DNA from: Amaurobius ferox
Lineage: Eukaryota > Arthropoda > Arachnida > Araneae > Amaurobiidae
Assembly: GCA_951213105.1 (NCBI GenBank)
Contig: OX578148.1
Location: forward strand, 142,544,043 to 142,608,042
DNA length: 64,000 nt
Reading direction: 5' to 3'
A program made the position numbers and the translations under genes. Under the pieces are notes generated by a model. The model searched no databases. It saw only the letters and a program-made list of their open reading frames with translations, and was not told the origin of the DNA. This document shows, in pieces, positions 1 through 64,000 of the stretch (the stretch's first letter is position 1; every line of letters begins with the position of its first letter).

Positions 1-480
1 CAGGACCGGTAGAGGGTGTACTTGAACCATTTATAGTTAACTCATTACTCAGAATAACTGAATGTCCAGGTACCCAGTAAATGTTGACTCTAACATTGCT
101 ATCAAGATTGAGAATGTAGTCCCGAACAAGAGGAAGGTCATAACACATTTCTCCAAATCCACAAGAGCAGCCTGGCATATAGAGATGTTGAGATATAGAA
201 ATGTAGAGCAGATAGAGATGTAGCTCCTGTCCAAGTAAAGTCTGCAGCACAATGGAATAGCAAAGACTTTTGCTTGAAAGCCAGTAGTGTAGCTATCAAG
301 TGGGTAAGATAATTTTGTACCATTAACTGGACAGTATACACCATCCCCATTGCTAAGATCAGTGTTCCATACAATGCAATTACTCTTGTTGTAGGTAGGA
401 GTTTTCCTTCAGCCATCCCGTGAGGGAATCTGCTTACCACAAGGCTTGTCAAAAGCAAACCTGACAAGTGTCCATGTCGG
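1..480 (-). pseudogene. LINE RNase H domain remnant (non-LTR retrotransposon)
   Basis: Read on the minus strand, pieces in shifting frames resemble the RNase H domain that follows the RT of Jockey-type arthropod LINEs. A stretch like GVYCPVNGTKLSYPL then SYTTGFQAKVFAI (about 390-250) matches the first strands of the domain. A QAAL-type stretch follows near 170, and VNIYWVPGHSVILSNEL (about 90-40) matches the W-PGH-x-NE-AD end of the domain. The usual TDGS catalytic strand is degraded and frames change, so this is a dead copy. It continues past the left edge of the window. Product identity rests on motif recognition only. Confidence 0.65.
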
Positions 481-655
481 AACACTCATAGATGGCATAC
501 TGAAATATGGGTGTTCATTTAAGACATTTGCATTTAAGACAAATACCTTGAGTAATCCTTCCAGCGACCTGAAATTTAAGCCTCTTCAACATTATAGGAG
601 TATCTTCCTTGATACGCATGCAGAGATGACGTAGACTAAGCAAAAATTCAAGAGT

Positions 656-738
656 TCGACGATATAGTGATCAGTTCTTCTCTGACTCTCTCAAAGTACC
701 TGGATGATAAGAAGGATTCCACATATTGATATTTTAAA
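656..738 (+). repeat. Left arm of an inverted repeat flanking the Tc1-like element
   Basis: This segment is the imperfect reverse complement of 8820-8902; both contain the block ATCCAGGTACTTTnAGAGAGTC. Weaker similarity continues a few tens of bases beyond each end. The two arms lie about 75 and 60 bases outside the apparent Tc1 ends. They are either a fold-back element that received the Tc1, or the outer half of very long terminal repeats of the same transposon. Confidence 0.7.
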
Positions 739-859
739 TCGTAAATCAGGATAGGTTAGTTAAACTGGAGTAAATAATTAACTAATATACTAAATACATA
801 TACACGATCGGATCAAAACTATCCGGACACCTGTATGTTTTGCTTCTCCTTCAGAAAAG

Positions 860-924
860 TCACAAATTAGTATGAAGTGGGCCCACCTTTTGCTCATTGA
901 TGGCTATCACTCTATCAGGGAGGC
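860..924 (-). pseudogene. Tc1-like transposase, C-terminal end (after the insertion)
   Basis: This is the last part of the transposase reading frame interrupted at 7706. The frame continues directly across the 5-bp target duplication GAGGC into codons for a typical Tc1 C-terminus (PDRVIAI...), ending in a TGA at 860-862. The uninterrupted reading across the duplication confirms the exact insertion point of the retrotransposon. Confidence 0.75.
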
Positions 925-1297
925 AGTAAGACTCCAACAAGTTATTTTTTTTTCCACATCGCCAAATCAGCGATGAAGACCGGCAAGCATTTTAAGGGTT
1001 GCCAGAGCAACAGAGCGAGAGCCGAGAAGAGCGAGAAGATAGATATAGTGGTGAAGGCGGAAAGCAAGGCGCATCCTGCGTCGTGAACATTTTAAAGAGT
1101 TAACCAGTGAATTAAATGTTTAAGTGTTGTTATGTTATGTGCTTTCGTCTAAATAAATGTGGTTTGTGTTAAATGCGGATGTTTAATTACAGTTGGCTTT
1201 TTGTCGAGTGTTCTATTCAAATATAATGCAATGGAATTTGCGAGGTTAGTGTTCTAAAAAGAAATGGCGCACTAAAGAAGAACCTCGAAAGTTTACT
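925..1297 (+). repeat. 5' LTR of the gypsy-type element
   Basis: 373 bp, repeated at 7333-7705. It starts AGTAAG and ends TTTACT, a short terminal inversion. It holds an AATAAA poly(A) signal near 1152. The target duplication GAGGC lies immediately outside. Confidence 0.93.
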
Positions 1298-1315
1298 GGC
1301 GTAGTCGGTAGGATT
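1298..1315 (+). other. Primer-binding site, best match tRNA-Ser 3' end
   Basis: GGCGTAGTCGGTAGGATT begins at the LTR edge. Together with the last LTR base it gives TGG, complementary to tRNA CCA. Its complement resembles the 3' end of insect tRNA-Ser as I remember it (...CCTACCGACTGCG-CCA), with one G-T type mismatch. The primer assignment is from memory and should be checked against the host tRNA set. Confidence 0.7.
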
Positions 1316-1382
1316 AGTTTATTACGGAAGTAATAATCGTTCCTGGAATGAAAAACAATTTGTATGTTTCTGGTGAATAGAT

Positions 1383-1580
1383 GAAGATACGTCCGGTATC
1401 AAGTAATTAATGCACCAGCATTATAATACGAGTGGATACGATATTGATTTTTGAAAAATTACGTTGTTATATTAACATGACATATGATGATTACAATTTT
1501 CATTTCTATTGTACGATTAAGATACGTCCGGTATCAATTAATTAATGCACCAGCATTATAGTACGAGTGGATATGATATG
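1383..1580 (+). repeat. Direct duplication in the retrotransposon leader
   Basis: A stretch of about 60 bp containing AAGATACGTCCGGTATCAA and GCACCAGCATTATA occurs at about 1383-1443 and again at about 1519-1580, 136 bp apart, with a few substitutions. It lies between the primer site and the tandem array. Confidence 0.8.
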
Positions 1581-1621
1581 TCAATTTTGAGTGTATTTGT
1601 TACAGAAAATTAGTACGTCAG

Positions 1622-2355
1622 TGCTATTGAATACGCCAGTGTTCATGATAAAGTGGTCTTCTGTTAATACTGTTATTTGATAATTGAATACGCCAGTGTT
1701 CATCATAAAGTGGTTTTCTGTTAATTTAATTGATAATTGAATACACCAGTGTTCATGATAAAGTGGTTTTCTGTTAATACTGTTATTTGATAATTGAATA
1801 CGCCAGTGTTCATGATAAAGTTGTTTTCTGTTAATATTGTTATTTGATAATTGAATACGCCAGTGTTCACGATAAAGTGGTTTCCAGTTAATACTGTTAT
1901 TTGATAATTGAATCCGTCAGCGTTCATGATAAAGTGATTTTCTGTTAATTTAATTGATAATTGAATACGCCAGTGTTCACGATAAAGTGTTTTTCTGTTA
2001 ATACTGTTATTTGATAATTGAATACGCCAGTGTTCACGATAAAGTGGTTTCCAGTTAATACTGTTATTTGATAATTGAATCCGTCAGCGTTCATGATAAA
2101 GTGATTTTCTGTTAATTTAATTGATAATTGAATACGCCAGTGTTCACGATAAAGTGTTTTTCTGTTAATACTGTATTTGATAATTGAATACGCCAGTGTT
2201 CACGATAAAGTGGTTTTCTGTTAATGCTGTTATTTGATAATTGAATACGCCAGTGTTCATGATAAAGTTGTTTTCTGTTAATATTGTTATTTGATAATTG
2301 AATACGCCAGTGTTCGTGATAAAGTAGTTTTCTGGTAATACTGTTTCTTTTAGTA
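1622..2355 (+). repeat. 57-bp tandem array in the retrotransposon 5' leader, 13 copies
   Basis: The core GAATACGCCAGTGTTC, or its variant GAATCCGTCAGCGTTC, recurs at about 1629, 1686, 1738, 1795, 1852, 1909, 1961, 2018, 2075, 2127, 2186, 2243 and 2299. Spacing is mostly 57 bp, with shorter 52-bp units. About 166 bp (1852-2017) is repeated almost exactly at 2018-2183, a higher-order duplication. The array ends some 50 bp before the gag-pol start codon. Short open frames on the opposite strand here are products of the repeat. Confidence 0.9.
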
Positions 2356-2404
2356 AATTTAAACAATTTAGAGATAAATCAGTTAACTTCCCTCGTGATC
2401 AGGT

Positions 2405-5400
2405 ATGGCATTTCTTGCGAAAGGTAGAAAAGAGGATTTGATGGTTTTGGCGGAAGAATTGGGGATAATTACTAAACCTGAATTTAAAATTTTGGATTTG
2501 CGTAGAGAAATTCTTGGAAGTGAAGACTACGACGAAGAATTTACGAAAGAACTCCTCTTTACTATTATTAAAGAAAGAAAATATCAAATAGAAAAGGAGG
2601 AAAAAGAAAGAAAAGATCAAATAGAAAAGGAGGAAAAAGAAAGAAAAGATCAAATAGAATTTGAGTTAGAAAAACTCAGAATCGAAAGGGGTGTTACTCA
2701 AGATTCTACGTCCTTAAATTTAGGGAGTAGTGAAAGATCAAAAAGCAGTTTCGAATTGATAAAATTGATGCCAAAATTTGACTTGAAGAATGATGACATG
2801 TTATATCTCACGCTTTTTGAGAGACAAGCTAAAAGAGCCCACGTAGACATGACGGATTGGGTGTCAAGTCTGTTGCCACTTTTGCCTTCTGAGATCATAC
2901 AACTCATCACACGGGAGTCAGAGGAAAAGTTTGAAGATTATGAATACGTTAAGGGTATTCTATTAAAGAGATTCAAGATGAATCCAGAAAGTTTCCGAAA
3001 AAAGTTCGTGCAGCTACAGAAAGTTCCCGAGAAATCGTGGCGTGATTTCGTATTTGAATTAACCAGGTACTTTGAAGAGTGGATTGATGGTCTCGAAATT
3101 AGAGATTTTGATAGCCTAAAGAAATTGATGATTACTGATCAACTAAAGAAAAGGGTACCTGGGGAGGTACGAGAACATTTCTTAGATGAATGGTTAAAAA
3201 TTGTAGCACCCAATATGTTGGCAGACAAGTTAGATGAATATGAAAGTATACGTGTAAACTATACGAAATCAACAGGTATAGTCCGGAAAGAGAAGGTTGA
3301 GTATCACCAAAGCGAATTTAGGGAAAAGGAAAAATTTGGAGCACCACCAAACATCACAGGGGTTGGCGAAAAAATTTGGAAAAATGGAAATGTTCCAGGA
3401 AGGGGACATCAAAGTTACAAGAGCCAACCAGGTTACAATTGGAGAAATGACACTTCTAAAATCAACTATAAACCTATTTGTTTTTCATGTGGAGCTGAGG
3501 GTCATATTGGAAAATTTTGTACGTTAAGGAATAATCAGAGAAAATCACCCAACACTAATGCTCAAAGCAATCATGTTCGAACTATACAGTCTAAGGATGA
3601 AAATAACTCTCAAGTTCTGACAGCACGAATTACCGTACCGGTGTCAGTGCAGGATAATACCAAGAATAATGTGGATACCCTCCATACCATACATATAAAA
3701 TGTGGAGAAACTTCACTTGTAGGCATAGTAGATTCGGGGGCACAAATCTCAGTGATACGTGAAGATTTAGTAATGGACGTTCATAGTGAAGGAGAGGGCA
3801 GAATCAAAATTGTCTCAGCTTTTGGAGAAAGTGAGATCGCTCCTTTGAAGATGATTTTGATGAAAATTGATGACAAATTACATGGAATAGTCCCCATAAT
3901 ATGTGCAGTTTCTAAAAAACTAACAAGTGATATGTTAGTGTGCTCTACAGCTTATGAGTCGTTGCGGGAGAATATACATTTGCATGAATTGGATCAGAAT
4001 ATCATGATCGATAATGCTACCTATCTTGGCGAAAAGGAGGAGAAAGTAGGGTCTGACCAGGAAGTAATGAATGAAAATGGTCAAGAAGAAAATACGTGCA
4101 GTGACCATGGTACTGTGAATGCTACTCAGGTCGAGAGTGATGGGAAACAAGAGCAGAAGTCGAGTAAGGATAACGAAGTAAAGAGCTCGTTTATTCAATT
4201 GCAACATGAAGATGAGACGTTGAGAAAAGTCTGGGACTATGCAAGAAAGGGACAAAATGCATACGAGATAATTGACGAAGTCTTGGTCCATTCTGAATGG
4301 ATTACGGGTGAGACAGTCAAACAAGTAGTTTTGCCGATCTGCAAACGCCAAGATGTTCTTAGAATGGCTCACGAGATTCCATTAGCTGGCCATTTGGGAG
4401 AACAAAAGACTAGACAGAGAATTAAATTTTCATTCTTTTGGCCTACCCTAAAACAAGATGTGGCCAAATTTTGTGAAAGCTGCAAGATTTGTCAGATGAG
4501 ACGAGTTGTTACATACAGGGACAGAATTCCCATACAACCGATAGCGAGACCAGAAACGCCTTTCGAAGTTTGGAGTTTAGATTGCATTGGCCCGTTAGAA
4601 CCTCCTTCTGGGCGAGGACATAAGTATATTATATGTGCGATAGATCTGTGTACAAGATGGGCTGAAGCCATTCCGGTTAAAGAAATCGGTGCAAAAACAA
4701 CATGCAATGCATTGATGAAAATTTTTACTCAGACCGGGTTTCCAAAATTGATCTGCACTGATCAAGGAACATATTTTACAGCAAAATTAACTGAAGCATT
4801 TTTAGGTATATTAGGGATATCTCCCAGATTTTCTACACCTGGACATCCCGAAAGCATGGGTGCTGTGGAGAGATGGAATAGAAATTTGAAAAATATGATG
4901 AACAAAAATATTCAGGAATATGGGCGGAATTGGGATATACACCTTCCCTACCTTCTGTTTGCATATAGAGAAGTTCCCCATAGTACAACAGGTGTATCAC
5001 CGTTTCAGCTAGTATATGGACGCCTACCCCCAGGACCACTTGCTCTACTAAAAGATGTATGGATCGGTGAAAGGAAAATTCCCACCAAGGCATCCCGAAA
5101 TGTGGAGGAATATCTACATGATCTAATAGAGAAATTGAAAAAAGGACATGAGATTGCAACTCAGAAATCCGAAGTAACTCAGGAAAATTACGCTTCTAGA
5201 TACAATTTGAGATCAAAAGAAAAACATTTTAAGATCGGGGATAAGGTTTTAATTTTATTGCCCTCATCCAGCCATAAGTTACAAAACACTTGGATGGGTC
5301 CAGTGACGGTTATTCAGCTTACAAGGCCAAATTCGGCTGTTGTAGAATACGATGACGGAACTCGAAGAGAATTACATGTAAACAAATTGAGACCCTACAT

Positions 5401-6925
5401 CAATCGTATCGAACAAATCGGACTTATTTTCGACGAAGACAAAGAATTTGGAGAACTGCATTGTGTGCTTACAAACCGAGTTAACATTACGCGAAAGGAA
5501 GTAAGAAAGTATATTGAGGGGAAAACAACGACCTTGGAAACAGAACAACGCCTACAACTAAGTTCCTTACTATGCAATTTTCATGACGTTTTTAGCACTA
5601 TCCCTGGACGGGCGAAGGTGGAAGGGCATTCCATCAAGGTTACCTCAGAGTGTAGCCCTAAAAAGTTACATCCATATCGTATTCCTATGTCATTGCAGAA
5701 AGAAGTGGATCGTCAAATACAAGAATTACTAAATCTAAAATTGATTGAACCAAGCGACAGCGATTGGGCGCATCCCCTTGTATGTGTAGCAAAAAAGGAT
5801 GGTAGCGTCAGACTTTGCGTCGATTTTAGATTGCTGAACAGTTTTACAGTGCCCAATGCTTATCCAATGAAAGTTGCTGATGAACTCAAAATGCTCATAG
5901 GAGACTCTCAATATATCACAGTTCTAGATATGACCAAGGGGTACTGGAAAATCCATATGAAAGAGGATGACAAACCCTACACAGCATTTGTGACCCATGC
6001 CGGACATTTTCAGTGGAGAGTGTTACCTTTCGGTCTGAAGAATGCAGGAAGCACATTTCAGAAATCAATGGACCACGTGTTGGCATCTCACCAGGAGTAT
6101 TGTCGGTCTTACATTGATGATGTTGCTATATTTTCAAAAACGTGGCTCGATCATTTGTCCCACATAAATGCTGTATTCAAAACATTGCGTGAAGTTGGAC
6201 TAACTGTAAATCTAAACAAATGTGATTTCGGAAAAAATGAAGTGAAATTTTTGGGCCATATTATAGGATCGGGACGACATTCTCCTGACCCAGATAAGGT
6301 TGAAACGATGAAAAAATTAGCACGGCCTATTGATAAGAGGGAATTAAGGGGTATTTTAGGACTAGCTAACTATTACCGAGATTATATCCCAAATGTCGCT
6401 TCAGTAGTGATACCCTTAACTGATCTAACCAAGAAAAGAATACCAAACAAGATACCATGGAGTAGAAAGGAAGAAGATGAGTTTACAAAGTTGAAGCAAT
6501 GTTTAACTGAAATGGCGGTTCTTTACACCCCTGAACTTAACAAACCCTTTCAGCTTTATACCGACGCGTCCGGTACCGCGGTAGGAGCTTGTTTGGCGCA
6601 AGAAGATGATTCCAAGAAGGAAAAACCGATCGCCTTCTATAGTAAAAAGCTCACCCCCTGTCAGACTCGTTGGTCTACGATTGAAAGGGAAGCATATAGC
6701 GTCATCGCTGCTCTTAAGAAATATGAGACTTGGATCTTCGGGTCAGAAGTACAAATTATCTCGGATCATAATCCGCTGACCTACTTAACCCATACAGTGC
6801 CGCAAAGTGCAAAGTTGGCTCGGTGGGCCTTAGCCCTCCAGCGATACAATATTACAATCAGTTATCGAAAGGGAGCGTTACACGGAAACGCGGACGCTAT
6901 GTCTAGAATTCCCATGACTGACTAA
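2405..6925 (+). CDS. Gag-protease-integrase-RT-RNase H polyprotein
   Basis: A single uninterrupted frame of 1,506 codons encodes all retrotransposition proteins. Gag occupies about residues 1-390, with a charged coiled-coil near 60-85 made of EKEEKERKDQI repeats. A CCHC knuckle (C359, C362, H367, C372) follows. The aspartic protease DSGA lies near 442. Integrase has an HHCC finger (about 655-692) and a DD35E core (D in SLDCIG near 726, D in CTDQG near 785, E in GAVERWN near 822). RT follows, with motif YIDD near 1235, then RNase H with TDAS near 1384 and a HGNADAMSR end near 1493. Integrase before RT is opposite to most Ty3/gypsy elements. No frameshift separates gag from pol, so Gag:Pol ratio would need proteolysis or another mechanism. 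The start is the first ATG after the leader array. All catalytic residues are present. Confidence 0.93.
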   Translation: MAFLAKGRKEDLMVLAEELGIITKPEFKILDLRREILGSEDYDEEFTKELLFTIIKERKYQIEKEEKERKDQIEKEEKERKDQIEFELEKLRIERGVTQDSTSLNLGSSERSKSSFELIKLMPKFDLKNDDMLYLTLFERQAKRAHVDMTDWVSSLLPLLPSEIIQLITRESEEKFEDYEYVKGILLKRFKMNPESFRKKFVQLQKVPEKSWRDFVFELTRYFEEWIDGLEIRDFDSLKKLMITDQLKKRVPGEVREHFLDEWLKIVAPNMLADKLDEYESIRVNYTKSTGIVRKEKVEYHQSEFREKEKFGAPPNITGVGEKIWKNGNVPGRGHQSYKSQPGYNWRNDTSKINYKPICFSCGAEGHIGKFCTLRNNQRKSPNTNAQSNHVRTIQSKDENNSQVLTARITVPVSVQDNTKNNVDTLHTIHIKCGETSLVGIVDSGAQISVIREDLVMDVHSEGEGRIKIVSAFGESEIAPLKMILMKIDDKLHGIVPIICAVSKKLTSDMLVCSTAYESLRENIHLHELDQNIMIDNATYLGEKEEKVGSDQEVMNENGQEENTCSDHGTVNATQVESDGKQEQKSSKDNEVKSSFIQLQHEDETLRKVWDYARKGQNAYEIIDEVLVHSEWITGETVKQVVLPICKRQDVLRMAHEIPLAGHLGEQKTRQRIKFSFFWPTLKQDVAKFCESCKICQMRRVVTYRDRIPIQPIARPETPFEVWSLDCIGPLEPPSGRGHKYIICAIDLCTRWAEAIPVKEIGAKTTCNALMKIFTQTGFPKLICTDQGTYFTAKLTEAFLGILGISPRFSTPGHPESMGAVERWNRNLKNMMNKNIQEYGRNWDIHLPYLLFAYREVPHSTTGVSPFQLVYGRLPPGPLALLKDVWIGERKIPTKASRNVEEYLHDLIEKLKKGHEIATQKSEVTQENYASRYNLRSKEKHFKIGDKVLILLPSSSHKLQNTWMGPVTVIQLTRPNSAVVEYDDGTRRELHVNKLRPYINRIEQIGLIFDEDKEFGELHCVLTNRVNITRKEVRKYIEGKTTTLETEQRLQLSSLLCNFHDVFSTIPGRAKVEGHSIKVTSECSPKKLHPYRIPMSLQKEVDRQIQELLNLKLIEPSDSDWAHPLVCVAKKDGSVRLCVDFRLLNSFTVPNAYPMKVADELKMLIGDSQYITVLDMTKGYWKIHMKEDDKPYTAFVTHAGHFQWRVLPFGLKNAGSTFQKSMDHVLASHQEYCRSYIDDVAIFSKTWLDHLSHINAVFKTLREVGLTVNLNKCDFGKNEVKFLGHIIGSGRHSPDPDKVETMKKLARPIDKRELRGILGLANYYRDYIPNVASVVIPLTDLTKKRIPNKIPWSRKEEDEFTKLKQCLTEMAVLYTPELNKPFQLYTDASGTAVGACLAQEDDSKKEKPIAFYSKKLTPCQTRWSTIEREAYSVIAALKKYETWIFGSEVQIISDHNPLTYLTHTVPQSAKLARWALALQRYNITISYRKGALHGNADAMSRIPMTD

Positions 6926-7321
6926 TTAGGTAGGGTGGAAGAACATTCATTCTTCATTTGCAGTAAGACTATCACTTGAATTGCAGAAATCGAGGACTGA
7001 AATGCTGTGAAGAGTTATTAATGTTTTACTGTTATTGTGTTTTGATATATATATGTGACTATTCTTTAAGTTATAACATTTCTTATTGTAACATGGTAGG
7101 AAATATTATTACTAAACTATTAGATTTTTTTTTGAAAATATTAGGTGTTTTGAAATATACTGTAATATTGTATTGTTAAATCAGTATGCTCATAGACGTA
7201 AAATTTAATGTATCAGTATACACTTTTTAAGTTGTTAGGACTGTATTTTCAATGTGTATATGCCCATAGAACTCTATTTTCAACAACATTGTCTTTAAAG
7301 AGACAAATGTGCTTTTTTTTT

Positions 7322-7332
7322 AAGGGGGGAGT
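7322..7332 (+). other. Polypurine tract
   Basis: AAGGGGGGAGT directly before the right LTR, preceded by a T run. This is the expected second-strand priming site of an LTR retrotransposon. The 400 bp between the stop codon and this tract is AT-rich and has no supported gene. Confidence 0.85.
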
Positions 7333-7705
7333 AGTAAGACTCCAACAAGTTATTTTTTTTTCCACATCGCCAAATCAGCGATGAAGACCGGCAAGCATTT
7401 TAAGGGTTGCCAGAGCAACAGAGCGAGAACCGAGAAGAGCGAGAAGATAGATATAGTGGTGAAGGCGGAAAGCAAGGCGCATCCTGCGTCGTGAACATTT
7501 TAAAGAGTTAACCAGTGAATTAAATGTTTAAGTGTTGTTATGTTATGTGCTTTCGTCTAAATAAATGTGGTTTGTATTAAATGCGGATGTTTAATTACAG
7601 TTGGCTTTTTGTCGAGTGTTCTATTCAAATATAATGCAATGGAATTTGCGAGGTTAGTGTTCTAAAAAGAAATGGCGCACTAAAGAAGAACCTCGAAAGT
7701 TTACT
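7333..7705 (+). repeat. 3' LTR of the gypsy-type element
   Basis: 373 bp, essentially identical to 925-1297, followed by the second copy of the target duplication GAGGC. Confidence 0.93.
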
Positions 7706-8633
7706 GAGGCTATCTACTAGTTTCTGGGATGTTGCAGCAGGAATTGCACGCCATTCTTTTAAACGAATACTAGTCAACTCAGCCGTCGATATGGGGTGTT
7801 TTGGCCTAGCTCGCAGTCGACGTCCCAATTCATCCCATAGGTGTTCTATGGGATTGATGTCTGGGCTCTGAGCAGGCTAGTCGAATTCCTCAACATCCAT
7901 ATCAGCAAACCAGCTCTAAACAGCCCGTGCTTTGTGGACTGTTGCCACAATGCAGGCAGCATAGAATTGTCCAAAATGTCGAGACATCCTTCGGTCTTCA
8001 GAGTTCCCTTCACAAGAATAAAAGGGCCAAGCCCGAATCATGAAAAACAGCTCCAAACCATTACGCTTCTACCACCAAACTTAATTTGTGGCACAATACA
8101 GTCATGTAAAGGGCGTTCACCCGGCATTCTCAACACCCAGACTCTACCATCGGATTACCAGAGAGTGTACCGTGATTCGTTGCTCTATAACACTTGACAC
8201 CATTGCTGAAAGCTCGATTTTTTGCACGCTTTGCACCACTGTAAGCGAAGCTTTGCATTGGTTTCGGTAACGCTTGGTTTATATGCAACTGCTCGCCCGT
8301 GAAAACCAACACTTCGCAGTTCTTAACGAACTGCCATTGTGCTGACGTTGCATCCAAAAGTTTCCTGAAATTCCGAACAAACTATTTCCGTCGATTGCAT
8401 GCTTTCATAACTGTCTTCAGCACTCTGCGGTCGCTTTCTACGAAATGAAATGGTCGACCAGGTCATGAATGCACAGTTGTAGCGCCTGTGCGTTTCCACT
8501 TCACGATAACATCATTTATGGTGGAACGGGCCACTCGTAGCATGACACAAATCTCACGAACAAAATTTTCACAGCAGCGGCAACCAATCACTTCACCAAG
8601 TTCAAACTCATTTAGCTCGCGTTATCCTCCCAT
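7706..8633 (-). pseudogene. Tc1-like transposase, main part
   Basis: Reading begins at an ATG at 8633 and runs leftward. In several frames an N-terminal helix-turn-helix is discernible (VARSTINDVIVKWKRTG). Near the left end the Tc1-type stretch NPIEHLWDELGRRLR (about 7850-7800) matches the region around the last catalytic acid of DD34E transposases. Multiple stops and frame changes interrupt it. The frame continues past the gypsy insertion at 860-924. This element is older than the retrotransposon that sits in it. Confidence 0.75.
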
Positions 8634-8819
8634 TTTACTTTTTTGATTTTGAAATTAAATTTGTTAACTCATCTGATTTCTTTTATACTTGTCTGGGAAC
8701 TAGAAATTTGACGTCACTGGCAGAATCCACCATGTACAAGGGTGTCAGAAGACTTTTGATTATTATTTGCATAAAATTGGACTGGTTCATTTTCAAAACA
8801 GCGGTGTCCGATGAATTTG

Positions 8820-8902
8820 TAAAATGTCAATTTGTGGAAATCCCTTTATCATCCAGGTACTTTCAGAGAGTCCGAGAAAAATTGATCACTATATCGTCGA
8901 TA
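8820..8902 (-). repeat. Right arm of the inverted repeat flanking the Tc1-like element
   Basis: Imperfect reverse complement of 656-738. The 8903-9173 stretch between it and the polymerase element holds no gene that I can support. Confidence 0.7.
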
Positions 8903-9173
8903 TCTTTGTGAATTTTCACGATATTCCAGTGGATTTTTTATAGAAGTTGCCTACAGTATTCACTACAAAATCATGAAAGAAAACTATTGCTATGTTTCGC
9001 ACCTGTGCAACAAAAACTTAGTTTCTACAAATGCTTATATCTCATCGTATATGCAATGCTTTAATTTTCAATTGAAGTATAATGTTTTTCTTGGACGTTG
9101 ACTAATGTTCTGTAAGTTTCGTAAAATTTGATTGAAACCTATGGATATTGTAAACAAAAAACATGTAACAAAA

Positions 9174-9179
9174 CTTGTC
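9174..9179. other. Left target-site duplication of the palindromic element
   Basis: CTTGTC immediately before the 5'-AG terminus at 9180; the identical hexamer follows the other end at 23132-23137. A 6-bp duplication is the standard length for Polinton/Maverick integration. Confidence 0.88.
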
Positions 9180-9440
9180 AGCAGGGGAATAGGGAGAGTT
9201 CAGCGGCACTTCAGAGGAAGTAAAGTGCTATACTTTAACATGGGGAACCCTCCGAGGCCAGAAAATGAGTGCATCAACAGAGGCGGTGCTTTAACATAGG
9301 GATTCTCACAAGTCGGTGTGAGGCAGCACAGTTCCATAAGGTGACGTCACAGAAGAGAGTGGAGTGTATGACGTATATTGTTTTTTCTTTTTCTTTTTTT
9401 CCTATATTTTTTGGCAAATGTAAGTTTTCTACTTCTGTAA

Positions 9441-9960
9441 TTTTTTTTTTTTTTTTTTTTTTTTTTAAATGTGGTAATGGGAAAAATTAACATTTTGTTA
9501 AAATGTTCCAAAACCGTAAAAAAGTAACAAAAAATGTGGTAATGGGCAAAATTAACATTTTGCGTCTTTTTTTTGAAAATGTTAATTTCTCTATGGGAAT
9601 TAACATGGGTTTTCACACTTTTGTAATTTTTTTTCAAAAAATGTGGTAATGGGAAAAATTAACTTTTTGTACAAAATGTCTCAAAAACGTAAAAAAGTAA
9701 CAAAAAATGTGGTAATGGGCAAAATTAACATTTTTGCGATTTTCTTCAAAATTCCAATTTCTCTATGGGAATTAACATGGGTTTTCGCACCTTTGTAATT
9801 TTTTTACAAAAAAATGTGCGTTTTTACAAAAATGGTACTAAAAATGTGGTAATGGGAAAAATTAACTTTTTGCACAAAATGTTGCAAAAACGTAAAAAAA
9901 CAACAAAAATGTGTGTTTTTTACAAAAATGTGATAAAAAAGCGAGTTTTCAAAGTAGCAG
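9441..9960 (+). repeat. Subterminal degenerate tandem repeats of the left arm
   Basis: A run of 26 T is followed by about three imperfect units of roughly 190 bp built from ATGTGGTAATGGG, AAAATTAACTTTTTG and CTATGGGAATTAACATGGG. The mirrored copy occupies about 22390-22877, with a run of about 30 A. These repeats lie between the terminus and the 3' end of the gene. They could be replication-origin or packaging-like terminal repeats, or simple slippage products. Frames called here are repeat artefacts. Confidence 0.75.
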
Positions 9961-10232
9961 AATCGCATGAATTGGGTGTATGGGAGGGGGTGTGTTTCCT
10001 CAACCGGTCTCGGATTTTAATATTTGTAAACAATAGCAGATACTTGTTTTCAACTATCCAAATGCAGTAATGTCTCTTTAATAAATTAGATGCTGTTAGA
10101 AAAATATATTATTTTTTTAATTGTTGTCCCATCTCCACCCGGTGTATAGGATACACCGCCACAATTTCTATTTTTTTTTTCTTTTTTCCTATTTTTTTTC
10201 CCTTTTTTTCCTTCTTTCTCTTTTTCCTTTTT

Positions 10233-13200
10233 TTATTTTTTTATTTTAAAGTGTCCGTAGGCATAACTTGTAATGCCGTCCTCGAGTAAATATCTTTTAT
10301 CATCAATGGGTGACAAAGCCACCTTGTTCTGGCATACAGTGAATAGTTTATGATGGCTACTATCTATTCTAATCTGTTCTTCCATGGTAGATCTAACACT
10401 CAACAGGCATTGTCTATAGTCATTATGTGTAATTTTCCGTGCAACCACATGTGTAGAAACACCTTTAGCTCTTTTCTTTTCTCCAGCAGCTGATAGAATA
10501 GAGTACATTTTAGGTCTAAGTCCGATAAACTCTTGAATGGGGGTTGAATTCAGTTCATCTTTAAAATATCCAATACGCTTTTTATTGTCTTCACTGAAGA
10601 GGGGATGATCCTTGGGATAGTCAGAAAAATCATACAGCTGTTTATGCTGGTTCATATCTTCATAAATATCAGCAGTTTGGATTTCATAAGCCAATGAATC
10701 AGTATCGGTGAAGAGAAGCGAAGCTTTTTCACCATATTGACTTTTAATATGTTTATAATGAAACTCATACATCAGGAGTTTAGATAACTCTAAGATAGCA
10801 AAGCCAACATATATAGGCCGATTCATTAAAATGCAACTCTTTACACGTTCAACACCCACCAGATCTTCGCTAAAAATCCTGCTAGCTCTATAAGCTGGAG
10901 ATGCCACCACCTTCAGGGCCCGCTTTGAAGAATTCACTAGTTCAATATTCACTCGATTTCGAAGATTCTCCATCGTTTTTCCAAACACAGCGTTATTAAG
11001 CAATTTAAAAAAGTCTTTCGAAAAATTAGTCTTTGCCTTCTTTCTTTCTTCTGTGTTAAATTGGATGTATTTCTCCAACCAAGGCTTCTGATTAAATTTT
11101 AAGGCCTTGTGAATTTTCTTGAGTCTTAAACCTAATGATAGGTATAGCTGAAGGTTGCGATAGTGAACAATATAATGTTTCTTGTCACGCAGATTGGATA
11201 CCAATTTCATAGTACTAACAAAATGTCCATGATGTAACTGTTGAACCAGTCGCTCAGCATAGGGGGAGAGCATTTCTCGTTCAATCTTCACCCTTTCAGG
11301 AGCTAGAGGGTATTCATTATGATAATCATGTAAGGATTCAGGATACTCCAGATCCACTTCAAATATATATCCTTCTTGGGTATTATCCTTTAGACTCATT
11401 ATCCAGGATTCATTCAAATTTTCTGTAGATATCCATTCAAAGCTACCATAGGGCAGTGGTTGAGACATGGCCCAACCATATAGGCTATTAGCATCAAGAT
11501 AGATAATGTGCTTATCAGGCTTAGAAGAATCGTAATTTTCCAAATAACGATTATTAGCCTCGGATCTACGCTGACTTATCATACATATGCCACCGCGGAT
11601 TCCACGTTCTATAAACAGTAACATATTTTCATCTGTGAGTAGTTCTAGGGTTTGCTCAGTCATTTTCAAAGAGGCCTGCCAAGCCAGTCCAGGGGCGGTC
11701 ATCATATGAGCGGCGTCTAAATCATAGTTCTTTTTGCAAATTTTTCGAAAATTCTCAAATACATCGGCTAATAGTAGCACATCCGTTTTTACATACAGGT
11801 CGTGGTATTCTCCCAAGTTCTTTATGTTGAAGGTATCCCATACAGTTTGGGCATGCCGATAATCTTCACTCTTAATATCTTCTCCTTTAATATCATTATG
11901 AAATGCAGAAGGGGAAGGGAGTACATTTTCATCAAATTTTTGAAAGGATGTCATATAGCTATAGGGATATACTCCTTTCCTAATAAGAGCATTCTGTTGT
12001 ACTATATCAGGGAAATGTTCTCTGAGAATATGAAATTCACTCAAGTCTAAATTGGAAACTAGCTTTTCCAGGGAAGCATTCAGAAACTGTAGGCTATCAA
12101 TAAATTGTAAACAGACAAGGGGCCCCTCTTTCTTTGAAATCTTAAAAGATATGTATTTTTCCATATTAGTGGCAATCACATCAATTTTATGGTCTTGCAA
12201 TTTCCCAAAACTCAGCATAATATGATGAGAGTCATAATTTTTTAAATTATGAAACACTACAGGAATATTAATACTTTGTCTATAGTTAAGATTACAGGCA
12301 TTATGCAGAGCACCTCTATAGGCTCCAGTCACGTGATTGTGATCACGCACACAATTTGTTTTCAGTTCACGATGGCACACGTTGCAATGGGTAGCTCTTT
12401 CAAAGTCAACTTCATTCTCCTTAGTCATTCGCAGTGGTTTAACATAACGTAATTTTTCTCCAAGGTACTGTTTCTCCATTATCAAGTTGTTAAGAAAATG
12501 ATTCACAGGGTCGATACCTCGATACACAGTAGCTTGTTTCAGGCATTTTCCATCAGGTCCTATGATAACATAAGCATATCCACAAGGTTCATGAATTGCT
12601 AGTCTATGCGTGTAAGATCTAATATTCGAGGGTTTTGTAGTGTCTTCTTTAACGATCAGGACTTCAAAGTCAGCATAAATTATGAAAGGGATGGAATGCT
12701 GATACTGTTTGTTCGTGAATTGGAGATATTTCTGATCTTCCGAGGGCATTTTAATGCGCTGAGGTGCATGTTCTTTACAATATTGAGCATGATCTTGCAA
12801 AAGATCGTCTCTGCTGTAACGATGTAAACATCTATAACATATATATCGGGCTCCATTGTGCTTAGTTATATCTCCCAGCAAGCGTGACATATTCCTTATG
12901 AGAGTATAGTGTTGCTTATCTTCATCACTAATCAACAGGAGATTCACACAGTCTTCATCTTCACGTTTGGATATATGCAAAGGAAAAATATCTTCATCTT
13001 CGTATCCATATACATTTATTCGTATATTATTCAAGTTTTCAATCTGAGGAATCTTCACAACTGAGATGGGGTATCGAATATCTCCAAGTTTAATGTCATT
13101 CTCAAAACCTTTATAATGTGACACTCTTTCAGGCTTATATTCACGGGATATATAGTATTTGTGGGCCAATAGGCACCACATCAGGCATTTCTCGTCTTCA

Positions 13201-14431
13201 TTTCGAATATTGAGTAAAGCTTTCTTGGCTGCAAGTTTTGTTGGCAAGGGTATATAGCTAGAAGCTGCAATAGGCTTATACTTTGCACAGAAAACATCTA
13301 TCTTTCGCATCTTTTGTAAAGTCCATCCAGAACCGCGGCTGACAAATTCTTCGAATAACTTCAAGATTTGAGAAAAGGCTTCTTCAACATTGTTGGGAGG
13401 GGTATCATCACGAAGTTCTGTCACAACATCTGTTCTAAAATATGAGCTGGATACCTCTTGGCCATTTGCAATGTCACGAATAAATTGCACATCCGCAATA
13501 AGATACCACTTAATAGATCTGTATGCATCAAGTTCGTCTTTTAATATCTTCAATAGCTGAGGGCGAATCTCATCAAAACATAGCATAAGATCCCCCTCTA
13601 CACTTTCAGTGGGTTCCAGAGTGTGTACAGAGAATACATCTAAGCCCTTCTTCTTTGCTGCAATCTTGGGGCGTTTATTAGAAGTTGAGGCTAAAGCAGG
13701 AGCTTTTCTCTTTTTAGAACCATGTTCAATACGGTGGTGGCGCAGGGCGTCACTTTTCTTGCTGAATATAAGTTCACAATGCTTGCATTTCATACCATCC
13801 TTCAGATGAAGTATCAGATGGCGCTTCAGGTTATCTCGTCTAGTAAACTGTATGGAGCATTGAGTGCATTCAAACACTTTAACGGGAGAATGCGTATTCG
13901 TATGTCTAGCTAAGTCTTCCTTACGAACAAATGCACGTTCGCATACTTTACATCGATAATTCAAGGCATCATCGTCAGAATGAATCCTCACATGGCGCAC
14001 TAAGCTTCGTTTTGCCATGAAGCTCTTCGCACAACTAGGACACACCTGCAAAAGATAAAAAAATACAAAACTTTAGTATAAACACGCTATTCTCGGTAAC
14101 AATGTAATACATTTCTCAAGATGTATATAAAGAAATCATGAATCCATTATATTACCCCCATTAGAAATAAGAAAATTCCTGAATTAAAGAATAATCCAGA
14201 TACAAGACATTTCATGTAAGATCCCCAATACATTTCATTAAATTCATAAAAACACTCATTAAAAAAGTTGTTACGCATCATAAAAATACAAAGTTTAATA
14301 AAATGGGAGAATAAAATCACATTAAAACAAGTACTTACATGTCCAATCCTGTTCAAAGAGGGCGCATTAAGCATAGGAACATCAGTAACGGTAGGGATAG
14401 TACCTCCGATATTACTTTCTAAGGCAAACAT
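10233..14431 (-). CDS. Zinc-finger/protein-primed type B DNA polymerase, intact copy (two exons)
   Basis: Proposed exons on the minus strand: 14431-14339 (31 codons from ATG) and 14045-10233, joined in phase 0 across a GT-AG intron (14338-14046, donor GTAAGT). Unspliced, the second exon has no good ATG, since its frame opens at TTG inside the acceptor. The protein is about 1,300 residues. Four C2H2 fingers occur in exon 2 residues 1-115, then a lysine-rich NLS-like stretch, and a fifth C2H2-like finger near 395-420. DNA polymerase B motifs follow: exonuclease YADFE (~460), an endonuclease VII/HNH-like insert with CxxC, DHNHVTG and HxxCN (~555-590), ExoII NLKNYDSH, ExoIII YxxxD in YVKTD, motif A DANSLYG (~851), motif B KLLNNAVFGKT (~1018) and motif C DTDS (~1115). 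All key acids are present. It resembles Polinton pPolB. Confidence 0.87.
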
Positions 14432-15180
14432 ATTCGCAGAAGAACTTCAAACACGTCTTAACAGCACGAAACTCACAACAGAAATGATAAAATCGCTGCT
14501 TGAAGATCACCTACACCCATTCATAAAAAAATAGTTCTTGGTGTATCCATCCGCCAAGGGCATGTCAAGGTCACGTGATAGTTATATCACGGTTACCGTT
14601 AAACTTGCAACACACGAAGGTAATTATGCACACATCCGATAAAAAATAAACAATTCGTTCAACATCGCAATCGATTATATCCTTTTTAATAATCGTAATC
14701 GATATATTAAATAAATTCACATCTTAAAAAATAATAGATTTTAATAAAATAATGAAAGAAAATCCCTTTGCGAGACCCCTTAGAACCCCCAATCCTTAAA
14801 CAATACAACAACGCGCTACTCCCTTACAAGCATAAAACCCCCGAATAACATATACTCCTCTCTCCCCCTCCCTCCCCGAGACACCAACACTCACTTCACC
14901 ACACGTTAAACGTAACCCATAGCAACCGGAATCCATAATAAAACATTCACCTTCACCCCCAACGTACATCCAAATACACAGTCATTCGACGTTAAACCCG
15001 TAATTTTTACGGCAAAACGCACTTTACAGGGATTCATAGAACAAAAAATCCTAAAAAATCATAAAAAATCAACAAATTCACCCAGAAACTAGCTAAAACC
15101 CTCAAATTACTTATAATTATCAACTACATATGCTATATAACCATTTATAACTTTAAAAAGGTGAGTATGCTAGTAGTAAG

Positions 15181-15839
15181 AATAGGGGTGTTCGCCAGAA
15201 TGCGGTTAGAGCAATGCCGCCTAAAAATAGTTTCTGGAAAGAAAAAATAAATATTTTTTGGTATTTCCAGAAAGTATCCTCTATGTCATATTTTTGTAAA
15301 ATTAAAAAAAGTTTTTAAAAAATTTTAAAAACTCAATTTTTTATTAATTTTCACAAAATTCCTAATTTCCCCATTAGTATCCCTTTAGGCCGCTAGGGGA
15401 CGCTGATGGTTCCATACCTTCTTCGTCGCAGAGGCGGAGGTGTTGCCACCTCGAAAAAAGTTTATCTCCCACAGGTGTTGCTATGGCAACCCAAACAAAA
15501 AAATATTTCTAAGTTCTATCCCCGATAGTTCCGCTTTTCGCCGCTAGGAGGCGCTGATGGTTTCATACCTCTTTCGTCGCAGAGGCGGAGGTGTTGCCAC
15601 CTCGAAAAAAGTTTATCCCATACTTAGAAAAATCTCATTCCAAAAATTTATTTCCCCCTCAACCCCTCGTACAAGACTACGACATCGTTGCCACCCGACA
15701 AAAAAAGTTTCTCCAAAATTTTTACCCCCACCTTTTTTTCATTTTCCCCCTTTTACACCCCCGTCCAGGATTACGGAATTCAAGATGGCGGCCCTACCTC
15801 ATACCTCGCATACCTCCTTCGTTGCAGAACTCTCCTTTT
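15181..15839. other. Unique centre of the palindrome
   Basis: About 660 bp that is not mirrored. It contains a direct repeat about 155 bp apart (about 15390-15465 and 15546-15620) with GCTGATGGTT, GTCGCAGAGGCGGAGGTG and TTGCCACCTCGAAAAAAG. A short inverted pair TTTCTGGAAA/TTTCCAGAAA lies near 15231-15272. Two overlapping open frames (15557-15875) have low-complexity, proline-rich translations with no recognisable domain, so I do not call a gene. The two polymerase genes diverge from here, so promoters probably lie on either side. Confidence 0.75.
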
Positions 15840-16157
15840 CTTACTACTAGCATACTCACCTTTTTAAAGTTATAAATGGTTATATAGCATATGTAGATGA
15901 TAATTATAAGTAATTTGAGGGTTTTAGCTAGTTTCTGGGTGAATTTGTTGATTTTTTAGGATTTTTTGTTCTATGAATCCCTGTAAAGTGCGTTTTGCCG
16001 TAAAAATTACGGGTTTAACGTCGAATGACTGTGTATTTGGATGTACGTTGGGGGTGAAGGTGAATGTTTTATTATGGATTCCGGTTGCTATGGGTTACGT
16101 TTAACGTGTGGTGAAGTGAGTGTTGGTGTCTCGGGGAGGGAGGGGGAGAGAGGAGTA

Positions 16158-17458
16158 CTGTCCTACCGCCACGAGAAAGTCTCTGAACAGGGTTGCCGCA
16201 AGTAGACGAGTCGGAGAAAGGTTTAAAATCGACTGCAACATTTGGCAAATCAAGCGCACTTCGTTAAGCGGAGAATCCGTTTCGTTTATCATGATGTACT
16301 AAAAGAAAATAGTAGATGTTTTTTATCCGACAGTTAAACAAAATTTTTCGTATTAAATGACATTAAATTATAAATTAACTTAAAAATTCCTCGTCATCTA
16401 TACTCAGAAAATAATTTGTTATTATAGGCGACAGCGGCTACGGGAAGCCGTCAATCTATTAGAACAAAGTAGTTTTAGATATTTTCTTTTAGGTTCGGGC
16501 GATTTTGGGAGAGAAAAGCTTACAATTTAAAACTAGAATTTATATCATTTTGTTTAAAACTAAATTTCGAATTAAATGAAAATTATTACAGTTTTCAATC
16601 AGCAAGTTACACAATTATTAGCCAGCAAAAAGGAAAAAATAAATGATAAATAAGCAAAATTATGACTTATTCATTATATTATTCATTCAATATATTCATT
16701 CTTTTCATATTTTTCAATCAATTATAAAATATTTATTCACATTCATTGGAATAACTATTATCTACTATGTCCGAATCACTTAAAATGTTTTTACTTGAAG
16801 AAGAGTCTGAATCGCTATCCGACAGATTTCTCACTAATTTCTTCACAATATCTTCTATCGGTCCATCTTTCTTCCAATAAATATTCTCTATTTTTTCAAT
16901 GTGTTCACAGTGTTTTTTCCATTCATTTTGTGTTACTTTTAAAATAGTTTCTTTAAGCAATAATTGTAAATTGTTCATATAGATAAAATACTTATCTCAG
17001 TGTCATTAAGCGATTTCCCCTCACGTTTTATCTTTTTAACTGATGACGCTGAAACCTCTATCGCTTCCGCAGTTCTCTTCATTGCATTTGAAATTGGTAT
17101 TTTTAGAGAATTTGCGGTTTTTCTTCTTCCAAAAATGCCGTAAGATTGTGGACTATTGCCTATGCTTGCGAATGCAAAGTTTTTCCACTTTTAAATGTAG
17201 TCATTTTTCAACTAGACAAAATCCACAAAGTGTTCAACACAGTACAAGTTACTTCACAGCTTTAAAAATCACAAAATGCGAGCGCCTAGTATTGACCCCA
17301 GTGCAAAGCGAAATGCGGCGACTTTCGTCGGTTCTATCTGCGCCAAATCGAAAAAAGCGCTTTCCGTCACACCTAAAATGCAGTGGAATAACCTGTTTCC
17401 ATAGCGACCTCCACCAAAACGTCTGCTGTCTGGGGACTTTCTCGTGGCGGTAGGGCAG
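16158..17458 (-). mobile_element. Tc1/mariner-type deletion derivative in the right arm only
   Basis: 1,301 bp flanked by TA on both sides. Terminal inverted repeats are about 24 bp (CTGTCCTACCGCCACGAGAA... against CTGCCC..., one mismatch). The left arm has the empty site, a single TA at 14853-14854, so the insertion happened after the two arms existed. Internal coding remains are only the two ends of a transposase. Confidence 0.88.
16733..17110 (-). pseudogene. Internally deleted DDE transposase (HTH start plus acidic tail)
   Basis: On the minus strand, about 17100-17000 encodes a helix-turn-helix-like stretch (RTAEAIEVSASSVKKIKREG). The 16978-16733 frame then encodes 81 residues with VTQNEWKKHCEHIEKIE and a serine/aspartate-rich tail. 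This pattern matches my recollection of the N-terminal HTH and the C-terminal end of an arthropod Tc1/mariner-like DDE family that ends in an acidic Ser-Asp tail. The catalytic core between them is missing, so it is non-autonomous. Family naming is from memory and moderately sure. Confidence 0.55.
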
Positions 17459-17881
17459 TATATGTTATTCGGGGGTTTTATGCTTGTAAGGGAGTAGCGC
17501 GTTGTTGTATTGTTTAAGGATTGGGGGTTCTAAGGGGTCTCGCAAAGGGATTTTCTTTCATTATTTTATTAAAATCTATTATTTTTTAAGATGTGAATTT
17601 ATTTAATATATCGATTACGATTATTAAAAAGGATATAATCGATTGCGATGTTGAACGAATTGTTTATTTTTTATCGGATGTGTGCATAATTACCTTCGTG
17701 TGTTGCAAGTTTAACGGTAACCGTGATATAACTATCACGTGACCTTGACATGCCCTTGGCGGATGGATACACCAAGAACTATTTTTTTATGAATGGGTGT
17801 AGGTGATCTTCAAGCAGCGATTTTATCATTTCTGTTGTGAGTTTCGTGCTGTTAAGACGTGTTTGAAGTTCTTCTGCGAAT

Positions 17882-20800
17882 ATGTTTGCCTTAGAAAGTA
17901 ATATCGGAGGTACTATCCCTACCGTTACTGATGTTCCTATGCTTAATGCGCCCTCTTTGAACAGGATTGGACATGTAAGTACTTGTTTTAATGTGATTTT
18001 ATTCTCCCATTTTATTAAACTTTGTATTTTTATGATGCGTAACAACTTTTTTAATGAGTGTTTTTATGAATTTAATGAAATGTATTGGGGATCTTACATG
18101 AAATGTCTTGTATCTGGATTATTCTTTAATTCAGGAATTTTCTTATTTCTAATGGGGGTAATATAATGGATTCATGATTTCTTTATATACATCTTGAGAA
18201 ATGTATTACATTGTTACCGAGAATAGCGTGTTTATACTAAAGTTTTGTATTTTTTTATCTTTTGCAGGTGTGTCCTAGTTGTGCGAAGAGCTTCATGGCA
18301 AAACGAAGCTTAGTGCGCCATGTGAGGATTCATTCTGACGATGATGCCTTGAATTATCGATGTAAAGTATGCGAACGTGCATTTGTTCGTAAGGAAGACT
18401 TAGCTAGACATACGAATACGCATTCTCCCGTTAAAGTGTTTGAATGCACTCAATGCTCCATACAGTTTACTAGACGAGATAACCTGAAGCGCCATCTGAT
18501 ACTTCATCTGAAGGATGGTATGAAATGCAAGCATTGTGAACTTATATTCAGCAAGAAAAGTGACGCCCTGCGCCACCACCGTATTGAACATGGTTCTAAA
18601 AAGAGAAAAGCTCCTGCTTTAGCCTCAACTTCTAATAAACGCCCCAAGATTGCAGCAAAGAAGAAGGGCTTAGATGTATTCTCTGTACACACTCTGGAAC
18701 CCACTGAAAGTGTAGAGGGGGATCTTATGCTATGTTTTGATGAGATTCGCCCTCAGCTATTGAAGATATTAAAAGACGAACTTGATGCATACAGATCTAT
18801 TAAGTGGTATCTTATTGCGGATGTGCAATTTATTCGTGACATTGCAAATGGCCAAGAGGTATCCAGCTCATATTTTAGAACAGATGTTGTGACAGAACTT
18901 CGTGATGATACCCCTCCCAACAATGTTGAAGAAGCCTTTTCTCAAATCTTGAAGTTATTCGAAGAATTTGTCAGCCGCGGTTCTGGATGGACTTTACAAA
19001 AGATGCGAAAGATAGATGTTTTCTGTGCAAAGTATAAGCCTATTGCAGCTTCTAGCTATATACCCTTGCCAACAAAACTTGCAGCCAAGAAAGCTTTACT
19101 CAATATTCGAAATGAAGACGAGAAATGCCTGATGTGGTGCCTATTGGCCCACAAATACTATATATCCCGTGAATATAAGCCTGAAAGAGTGTCACATTAT
19201 AAAGGTTTTGAGAATGACATTAAACTTGGAGATATTCGATACCCCATCTCAGTTGTGAAGATTCCTCAGATTGAAAACTTGAATAATATACGAATAAATG
19301 TATATGGATACGAAGATGAAGATATTTTTCCTTTGCATATATCCAAACGTGAAGATGAAGACTGTGTGAATCTCCTGTTGATTAGTGATGAAGATAAGCA
19401 ACACTATACTCTCATAAGGAATATGTCACGCTTGCTGGGAGATATAACTAAGCACAATGGAGCCCGATATATATGTTATAGATGTTTACATCGTTACAGC
19501 AGAGACGATCTTTTGCAAGATCATGCTCAATATTGTAAAGAACATGCACCTCAGCGCATTAAAATGCCCTCGGAAGATCAGAAATATCTCCAATTCACGA
19601 ACAAACAGTATCAGCATTCCATCCCTTTCATAATTTATGCTGACTTTGAAGTCCTGATCGTTAAAGAAGACACTACAAAACCCTCGAATATTAGATCTTA
19701 CACGCATAGACTAGCAATTCATGAACCTTGTGGATATGCTTATGTTATCATAGGACCTGATGGAAAATGCCTGAAACAAGCTACTGTGTATCGAGGTATC
19801 GACCCTGTGAATCATTTTCTTAACAACTTGATAATGGAGAAACAGTACCTTGGAGAAAAATTACGTTATGTTAAACCACTGCGAATGACTAAGGAGAATG
19901 AAGTTGACTTTGAAAGAGCTACCCATTGCAACGTGTGCCATCGTGAACTGAAAACAAATTGTGTGCGTGATCACAATCACGTGACTGGAGCCTATAGAGG
20001 TGCTCTGCATAATGCCTGTAATCTTAACTATAGACAAAGTATTAATATTCCTGTAGTGTTTCATAATTTAAAAAATTATGACTCTCATCATATTATGCTG
20101 AGTTTTGGGAAATTGCAAGACCATAAAATTGATGTGATTGCCACTAATATGGAAAAATACATATCTTTTAAGATTTCAAAGAAAGAGGGGCCCCTTGTCT
20201 GTTTACAATTTATTGATAGCCTACAGTTTCTGAATGCTTCCCTGGAAAAGCTAGTTTCCAATTTAGACTTGAGTGAATTTCATATTCTCAGAGAACATTT
20301 CCCTGATATAGTACAACAGAATGCTCTTATTAGGAAAGGAGTATATCCCTATAGCTATATGACATCCTTTCAAAAATTTGATGAAAATGTACTCCCTTCC
20401 CCTTCTGCATTTCATAATGATATTAAAGGAGAAGATATTAAGAGTGAAGATTATCGGCATGCCCAAACTGTATGGGATACCTTCAACATAAAGAACTTGG
20501 GAGAATACCACGACCTGTATGTAAAAACGGATGTGCTACTATTAGCCGATGTATTTGAGAATTTTCGAAAAATTTGCAAAAAGAACTATGATTTAGACGC
20601 CGCTCATATGATGACCGCCCCTGGACTGGCTTGGCAGGCCTCTTTGAAAATGACTGAGCAAACCCTAGAACTACTCACAGATGAAAATATGTTACTGTTT
20701 ATAGAACGTGGAATCCGCGGTGGCATATGTATGATAAGTCAGCGTAGATCCGAGGCTAATAATCGTTATTTGGAAAATTACGATTCTTCTAAGCCTGATA

Positions 20801-22080
20801 AGCACATTATCTATCTTGATGCTAATAGCCTATATGGTTGGGCCATGTCTCAACCACTGCCCTATGGTAGCTTTGAATGGATATCTACAGAAAATTTGAA
20901 TGAATCCTGGATAATGAGTCTAAAGGATAATACCCAAGAAGGATATATATTTGAAGTGGATCTGGAGTATCCTGAATCCTTACATGATTATCATAATGAA
21001 TACCCTCTAGCTCCTGAAAGGGTGAAGATTGAACGAGAAATGCTCTCCCCCTATGCTGAGCGACTGGTTCAACAGTTACATCATGGACATTTTGTTAGTA
21101 CTATGAAATTGGTATCCAATCTGCGTGACAAGAAACATTATATTGTTCACTATCGCAACCTTCAGCTATACCTATCATTAGGTTTAAGACTCAAGAAAAT
21201 TCACAAGGCCTTAAAATTTAATCAGAAGCCTTGGTTGGAGAAATACATCCAATTTAACACAGAAGAAAGAAAGAAGGCAAAGACTAATTTTTCGAAAGAC
21301 TTTTTTAAATTGCTTAATAACGCTGTGTTTGGAAAAACGATGGAGAATCTTCGAAATCGAGTGAATATTGAACTAGTGAATTCTTCAAAGCGGGCCCTGA
21401 AGGTGGTGGCATCTCCAGCTTATAGAGCTAGCAGGATTTTTAGCGAAGATCTGGTGGGTGTTGAACGTGTAAAGAGTTGCATTTTAATGAATCGGCCTAT
21501 ATATGTTGGCTTTGCTATCTTAGAGTTATCTAAACTCCTGATGTATGAGTTTCATTATAAACATATTAAAAGTCAATAAGGTGAAAAAGCTTCGCTTCTC
21601 TTCACCGATACTGATTCATTGGCTTATGAAATCCAAACTGCTGATATTTATGAAGATATGAACCAGCATAAACAGCTGTATGATTTTTCTGACTATCCCA
21701 AGGATCATCCCCTCTTCAGTGAAGACAATAAAAAGCGTATTGGATATTTTAAAGATGAACTGAATTTAACCCCCATTCAAGAGTTTATCGGACTTAGACC
21801 TAAAATGTACTCTATTCTATCAGCTGCTGGAGAAAAGAAAAGAGCTAAAGGTGTTTCTACACATGTGGTTGCACGGAAAATTACACATAATGACTATAGA
21901 CAATGCCTGTTGAGTGTTAGATCTACCATGGAAGAACAGATTAGAATAGATAGTAGCCATCATAAACTATTCACTGTATGCCAGAACAAGGTGGCTTTGT
22001 CACCCATTGATGATAAAAGATATTTACTCGAGGACGGCATTACAAGTTATGCCTACGGACACTTTAAAATAAAAAAATAA
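17882..22080 (+). pseudogene. Zinc-finger/protein-primed DNA polymerase, nonsense-mutated copy
   Basis: Mirror copy of the 14431-10233 gene. Exon 1 is 17882-17974 and exon 2 is 18268-22080, with the same GT-AG intron. Codon TAT of the left copy is TAA here (21577-21579), about nine codons before the catalytic DTDS. A truncated product would keep the zinc fingers, exonuclease, HNH-like insert and motifs A and B but lose motif C, so it should not polymerise. Downstream of the stop one further residue differs (Ser to Leu near 21766). Otherwise the translations are the same. Read-through, or a regulatory role of the truncated zinc-finger protein, is possible but unsupported. Confidence 0.87.
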
Positions 22081-22389
22081 AAAAAGGAAAAAGAGAAAGA
22101 AGGAAAAAAAGGGAAAAAAAATAGGAAAAAAGAAAAAAAAAAATAGAAATTGTGGCGGTGTATCCTACACACCGGGTGGAGGTGGGACCACAATTAAAAA
22201 AATAATATATTTTTCTAACAGCATCTAATTTATTAAAGAGACATTACTGCATTTGGATAGTTGAAAACAAGTATCTGCTATTGTTTACAAATATTAAAAT
22301 CCGAGACCGGTTGAGGAAACACACCCCCTCCCATACACCCAATTCATGCGATTCTGCTACTTTGAAAACTCGCTTTTTTATCACATTTT

Positions 22390-22843
22390 TGTAAAAAACA
22401 CACATTTTTGTTGTTTTTTTATGTTTTTGCAACATTTTGTGCAAAAAGTTAATTTTTCCCATTACCACATTTTTAGTACCATTTTTGTAAAAACGCACAT
22501 TTTTTTGTAAAAAAATTACAAAGGTGCGAAAACCCATGTTAATTCCCATAGAGAAATTGGAATTTTGAAGAAAATCGCAAAAATGTTAATTTTGCCCATT
22601 ACCACATTTTTTGTTACTTTTTTACGTTTTTGAGACATTTTGTACAAAAAGTTAATTTTTCCCATTACCACATTTTTTGAAAAAAAATTACAAAAGTGTG
22701 AAAACCCATGTTAATTCCCATAGAGAAATTAACATTTTCAAAAAAAAGACGCAAAATGTTAATTTTGCCCATTACCACATTTTTTGTTACTTTTTTACGG
22801 TTTTGGAACATTTTAACAAAATGTTAATTTTTCCCATTACCAC

Positions 22844-22877
<34 letters not shown>
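22390..22877 (-). repeat. Subterminal degenerate tandem repeats of the right arm
   Basis: Mirror of 9441-9960, with units built on CCCATTACCACATTTTT and CCCATGTTAATTCCCATAG, ending in a run of about 30 A (22848-22877). Confidence 0.75.
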
Positions 22878-22879
<2 letters not shown>

Positions 22880-23131
22880 ACAAAAGTAGAAAACTTACAT
22901 TTGCCAAAAATATAGGAAAAAAAGAAAAAACAATATACGTCATAAACTCCACTCTCTTCTGTGACGTCACCTTATGGAACTGTGCTGCCTCACACCGACT
23001 TGTGAGAATCCCTATGTTAAAGCACCGCCTCTGTTGATGCACTCATTTTCTGGCTTCGGAGGGTTCCCCATGTTAAAGTATAGCACTTTACTTCCTCTGA
23101 AGTGCCGCTGAACTCTCCCTATTCCCCTACT

Positions 23132-23137
23132 CTTGTC
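23132..23137. other. Right target-site duplication of the palindromic element
   Basis: CTTGTC, identical to 9174-9179. The following 23138-23520 is AT-rich with no gene that I can support. It includes scattered CGCCAAA motifs near 23350-23460 and a short block (GTCGGGTGGTCTGG...TTTTCGAC) also seen near 52010. Confidence 0.88.
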
Positions 23138-23525
23138 TTTTTTTGTTTAAAGAAACGTTTATATCTTCATGAATATACGTTTTTGTTTTAAGAAAATGCT
23201 TATACACATTGAACAAAGCTGGTTAACTATTTTGTGAAAGTTACAAATCATTTCCAGCTTTTTATGATACAAAGTGATCAAATATCCCTTTTTCAATATC
23301 TTGGTCATCCCCTAAATGCACAAGTCACCGAAACTTTACTGAGAAGTATGCGTTCGCCAAAATTCCGGCCACCCAAACTGGTGCTGTAAACCTTTAGGGC
23401 AGTCGGGTGGTCTGGATTTTCGACATCGCCAAAGGTACAGAACACTTCGCCAAGTATTTTAGAAATTCGAAAAACATCCTAACATCTAAAGTGTCCTTTT
23501 AAATGATAGAATGTTTAAACTTTTA

Positions 23526-23631
23526 TTATATATATATATATATATAATAAAAGTTTAAAGCTCCAATGAAAGAATAGAGATAATTTTCAACTCAAAAAAA
23601 CCCAACATTACGAAATGCCTTACAAATAAAA

Positions 23632-23668
<37 letters not shown>
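23526..23668 (+). repeat. (TA)n tracts around a Penelope-like 5' repeat segment
   Basis: (TA)n at 23526-23549 and 23633-23667. Between them, 23549-23636 resembles 52585-52680 and the complement of 56420-56515 (AAAAGTTTnAA...CAATGAAAGAA...ACAAATAAAAGTAT). Because the same segment lies upstream of both Naiad-type elements in element orientation, it is probably part of their pseudo-LTR. A 48-49 bp direct repeat (TTTGTGATCG..TTAGC) follows near 23686 and 23735. The rest up to 24346 has nothing I recognise. Confidence 0.6.
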
Positions 23669-23669
<1 letters not shown>

Positions 23670-24346
23670 TATTCTTAGCCATTGTTTTTGTGATCGATCT
23701 TAGCTTTTTATACATTGAATAACTTATTGATTTTGTGATCGTACTTAGCCCTTCATACGTTGAATCTCTTAATTGTTGAACCATTAAATAAATGTATATT
23801 TATTGGAAGAATTTGAATCCTGTATTTACAGCATTGGTTGTATTATTCTTAGATTATATTAGTTCCGAGGTAAAATATTGTGTTTCGTGTTGAATTGATG
23901 GATGTTAATTTGAATCAATTTATTCTGGAATAGTCAATGTGTATATATGTATATTTTTCCACTATTTATCCCAGTTTTGCTTATTCCTAAGCATTTATTT
24001 AATTCAGGTTTCAATGTGTTTACACATTAGTTTATATATTTTCAAAGTGTTTTAGATGATCCATTAGTTTGAAAAATAATGGTACCTTTCATATGTTGTA
24101 ATTGTGTCTCCACTTTTGTATTTGAATTAAGGTGCATTCTTGGCTAAAGAGTCTCTTATTTTGAATGCAAGTGCTTTTATTTTGGGGAAATAAAGTTTAC
24201 TATCTTTCCCCAATTACATGATGTCTTATTATCAAAATTTAGCGACTGGCAACTGGATGCTCTCTGACATCCAAGCTCGGTATTCGAGAACTTGTTGGGG
24301 TTTTCCTAGATCGATATCCAGCTACTAACAATATCCTTTTTCTTCT

Positions 24347-25116
24347 ATGACTATTCCATCTTCATTCGGTACATCCAGCCAGTATTCTTTGTTCACTTCA
24401 TATAACTTTCAATCGTACAGCCCTGCATCACTAAATAACACACTTAAATTTAAATCTTGTAATTCTAATAGATGTAAAACTTGTCCGTTTGCTAATCGTA
24501 ATCAGATCAATTGTAGCAATAATCTTGTCTTCTGTAAAACATATAATTGCATCTACCAAATTGTATATAAAAAATGTAATATGTCATATATAGGTCAAAC
24601 CAGCAACCCTCTGCACCTCCGAATTAACGTACACAGGAATCACATAAAAAATGTTTCAAATAATGCAACTACCCTTAATGAATTAAAATTCGAATATGAA
24701 CATTTTTCTAAATATGGGTTCGACAACATTGAAATTAGTATTCTGTGTATTAAAAAAAATATTATGACAGATTGTTTCTTGAAAATGAATTCATTTGTGC
24801 ACACAAAACTATTTTTCCATATGGGCTCAATCAATTATTTAATCATCATAACATGGTTAAAATGTCCTTTAATTATCCTAATGAAGACCATAATATTTAT
24901 AATTCCTTTAATAATCATAAAAGTAAATCAAAAAGAACTAAAAGAGCAAGTAAATATAACAAAAAATTGCTCTCATTATCTGAACTAAAAAATGCCATCC
25001 TTCAGCAACATGCAAATTTAAAAATTACTTTTGATTGGAAACAATGTAAAAACTGGATTTTCGTAATTAATAAACAGCAATTATTATTAAAGAAAAAACA
25101 GGAAAATTATTATTAA
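24347..25116 (+). pseudogene. GIY-YIG endonuclease part of Naiad-type element 1
   Basis: From ATG 24347, residues 39-77 carry a cysteine cluster (C39, C43, C46, C56, C63, C68, C77) that may bind zinc. It is followed by NCIYQIVYKKCNMSYIGQTS, the GIY-YIG signature, and R92 of LRINVHRNHI as the candidate catalytic arginine. Near 24770 the frame shifts by one and continues as ENEFICAHKTIFPYGLNQ and a basic KRTKRASKY stretch up to 25116, typical of the region after the nuclease in these elements. The expected role is target nicking for primed reverse transcription. The frameshift makes this copy inactive. Confidence 0.8.
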
Positions 25117-25146
25117 AGATATTACATGAAGTATCCTTTGTCAGAT

Positions 25147-25189
25147 AAAAGGTTATATACCATATTTAATATATGGTATATAACCTTTT
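25147..25189. repeat. Hairpin at an internal rearrangement of Naiad-type element 1
   Basis: AAAAGGTTATATACCATAT and its complement flank a short AT spacer. Just before it, 25096-25146 nearly repeats 25982-26030 (GATATTACATGAAGTATCC), a segment that belongs inside the RT. It sits at the break between the GIY-YIG and RT frames. Confidence 0.75.
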
Positions 25190-26826
25190 TCTAACTATTG
25201 CATTTGATAACATTCATTTTAAACATTTATTCTATGATTTGCTCATTACCAGAAATAAAATTCTTGATGTTTATTTATATGTCACAGACTTAAACTTTGA
25301 CGAATCAAAACAATATACTAAAATAAACGAATATTGTACCTTGAATTTCACTAATTCTGTCTTAAATAATCTGAAGATAAATAATTTTTTAAAATCGGTT
25401 TCCAATTACTTTCCAGTCAAACATGTAAATCCTAAAATTGCTTATAAATATGATAAACCGCTAGGACGTTATATTTTCAATTATAATCAAATTGCCAAAT
25501 CAATAGATATTAATCAAAATTATGAATTGGATAAAGAGTCATATTGCCACTGTCATTTAGAAAAATACAAAGACTTCGTAGATAAACGCCATGGGCATGT
25601 TATAACGGGAAATCTAAATATTATTAATTATGATGCACTGAGATCACTGATGTTACTTGGTACTAAGTACCGTATACCTACTAAATGTAAACATAAATTA
25701 ATATGTAAAGGTTTATTTCTTGACTTGTTATCTTGACTCAATTATTTGTAAAAATTACTATAAAAGTACCCTTCAGTCACACTTACTTAATAATCAAATC
25801 TATAATTTACATTAAACTAACCTTAAAATCTTATCCAATAGAATTTTAGCCAAATATAAGCAAATCCATCTAAAAATAGTTGTAATAACATTCCATATAT
25901 TGTTTTAGTACCCAAGTTTCATAAATCCCCTGTTGCTTTTCGAACCATTACTAGTGGGCATAATTCTTACATTACTAATGCTGGAAAATTATTATTAAAT
26001 ATATTACATGAAGTATCCTTGTCAGATGAAATCTCAAATAATTGTCATATTGTAAAAACAGTTTTGAATTAGTTAAGAAATTAAAAATTCTTACTAATAT
26101 TCATAGTATTTATACCTTTGATTTCAAAGATTTGTTTAATAATATTAATATAGATGATCTGTACAGAATTATTTTAGGAATTTTTGAAAAATATAATATC
26201 AACCTAAAATATTCAAATTTTCTCTTTAAAAAATTACTTAATTTCACTCTTTATGAGAATTATATTCAACATAGTGATACTTTTTTTAAACAACAGGTTG
26301 GTATCCCACAAGGGGGGTGTCATCATTGTTGCCTCATCATTGTTAGCTAATCTGTATTTATTCTTATATGAAAAAAAACATTAATCCAAGCTTGCATAAT
26401 ATGCACATGTTTAGATATTTAGATGACATATTATGTGTATCCCCAAATAATATCCTTATAGTATTAAACTTTTATCCAAAAAATTTACAATTAAATGCAA
26501 GTAATAATGACTCAAATGTTGCAAACTTTTTAGATTTAAATTTAAATTTACAAAATTGTAATATGGTTATAAACTTTTATGATAAAAGACAGGATTTTAA
26601 ATTCAATGCATCAAAAATTCAACATTTTAACTTTTGTTTGCATATATCTGTATTTAGAAATATTGTAATAAACCAGGCTCTTAGAATCAATAAAATTTGT
26701 GATGAATATTATAAATTAGCGCATTTTATGGAATTATTGAGTACAGCGACTAATAATGCATATCCTCCCAAGTTTGTTATTAAATTATCAACTGAGTATA
26801 TCAACTTTCACTCGATAACATCCTAA
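25173..26826 (+). pseudogene. Reverse transcriptase part of Naiad-type element 1
   Basis: Successive frames carry the Penelope-like RT in order. 25173-25736 has the N-terminal region ending in HGHVITGNLNIINYDALRSL. About 25905-26000 has VPKFHKSPVAFRTITSGHN. 26042-26330 has motif A as FDFKDLFNNI and GIPQGG, where a short duplication shifts the frame. 26368-26826 has the catalytic FRYLDDIL, then FLDLNLNLQN and a thumb region ending in NQALRINKI. Stops between the blocks and at least three frame changes make it a pseudogene. Stop codons are a mix of TAA and TGA, so recoding of UGA alone cannot restore the frame. Confidence 0.82.
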
Positions 26827-27745
26827 CTTTCCCAATTATAGTGGCTAACATACATAATTAAAAAAAAAAAAGTTATATATAATTATTTATTAATTATATA
26901 AATAAATAAAAATGAAAAATAATAAACTAAGTCAAAAAAATTAGAAAAATAAAAAAATCAGAAAATAAGATGCATTAACATTAATGTTTTGAATTTTATT
27001 TTCGCTAAAAAATTGTAACTTTTACCAGTATTGAAACTACGGTTTGAGCGCCCTTATAATGGTGTATAGTGGCATTCTCGTTTATCCAGTTTTCCTATGA
27101 ATTACTTGTTTAGTAAAAATTTTCATCTTTGATTCATGTTCATATTCAGGATTGCATATTTGGGATATTCATATTCTGAATTGCTTGTCCAGTCTCCAGC
27201 TTAGACTCACTGGACGGGTCTGGGAGTATTACTGTGAACGTTCGTATTGCCTCCCTGGTAAAATTTCGACTTGTTCATTCCGGTGCTTCAAGATTAAGCT
27301 GTTGAGGTTGATCGTGTATACACGTGGTGGAAGAAGAAGGGTTCATGCCGCATGGTAATACAAATTTTCTTAATGTATCCTATTTTCATTTTTTCATTTG
27401 TTGATGCCTGTAGTCTGGGTTGAAAACCCAGGCCGTCCGGCTCGTCAACAAGGACTTGAGCATCCATTTGGACGGCCGGCTGTAGTCTGGGTTGAAGTAT
27501 TTATAGTAATGTACTATTGCTCTATCTGAAGAAACAGGCATGTGTTTGGGCTAGTTAGAGTTAAATACTCAGATCTGAGGACGAATTTAACTCTGACTAA
27601 TCATCGAATTTGGGCTGGTGCTGTTTGTTCTCTTCTCTTATCGGCATTATGGCCGTGAATTTGCTTCTATGGTGATGTTAATATTACTTGAATTTTTTTT
27701 TTATTATTATTACTATCATTACATAATTTTAATTATTACATATTT

Positions 27746-27748
<3 letters not shown>
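26827..27748. other. No gene supported; short hairpins and repeats
   Basis: AT-rich at first, with mixed composition from 27040. A small hairpin CTGGGTTGAAAACCCAG lies near 27415-27431, and CTGTAGTCTGGGTTGAA occurs twice (about 27409 and 27480) around a GGCCGTCCGG/GACGGCCGGC inverted pair. The open frame at 27152-27358 has no recognisable domain. Confidence 0.6.

Positions 27749-27803
<55 letters not shown>
27749..27803. repeat. (TA)n microsatellite
   Basis: About 55 bp of alternating TA, next to the left arm of the 27808-28400 inverted repeat. Confidence 0.9.
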
Positions 27804-27806
<3 letters not shown>

Positions 27807-27807
27807 A

Positions 27808-28400
27808 ATTAACGAAAGTAATTTAAAGTAGAATATTTGAAGAGAAATAGTTTACTATTCTATAACAAACAAAATAATTCAATTTGTAAATCCATTGTAA
27901 AATATAAGAAGGGATTTTCTTTTTTCAATTTTTAAGTTTGGCATCTTGGACATTACTCTTTATGGTTAGCAACACCCTTTTTGCACATCATGTTGAGCTG
28001 TTATTGGGTGGTTGATAATTGTTCACACATGTATTTTTAGTTTTTCAATTTTCTCAATCTATTTCTAATTACAGCACATTAGTCTAATGGCCTTTTGCTC
28101 ACAGTAAGAAGGCTTTTAAATGAAATGTGCTATTTGAAGCTGATGTATTGTAGTCACACCCTGATAATTTTATAATTGCATCACTTTCAAGCCTTTGTTC
28201 TTTACTCTATCTTTTTAAATATTTGTTTTAAATTATAACGATTATTTCCTGGTTTTTCATATGGATTACTAGCATTATCTTGAGTTTTTTTTTTTTTTTT
28301 TTTTTGTTAGAAATTGAAATCTTTTGTTTGTGATTGATTCTTTACTATTTCTCTTCAAATATTCTACTTTAAATCATTTTCATTACTTATTAATTTCATC
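27808..28400. repeat. Inverted-repeat unit (MITE-like), ~590 bp
   Basis: About 27818-27862 and about 28336-28380 are reverse complements over AAGTAGAATATTTGAAGAGA plus neighbouring bases. The interior is AT-rich, non-coding, and includes a T run near 28287-28305. It could be a non-autonomous DNA transposon. No clean target duplication was identified. Confidence 0.55.
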
Positions 28401-28830
28401 TTATTTGTATGATGCACTAGCGTAATAAGTAGATGTCATTTGAATTGTAATGGGAGAACTGTTTCATTAACGTAGCCTTATTTCCTACCTTACCTTCAAT
28501 ATTTTTGCAATTTACACTGCCCACTTATCTCCAACAGGTAAAGAATTAAAGCGCGTTTCAATCTTTTGAGGACACCCTGTATATACTACCCAACATAAAA
28601 CATGCAACAGCATGAAGCTTTGGCCGTATAATTATGCAAATTGCGGGACAAACGCAGCTGGCAGGCCAATGTATGCAAATGATCTGAAATGCAAGTAAGT
28701 CACTTGATTAGAGCGAGGTATAAAAGGGATGGAAATGGCAGATGAGCCGACAGTTGTTACTGTCTGTCGCTTACGGAAACGCCATTTCCCGATTTGTTTT
28801 TCGTTTCAGAAGGCACGTGGTATTGAAGAG

Positions 28831-29904
28831 ATGCCTGACCGACGCCGTCGAAGTCCGTTTCAGCATTTGGAAGATTGTGCGAAAGGATTCATCTTAGGCC
28901 TGTGTGCGGCGGGGTGGTCGTACCGGCGTATCAACGCTGATACGACCACCCACACGCGTAGATGCATTTACGGTTGTTGAGGCCCAGACCGTCCGACCTA
29001 CCAGAAAGGTGTAAGGTAACTGTTTGGACGACCGGAGATGTGTGTAAACGATTTGGATGGATGGCATGTGAATCGTCGCAGTGGTACAGGTCCACCCAGA
29101 CGAACGTCAGCACGTGTTGATCGACGCATTACAAGGCGCGAGGTGGCGACCCTACAAACAACGGCTATCGATATTCTGCAGAATTTTCAAGCTGCCTTGG
29201 AGGTTCCAATATCAGCGAGAACAGTTTCTAGATGAATGGACGAACGTGGCTTGCAGTTAAACCGTCCTTTACGAATACTGCCATTGACAACAAGACACCG
29301 GCTTGAAAGTCTGCAATGGTATCAAGCCCGAACCTCTTGGACGACTGAATGGGACAGGGTAGTGTTCAGTGACAAGTATCGGTTCTGTTTGTCGAATGGC
29401 AGTCGCCATGTGAGAGTTTGGAGGCTATTTGGAAACAGATCCAATCATGCTATGAGTGTTGAACGTTATGCTACTCGACAACGTGACATCATGGTTTGGG
29501 GTGCCATCGGCTTCGATAGTCGATTGCCTTTGGTTCGTATCAGAGGCACATCGATAGCACAATGATATATGAATGAGGTGCTGCGACCAGTTACACTTCA
29601 AGGGTTGAAAAATTCTGTTTTTCAGCAAAATAACGAGCGACCATACACGGCAACCATCAGCAGACAAGCCCTGCAAGCTATCTGTGTGCTTTATTGGCCT
29701 GTCTCCAGATCTCTCACCATGAGCATGCATGGGATGTGATTGGCCCTTTTTTGACTGCCCTGCCCCCGCTTCAGAGGACGACCTGTGGAGGATGGTTGAA
29801 GGCATAGGGTCATCTATCCCTCAGGAAACTATCCACACGCTCATTGCTTCTGTTCCTCGAAGGGTTGCTTCTATCGCCGCAAGAGGTGGTCCTAATGCAT
29901 ACTG
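28831..29904 (+). pseudogene. Tc1-like transposase (DD34E), dead
   Basis: It starts at ATG 28831 with MPDRRRRSPFQHLEDCAKGF and GLCAAGWSYRRI (first helix-turn-helix). It is then broken by a scrambled segment and an antisense SINE scrap (about 28930-29036). From 29080 GPPRRTSARVDRRI and SARTVSR continue the DNA-binding part. TGA replaces a conserved Trp at 29233 and a second TGA falls at 29563. The first catalytic Asp is kept (VVFSDKYRFC). The second is changed (QQNNERP instead of QQDNARP). A frameshift hits the SPDLSP-IEH segment near 29710. The C-terminus AARGGPNAY ends at 29904. Confidence 0.83.
28970..29034 (-). repeat. Antisense scrap of the 36.1-kb SINE family
   Basis: About 65 bp match the complement of the 3' part of the SINE at 36091-36380 (GACCGTCCGACCTACCAGAA and GGTGTAAGGTAACTGTTTGG). 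It interrupts the transposase frame, next to an inverted GTGGTCGTA.../...TACGACCACC duplication at 28915-28950. Confidence 0.8.
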
Positions 29905-30249
29905 ATCACCATGTCTATGCCATTATTGTATTGCATTTTCTTTCTGGAATTAACACCACTTATTTATATATGCCACCTCTGTATGGGTATCATCTATCAT
30001 CACACTCTATTTGCTCTTTCATAGTGTTGCACTTTCTGCGTCGGGTAGTGTATATACAGAGAGATTAGAAAAAGGTGGGCTACACTTTACGAGGTAGTAG
30101 TAGTACACACCAAACCAAGCATTTTTTCATAGTTTACCTGATCGGAAATGAAACGTAATGGCGCCAGTGGGCGCCTAATGGTGGAACAGATGAAGTGAGG
30201 CGAAAACACAAGAATGACTTAGACGTTATGAAATGACATTTAATAAACC

Positions 30250-30480
30250 ATAATTACAGTACTGGCTCAAAAGAGTGACCGCCAACTTCAATGTGCATCT
30301 TACAGTGCCGATGGAGGGATTAGCGAACTCTCAGGAACAGATCAGGTATGTCGCGCACTTCGGGAGCGGCTGCCGAAATACTGCCGACAAGTTCCTTCCA
30401 ACGAGTTAGTATATATGGAGGGAGTGCGGTCCTATCTTCCTAGCTAGTAGCATGGACAAACACTGAGAAGGTGTAGTAAG
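30250..30480 (-). pseudogene. Possible transposase C-terminal tail
   Basis: The minus-strand translation contains a stretch like WKELVGSISAAAPEVRDIPD, then LFLRVR, a stop, and CKMHIEVGGHSFEP. This looks like the tail seen after the catalytic core in some Tc1/mariner-type transposases of arthropods (AAA..VR.. R..C....GGHFE). The rest of the gene is absent. Low certainty. Confidence 0.35.
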
Positions 30481-30489
30481 GACGAGGAG

Positions 30490-32690
30490 GAGAAGGACTT
30501 TCATGATTTGGCGATTTATCGCCTAAACTGTGGCGTGTACCTTCTGTTTTTTTTTTTTTAACTTCTATTAAAGTCGAGGATGAATGGGAAGTTATTACAC
30601 GTGTTATACGTTATAAGATTTTAAAAAATATGTATGAAGAAAAATACGAAATAGGATTAGAATATTTTTATTACCAAAAAATTTTATTACTAAAGAATAA
30701 TTTTGTTAATGAAGTCATTTTTGTAAAACAACTTGAACTACAAAGCAATTACAAATAAAATATGATATGAAATAGATTACAAGTATACAAATTGAAGAAT
30801 ATGTATAATATATTTAAAAGCAATTATAAAGTATATGAAAAAATTGTGTGCATGCTTGCTTAAAATGTAGAATTCTTCACTTTTATCCAGATAAACTTTA
30901 TCTCTGAAAGTTATGTTAGCATTATCCATATCTGCTTTGAGGCGTAATACGACTGAGTCATTTTTACATCTAATTTATTTTAATATATTGTATGTGTACC
31001 GTCAAATATAAAACAATGTAATATTTGCAATAATAAAATATTTAACTTTCCCGAGGAAAACTGAAAAATATAAAACTTTATAATATTTCTTATATAGGGA
31101 AATATATATATATATATATATTCGCTATTTTATCTCATACGAACTAAAAAATATTAAAATATGTGTAACAATTATTGCCTTTTCATCTCTTCCTCCTGAC
31201 AGCATCTTTATTTAAGTCCCATTACCCCCCCCCCCCTCCTTCCTTTTTTTGAGTTTTTCGTGTGATATTATTTCATTTAAATCATGTTGTAACTAGTTGA
31301 TGAAGATGATATATGTTGTCCTATTTCAATATAAATTATTTCAATATAAAATTATTACTTTTGAATCACCTAAGCTAGGTGTTCCAATAGCTTTATTTTC
31401 GTCAAATTTCTGTAATTATAATAATTTGGACTTCAATTTATATTAGTCGCACTTGAAAGACTCTGAAACACGACTTTGGTACATAAAACATGATGTAAGT
31501 AAAAATATTTATATTGGTAGAGCTGTTTCTAGATCAAAAAGCCTATTACTTAAATTATGATGAGGAGAATGTAAGGTTCTTTTAGAGTTAATATTTCTCA
31601 TTTAATAGATTGCTAACGCGTGATCAAGAAGTCGGTGATTCAAATATTTCTTTGGGCAAGGCATATTTCTTTCTCGAAAACTAAACAAGAGTGTAATACC
31701 AAAATACTTCTACTACACTGGGAGTTTGATCATATATCCTTTTATATTTAATTTGTGAACAATCGAGATGTTTATATGAAATTAATTCTAACCAACATCG
31801 GCATGTATAAAATTTATGCAGAGAGAGTGAAGGGGGGGGGGGGCAATCTCAAGGATAAGATTAATAACATCGACTTATTAAGTACAATTTACTCTGAACT
31901 AGAAATGAGATCATGCTCATATTTCAGATCATATATCTTTATATAAAATGCACTGAAAAATTGTGATGTAAAATCTAAGTGACATTTTCAATGAATGTAA
32001 ACTATTATATTTTATTTTGAAAGTAAAATTTTATCATACGACACGTCTTTACGCTCATCATCTAAACACCCTATGTTTCTTCCCTAGCCACCCAATCTTG
32101 CCAAACGTCGCCAAACATCGCCAAGTTCTACCTCGAAGGGAAAACATATGAGGATACCGAAAATAGCTCTATAACTATCACAAAAGTACTCCGAATGTTT
32201 TTTTAAAGTATTAGAATGATATTATAAGTCTTCTGCAATATCACAAACACCAAAAATAGAGCAAAACTTCTAATAATATAGCATTAAAAGCAATAAAATT
32301 AATAGCCAAATGAAATGCACCACGCTAAAATCTAGCAAAATTACTTCTTAACTATATTTGTAAGATATATAATGAAAAAAAAAACTTTCCCATGGAAAGA
32401 GTAAAGTCCTCCTTTTACATGCTTTTCCTTGCAGCCGTAAGCACAACAGTACATAGCCATTATTTTACTATTTATATTTCTCAAACACGCTCTCAGTCAG
32501 AAATCGCCATTGAAATGTACAGGGTCACAGTCGGAAGAAAACGGGTTCTCGGGAAATTCGTCCTGACTACAACTCCCTTTATCTTTGGCCCCGATTGCAA
32601 CCCTTAAGCTCTCTCCATTATATACTACCTCGATGGTTCCTTCTCAGATTCAGGGGGGTGTCATAGACGAGACCCTTGAGATATCCCTAC
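30490..32690. other. No gene supported; AT-rich DNA
   Basis: Strongly AT-rich. It includes a C run (about 31225-31236), a G run of 12 (31832-31843), a short TA tract near 31088-31120, and CGCCAAA motifs near 32100-32130. The frame at 32392-32607 has a hydrophobic start, but nothing supports expression. Confidence 0.6.
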
Positions 32691-32699
32691 GAAAAGAAG

Positions 32700-32870
32700 T
32701 CAAAACACGACAGATCGGGCGACTGTGGGGGCTAAGCTATGGGACCCCCTCGCCTAATCCGTCGCCCTGTAAGGTCTTTACGTTTCATTTTTCACTCGGT
32801 AAACTACGATGCAAAATGCTTGGTTTGGTGTGTACTATCACCTCTTAAAGTTTGGTCCAACTTTTTTTAA
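32700..32870 (-). repeat. Fragment related to the 34.4-36.5 kb transposon
   Basis: About 32711-32780 aligns with 34858-34925 (GATCnGGCGA..., AAGCTATG.G.C.CC, CC.T..CCCTG), and 32838-32868 aligns with the terminal repeat near 36475-36500 (ATCACC.CTTAAA.TTTGG.CCAAC). It looks like an old, internally deleted relative. Confidence 0.45.
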
Positions 32871-32871
32871 T

Positions 32872-32876
<5 letters not shown>

Positions 32877-32927
<51 letters not shown>
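32877..32927. repeat. (TA)n microsatellite at a transposon edge
   Basis: About 50 bp of TA directly adjoining the left terminal repeat of the Tc1-like element at 32928. Tc1 elements target TA. Confidence 0.9.
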
Positions 32928-34424
32928 TGGCTTTCAAAAGTTGAGCACGGACGGTAAAATCAACAAAAATCGAAAAATGAAGCTTCAATGAACTCAAAAT
33001 TGTATATGAAGGTAGAAAATGTGTTTATGCATTCAAGAAAATAAGAATTATGTACAAAGATGAAAAAAATATTTACTTTTCGTAAGTTATATGATGACGT
33101 CATTTTTGGGTCATTAACAAAATGATGATTAAATGCAAATAAACTAAACAAAACTTACATTAATATGGTATGTGACAGCCCCGGACTTTCACACAAACTT
33201 TACAACGATTTCCCATTTCTTCAATGAGGTGATCAACCATCGCAGATGCCAGCAATAGCCATTCATCCAATGGGACAGTTTCCAACTCTCTGAGACTGAC
33301 TGGAGGAGGTAAACCTACAGAAACAGCATGCCCGAGGGTAACCAAAAGGTTTTCTATGGGATTGAGGTCGGGTGAATATGCAGGCCACTCCATACGAGAA
33401 ATGCCCTCACTTTCCAGGTAATCGTCAACGATGTTATCTCGATGAGGACGGGCATTATCGTCCATAAGAAGGAAATCAGGACCAACTGCTGCAGCGTAGA
33501 GTCTCGCAATGGGGTCTAGGACTTCATCCCGATACCGCGCAGTCGTCACAGATCCGCCTGTAAAGATGTGCAGATCCGTGCGATATCCCATTGAACTTCC
33601 AGTCCACACCATGATGCTGTCACCTCTGAATACGTGATGTTCTTGGCCTGATTGCAAGTGCCTCGTTCTCTCCAAATCCTTACACGCTTGTCATCTGATT
33701 CCAGAGCAAATCTGGACTCGTCCGTGTGCAGGACGTTGCTCCAATCTGAGACAGTCTAATTGACTTGTTGACGACACCACTTTAATCTTGCCCCTCTGGC
33801 TTAGACGGTTAGTGGAACACAAAAACGTGGTACTCGTGCGTACAGTCCTTTCACGTAGAGCCTTCGGCGCACAGTACTGGCAGATACTCTCTTGCCAAAT
33901 GCCGCTGAAACCGTGGATTTAACAGTTGTGGAGGTCGCGCGTCGATTCCGCTTGGCTACTATAGCAATATACCGACCATCAAAGAGGGTGGTAATCTTTG
34001 GACGACCGGGCACATGTCTCCGGACAACTGTTTGTCTTGTTTGGAATTGTTCCCATAATAGAGAAATTACCGAATGATCAACGCCAAAAAAATAGCGACA
34101 TCTTTGATTGACTGTCCTGCTTCAATGCGTCCGACAACACGCCAGCACGTCAGAATTCACTATCTGTCATTCGTCTTCTTTCAGTCATAGAAACACGAAT
34201 ATTATCAAACATAATCCTACAAAGGTTATAAACACATTCTATAAGCATTTAAATGTACCTCCTCAAACCCTTCAATCCAGACAGTCAATCGTGATTGGCT
34301 GTAACATACCATATTTCCATGCGGCCATTTACATTCGCAGCGATTTTCAGCCACTCAAATTCAAATACGCTTTCGAAAAATGAAAATTTGAATCGCGTGC
34401 ATAACTTTTGGAAGTCAGTGTATA
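32928..34424 (-). mobile_element. Tc1-like transposon, moderately decayed
   Basis: Terminal inverted repeats: CTGGCTTTCAAAAGTTGAGC at the left; the right end (34401-34424) reads as the complement of CACTGACTTCCAAAAGTTAT. Both are flanked by TA-rich sequence. Size is about 1.5 kb, with the transposase on the minus strand. The next transposon begins at 34425 with no gap. Confidence 0.8.
33160..34188 (-). pseudogene. Tc1-like DD34E transposase, nearly complete but broken
   Basis: It runs from a possible ATG at 34188 to TAA at 33160. The N-terminal frame has MTDSEF followed by a stop, then the paired-type HTH region with HVPGRPKITT (about 34020-33990) and SASTVRRRLYVKGLYARVPR (about 33880-33820). 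The catalytic core has DESRFALES (about 33720), LLMDDNARPH (about 33470) and SPDLNPIENL (about 33365), with 34 residues between the second Asp and the Glu, hence DD34E. Frame changes between 33800 and 33675 and an early stop inactivate it, but all three acids survive. It is the best preserved Tc1 core in the window. Confidence 0.85.
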
Positions 34425-34620
34425 TGCAGGGTGAGTCGGAACTCTTGGGCCAAACTTTAAGGGGTGATAAATCACATCTAAACAAGCAATTTTTGTCATA
34501 CAAAGTAGGGTCGTAACGCAAGAAGTGAACCTCTAGGTGGTAGCTCATGAAATGAGGAAATGATGACTCTCTCGTGAAAAGAGGAAATACAAAAATGACA
34601 GAGTAGGCACGAAGTACGTT

Positions 34621-35722
34621 TTACTGACAGAAATTGCAGAATGCATGGACAAAGTTACAGAAACTGCTCAAAAGTGCGACCACCATGCAGGCTTCACACC
34701 TGTGACGTAGCGAGGGGCGCACGTTAGCTAAAACACCCACCATATCTTTAACAACGTCAGCAGCAACAGCAATCGTAGCAACAAGGTCGGAGTCGAAGTC
34801 GATAAGGCTATCGTAGATGAGACTTTTCATATGGCCCCATAAGAAAAAGTCGAGACAGGAGAGATCAGGCGATCCGCAAAGCTATGAGGCCACCCCGACC
34901 CATCCATTGCCCTGGGAATGTAGCATCTAAGGTGTGCAGCACATCCACGCTGAAATGGGGTGGTGCTCCGTCGTGTGGAAACCACATACATGCTTTAATG
35001 TTGACAAGAACATGTTGCAGTAACTGTGCCAATACCTCTTGTAAAAAAAGGAGATATGTTCTGCCGTCCAATCGGCAAGGTAGAAGATATGGGCCAATCA
35101 AATGATCATGGACGATTCCAGTCCAAACATTTACGAAGAAACGCTTCTGGAAGGAATGTGGACGTGTGGCGTGCGGATTTCTAGATGCCCACACATGAAA
35201 ATTGTGCATATTAAAAATGTCCTCACGAGTAAAGTCCGTGAATAAAACATGTGCACGAAAATCAGGCTGCGCTGCCATCTGTTACAGAAACCAAGGTGCA
35301 AAATCGACACGTGGCTGATAATCTGCAGGTGTCAAGGCTTGCACTTTCTGTGCATGGTAGGGGTATACTCCTCCGTTCCGTTATACTCGGCGAACCGTTC
35401 TTTGCGACACATTTAAAACATGGGAACGTGCCCGCGTGCTGCTTTCCGGACGAACTTCAACCCTCTGCAGGATGTTCTCTTCAACTTGTGGCGTCCTCAC
35501 ACTTCTGGAGCGTTCTATATCATGCATGCCGCTGACAAAGGAGCCCGTTTGACACAGACACCGATGCAATCGCTGAAAAATTTTTCGGTCTGGCACGAGT
35601 CTTGTCGGAAAACGTCCCAGGTTATAGTCTTTGGGCTTTACGAGCATTCCCGTCCGCAGCACCATGCATAACATGCATGTCCGCCTTTTCCTGATTTGTG
35701 AAACCAGCCATTCCTTCTGCAA
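34621..35722 (-). pseudogene. DDE transposase with arthropod-type N-terminal HTH domain
   Basis: The N-terminal part (35722-35381) has FPTRLVPDRKIFQRLHRCLC, TGSFVSG, RSVRTPQVEENIL and STRARS...VSQRTVRRV. This is the layout of the DUF4817-like DNA-binding domain common in arthropod Tc1/mariner relatives. The second frame (35278-34865) has FTDFTREDIFNMHNFHVWAS, NVWTGIVHDHLIGPYLLP and WFPHDGAPPHFSVDVL, the first and second catalytic regions. After a frame change, SPDLSCLDFFLWGHMKSLIY (about 34865-34800) follows, with Asp in the third catalytic position. Breaks near 35330 and 34870 make it a pseudogene. Confidence 0.8.
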
Positions 35723-36090
35723 TCCACGGTAGAAAGGACGATGAGTGCGAAAAAAACCACCGCTTTATGCGCTTATTTCTTTCGAGCTTTTATTCTTTCT
35801 AGCGTTTTTTAACCAAAATTCGATCAACTAGAATAAACGATTAAAAGCTGTTGCCAACAGTACATAAAAATCGTCTGCAAACAAAATAATTATTTTCGAT
35901 TATTTTACAAGAGAATAACAGTGGTCCTGCAAGTTGAGATTCGCTCGCTAGTTCCAATGTTTCCGCTACGATGGCATTTTTCGCAAAATGCTAATAGACT
36001 ATCCAAAATGCGAAAATGAAACAAGAGGTTTTAGCTTTTTTGTTAAAGAAATTTTAAACTCAACTTAAACCCTGGCTAGTTCCACTGCAG

Positions 36091-36380
36091 GACGTGGTAG
36101 CCCAGTGGTTAGCGCGCTGGAATTGCACTCGGTAGGCCCAGGTTCGATTCCAGCCACTGCCAAAACTGCTGCCGTGTTCACGCGAAGTACGATCACGTTA
36201 AACATGTGGGTCCGTAAGTCCTTCCGAGAGGTGGGTGGTAGGGGAAGGAGGGTACGGTCCCTGTGGATGCTTCTCCCACTGGGTTCCGGTCTAAATTGGG
36301 CGGCACTTCCCGGCCGTCCAAACAGTTACCTTACACCTTTCTGGTAGGTCGGACGGTCTGGGTCTCAGCAACAACAGCAG
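36091..36380 (+). repeat. tRNA-derived SINE, family A, complete-looking copy
   Basis: About 290 bp. The 5' part is tRNA-like, with an A-box-like GGTAGCCCAGTGG at 36096 and a B-box GGTTCGATTCC at 36141. A tRNA-unrelated body and a CAACAACAG tail (about 36368-36380) follow. Two further copies or pieces are at 59365-59630 and, antisense, at 28970-29034. Confidence 0.85.
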
Positions 36381-36520
36381 TCGTCACTTCATTCAATGTC
36401 AGCGACGTCTAGCGGTTCACCTCTTGCGTTATGACCCTGCTTTGTATGACAAAAATTGGTTGTTTAGATGTGATTTATCACCCCTTAAAATTTGGCCCAA
36501 CAGTTCTGACTCACCCTGCA

Positions 36521-36558
36521 TATGTATACAATATATGAAGCAGAATGATGTATATGGG

Positions 36559-36600
<42 letters not shown>

Positions 36601-38480
36601 ACGCGTTTGAAACGTTTTACTTAATAGAGAACACGTTATCAAATAGAATGAGGTGCTTAAAAAACTTGAGTTCCTGCGGTTCGTTCTAAACGGCTCATTT
36701 TAAGAAGGATTTCCATTCGGCGTCGTGAGGGCCGCACACGTCGTACATAGCATCGCAGCTGCAATTTGTACTTCATCAGCCATTCTTGTGTGAGGAAATT
36801 TTTATGGGATCCGTTTTTACGTCCTAAAAGCGACAAGAGAGACGTTGACAGAGGAAGCTATCAACGAGGCGGCGCAGAAGGCTGCTCGTATTAATCTGTC
36901 AAGCGTGATGGGCCACACCGACGGCCGATGGAAAAAGAAAAGAGAATGGAAAAAGTCCCCACTTTTAAGATTAGCCGCTCCTGCCTACCCCAATCTCCGA
37001 GGATTGAATTCTCTTACGAGAGATCGATGGAATGAAAAGTTACGCTATCAGGGCAGCCATCTTTAAGAAGGGAGCGAACCTCTTAAAACAGCTATGACTC
37101 ATATGGATTGAAGTAGAATGATGTACGCGTATCGGTTCCAAACGATTCTAATCTGAGGATGTGTGTCGAATCAAAACAGGCCCCCAGAAGTCGATGTCAT
37201 TTGTTGCTCTTCCAATCAAAGATGCACCTAGTATGAGTCCGGACGTCCAGTACCAAAAATTCAACTCTATTTTCGACGAAGAGAAATAACACACGCATTC
37301 AAAAATGGATAGTAGTAAGAAAAGGGTTGCTAGTTCACTTTCTGTCGTCGTACGAATTCCCATGCAGAACTAATATTATATGTAACTAAAATATTTGTTA
37401 ACTAAAAACGCCCTCGAAATGGGCGAAAATGGACATCGACTGGACCCACGGATGTCAAATGATAGCTTTCAGTCAAATTTTAAGCATCTACACTTGACAA
37501 ACTTATGGGTAAAATTCAATAAAATTTTATGTCTAGAAGTATGCATATTAAGATTATGTAAAACAATGAGTATGTTCTAATTCTCTTTTTTCCCCGACCC
37601 AAACCTTAAATTTAAAACACATCTAAAATGTCAGAATATAAAATGTACAATTAAGAATTTTCGTTTGGGTTATCCTACTACATATTTAACAGCAAAAGAT
37701 ATATCAATACGTACATATTTTAGCTGGAAATCTTTCTTAACATCGAAAAATCCATATTTCTGTTGCCAACTGTTAGAAAAATGTCCATCGCAAAAGAAAT
37801 GACACATTTTTTCTGGGTGTTATTTAATGTAACAAATCGATGGGTGTACAAAAATATAATTTTCACTCAACTTATCTTGTCCCAACTTACCCCCATAGTG
37901 CACATCATTCGCCAGCTTTTTGCGAGAGTAAACTGCACAAGTCTAGCCGTACTGGCATATCTGCTGGCCAGCGATAGAAATACCGAATTTTCCAAAGCAG
38001 CTTTAGATCACGATTCATCGCGTAGTAATGCTTTTCGCTGACACTTTTCACTATCTTTTATCTAACTTCGAAGGGGGCATATATGGGTATTTGTTGCGTT
38101 TCAAACATTCGAATACCTAACTAACCAGGTTCCAGTCATGGCAGTGGAGGGGCATAAAATTGGGCATGTCGTTGCTTATTGTACGGCAAATTTTAATACT
38201 TTAGAATTTGAACAGGATAGGGTCAGCCCGTCTTGGGCCTGCCATAGAATGGACTCGTTTTTCGAATCTCTGTAAACACTTTTATATTGGGTTCACAGAC
38301 ATATAGGTATGTACTTGGGTATTACAGTTTATTTGCAACAAGGGTCATATAAATAATCATTGTTGTAAGATAGTTAAAAGCGATTCTAATATTCAGCTTC
38401 CTTTTCGTTTCTATCCCCACCCCTCTCCCTCTATTGTATATACTAGAAGGTATACCCGTCATATGATGGAATTCAAAATT
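36521..38480. other. No gene supported; contains a (TA)n tract
   Basis: (TA)n at 36562-36598. 36600-37100 is less AT-rich, with an open frame at 36845-37066 of no known domain. CATATGnATTGAAGnAGAATGATGTA occurs near both 36520 and 37098. 38216-38275 resembles the repeat at 39394. Nothing else recognised. Confidence 0.55.
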
Positions 38481-39280
38481 TGCAATATATGACCTCCTAT
38501 TTGGCATAATTTTCATCAATTTGGCGACATTTGGGACATCCCGCCAAATTCTTTGCCAAATATCACGGACGAACGAACAGAGAAATGGCTTTTTCTTATA
38601 GTAGATTCTTGTATTCTTAGCAAGATATTGAATTTTCATCCATATGGTGACATTTTCGTTCATTTTTGTGATGCTTTGTTCAATTTTGAAGCATTGTAAA
38701 AAACTCGCCAAAATGGTCGCCAAATGGGACAGTTGGACTGACAGACAAACGCTGCTGAAACATCATTACAATACTATCCCCTTTCAAAACACAATTAATT
38801 GATTTGGTGTCATTATTATTAATTTGCCGACATTTTTTTCGATTTGCCAACATTGTCGTTATTTTGGCGATATTTGATTCAATTTAACCACATTTTAAAA
38901 TTTCGCCAAATTTATCGACAAGTGGGATTGACTGACAGGCAAACGATACCGAAATATCATTACAATACTATCCCCTTTCAAAACACAATTGATTTCATTA
39001 ATTTTGCGTAATATTTATCAATTTGGCGAAATTTTTATCAATTTGGCGATGTTTTCGTCAATTTGGCGACATTTAAAAACTCACCAAATTTGTCGCCAAG
39101 TGAAACTTCTGAACTGACAGATAAATGCTTTCGAAACATCATTACAATACTATCCCCTTTCTAAACGCAATTAATTCCATTGATTTAGTGACATTTTTGT
39201 CAATGTCGCAGCATTTAAAAAAAGTCGCCAAGTTGGCAATATCTCGCCAAAATTTTCGCCAAGTGTTATTCAGAGATAGA
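38480..39280. repeat. ~185-190 bp tandem repeats rich in TTTGGCGA/TCGCCAAA
   Basis: CATTACAATACTATCCCCTTT recurs at about 38765, 38955 and 39141. Between copies are many ATTTGGCGACATTT and CGCCAAATT elements in both orientations. Related sequence occurs at 50980-51080 in the opposite sense, with isolated motifs near 23350-23460 and 32100. This is a satellite-like or old transposon-derived repeat. Confidence 0.7.
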
Positions 39281-39393
39281 TAGATAAACAGACAGATAAA
39301 TCAAGGTGTTTATATTCTTAATATAAGGAGAAATGTTTAGCATGTGATAATAATAGTGAAGTTGAAAATTAAACTAATTATTATTATTATTAT

Positions 39394-39640
39394 AACCTTA
39401 TCGGGTTAGTACATCCTGGGCTTGCCATAGGATGTACTTGTTTCGGGGGAATAAGTCGATAATCGAAGAAGATAGAAAGTCCAAATTTGGTATGTAGCTG
39501 ATGTTTGGGGTATGTTTTAATTCCTGGGATTTTGAACCTTATTGGGTTAACCCTTTCTGGACCTGCCGTAGGAATGCATTCATTCTTGGTGAATAACTCG
39601 AGAACCGGAGAAATGAGAAAGTCCAAATTTGGTATGCCGT
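39394..39640. repeat. Direct duplication, ~140-bp period
   Basis: ACCTTATnGGGTTA...CTGCC.TAGGA...GAGAAAGTCCAAATTTGGTATG occurs at about 39394-39492 and 39535-39635. A looser third copy is near 38216-38275. The opposite-strand and same-strand open frames here derive from it. Confidence 0.7.
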
Positions 39641-42600
39641 CTTTCATATATTTAAATTACATCCATTTTAATGAATGCAGTTTGAGTGGAACATTTGAGA
39701 GAGCAAGCCATTTCAGTCTTCTAAACAGAAATATTTCGTTATGAGATTTGAACTGTACCTTTTTTTTTATGTAAGTTCATTCTGTTTTGATAATTTTTTC
39801 ATAAAATCGGATCCTATTTTAAAATAAAATTCAATTGAAAGTTGGAGTGAGCATCATAAACACTCATAAATTTATTAATCGCACCCAATTAGATCCAAAC
39901 TTGGGGGAAACCATGTGCAAGGCAGTGCTATTGAATTGTGAAACATAATATATTCTATCGGGGGAAAATGACCCCCTTCAAAATAGTGGCATCTCAATCG
40001 GCATTTGAAACGCGCGTTCAGATCAGTCAGCTGTGAATGCAAGAACAGTCAAACATATGTTGATTATGTGGCATCCACGGCTGTCTCATGAAGCTGATAA
40101 ATCACGACTTCTCGTATTCGATTCGAAATAAAAGCCCAAAACAAACACCAAGCAATACCTAAAGCAATAAAAAAAATTTGTATTCTAGCAGCTTAAAACC
40201 ATGCTCGAGAGTTCGATGGCAAAAGCATAACTAATGCATGCAGAATTGAAAATGCCCCAATTCTGTAACCCAATCCATTTTATTAGGAAACTCATTTCGG
40301 CTCCTTTGGTTTGAGGATAAGAACATACGCAGAAAAAAAGAGCGTTCTCTTTCCCCCTTACAAACTGTCTTATTCTCTTATTAAGTTAATAATATTGACA
40401 CATTATTTTAATTTTCAGACATCTATAATATTTTATTCAAAATAATACAAAATTGTCGCCCAAAATTCCAAACCTTTAAATACAAATTTGTGAGACATAG
40501 CATATCTTGGTTATATATATATATATAAACAACTGTTCTGTTGCTCGATTAATTGTGTTCTATTTCCAGAAGCAAAAGCTTCGACTTGCATCTAAAATGC
40601 GATGTAAAAGGCGGTTGAAAAATCATTTTTGTGTCTTCTGACATGTCACGTCGTTTGAATGGACTCGTAAATTCGCACGTAATTTGTAAAAAGCCAGCCA
40701 ATGTCGTAAGTTTTTTCTACAGTGGATCGATGGGGTAAGTTGGGTCAAAAAATAAAAAATGAACTGAGTAAAAACGATAATTCTTAATTAGAAGTCTTAT
40801 ATTTTGATATTTTAAATTTTTTTTTTAATTTAAAGCTTTGGTTGGGAGAAAAAGTGAACTATAACGTACTCATTTTTTTTTACACAATCTTAATGCACAT
40901 ATATATATATATATTTTAAAACCTTTAAATTAAAAATTTTACTGAATTCTACCCATAAATTTTTTAAGTACAGATGTTTAAAGCAACATATTCAACATTT
41001 GAGGCAGCCTGCTACCTATAACGACTGCCAGACTCATAAATTCGTTAATGGGACATTAAAACCTATCATTTGATACCTATTTCATCTGTGTACTCGATGG
41101 GTCCGTTTTAGCGCATTTCAAAAATACGCCCAGGGAGAAGACCACCTGAGGGGGCTGCCAGACTCACGGATCTCTATTGACACCGCGAACTTCTACCCCT
41201 CGCAATATTCAAACCTTTTGCACTCGATGGGATGGAAAAAATGTTGCTGGCTCTTGGACTAAATAGTTCGATAAAAAAATTCTCGGTAAAACCGAATTGT
41301 CTTAAAATTTATATTTCTGCTTTAACGTTCAAAATGTGAATAGTATGAGATACTTAAAACATGTTGTTTCTTTTCAGTCAATCTTTGAATAACAACTCTT
41401 GTTAATGTCGAATCATTCGAAAATATACGTTCCATGGAGTGCAACAAACCTAAAGGTTTCAAAGTACACCCTGATTAGAAAAAATATATATATATAGTAG
41501 TCACCATAATTAAAAAAAAATCTCTATAAGACCCACACTTGACGAAGGGATAGAGACTTGAAATTTGAACGAGGATGAATCGTACCATATATTGAAGAAA
41601 TAATAATTACAGTTTCCAATATTTGTAATTTTAAGGGTGCCGCACACTAAAAGATTCGATTCGTTAAATAAGTGAGAAACGTCCTCTTTTAAGTGAGATA
41701 GAATTTGGAAGCTTGTTTCAAAAGTCAAACATTTTATAAAATTTCCAGAAAAAATTAAATTTTTCAAAAAAAGAAAAAAATCGGTTAGGAGAGTGGGTGT
41801 TTCATGTTTGAATGATGACGTTTGAATGAATACAAACGATACATTACAAAGAATGATTGGAAAAAACCCAAAAATTGAATGAAAGGTAGGTCTTTAAAAA
41901 AAATGACGAGCAATAAATATAGTCATTTTCAAATAAAAGTCTGCTGCTCACAGAAAAATGCGCAAAGGGGCTCCGCCCACCGTAAATGTTCTGATAAAGA
42001 AGTATAAGCTCACGCCTTCTTTTAAGATAGTAACGTGAAATTTGATTTTAGGATAGATGTTTTGGATGAAACTGACAAGAAAATCCGATTTTTCTAAACA
42101 TTACTTTTGAGGTCCATTTTTCTAAACATTACTTACAGCCCAAAATGTTCGAAATGTACGGATTACGAAGCTCGCTGTAAGCGGAGATACAGAATTAAAA
42201 TGGAATGGATCGTTCGATAGAAAAAAGGAGAACATTTACAGATTTTAAAAATGTGTTTAAAAATGTGTTAAAAATGTTTTTAGATCACTAAAATGTTAGA
42301 TTCTTCGAGGGCGAAATAGATTCAAAGTTGGAACACACCTCCATCCAGTTTCAGAAAGAGAAATATGAGGTTTATTATTGGCGTTCATGTTCAACGGATC
42401 AATGGCATTGTAGTGGCATTCAAGCTTTTTGAGTTAGATTTAAAATGTATGTAAAAAAATGCAGTATGCTTTAAAAAGGACCGATATGAGTTATACAATA
42501 AAATTTTATAGCAAAAGTCACTGCTAAAATTATTTTAATTTCATGGGTGGCAAACATTTTGCCTTGGAATTGTTTCCCTGAACCATCTGTTTCTAAGGAT

Positions 42601-42840
42601 TTACTACAGACACATAGATTCAATGATAGCTGAGAGATTCAGTCTCAAACGATAAAGGTGGTTCACTCAAGATTTTCACTTTCGATTTTTTTTACGGTGT
42701 AGCTTGACTGTAGCCAGAGACGAAATTAGAGCGGCTGGAGGGAAAATCAAGGGGGTTTAATAGTCTTAAAGGAGGGGCTCACCCAAAACTCAATGAATTA
42801 TTAGCATTTATAAACCATAATAGTTACTATCATATATTTC
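39641..42840. other. No gene supported; AT-rich unassigned DNA
   Basis: 3.2 kb without a recognisable coding domain. It holds short TA tracts near 40513, 40900 and 41487 and a 25-bp-spaced duplication of TTTTTCTAAACATTACTT near 42090-42135. The 41510-41767 minus-strand frame looks random. Confidence 0.6.
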
Positions 42841-42918
42841 AATTCATATCAATTATTAGCAATTCATATCAATTATTAGCAATTCATATCAATTATTAGC
42901 AATTCATATCAATTATTA
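42841..42918. repeat. 20-bp tandem repeat, four copies
   Basis: AATTCATATCAATTATTAGC repeated exactly three times plus an 18-bp partial fourth. Confidence 0.95.
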
Positions 42919-44302
42919 TTATATTTATATTTACAAACTACGAACTGATTATTAATATCCATATAGCTACTCTACATCAATATTGATACATAATAATTCC
43001 AATTGATTTTAATATAATCATTAACGAGTAGTATAACTGTTAATGAATCGAAGAAACCTTCTGAAAGTGAATACAAGTTAATGCTTAATATTAGCTCTTA
43101 CCTACTCATCAGTCGATTTTGAATCTCTAATGTATAACAGTGAACTCCACAATCGTACAAAACTATCCGAAATACTAGTGTCATCATTTTTAAATTAAAT
43201 ATGGAAATAAATGGATCATGAGTATAGTCATACATTCAACTCAATTAAAAAATCTTTAAAACGAAGAAATTCATAAAAAAAAACCTCAAGAATTTTTTTA
43301 TGCAAAATTTGAATGGCATTTTATATGAAATTTCATATCACTAAAAATTTAATATTTTTATCAGTCGGCTGTGTATACCTCTTGGGGGGCCTCCCTGTCT
43401 GGTTACGACCCTGCTCGTTGGACAATCACCCTTTAGATTTCACAGTCAAGTCATAAAGAGAAGAAACAGCATCCCACTGTCTGTTCACAGAAATTCGTGT
43501 ATATTCATCTCTTGACTCAACGTGCGACCCAGAGCGAAAAAAAAATAATTTATCGCGTCATTACAATGAGCGTAAATGTTTTAATTCCTTATAAATAAGA
43601 TTTTTTGTTCTCCGTTTTGGAGCAGCGTGTGACTACCACCTCAGATCAGCCTAAGTAGAGATAGATGGTCGTCACCGTGCAAGTAGGTCGTGTGCAAGTA
43701 GGAGGGACCTCGAGTCATTTATTTGTCGGCACTCGAACAGCGTTCTTCTTTCGATAATGCTATTGAGTACCGATTTGGGCGAAAGGCCGAACAAAACAAA
43801 CGGACATTTCGGTCGTATTGGGTAACCTTTCCCCTGAGGTATTTATCTATATCCCATAACAGCATTTTTAAACATCTAACTCGACTGTTGAAATTCGATC
43901 TGAATGATCACTCAAACATTGGGTCTGATTTGGATGCCGCGACGAAAACGGGGTTCTCACTTCTTATTTTTATACTCAGAATAATGTGCCTAATATTTTG
44001 GCACCCGATTGTCCATTAAAGAATGACGTCATTATGAATCATTCTGCCCCGCTTTCGAACCGCTCTGGTTTGGGTTTTGAAACGGAAATTTGGGTCAGCT
44101 TTTACATTTCTACTTTCTTATATTATTGAATATATGGCGTAGAGAAAGTATTGTTTTCACAAAAACTTTCGATTTCGTGATTTAGATGGCAATATAGGTT
44201 TTCGGGCCTCCTCAACACGTTAAGTCTATTTTTGGAGTAAGTAACATCCGTCCGTCTGCCTATCTATATATGAATGGTCGATTTTTGGTGTACGCGATAG
44301 CT
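42919..44302. other. No gene supported; dispersed-repeat edge
   Basis: The frame 43723-44019 has no recognisable domain. About 44115-44165 (ACTTTCTTATATTATTGAAT...GAGAAAGTATTGT) resembles the hairpin repeat at 50303, so a diverged member of that family may begin here. Confidence 0.5.
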
Positions 44303-44454
44303 GCCATAAATATGAATGCATGCCGTAAATATGAATGCATGCCATAAATATGAATGCATGCCATAAATATGAATGCATGCCATAAATATGAATGCATGCC
44401 ATAAATATGAATGCATGCCATAAATATGAATGCATGCCATAAATATGAATGCAT
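44303..44454. repeat. 19-bp minisatellite, eight copies
   Basis: Unit GCCATAAATATGAATGCAT, eight times; one unit has G for A (GCCGTAAAT). Each unit contains the palindrome ATGCAT. The period is not a multiple of three, so the open frames with repeated HSYLWHAFIF-type residues are repeat artefacts present in several frames. Confidence 0.96.
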
Positions 44455-46264
44455 GTTCACGAAACTTGTTATTAAAAAGTCATGTATAGAATCAAATAGA
44501 ATTTTTTGAAATTCGAACGAAGACTGAAATGGATTCTAAATTTTGTATTTTCTTAACATGGCAGCATAGGACAAAATTAGACGTGATTCTGAATAAGAGG
44601 GGCAATGTATGGCTCGATGATCACTCTATTTTGTCGGACCTCGGAAGAACATGGTCAAGTATGGCGTCAGTTGAAAGAGGCCCTTTCAAGTAAAGCGTCA
44701 CGTGCTGTGACCAACAATACAGGTTTTTCAAAAACATCACAAGTTGGGATTCCAGTATGAACCCACACTCCAGTTAATTATAAGTTACAAAAGCAGTTTG
44801 GTCCATTTGCCAATGGCGAAAGATTTGCCGAAATGAGCCCCCTCCAAACGTAAGACCGAAGAATTATTTAATCTCTGCGACCGAAAAATAGCATCGCACC
44901 CCCATTAAACTGATGGTCTCTTGTTATGGGACGACAAGCTGTGTAAAAAATTCCCCTAGCCTAGAGCTTCTAAAATCCCTAAACAACCGCGGATCATCAT
45001 TAGTTCATTATCATTATTCTACGATCCCCCACCAATTACTATAAAATCCTCTAATAAACGCTATTATTTAAAATTCCTGCGTACCCATAGCAAAGCGCAA
45101 TTTATATACGATCCCCTAAAAATATGTACCCCATTCGATTGTGTAGTTCATTCAATTTTGGCTTCAATCGGGTGCCTAGTTTCGTCGCCTTCACTCGAGA
45201 TAAAAGCAACTTCGAAAGAGTGGGCTCCGGGGAACAAATAACTTCATTAAAAGCAACACAAAAATAATAGTATTTACCGGTTTCGAACGCAAGAATAAAT
45301 AGCTTTCTTCTTCGAGACTCACAACAAGTGCAACCTTCACTCGGGAGAGCTAGATCGGCAACGGATGTTAGAACAGCAAACGTGACTGAAGCAGGGTAAT
45401 GAGGAGAGGAGGAAAGTGGGGTAAAACCAAAGAGGAAAGAACAAAAGATAGGGCGTTATAAATAAACGGTAAAATATCCAAGAGGAAAATGAAACGATCC
45501 AAATCTTCGACTTCTCATACTTCTGCCGCAATTCGTGTCCCAAAGCCAGTCCATTGCGAGATGGACCGTCTGAAATCCTTGGTTCTTTCCTTCCCACAAA
45601 GTGTTGCAGAAAGTCGAAGTGGGTTTTCAAATTTCGACGCCGAGAGGTTTATCCACGTTATTCTAACGTTTTACCTTATTGGTTAGCTATAAGGTCCCCC
45701 ATATTCTTTCATAATTTGAGATGCGTCTTTAAACCTCTTACAAAATTCATATTTCTTTTCTTAATCCAATTCCTGTCTTGAATCGCTGGGGATATTCGTC
45801 ACATTTCATGTGAACGAGCTCTTGGTTATGGTGTTCGAACAAAATGAGCTCATAGTCATGTTTCTAAATAACAATTATTTAAGGCTTCAATTGCTGAACA
45901 TTGAGACTCTGAACATGTTTTCAATTTTTCGGAAAACGTCATATTTACCCCCCCATTCCCTTTTTGAATTGGATTTTGTTAATTCTCCTTTTTTCTCTTC
46001 CATTGGTTTGGTTTAACATTTGGATTCTTTTCGTTAATATTTCTACATCGTTCGCTTCCTTCTTCTCATTTCTTTAATTTTTTTGTTTTTCTGAAGTATG
46101 TGTGCTTGGCCTTTTAGCTTCCAAAACAAGTTATTTCCTTCGTTTTCTGTTCTACTTATTTTTTGTTTTTGATTAGAAACAGCTATTTTACTGCTGGTTT
46201 GGACGACTCATGTTGCTTCCGAAACCGGTAAGTTGGTTTTTATAAATTTTAATAGAGCGCTTGT
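44455..46264. other. No gene supported; possible old retroelement tail
   Basis: The frames 45489-45781 have no recognisable domain. ACCGGTTTCG at 45276 and CCGAAACCGG at 46218 form a distant inverted pair. The latter, in GTTGCTTCCGAAACCGGTAA, reminds me of arthropod retroelement tails, but I cannot support a call. Confidence 0.4.
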
Positions 46265-46314
46265 GTTCTGAGTTTTACGTACTGAACATTTGTTCAGTAC
46301 GTAAAACTCAGAAC
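46265..46314. repeat. Perfect palindrome, 24-bp arms with 2-bp spacer
   Basis: GTTCTGAGTTTTACGTACTG... continues for 24 bases, then TT, then its exact complement ending CAGTACGTAAAACTCAGAAC. CAGAACGAA follows as a short direct repeat. No flanking gene explains it. Confidence 0.97.
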
Positions 46315-46609
46315 GAATCAGAACGAAACAGCTTTGAATCCGTTCCCTTTCCTCTTTAGTATTTTATCGTTGCTTCATAGTGTCCTACCTCTTGCTCCTT
46401 CCTCTTTGGTGTTAACTTCTCTCATATTTGGTAACCCCATTTTCCCGCTTGAGTCACGTTTTCTGATATAGTTAAGGTCTTTCGCACTTTATGGAAACGA
46501 TTTTGTATTTATGTTTTTGGTTAGCATTTTAAGATAAAGATTTGGCATTTTCAATATAATCGTAGGCTAAGATCTTGCTTTGATTAGAATGTAGAATAAA
46601 AGATTTATT

Positions 46610-47710
46610 TTGAAAATGGCTTTTGAAATTAATAGATGGCTCAAAGGTTACGTAAATGCGCTTTCCGAGGAAAAATATTCGTATCAACAAATTGTAGAGT
46701 GGGGTAAAAATCGAGGTTATTGCATTTCAAAGAAAGGTATTTTTAATATATTATATGTGAAAGGGAAAAAGCGTCTAAATGAAAGTATAAATGAAAAAAT
46801 GGCCGCAAAATCGCATCCTAAGACTGTTCGAACGCGATAAAATAACAAGAAGTGTCTCTGATCCTAAAAGAAAATCCACCGACTCAAAGCTCTATTGCAT
46901 AGAAACTGGGAATGTCTTCTGGCACGGTAAATAAAATCATTCATACAGATTTGAAGTTAAAAAATATGTTTAAATCAAAAGTTCATCTGCTTTTGCCAAA
47001 GCATATTGCGGAAAGAAAAACAAACTGCAAAAAATTATATGAAAAATACCTAGCTGCTGATAAATGGAAATTTGCGGTAACACTCGATGAGCTATGGGTG
47101 TATTTAAGTGACTGTAGCAAAAAAAGGCCCTTTTCTATTGCTCAACTGACGAAAATGACCGCACGAAATGGCTTCATCCATGTAGAGAAAAGTTCCCAAA
47201 GAGATTCGTGATAGTTGCAGGATTTTCTTACAACGGGCAATTAAAACTCAAAAAAGTCTCAAGTAAAGACAAAATGAATTCCCTCTACTATCAGCAGACT
47301 ATTTTAGAACCCATTTTTGAAGAAGACATTCCAGCCTTATAAGGAAAGGACATCCATAGAGTTGAGTTTCATATGGACAAAGCCTCTAGTCAACTGTCGC
47401 ATATTTAGCAAAGAAAGAATCAGAAACAGGAATAAAATGCATTCCATTTAATGAAATACCTGTGAAATCATCTGACACTTCTCCTATAGACTTTTGCGCT
47501 TTCGGTTTGTTAAAACGAGATTTAGGAAAACTGCTTCCGAGAACACTAAACGGACTTTGGAAAACGACCTAAGAGGAGGGGGATAAAATTGACATGATGG
47601 TGCTCAGAAAAGGTTTACTTTCATGGGAAATTCGAACTAGAGCTCTAGTCAAGAATCAAGGCTATCGGATAGAAGCTAGTCGCAGCAAGAAATGCGCCCT
47701 TTATACATAA
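46610..47710 (+). pseudogene. Tc1/mariner-type transposase, decayed
   Basis: From ATG 46616, a helix-turn-helix-like N-terminus (YSYQQIVEWGKNRGYCISKK) runs to a stop near 46840. Across frames the core then shows WKFAVTLDELWVYLSDCSKK (about 47070-47130, catalytic Asp of DE), RFVIVAGFSYNGQLKLKKVS (about 47205-47265), YYQQTILEPIFEEDIPAL and VEFHMDKASSQLSH (about 47360-47405, second Asp). A frame-shifted segment with SSDTSPIDFCAFGLLKRDLG (about 47470-47530) puts Asp in the third acidic position, and LLSWEIRTRALVKNQGYRIE closes it. I recall close relatives from spider genomes. Many stops; inactive. Terminal repeats were not identified. Confidence 0.75.
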
Positions 47711-49127
47711 AAATGAATTATCAAAAGTGCATAAATTGTCCATAAAGTGCAAACGACCTTCTGTAATATCTCATCTTTACGAAAGACATGATGAAACGTT
47801 TGTGACGTAACTCATTGAAAAAGAAACATATTGGCCGACAGATATTTCGAGACACAACGGAGGACAGATATCGCACATCCTATAAATAAGTGAATCAAAA
47901 TCTACATTCCTGGTTAGTGCTGTACAAACCATTCACCCAACACAACTACTTAGACCGATGTATGGCGCTTAACGCATAAGGCTTTGCTTTGTAAACGTTG
48001 GTGCCACGGAGGAAAATATTCGCCTTTAAGAGTAGTGGAACGTTGTCTAGATCATAAGCTTCATAGAGTGAGACCTAGGTTGTTATGAGGTAGAGTTCGG
48101 AAAAATTTCCTTCATAGGACACTCCACTCAATAAGGGTTCGTTTCAAAAGTTCCCCAACTTTGCCGAAGACCTGTGATGTCACCAATGGACTTTAATGAA
48201 GGTGACTTCAATAAAACAAATTTTTTTAGGTGCCTAATTCCAGAAGTTGTCTCTTTTTATGTACTGAATGTGTATAGGTAGATACATTTTTCTTATACTC
48301 ATTAAGTACACGCATTTGCTTTGAATGATTCAAAAATATATAGAATGACAACAATCAACTATCGCAATAAATATCAAAAACATGGATAACACAATGTTTA
48401 ACAATAAACAGTAAATATAGGTACAATCTCACTTTCGTATAATAAACTGTTGTAGCCTATTTTTGAAATTATTTACCATTTTAATAGTAATTTATGTTGT
48501 TTTGTGCAGATAACAAATAATCAGTGCTAATGAGCACAAAGGTCTGTCCATTTAAAGGTCTTAATTGACATGGATTATTTGTCGATGCAATTTACAGCCC
48601 TATAGAACTTTGAAACGCTTTCTAATGGTAAAAATTTTTAACTGCAAAAACTACTGTTTTAAATGTTACTGAATTAACATATTATTCTTTTCTGTTCCCC
48701 CAAATATGTATTTGTATTTTTACATGAATTATGAAGATCTTTTTTTTTTATGAGTGATCCATGATGATGCCTAGTTGCCTCCTCATAGACAGACCGCAAG
48801 CAAAGCTTTTAACAAGCTTTCTCCCCATTTGATGAAGCATGTTCGTTTCTCGTTAAGCCTCGGGCGTTGTGCCAGTAGCTGGTAACGATAGCCGCAACCC
48901 GACCGCAATTGTCTTACGGCATTCAGACTTGGCAATAAGCGGGTGGGAGGGTGCCAGAAGTGTCGAGAAATCAGATTCGAAGTGACTGAAGGAGGAGAAT
49001 TGCCTTGCAACATGGAATGAGTCGTGGTGTGCGGAATGAATCGAGACATTGGGAGGTGTACCATAACTCTGCATAAAAATAAACAAAATGTGCAGCGTCC
49101 ACTTCGACAATAAAATCTTGTAATTTC
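47711..49127. other. No gene supported
   Basis: Unassigned AT-rich DNA. Minus-strand frames at 48783-49441 overlap the SINE and its flank and are not supported as genes. Confidence 0.55.
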
Positions 49128-49478
49128 GTCTCAATATCTCATTGGTAGAACGTCGGCTGGCCAGTACGGAGATGCAGGGTTTGATTCCCGGGTGGGGCAG
49201 CAAGGCTCTTTGCAAATGCTATTACAGTGCACAGAAATTGGGTGTAGGGCCCAGGCGTAGACAGGATCTCCAAATAAAAGGGGTGGGGTAGCACAAGATT
49301 GTGTAGTAGATCGATCAGTTCGAGGAGAAAGGCAAAAGAAAGAGAGCAAAACAAACTACAGTATTCAAACCCTGGAGTGTGACAACGAGTATCAGGTGGC
49401 AACCTATTGGACCTATCGGAAATAATGAGTAAACATGGCACCCAATGGATTCCTACAGTGTCTCAGCTGCTTTGTGTT
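49128..49478 (+). repeat. tRNA-derived SINE, family B
   Basis: A-box-like TCTCATTGGTAGAACG at about 49136 and B-box GGTTTGATTCC at about 49179, then GGGTGGGGCAG, like a degenerate tRNA-Gly-type head. A non-tRNA body extends to about 49450-49480. The 3' boundary is uncertain. The sequence cannot be a working tRNA, because the anticodon arm does not form cleanly. Confidence 0.6.
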
Positions 49479-50302
49479 AAGAAGAAGTGAAAGACAATGC
49501 AAAACACGTAACGGCAATATTTCAAAGGGAGTCACAGTTTTTTATTATTGACTTCCTTTGTATATTTACATATTATAAAGTCCCTGGGGTTTTAGGAGAG
49601 AGAGCTTTCGTTTGGCGTCGTAGGACGAACGTTCGCTGTACAAATGCAACTAAAGAGGCGAATGGTGCTGTCACCTCTTTTGTATTTATTCTATCGTCAT
49701 ATCTATACAATGTGTCCCGCGAATGAGTCTGAGATGAAAAGCATTCATGAATCGTCTGGTTGGGTTCGCATCGCCTGGTGAACGAAGCGAGCAGGGGAAA
49801 ATAGAAACAAAAGCTATTTTGGTTCGCCATCTTCCTAGTCGAACCTCTACCCGTAAACAGTGTATTAAAGGGAGGACGAAATAACTTCATTTTTCCCTCT
49901 CACCCACATATTTCGCTCCCGTTTTTTCCATACCCAAAGGAAGCATTCATCTTTCACAGTTTGCCAAAGAGCATCTTATCCCCATCTTCCTGCGCCTAAA
50001 GAGCACTCGTGCTGCCTGAATAGTTGATACAAAGTGACACTAACTGCCCCCTGGTGTAGGATGTGCCAAGTGAAGAGGGCTCCACTCTCGAGGAGGGAGC
50101 TGACAGGAGAACGATCCTTCACATCTGAATACCGGGAGCACTATTTGTAAAGACGCGCGTCTCTCTTGAAGGAGGGCTGAGATGTTGGAACACGACACCT
50201 CTAGTGTAGTGCTGTTTATGTATGCGTAAAGGATCTTGTGAGAATCTTCGGAAGAAGAGAATCCGATTTTAACAAATGACGTCAATGTTACTCAAATGGG
50301 GT
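49479..50302. other. No gene supported
   Basis: Mixed composition. Both strands have open frames (49573-49890 and others) without domains. Confidence 0.5.
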
Positions 50303-50560
50303 TTCATTTTTACTTTCCTTATATACATAATGTATAAGGAAAGTATTGTGACGGGGTCGAAAATTCGAATTCGAGTTTTCGACGGGAGAGCACGTTTCAA
50401 GCATCTCTGATCACGAATCAAACATTTTTGAAGTGATGTCTGTGTGTGTGTGTGTGTGTGTGTCAGTGGGTCTGTGGAGACGATAACTGACGAACTAATG
50501 GACCGATTCGAACCAAATTTGGTACAAAAATCACAATCCGCAAAAACTGGAAGCCTATTG
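50303..50560 (+). repeat. Dispersed repeat starting with a hairpin, with (GT)n
   Basis: ACTTTCCTTATATACAT followed by AATGTATAAGGAAAGT forms a hairpin at about 50312-50345. TATTGTGACGGGGTCGAAAA, a (GT)11 tract (50441-50462) and GAACCAAATTTGGTAC near 50510 follow. Similar pieces occur near 44115 and 51200 (TATATAAGGAAAGT). It probably represents a non-autonomous repeat family of unknown class. Confidence 0.6.
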
Positions 50561-50979
50561 TTTTTATACGCAATCGAATGTTCAGAACCCCCCTAAATTT
50601 TCGAATGAAATTTTGAAAAAATCGTCAAAAAATCAAAACCACTAATAAAGTTACGCAAATAGACATTTCTTATGTAATGTTTCGTTAGAAAATGATTGAC
50701 ATAAATTTTAGAACGCTAACATGAACCGTTCTCGAGATATTGCAAATTTTCAAAAAAATTATCAAAAGTCATATAAAATAGAAAAAAAAATCCTATTGAG
50801 AAACATGTTCAATTTTCATATGTAATACCATGCGATAAATTGAGTGACATCATTCTCGTGGATCTAGCTCGTTCCATTCATGAAAAAAGATACTTTGAAT
50901 AATACTTTTGTATTTGAACGCCAATAGTCATTTATTTATCTGCTGTAAGAATAACTTATTTCTTAGTGCATAACGCTTG

Positions 50980-51080
50980 GCGAGATTTTGGCGACGAATT
51001 TGGCGGAATGTCACCAACTTGGCGACTTTTTTGAAATGTTGCCAAATTAACGAAAATCTCGCCAAATGGATAAAAATGAC
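50980..51080. repeat. TTTGGCGA-rich repeat, second locus
   Basis: GGCGAGATTTTGGCGACGAA, CTTGGCGACTTTTTTGAAAT and CTCGCCAAATGGAT relate this stretch to 38480-39280. The following text up to 51140 (CAATATCTTGGAAAGAATATTAGTATCTACTATAAGAAAAA) parallels the complement of about 38590-38640. Confidence 0.65.
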
Positions 51081-51139
51081 GCTAAATCAATGAAAATGAC
51101 GATTAATTGTCGAAAATTCAATATCTTGGAAAGAATATT

Positions 51140-51772
51140 AGTATCTACTATAAGAAAAACCTATTTTTTTACTGTAAAAGTAGCAAATTCATTACATTAT
51201 ATAAGGAAAGTCATGTGTTGCCAACATCAGATTTTTAAAAAAATGGGGGTTTTGAAGGTTTAAATTTCTTTTGAACCTTGTTACATCGTCATTCGGGACC
51301 CGCATTCTGTAACGCCCTGAGGTTTAACTGCATAGTTTTGTTCAAAAGATGGAATTTTTCTTTCCAAATCGTGATATGGTTTTGCAAAACAATGATTTCA
51401 GATCAAAGATTGAAAACTTATGTCGAGAAATATGGATTAAAAGTACAAGTAATTCACAAAATAGAAAAATGTTCCGTTATAAAAGGGTATGTGTCGACAT
51501 GGTTGTAGAAAAAAAGAACCCGTTTGAAATGAGTGTTGTTCGCCTCGTACCACGTGATCTGAAAAATCTGGGAATTTTAGCAGCCATTTGTCAAATAACG
51601 TCTTACTCAATAGGATTCCTGAAGAGAAACTTTGCTTCGCATCAAGATTGCTTTTGAACACAAACACGTCAACAACAATGGGAAATTAAGTGATTTTTTC
51701 CTGGTGGATGATCTGCCCCTATAAAAAACGACCCCAAATGAAAGGACGCTCGGGGTGGGGTGAGGGTGCCAA
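51140..51772. other. No gene supported
   Basis: Overlapping frames at 51278-51667 on both strands have no recognisable domain. Confidence 0.5.
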
Positions 51773-51820
51773 TAGACCCACAGTTAGACCCACAGTTAGA
51801 CCCACAGTTAGACCCACGGT
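51773..51820. repeat. 12-bp tandem repeat, four copies
   Basis: TAGACCCACAGT four times, the last ending CGGT. It translates as repeated NCGS on the opposite strand. 51821-52239 beyond it has no supported gene, but carries GTCGGGTGGTCTGG near 52010, also seen at 23400. Confidence 0.95.
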
Positions 51821-52239
51821 TTATTTGTATTAGCCGACATTTTAGATTTTTAACTCCGCTTTCTAAACTGTTGTTATTCAAATATATAATGATAATATAT
51901 TTTCATTACTATGCATTTACATCCTCTTAGACCTTGCCTTCTATTATTTTCCACACTCCTGTATTATTGTTCCCGATCACTCCAACCCTAGGTCGTGCCC
52001 TAGGACGAGTCGGGTGGTCTGGCTTTTCGACGCTCCTTTATTACGTAGCTTTTATTGGGGAATTTACCACATTTTATGACTATTTTGCATACTGTTATTT
52101 ATATCACACATTTGACAACAGTTTATTTCCACTAATATCTCCTGCGAATGGCAACAGTAGTCTGGTCATTATTCCTCGTTGCTAGTATTGATAGGACATG
52201 TGCTGTATTTTCTCAGGTGTTTTTATATTCTTATTTCAT

Positions 52240-52396
52240 TTTTCAATCTTTTAGTTTGCTGTCCAAGTAGGAAGAGTTTATAGATTTTATCTACCTCTTT
52301 CTTCAAAAACAAAAATGTTTTCCTTCATTTTGAATAGATACTTGGACTTGAAATCGAATTTTTTTCAAAATGAATACTTTTTATACATATACATAT

Positions 52397-52447
<51 letters not shown>

Positions 52448-52975
52448 TTTATAAATGCTGTAGCATACCTAAAAAATTAAGGATAATTTTGCAAATATAA
52501 AAAATGAGTAAATAGGAAAGACAATGTTAAATGCATTTAATTTATTGCGCAAATGCAGCTAATAAATAAAATGATTTCAATAATAAAAAAGTTTGAAAGT
52601 TCAATGAAAGAAAAGTGAGAAGCTGTAATTCGAAAAACCTAATTTTCTAACAAACTTACAAAATAAAAGTATAAATCAGCAAATCTTCAAGCAAATGGAA
52701 AAAAATACAAATTTCGAAACATCAAGTCAAAGAAAATCATCAAAAATCAATGGTATGGAATCGATAACAGAAAAGCAGACGAAATCCAAGCACAAACGCT
52801 ATACACGTAGACAAGGTCTAGGCCTAAATCATGGAATTGTTTACTTCCTCAAAACTCTTTCTCAAGTCCAAGTGTTTTGTAAAAGCAAACACAAAAATGT
52901 ATGTTTCTGAAGAAATAGATAGATTATATCTATAAACTATTTCTACTTGGACAACAAACATAAAGAAGAAAAAAT
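52240..52975. repeat. Inverted repeat with (TA)n loop beside Naiad-type element 2
   Basis: About 52245-52325 and 52885-52970 are imperfect reverse complements (TTGCTGTCCAAGTAGGAAGA against GTTGTCCAAGTAGAAATAGT, then TTTATAGAT...TCTTCA.AAACA). (TA)n lies at 52399-52443. Confidence 0.75.
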
Positions 52976-53280
52976 AAAAGGAAAAAAGGATACCTGGAAT
53001 CTAACTCAACAAATACACTAATCTGTCGATCTCGAGAACCCAGAATGAAGAGACCGGTGTTGCCATTCACAATGAAAAAAGATATGATCTACCGTTGCCA
53101 TTCGTAAGAAATAAATAACAGTAATGCGAAAATAAAAGTATAAGAGATAATATGCAATCAAGAGGGGCAATAGTAGAAAGGCTAATGTGCAAGTGTATGT
53201 AAAAATAAAATATAATTAAAATAAGCGTATGGAGAGATGTCAGGCTAATATATAAAACACCATTAATAGAATTCATTAAA

Positions 53281-55870
53281 ATCCAGCTAATCTAAATTTT
53301 TTAACTATACCATACCATTTACAAAATAAGAGAGATATTTATATAAATTGTTGGTAATTTTTAGATTATCAATATGTATAGCATGAAATTTTTTATCAGA
53401 TAATCTATAAATTCTAAAAAGCTGATTAAGTATAATATTTCTAAACAATAGAATCGAGTTGCAAGAATTAAATAAGATTTTATTAATGTTAAAATTAAAA
53501 AATCTTTTTTATCATATAAATTAGTAACAATTCTATTAGAAGGTTCAATAATAAGATTTAAATCCAAAAAATTAATATTTTTACTAATAATAGCTTCATC
53601 AGGAATTAATTCCAAATTGTCAGGATAGAAATCTATATCTATGACTCAATTTTCTGTACATACTAAGCAAATCAGATCATCAACATATCTGTATAATGTA
53701 TAATCTATTGATGTAAAAGACTATTGATAATGATAAAAATATAAATTAGCTAACATAGCTAACATTGCAGCCACCCTTGGAACTCCTGAGACTTGTAAGT
53801 ATAATTTATTTCCTTGAAAAATATAATTATTGAAAATAACAAAGTGAAGAAGTTTAGGAAAATTTATAAAACAGGTTTGAGTTGAAAGATTAGTAATATA
53901 AGCTTTGTATAGAACTAAAATTACATTATAAATGTCTGAGATCTTGATATTATTAAAAAGATTTTTAAAATCAAAAGTTTGAAATCCTATTAGTTTTTTA
54001 AGTGATGTTAATCTATTCTTTAATTCTTTACTATTATTTAGAATAAGGTAATTATATTGCTAGACTGACGTAAACTATCATTTATTTGATTTAAAGAATT
54101 TAGTAGTAATTTACTCGCAGTAGTAGAGTAAGTATTATGCCCACTAGTTACTGTTCTAAATTTAACGGGATTTTTGTGAAATTTTGGAATAAGCACAATA
54201 TTTGAAAGTTTAAGAAATTTATATTTAATATTTAAATTATTATTTAACTATACATATTGATAATTTTCAATTTGATACTATTAATGGAATGTAAATAAAG
54301 TTTAAAAAGACTATTATTTTTTAAATAATCTAACTGAAATTGTATATAAAATTTTTTACGGATAATAGCATAATTATTAAAGGCTTTATCAACACAGGTG
54401 ATAACAAAAGATATTTGTAAATCATTAATGAAGGGTTTAATATTATCAATATTATATATGGATCTAGACAATTTAATACTACTAATAGCATTTTTAATAA
54501 ATTCTAATAAAGTAAATTTCCACATATATGAAATGCTTCTAAAGGCATAGCATATTTAGAAGCAAATTTATGTATATATTTATCAAGATCAAGATTAATT
54601 GATTTTAAAACTTTAAAAGAATTATTACAAGAGGGTAACTTAATTTAGCGCCAAAAGACAAAATGGGTCTTAACGAATTGTCTTTAACTATACTCAAGTC
54701 TCCTGTAACTATATGCCCCAGTTCTGGATTTAGAAATTTAGCATAATCGTTTACTTTGCAATTACATTCATTATCTAAAATTGACCTAGAATTCTGATCT
54801 ATAGAGAGAGATTGTGAAATTTCATTATAATTAAATATTGATCTACCAATCGGCTTGTTGTATTTAAAAGTCTTTGAAACACTCAAATCTCCAACAAGTA
54901 TTAAATGCTTGAACGTGTTAAATAGATGACCAAAATTTATAGAATTATAAATGGGATGTTTGAAATATATTACACAATATGAATTAGTTGACATATTATT
55001 AAGATGATATTGATTAAGTTTTAAATTTAAATACTTTGATCTTGTAATAAGCAAATCATAGAAAATATGATTAAAATGTTCATTAGCAAGATTTAATTTT
55101 AAGAAAATTGTATAAACTTTATTTAAATGTTTTTTCTTTACCGCAAAAACCCAGGATTTTATTAATTTCTATTGAAAAGTGCTATTAAATTTATTATGTA
55201 AACAAATTATCGCAGCTTTAGAATCATAGCTTTATTAAGGAATTTCCCTTGCCCCGTTTAAATCTTTTAAATTTGACTGATTTACTATTATTTAAAAGGG
55301 ATTTCAAAAAAAGGTGATTAAAAATAGAGTATTTATTATCTACAAAATTATTTTTTTACAATATTACCATTAAAATATATTTGATTTAATCCATATGGAA
55401 AAAGAGTGCACTTTGATTTTATATAGTAGTTTTCAAAATAAATCCTATCTGCTGTATTTGTTCTTATATCCAATATATGTTATGTGATATTTTCAAAACC
55501 GTGTTTAGCAAAGTGTTTATATTCAATTTTATTGGACGTAGGAAGAAAATTATTATTGAGGATAATTTTTGACGTGACCTCTATGAACATTCATACATAG
55601 ATTAATGGAATTACTAGTTTGTCCGATATATGATAGATTACAAATATTACAAGATAATCGATAGATGCAATTAAAAACTTTACAGAAAGGCAGATGGCTA
55701 TCAAGGTTCGTAATTTAAGTTTTAGAAGCAGATGGACAGGTTTTGCAATTTTTATTCTTACAATTATTGAAATTAAAATTTTTAGTGGGGTAATTATTAT
55801 ACTCAAAACTATTCATAGCACAATGTTGGTAATTTGATATCGCTCTAAACAATTCCCAACATAAATTGAA
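53281..55870 (-). pseudogene. GIY-YIG/reverse transcriptase of Naiad-type element 2
   Basis: Read leftward: a cysteine-rich start and NCIYRLSCNICNLSYIGQTS (GIY-YIG, about 55690-55620) with VHRGHVKN, then YPYGLN-type LFPYGLNQI near 55385. 55054-54605 holds the pre-RT region with NECNCKVNDYAKF and LGHIVTGDLSIVKDNSLRPI. 54525-54244 holds VDKAFNNYAIIRKKFYIQ. About 54200-54100 has VLIPKFHKNPVKFRTVTSGH. Motif A-like FKNLFNNIKI lies near 53970, GVP near 53790, and the catalytic YRYVDDLICL near 53695-53665. FLDLNLIIEPSN then follows (about 53585-53550). Frames change repeatedly; dead copy. The domain order matches copy 1. Confidence 0.8.
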
Positions 55871-56369
55871 AATACCGGGCAATATCTAGCAAATTATATA
55901 ATAATAAGTATAAATATGTTGCCAGTCATTAAATCATATAAGTAGTGCAATTCATAAAATTATTAGAATGACAATAAAACAAAGAGAGAATAATAATAGA
56001 AATAAAATAAAATAATTGCTTATATATAAGTATAAACAACTAAGTCCATGTAAAACCTAATGAATAACAGGCGGAAATTACAAAATATTAGAAAACATAA
56101 TGATATATATACATTAGTTTTAAACTAGATTATATAAAGAAACACAAAGTATTAAATAATACAAAAGTGTAAAAATTGGATTCACTTAAAATCCATTCCA
56201 AATAAGTAATAAAATAAAGATTGTACTGAAAAGTACAGTTGACAGAGCTTCAATAATTCATCAATTCATAATACTAAACGCAAATAAACCATCTCCCCCC
56301 CCCCCCAAAAAAAAAAAAAATTTATCATAAAAAGCAATAAAAGCAAGAAGAATTAACAATAGATGATGG
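55871..56369. other. 5' leader of Naiad-type element 2, no gene
   Basis: Very AT-rich, non-coding stretch between the GIY-YIG frame and the pseudo-LTR segment. It holds a short C run near 56297-56306 followed by an A run. It is the counterpart of 23640-24346 in copy 1. Confidence 0.5.
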
Positions 56370-56515
56370 TTGACCTGATGATTCGAAATTTGTATTCTTT
56401 TCCATTTGTTTGAATATTTGCTGATTTATACTTTTATTTGTAAGCTTGTTAAAATGTTAGGTTTTTCGAGTTACAGCTTCTCACTTTTCTTTCATTGGAC
56501 TTTCAAACTTTTTAT

Positions 56516-56546
<31 letters not shown>
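56516..56546. repeat. (TA)n(GT)n microsatellite
   Basis: TA repeats followed by GT repeats at the outer end of the pseudo-LTR segment. 56547-56931 has no supported gene. Confidence 0.85.
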
Positions 56547-56931
56547 TCACATATTATTTATTTTATTTCTTTAATCTAATTTTGTATTTTTGTAATCTAT
56601 ATTTATATTAATTTGTCAAATTCCTTTTCTGCGTCGGATCATCTGCGTAATTTCTGTAAAAACCATTACAGTATGAAGACAGAAATGTGGCTCCTTACAG
56701 TATTTCCGAGCACTTGAGAACGTTCATGGTCACGGACTCTTTTGGGGGTTTTCACTTCTCGTTTTCTCATTTTCTTATGTGTGTTTTAGTCATAAGTTTC
56801 CACATTTTATTTCAGTGATGATAGTCTTTACTCCACTAATTACTCTTTCTACAAGTTGTTGTTTTACCTTTTGTATGCTATTGCCAATTCACATTGTGCG
56901 TTCTACCAAGTGAAGGGGCTTTGAACATGTA

Positions 56932-58336
56932 CCGGGGGGCGGGGGGTCAGAATTAAAACACCCCTACTCTGAGCTCTCCATACATCGAACTACTCAGTGT
57001 ACAGGCTCCAAAATTGTTGAACCTACTATTCAAGACATGGGGAAAGGGTGTAAGCGAAAAAAAAATTAGTTCCAGAAACACCGATAGGTGGCGCTGTAAA
57101 ACAGAAAATATGCTGAAAAGACACAAAATAATCACAAAAAAACAAACACATGCGATATGGAATTTTTTCTTTTTAATTTCTTTTACTGATATGAAAAAAT
57201 AAGAAGATAAAAAAGTGAGGAAACTTAAACTGTCATTGTAACTGCAATTTCGCTCTGTAAGCACAAAAATTTGCATAAACCCTTGGTTTGCAGCTACTAT
57301 GTTCTGAGCATAAAAGGAGATAAAACTGGGAAATTTTCATTCTTATCAGCGATGGCTGTCATACTGCCAGAACGCGCTTTGCTTGTGAAGCTGTTTTATG
57401 AAAACAAAGAACATGCGGCAGCTGCACTTCGAGAGTTTCGTCGACTTAAGAATTTGAGCAAAGGACCATTACTTCCACAAGCTCTCAGGAGAATGATCGC
57501 TCGATTCGAGAAAACTGGACATCTTCGAGTTCAGCCGGGTCGAGGACGCAAATCGACTCGTTCAGATGTCGTTGACGATGTTGCCACAGCTATTGTTGAA
57601 CAATCAGTGGATAACGTTCTAGGCTGTAGTAGTGCACGTGGAGTGTCTCGACACTTGGGTGTTCCCCACAACACAGTGCGGAACGTACTGAGAAACATAG
57701 TGCATTTTTTCCCGTACAAAATTAGTCACAATCACCACTTGCTGATCATCGACAGGGAGAAGCGACTGACCTTTGTATTGACATTTCTGGCTAGAGTTGA
57801 AGTGGATGCATCGTGGCCATGGCAGATTCTATGGAGCGATGAAACGCATTTCCATTTAAGTGGAACAGTCAACACCCGTAACTGTCGTATTTGGGACACG
57901 GAAAACCCTCGTACCTTCCAAGAGATTCTACTTCACTCACCGAAAGTTACAGTCTGGTGTGGATTCACAGCCACATTCATTCTTGGACCTTTCTTTTTCG
58001 AAGAGGTTACTCCCAATGGCCCTGTGACATGCACCGTGACGGCCAGGAGGTACAAAATATACTCGACAATTTTATTGTACCCCAACTGCAACAGCACCAA
58101 TGGCTTGATTCAATTACCTTTATGCAAGCTGGAGCGCCTGCACACATTGGACTCTGTGTACAGAAGTTTCTTCGATAACATTTTACTAATGGTAGAGTAA
58201 TTAGTCGTGCGTTTCCGACAACCTGGCCATCTCGTTCTCCAGATCTTTTGTTCTCAAGATCTCTCCAGAGCTTTTATACTGAGTAGTTCGATGTATAGAG
58301 ACCTCAGAGTAGGGTGTTTTAATTCTGACCACCCGG
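56932..58336 (+). mobile_element. Tc1/mariner-type transposon with ~70-bp terminal repeats
   Basis: TA flanks both ends (56930-56931 and 58337-58338). The terminal repeats share GGTCAGAATTAAAACACCC, CTACTCTGAG and ATACATCGAACTACTCAGT, and read inverted at about 58268-58336. Length is 1,405 bp. The left end has an extra G-rich stretch. Confidence 0.88.
57352..58250 (+). pseudogene. DDE transposase of the 56.9-kb element
   Basis: ATG 57352 starts an N-terminal HTH domain of the DUF4817-like kind (ERALLVKLFYENKEHAAAAL, LRRMIARFEKTG, then RGVSRHLGVPHNTVRNVL). The catalytic core begins with ILWSDETHFHLSG (first Asp) and NPRTFQEILLHSPKVTVWCG. Near 58040 a frameshift moves the remainder to another frame: NFIVPQLQQHQWLDSITFMQ, then AGAPAHI, where the second catalytic Asp is Ala. 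A stop follows, then WPSRSPDL, where the sequence jumps directly to the terminal repeat. So it has a frameshift, a lost catalytic residue and a missing C-terminus. The first 230 codons are well kept. Confidence 0.85.
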
Positions 58337-58562
58337 TATTTTGTCGAAAATAAACTTTTTCTATTTCACTTCACTGGGTTAATTCTCCTTATTGTTTCAT
58401 TTTTAGTACTTCGGTCTGAAAAGTTCTGATAGTGCCTTTTAATATCTGGCTTTTGCCAATTGGAATTCATCAATCAGTCAACAATATAACAGTTAAATTA
58501 CTAACTAACTTTGGATTTGATAGATGACGAGTTGTAAGTATTTGGTAATATTACAGCAATAT

Positions 58563-58869
58563 GGTAAGATTTTATTAATGTTAAAATTAAAATAGTCTTT
58601 TTTATCATATAAATTAGTAACAATAATATTAGAAGGTTCAATATAAGCATTGTATAGAGCTAAAATTACATCATAAAGGTCTGAGATCTTGACATTATTA
58701 AAAAGATCTTTAAAATCAAAAGTTTGAGAACCTATTAGTTTGTTTTTAAGTGATGTTAATCTATTCTTTAATTCTTTACTATTATTTAGAATAGGGTAAT
58801 TATTGCTGGACTGACGTAAACTATCATTTATTTGATTTAAAGAAAGAATTTAGTAGTAATTTACTCGCA

Positions 58870-58871
<2 letters not shown>
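58563..58871 (-). pseudogene. Internally deleted Naiad-type RT fragment
   Basis: This matches about 53480-53555 and then about 53890-54120 of copy 2 (same strand), joined at 58640 after AGAAGGTTCAATA with about 335 bp missing, including the catalytic YVDD. It ends in ACTCGCAGT, directly at the (TA)n tract. 58337-58562 has no gene. Confidence 0.85.

Positions 58872-58872
<1 letters not shown>

Positions 58873-58928
<56 letters not shown>
58873..58928. repeat. (TA)n microsatellite
   Basis: About 56 bp of TA between the RT fragment and a transposon-like end (CACATACAGGGTGTCCCTAA). Confidence 0.9.
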
Positions 58929-58934
<6 letters not shown>

Positions 58935-59364
58935 CAGGGTGTCCCTAAAACATTGACCTCGTCTTTAATTTTTTAAATATTGATCTTAGACATACATAAT
59001 AAATTAAGAAGTTGCGTAAAAAAATTTACAAAATTTTATGAAATTGATTAAAATTTACAAGGGAATTAAGTTTTAAGAAATACAAAATTTAAATTTTTGT
59101 ACGGCCCCCGTACCAAAACATTTCCAATGAGTAAAATGTGCCCCATACACTAATAAGGTGATGTACAAAATTTCAGCATTTTATCATAAAAGGTCCCAGA
59201 GATATGAAAAGACAAAAATGCTGACTTAAACCATTTTTCGATGCATCGACATGGGTTCTCAGAGGGGAAAAATCATGTCGGCGGATCGCGTTTCAGGAGT
59301 CATACACACATTACGAAAGGGGGGGAACCACCTTGAAACACCACGTGCTGTTGGCAGATTTCGG
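58935..59364 (+). repeat. Orphan transposon end (TACAGGGTGTCCCT) and flank
   Basis: TACAGGGTGTCCCTAAAAC at about 58934 looks like the terminal repeat of an arthropod DNA transposon; its partner end was not found in the window. Similar TGTCC-type ends sit at 28569. The following sequence has no supported gene and stops at the SINE. Confidence 0.4.
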
Positions 59365-59630
59365 GCGCGGTAGCCCGATGGTTTGCGCGCTGGATTTGCA
59401 CGCTGCTACAACTGCCGCCATGTTCATGCGGAGTACGATCACGTTAAACATGTGGGTCAGTAAGTCCTTCTGAGAGGTTGGTGGTAGGGGAAGGAGGGTA
59501 CGGTCCCTGTAGATGCCTCCCCCAATGAGTTCCGCTCTAAATTGTGTGGCAGTTCCCGGCCGTCCAAACGGTTACCTTACACCTTTCTGGTAGGTCCGAC
59601 GGTCTGGATCTCAGCAACAACAACGCAATA
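59365..59630 (+). repeat. tRNA-derived SINE, family A, B-box-deleted copy
   Basis: It matches 36091-36380 but lacks about 35 bp that would contain the B-box (the copy jumps from GATTTGCACG to a CTACAACTGCCGCC-type stretch). The A-box region also has changes (GCCCGATGGTTTGCG). The body and the CAACAACAACG tail are kept. Confidence 0.83.
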
Positions 59631-59756
59631 CTAAAGAAAACAGCAACAATTACATAAATAAATAATAATTTTGGTATTTATTGGTACAAAAGTATCTACA
59701 CTGTGTAGAAACAATAACTTTACACAAATATTTCAAAGCTTGTTCAAAATGTCCTA

Positions 59757-60505
59757 AGTCAGGAACTTGGCTCGTTTGCAGGACAAGTGTCTGCACGGAC
59801 AGTGCGACGACGTCTGCAGCACCACGGACTGTCAGCACGGCGACCATTTTTGCGGCTTCCCTTGAAGCTACAGCAGAGATAGACGCGCCTACAGAGCGGC
59901 GACGAGCGACGACACAGGAGTGCCATCACGTCGTCTTTTCATACGAATCCCTGTTCTGCGTACAGCATCATGATGGACATATCGTGTGTGAAGATACCGA
60001 GGAGAACAAACGTTGCCAGCTTACATTCGTCATCGTCATACGGGTCCGGCACCTGGCATGATGGTATGGGGTGCCATTGGGTACACATCCCGGCCACCTC
60101 TTGTTCACATAGTCGGTCATGTGGACAGCTGCCATTACATTTCGGACGTGTTAAGGCCCGTGGCTGTGCCCTATCTTCGAGTCCTGCGTGACGCCATCTT
60201 TCAACAAGATAATGCACGACCGCATGTTACCCGTGATGTCCTGATCTTCCTCGATACAGAGGGTGTTCGGTTGTTGCCTGGTCAGTACGTTCTCCAGATC
60301 TGTCACCCATTGAGAACATCTGGTCATGGGTTGCCGAGAGACTAGCACGCCACCACTCGCCAGCCACTACGATGGATGAACTCTGGCATAGATTTGAAGC
60401 CGCATTGAATGACGCACCCTTATCTGTCGTCCAAGCTCAATTAGACTCGATGCCCAGCCGAATTACAGCCGTTGTTGCTGCCAGAGGTGACAGCTCTGTG
60501 TACTG
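59757..60505 (+). pseudogene. Tc1-like DD34E transposase, 5'-truncated
   Basis: It begins within the DNA-binding part (ELGSFAGQVSARTVRRRLQH, about 59769-59829). The first catalytic Asp is Tyr (VVFSYESLFC, about 59931). About 60058-60330 is well kept: MMVWGAIGYTSRPPLVHIVG, then IFQQDNARPHVTRDVL with the second Asp. A frameshift near 60285 precedes the HPIEN/IEH-like third position. The C-terminus TTMDELWHRFEAALNDAPLS ... AVVAARGDSSVY ends with TGA at about 60505. A right-end-like GCAATTTTAATGGCGAGCAG lies near 60620-60645; the left terminal repeat is missing, probably lost beside the SINE. Confidence 0.83.
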
Positions 60506-60740
60506 AATTCTGCATGCTGTGTACCCCAGACCACCTGCAAATTTAATCATGTCTTCCTCCCATTATATTATGCATGTACAATGAATAAGATTCTTCTATT
60601 TGCTTTCCTTTCTTGTGTAGCAATTTTAATGGCGAGCAGTGTATATGTATATATGCAAAACGATGTGTAGAAGTTTACTGAACGAGACCAAAACAATCCA
60701 ATACTACAAAGGAAAAGGCAGCTCACTATCCCAAGTAAAA

Positions 60741-61017
60741 ATATGAATAAAAGAAAAAGTAAAGAAGGGGAAACCAAATGCAATGCATCTAATAGTAGAG
60801 GAGGATTGCGACTCCTCAATACCGTTAAAAGCAACTTTTACATCCCGGGCAATACTCACGAAACAGCTGCATTGCAGAGACTGATCCCCATATGTGCATA
60901 GTCAGAAGCACTCAAAGTGGAGAGACAGAGCGACCTAGAAAGAAGGTAAAGAGGGGAACATTTGAAAAACCAGAAACTACTTCTTAAGTAAGAAAAAGTG
61001 CGCATGTGCAAGTCCAC
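60741..61017 (+). repeat. Left 277-bp inverted arm around Penelope-like fragment 4
   Basis: Near reverse complement of 62290-62566. Shared blocks include AAAAGAAAAAGTAAAGAAGG, CATTGCA and GTGCGCATGTGCAAGTCC, with modest divergence. Confidence 0.9.
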
Positions 61018-61080
61018 AATAGATCTGCAGTAACTATCCCAATCCAGTAAAATCCCTCTTCAGTTACCACCATTCCGCGA

Positions 61081-62330
61081 CCAATCACTGATATCAAGGA
61101 AAGATATGTTTTGACTTATACGGATAAAATAGTGTCTAATTATGCATTTACATGCAAACAATATTATGTGGAAAATCTACGCAAATGTTATCAGGATAAG
61201 GATATGTATGAACCATTGCCCCCGTGTGGTAATGTCTTGGCTAATAGGATCAGAGCCTTATACAAAAGGATTGATATTGATTTTAAAAATATTAAGTTCC
61301 CTTATCTGGTTCTAATACCAAAGTTGCATGGGAAACCCGTGAAATTCCGTACAATCACAGTGGGTTGCGGATCATATTTGACCATCGCAAATTTAAAACT
61401 TTTACATATTCTGAAACATGTATTAATTGATCTACATAAACAAGATACCGTTATGATCAAAAACAGCCTTGATATTATAAAAAGACTTAAATTTTGTAAT
61501 AAAGACATGCGTTTTAAGAGTTATGACTTTTGCGATTTAATTAATAATATTGATATAGAGCAACTTTATCAGATTATGCAAGAAATTCATAAGGAATATG
61601 ATTTAAAAAATTACATTACCTATCGTAGATACTTGGATCTAGTGAATATAGTTTTGAAAGAAAATATTTTATTTGACGGAAAAAGCTATTATAAACAGAT
61701 TAAAGGAATACAAATGGGGGGGGGGGGGGGGGGTGAGTTGCATCTCCATATTGCCTGACATCTATCTTACTAAATATGAAAAGGGCACACATTTATTATT
61801 TGAAATACCTTATTTCCGTTATGTAGATGATGTGCTTTATGGTTATTATCAAAATACACCTGACTTAGATTTATCCTTTTATCCTAAAAATCTGGAATTG
61901 AGTGAAAACAGTGGCACAGAGGATAGATCTGTGGATTTCATAGATATCACTATCAAGTACCACAAAAAATATGGTATATATACATGCTTACATGACAAAC
62001 GAGCTTGTTACAAGATCAGTATAAACCATATCATCAACTGGAGGACCAACCTATCTAGAAATGTTTTAGGAAGATTCTCTTGGGTCATTTCAAGAGAAAT
62101 CTTGTCTGCAACACTTTAATGAAAGATTGCATTTCCAGTAACAATGGAATAATATTAGAAGCTATTAATAAAAATTATCCTATCAACTCCTTGAAGAAAT
62201 ATTATAATTCTTTTTTCAACGATAAACACGTAACCAGTGCATTCCAGAGGGATTTTACTGGATTGCAAGAGTTACTGCAGATCTGTTGCGGACTTGCACA
62301 TGCGCACTTTTACTTACTTAACAAGTAGTT
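61081..62330 (+). pseudogene. Penelope-like reverse transcriptase with an 18-G interruption
   Basis: 61111-61758 has VSNYAFTCKQYYVENLRKCY, FPYLVLIPKLHGKPVKFRTI (RT entry), motif A-like FKSYDFCDLINNIDI (second Asp position Leu-shifted, DLINN) and the IKGIQMGG turn. The GG motif runs into 18 consecutive G (61716-61733), which shifts the frame. 61745-62119 continues with catalytic IPYFRYVDDVLYGY, SVDFIDITIKYH and the thumb. It then continues in a further frame to about 62330. Its proteins are distant from those of Naiad-type copies 1 and 2, so it is another lineage or an older copy. Confidence 0.82.
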
Positions 62331-62558
62331 TCTGGTTTTTCAAATGTTCCCCTCTTTACCTTCTTTCTCGGTCGCTTTGTCTCTCCACTTTGAGTGCTTC
62401 TGACTATGCACATATGGGGGATCAGTCTTTGCAATGCAGCGGTTCCGTGAGCGTTGCCCGGGCTGTAAAAGCTGCTTTAAACGGGATTGAGGAGTCGCAA
62501 ATCTCCTCTACCATTAGATGCATTGCATTCAGTTTCCCCTTCTTTACTTTTTCTTTTA

Positions 62559-62566
<8 letters not shown>
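62290..62566 (-). repeat. Right 277-bp inverted arm around Penelope-like fragment 4
   Basis: Near reverse complement of 60741-61017. It overlaps the end of the RT remnant by a few tens of bases, so the repeat may begin inside the coding end. Confidence 0.9.

Positions 62567-62631
<65 letters not shown>
62562..62631. repeat. (TA)n microsatellite
   Basis: About 70 bp of TA at the outer edge of the right inverted arm. Confidence 0.92.
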
Positions 62632-62635
<4 letters not shown>

Positions 62636-62639
62636 GAAG

Positions 62640-63645
62640 AATTTTAATTTACTTGTATTATATATACCTGAGATTGATCATTTATTGAAAAGTTCTGTAC
62701 AGAAAAAAGATGTCTGAAGTGATTATTAGAAATCAATAGGGACTATACACATACGGTAAGCTTGTGAAGATGATAAAGAGCACATTATAAATAAAGCATT
62801 ATAAATAAAACATTATAAATAAAACAGATACTAATTCGGGATAAAATACTCCTTTTTCCCTGTTCTATATATAAGTTAAGGAATTGAAAAAGAATGACAT
62901 GTGGTAAAGATTGTTAATATATCCCTTAACTACACTCTTAGATAATTGTTTTATTTTGTGTTATAAAACATATATGTAATACAGGTACTTAAGGTACTAA
63001 TCCCTTTGTTCCCTGCATAAACATACATGGTGTAAAGCAGCAAAAGGGCATAAGATGAAAATTCGCAAAACAGGGAAGCAAAATTTTTGCACCTTTCTAG
63101 CTCCCCCAAATTTTTTTTGAATATCAATAAATTGAAAAAAGTGAAAAGCATTTCCGAAATCATGTACGTTTTCAAGGGCCATATCTGGTTCGTTAATGCT
63201 GATTCTACGTTCCTGTGTACATTACTGTAAATTGTATTACAGAAATAATGCACATGGCCCGACGTAGAAAATGAATCAGATATAAATATAAAAATAATTA
63301 AATGAAATAATCAAATATACCAGCATATGGCTGTGTATTTATGAGAATACAATGTAATGTATAAGATGAAAAGGAATAACAATAATAATAATAATAAAAT
63401 AACATAAATTGAGTTACCCCTTGTGCTTCTAACATTGTAGAGTAAGTGATACTGTGAATAAGCATTTTTCAACTCAAAACAGGTTACAGTTAATTTGATA
63501 GACCAACAGTGGAACTGTTGGAAGAGAAACATGGAGATGATAAATTGTTTAATATCTTTTATTCTAAAATAGTTGAGACTGATTTGTCAATGTGTTGCTG
63601 TAATTGAAGCAAGGTTTTGAATTTAAAATTAAATTGTATTTTAAT
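62640..63645. other. No gene supported
   Basis: AT-rich. It holds a short triplicated CATTATAAATAAA near 62785-62822 and an ATT/AAT microsatellite near 63378-63397. Minus-strand frames at 62951-63253 and 63311-63532 have no recognisable domain. Confidence 0.55.
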
Positions 63646-63649
63646 AAAT

Positions 63650-64000
63650 AAAAAAATAAGGTTTGGCGGGTATGTATTTTGTATAGTGGTGTGTGGTGTT
63701 TATGAATTTAATAAGATGTTCTTTGTAGTAACATGGTGTACTTAACATTTTTATTCTTAATAATTGATTATTTATAGTATTTTTATATACCGATTTTGAT
63801 AGATTGGATGAATAATGTTGAATTTTATTTACTTTGAAGTTATATGATTCAGTTTTGTCGTATATTTTAATTTTTAATGTGTCTTCATTTTGAATTTTTA
63901 AACAAACGTCTAGGTAATTAATCCTGTCATAATATGACATTTTGATCAATTTTATATAATGCACATTGTTTTTGAAAATCTTTGAAAAACCTTTTCTGAT
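63650..64000 (-). pseudogene. Penelope-like RT thumb fragment at the window edge
   Basis: The minus-strand frame 63964-63641 contains INYLDVCLKIQNEDTLKIKI, YDKTESYNFKVNKIQHYSS and NNQLLRIK. This parallels FLDLNLNLQN...YDKRQDFKFNASKIQHF...NQALRINK of Naiad-type copy 1. The rest of the RT would lie beyond 64000, so whether this copy is intact cannot be judged. Confidence 0.8.

Follow-up and report, generated by a model that had tools for sequence, protein, structure and literature searches.

A multi-copy family of palindromic, polymerase-bearing elements in the spider Amaurobius ferox, probably snap-back derivatives of adintovirus-type Polintons

We analyzed a window of 64,000 nucleotides of the Amaurobius ferox genome (contig OX578148.1, positions 142,544,043 to 142,608,042 of the forward strand), in which positions 9180-23131 hold a 12.65-kb mirror-image element together with a 1,301-bp insert (Table 1). 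An earlier note on this DNA had described a 14-kb palindromic element; the palindrome is real, and the unit is shorter than claimed, since positions 16158-17458 are a later insertion, for which we propose a Tc1/mariner-like origin based on its TA duplication. The arms are inverted copies; their alignment contains 19 mismatches and, counting the insert, five gap runs, so that the near-identity over ~6 kb noticed earlier could be confirmed (99.6% over 5,682 aligned bases). In the innermost 341 aligned bases, where a 10-bp gap occurs, the identity was 95.9%. The element begins with AGCAGGGG, and its right terminus, reversed, reads AGTAGGGG; the AG...CT termini and the perfect CTTGTC duplication in the flanks, both reported in the earlier note, were also found. 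The centre, previously put at ~660 bp, is present with an unshared part of 633 bp, and its borders carry relic ends (T2) that had been overlooked. The T2 of the right border matches the outer end, T1, at 19 of 25 positions, a level reached by none of 200 resampled sequences, and of the 18 stretches searched for the relic-end pattern, 15 contained it, the exceptions being L019, L020 and L023. The unit is T1 - polymerase arm - T2 - centre - T2' - polymerase arm' - T1'.

Table 1. Coordinates of the features of the palindromic element in the window
Feature	Position	Strand	Remarks
Target-site duplication CTTGTC, left	9174..9179	.	matches 23132-23137
Outer end T1, left (AGCAGGGGAATAGGGAGAGTTCAGC)	9180..9204	+	family form AGTAGGGGAWTAGGGARAGTTCWGC exact 213+212 times in genome; control 0/0
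Left arm of palindrome	9180..15193	+	inverted copy of 15827-23131 minus insert; 19 mismatches
Diverged tandem repeats near outer end of arm	9465..9909	+	families D1-D3; mirrored at 22360-22861, right arm
Exon 2, left-arm polymerase gene	10233..14045	-	open; C2H2 zinc fingers, endonuclease-VII-like segment, exonuclease, family-B polymerase
Predicted exon 1 (31 aa), left-arm polymerase gene	14339..14431	-	donor GTAAGT, 293-bp intron
Relic end T2, left arm/centre border	15172..15196	+	oriented as T1; border 24-mer 182+202 times in genome
Unshared centre (loop)	15194..15826	.	contains 99-bp tandem duplication
Relic end T2, right arm/centre border (AGTAGTAAGAAAAGGAGAGTTCTGC)	15824..15848	-	19/25 positions = T1
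Right arm of palindrome, split by insert	15827..23131	-	inverted copy of left arm
Putative Tc1/mariner-like insertion, foreign to element	16158..17458	.	1,301 bp, TA duplication, inverted ends; no counterpart in left arm
Predicted exon 1, right-arm polymerase gene	17882..17974	+	
Exon 2, right-arm polymerase gene	18268..22080	+	single stop codon, 21577-21579
Outer end T1, right (AGTAGGGGAATAGGGAGAGTTCAGC)	23107..23131	-	
Target-site duplication CTTGTC, right	23132..23137	.	matches 9174-9179

Each arm contains one polymerase ORF, which is open in the left arm and interrupted by one stop in the right arm. At a threshold of 120 aa, below which smaller genes remain possible, the only other ORF lies within the insert, and no integrase, ATPase, protease or capsid gene was found among the window element's ORFs of that size, as the earlier note had stated. 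The zinc-finger/pPolB gene that it assigned to each arm is present in both, with an intron and a short predicted first exon that it had missed. Exon 1 with its donor was also found in 20 arm copies from 13 other elements; among the 25 pieces searched it occurs at 22 places, 12 of which have a strict acceptor pattern, and it was not found in L053 and L054, although both pieces cover that part of the arm. The product is a protein-primed polymerase with a phi29-type fold. Specifically, phi29 polymerase was the top match in a fold search (E 4e-18), which included the entry of the terminal-protein complex, and the exonuclease, polymerase and DTDS columns are conserved in an alignment with relatives. 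The relatives listed include the PolB named 'Parasteatoda house spider adintovirus' (49% identity, 87% of the query covered), and the best-scoring named relatives were from spiders, molluscs and a coral following further down. The polymerase gave no match to Pfam DNA_pol_B_2 (PF03175) and no relative in IMG/VR, and in PDB sequence searches (168 and 331 rows) the 60 rows listed held zinc-finger proteins only.

In addition, an endonuclease-VII-like domain, which the earlier note did not mention, was detected in the window polymerase at 22.4 bits, just below the Pfam cut-off of 23.6, and, at E 0.01 or better, in each of the 16 relatives scanned, with several Cys, Asp and His columns invariant; zinc-finger parts are likewise present in the relatives. 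Given the constancy of this domain and the finding of no other gene, the element might be regarded as self-sufficient, the domain doing the joining with no borrowed integrase. We consider this very improbable, because the same domain is present in a polymerase fragment of an integrase-bearing adintovirus, and because AG ends with a 6-bp target duplication are the signature of the Polinton integrase.

The exact 25-bp end of the element occurs 425 times in the 3.56-Gb genome (backwards control, 0). Of 100 ends taken from the top of the listing, 76 formed 38 inward-facing pairs and 24 were unpaired; 23 of these pairs span 12.2-13.6 kb, and the 11 elements shorter than 12.2 kb are each of a different size. 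Both ends were read in 16 elements; in 15 of them the 6-bp target duplication was perfect, no two being the same, and in the sixteenth, C1:112729194, it matches at 5 of 6 bases. Furthermore, a query consisting of the centre and 141 bp of each arm had a full-length match at 36 places among the best 40 of 2,845 candidates scored, and the exact 24-mer across the arm/centre border occurs 182 + 202 times, the first 100 listed giving 40 convergent pairs and 20 unpaired copies. Most copies have one common centre, mainly 0.55-0.7 kb in size. The earlier note had proposed many copies with the same centre as its own test, and had called for full-length copies with target duplications across the genome; both were found, and the element belongs to a multi-copy family and is not an accident. 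Two elements inserted tail to tail were ruled out by the copy number, the target duplications and the shared centre.

Since palindromes are hard to assemble, and one copy on C21 meets a 200-base gap, a mirror artefact of the assembly has to be weighed, as has one locally rearranged Polinton. Either is barely credible, since the copies are spread over many contigs, their target duplications differ, and they have private mismatches as well as insertions confined to one arm. The possibility of a single rearranged locus or a mirrored assembly, which the earlier note had raised against itself, is thus contradicted by many elements at unrelated sites, each with its own duplication and private differences between the arms.

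Single-arm deletion derivatives, which the earlier note had also missed, exist in the family. When 11 centre loci were each compared with itself, L038 and L039 had no second arm. The six shortened derivatives examined each retain one arm reaching beyond the exon 1 site, and exon 1 itself was matched in five of them. The correlation of arm lengths over 15 elements was -0.20, a figure dominated by one deletion derivative (2,690 vs 6,279) and set aside here.

Near-identity of the two arms holds in each copy compared, with two exceptions. Arm identity within elements was 99.1-99.9% (main segments of nine elements), as against 93-98% to the window arm, and in the polymerase exon the sole nearest neighbour was the arm's own partner for 16 of 20 arms. 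The remaining four belong to two sister elements, 0-1 nt apart, which lie on C1 and C21 with different target duplications and have the same 20-bp frameshift deletion in all four arms, one of these arms bearing an extra 14-bp insertion. Because the deletion is in four arms at unrelated sites, broken copies must, from their sequences, have been mobilised, and help in trans is likely. A stop codon is common to both arms of a third element. The arms of C7:108983024 have 31 mismatches over 3,638 bp, and at 18 of the 19 exon differences between them the other elements agree among themselves. C2:193928340 integrated with two ends from different subfamilies, and the left arm of C2:20866775 contains a tract from another lineage.

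One explanation for these data is an ordinary long-inverted-repeat transposon, whose arms are kept alike after insertion by chromosomal gene conversion, replication playing no special part. The tract in C2:20866775 indicates that sequence is exchanged between elements or arms, and gene conversion could contribute to arm likeness. As a full account, however, we regard it as rather unlikely. The arms can diverge after insertion, as in C7:108983024, one-arm insertions persist, and the sister elements are within 1 nt in all four arms despite their different sites. Without C2:20866775, within-element changes comprised 24 replacement and 10 silent, compared with 148 and 189 in four disjoint between-element pairs (p = 0.0036), which fits arms that were identical when inserted and then drifted; with C2:20866775 included, they comprised 25 replacement and 20 silent, and the contrast was not significant (p = 0.15).

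Of 45 element pairs, all but the sister pair had a polymerase dN/dS of 0.11-0.32 (44 pairs), and by this ratio the gene is under purifying selection. Stops or frameshifts interrupt the polymerase in several arms, and these, together with the mobilised frameshifted copy, would suit a MITE-like parasite of the Polinton integrase, in which nothing beyond the ends counts, the arms being passengers and the polymerase a fossil. This is improbable, considering the dN/dS values between elements, the arm kept past the exon 1 site in all six shortened derivatives, and the recurrence of the full-length form, whereas the 11 elements shorter than 12.2 kb all differ in size.

We also surveyed the integrase-bearing adintoviruses of the genome. 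All 150 scored places for the packaging ATPase (best 150 of 2,008 candidates) were above the cut-off, and all 40 for the integrase (best 40 of 1,684 candidates) had 92-100% identity; the best-scoring named integrase relatives were from spiders, and a sea spider was also in the list. One such adintovirus, on C21, was read to both ends and has AGTAG ends and a perfect 6-bp TACAGA duplication; this integrase-bearing neighbour begins AGTAGTAT. Compared with T1, the adintovirus family read at its ends has nothing in common beyond AGTAG and the 6-bp duplication, and over 661 aligned residues its polymerase has 38% identity with that of the palindrome, so that this family does not name the integrase donor. 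On C1-C5, no ATPase was near the family ends: among 49 places and 68 listed ends, the shortest distance was 455 kb. One ATPase on C21 lies at a distance of 13.5 kb from a family end, but it is part of a different element, which has separate ends and a target duplication of its own. Among the integrase-bearing elements examined, none proved to be a parent that combines this polymerase lineage with an integrase, and the ORF lists of three further elements contained polymerase pieces among other frames. With regard to the earlier note, the autonomous relatives that it asked for abound as integrase-bearing adintoviruses, although the one that was read shares with the family only the features given above. 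Its proposal that the element borrows integrase is in keeping with the finding of no integrase in the element, the many integrase-bearing adintoviruses, the AGTAG ends and 6-bp duplication of the one read, and the mobilised frameshifted copy, and is still inferred.

Taken together, the elements are probably self-complementary Polinton derivatives, that is, a snap-back form of an adintovirus-type Polinton which has its own polymerase and borrows integrase. The palindromic unit integrates as such, with 6-bp duplications; the replication intermediates and the use of integrase are reconstructed as follows. The polymerase would start at T1 through protein priming, and the displaced single strand would form a ~6-kb hairpin with a ~0.6-kb loop. 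Copying or repair of the hairpin, or a template switch near the loop, would make the arms alike, and the linear duplex would then be inserted by integrase acting in trans from resident adintovirus-type Polintons. The element would behave like a heritable snap-back defective genome retaining its own polymerase. The ancestral Polinton end was probably expanded by fold-back until the terminal repeat took in the polymerase gene. The fold-back origin suggested in the earlier note is supported by the re-folded centres of L036 and L037, in which both halves are from the same side of the centre. More tentatively, and with somewhat less than even confidence, the family may be a distinct transposon class, a heritable self-complementary replicon. 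Outside the chromosome it would take the form of a ~6-kb hairpin with protein attached to an end, each cycle would regenerate the two arms from a single strand, a single gene product would act as polymerase and possibly in junction cleavage, and integration would be parasitic on resident adintoviruses.

Polintons are usually pictured as many-gene virus-like elements, and their terminal repeats are much shorter than the element. Our results, with 425 exact ends in one genome, mean that persistence and spread are possible for a mirror-image form with a polymerase gene and a pair of ends, and suggest that a virus-like transposon can survive as a folded-back half-genome that borrows the remaining machinery. 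Two questions have become testable: is a folded single strand a stage through which protein-primed transposons pass, and do Polintons within an animal genome stand in satellite/helper relations?

The family resembles Polinton/Maverick and adintovirus-type elements in its 6-bp duplications, inverted AG...CT ends, protein-primed PolB, and endonuclease-VII-like and zinc-finger parts. The name palindromic Polinton used in the earlier note is justified by the polymerase and the ends, but the gene content falls short of a full member: no integrase, ATPase, protease or capsid gene was found in the window element, and a ~12.65-kb unit has a terminal repeat of ~6 kb that encloses the whole polymerase gene. 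By comparison, Polinton/Maverick elements are given as ~15-25 kb in PMC6431247. No description of a palindromic or polymerase-only Polinton was found in the open-licence literature searched. Teratorn differs in being a 180-kb herpesvirus-piggyBac fusion with its own transposase, of a different enzyme class (PMC5601938, PMC6431247), and the Bidnaviridae are similar in having a Polinton-derived PolB, terminal inverted repeats and a reduced replicon, and differ as single-stranded DNA viruses with a capsid gene, a palindromic form not being reported in the parts of PMC4061559 consulted. The snap-back (self-complementary) subgenomes of AAV (PMC8235507) are self-complementary molecules, looped or symmetric, that represent one end of a linear replicon, and they replicate with helper functions. 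The spider elements, observed in the integrated form, are likewise self-complementary and looped with one genome end duplicated; unlike these parvovirus subgenomes, which occur in virions, they are integrated, multi-copy and polymerase-coding.

As listed in the table below, the palindromic element has two inverted arms separated by an unshared centre. Comparison of the arms revealed 19 mismatches and five gap runs, the largest being a 1,301-bp insert; since it is present in the right arm alone, the element proper is ~12.65 kb, shorter than the 14 kb given in the earlier note. The 6-bp target duplication reported there was indeed found at both flanks. Both polymerase genes are directed outward from the centre, and the frame is open in the left copy and contains one stop in the right copy. 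Exon 1 with its donor was detected in 22 arm copies, including the two of the window, among 25 pieces searched, and a strict acceptor pattern was seen for 12 of these 22.

Features of the palindromic element and its neighbours in the window
Feature	Position (strand)	Details
Integrase/reverse transcriptase frame	2399-6925 (+)	1,508-aa open frame; integrase domains ahead of reverse transcriptase and RNase H, the unusual order of Gmr1-like elements
Left arm	9180-15193	
Centre	15194-15826	
Right arm	15827-23131	
Insert in right arm	16158-17458	1,301 bp; inverted ends and TA duplication; missing from left arm
Target duplication	both flanks of element	CTTGTC
Polymerase gene	each arm	two predicted exons: 31-residue exon 1, donor GTAAGT, 293-bp intron, large exon 2
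GIY-YIG endonuclease-like fragment	24329-24985 (+)	below Pfam cut-off; immediately right of element; perhaps derived from a Penelope-like retroelement
DDE_3 transposase fragment	33160-33690 (-)	

The open frame of the window element contains C2H2 zinc fingers, as examined by Pfam scan, and an endonuclease-VII-like segment scoring slightly below the cut-off. Among 120 listed of 987 relatives found, the best named ones were spider proteins (~53%), and the named viral relative was an adintovirus PolB (49%). In a 16-sequence alignment, the columns of the exonuclease, polymerase and endonuclease motifs were largely invariant or nearly so; YADFE is the exonuclease motif, and DANNLYG, KLMNN and DTDS are those of the polymerase. 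A structure model of residues 440-1279 (mean pLDDT 91.8) had phi29 DNA polymerase as its first nine structural matches, one with the terminal protein bound. The window element's polymerase is a protein-primed PolB.

We searched the source genome (3.56 Gb, 276 contigs) for related copies. All 40 places scored for the outer-arm query (of 3,404 candidates) were matches, many being arranged as inward-facing pairs, and the exact 25-bp outer end occurred 213 and 212 times (control, 0). The first 100 listed ends comprised 38 pairs and 24 single ends; 23 pairs spanned 12.2-13.6 kb, four were longer and 11 shorter. As every one of these 11 had a different size, there is no sign among them of a form that has been amplified. 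Of the 16 elements with both ends read, 15 were flanked by perfect 6-bp duplications, no two of them the same, and the duplication of the sixteenth (C1:112729194) agreed at 5 of 6 bases; the palindrome at C21:15141137, with one end alone read, was left out of this count. A query of the centre plus 141 bp of each arm matched at full length at 36 of 40 scored places (2,845 candidates), confirming that a common centre joins two arms in many copies. Where outer ends and borders were exact, arm lengths were equal within 254 bp in 14 of 16 pairs (within 4 bp in six) and differed by 3.6 and 6.4 kb in the remaining two; in one exact-end pair, each arm was ~360 bp above the usual length.

The arms of an element evolve together. 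In nine elements, the main segments of an element's own arms were 99.1-99.9% identical, versus 93-98% to the window arm. In the polymerase exon, the own partner was the sole nearest neighbour for 16 of 20 arms; the other four belong to the sister elements C1:174796831 and C21:33204897 and are 0-1 nt apart. All four share a 20-bp frameshift deletion, indicating that one lesion reached both arms, and the sisters occupy different sites with different duplications, so that a copy with both polymerases broken was mobilised. One further element has an identical stop in its two arms. Of 45 element pairs, 44 had dN/dS values of 0.11-0.32; the remaining pair is that of the two sisters. Changes within elements were replacement-rich (replacement:silent 24:10 excluding C2:20866775, versus 148:189 between elements from four disjoint pairs, p = 0.0036; 25:20 including it, p = 0.15). 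In C2:20866775 (L021/L022), alleles of another lineage occupy a short stretch of one arm, pointing to exchange of sequence among elements. At C2:193928340, one duplication encloses ends of two different subfamilies, which counts against strict homogenisation.

Self-comparison of 11 further centre loci showed seven ordinary loci with inner arms 99.0-99.9% alike, two re-folded loci, and no second arm at L038 and L039. At the re-folded loci L036 and L037, the centre turns back on itself, with halves 99.6% and 99.9% identical; a single side of the centre supplies both halves, which rules out simple deletion as their origin. Six shortened elements keep one arm beyond the exon 1 place and have partly lost the other; among these, two have a single arm, with terminal repeats of 0.2 and 0.7 kb, and are broken at most 10 bp from the border. 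Note that closely similar centres lie 34.5 kb apart (L036 and C19:133471607-133472817) and 255 kb apart (L013 and L014 on C5), probably as local segmental duplications.

Of 18 stretches searched, 15 have an outer-end-like sequence that starts where arm and centre meet and shares the orientation of the outer end; L019, L020 and L023 did not match this pattern. The window's border end matches the outer end at 19 of 25 positions, a value that none of 200 resampled sequences attained, and six other centres match at 18-19 positions (0-1 of 60 did as well in each case). The genome contains the border 24-mer 182 and 202 times (control, 0), and 40 border pairs span 550-578 bp (11), 667-718 bp (23), 811-939 bp (five) and 235 bp (one). 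These border ends may be relics of an older, inner element, one end of which a polymerase arm would have joined before being copied to the other.

The genome also contains ordinary adintovirus-type Polintons, which could act as helpers. All 150 packaging-ATPase places scored (2,008 candidates) exceeded the cut-off, and all 40 integrase places scored (1,684 candidates) were 92-100% identical. Many adintovirus-type genes, mostly open frames, were seen at L055 and genome-wide; such frames, together with the likeness of the integrase copies, point to a recent large-scale spread. One adintovirus-type element, read in three pieces, encodes a PolB and an rve-chromo integrase as well as an ATPase and a phospholipase-like domain. 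This element ends in AGTAGTATCTA and is flanked by a TACAGA duplication; the nine occurrences of its end pattern are three single ends and three pairs, each pair enclosing an ATPase place. Because its polymerase is 38% identical to that of the palindromic element, we rejected it as the parent and regard it as a plausible integrase source. We did not find an integrase-bearing element that carries the palindrome's own end, and of 49 ATPase places on C1-C5, the closest to any of 68 listed family ends was 455 kb away.

The simplest account of the palindromic family is a snap-back cycle, in which priming would take place at the outer end, the displaced strand would fold on itself, copying or repair would make the arms equal, and a borrowed integrase would mediate integration. 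Judged by gene content, the palindromic element is not a full Polinton. Its nearest working analogue is the snap-back genomes of AAV (PMC8235507), and its nearest architectural analogue is the internal repeats of Teratorn (PMC5601938, PMC6431247).
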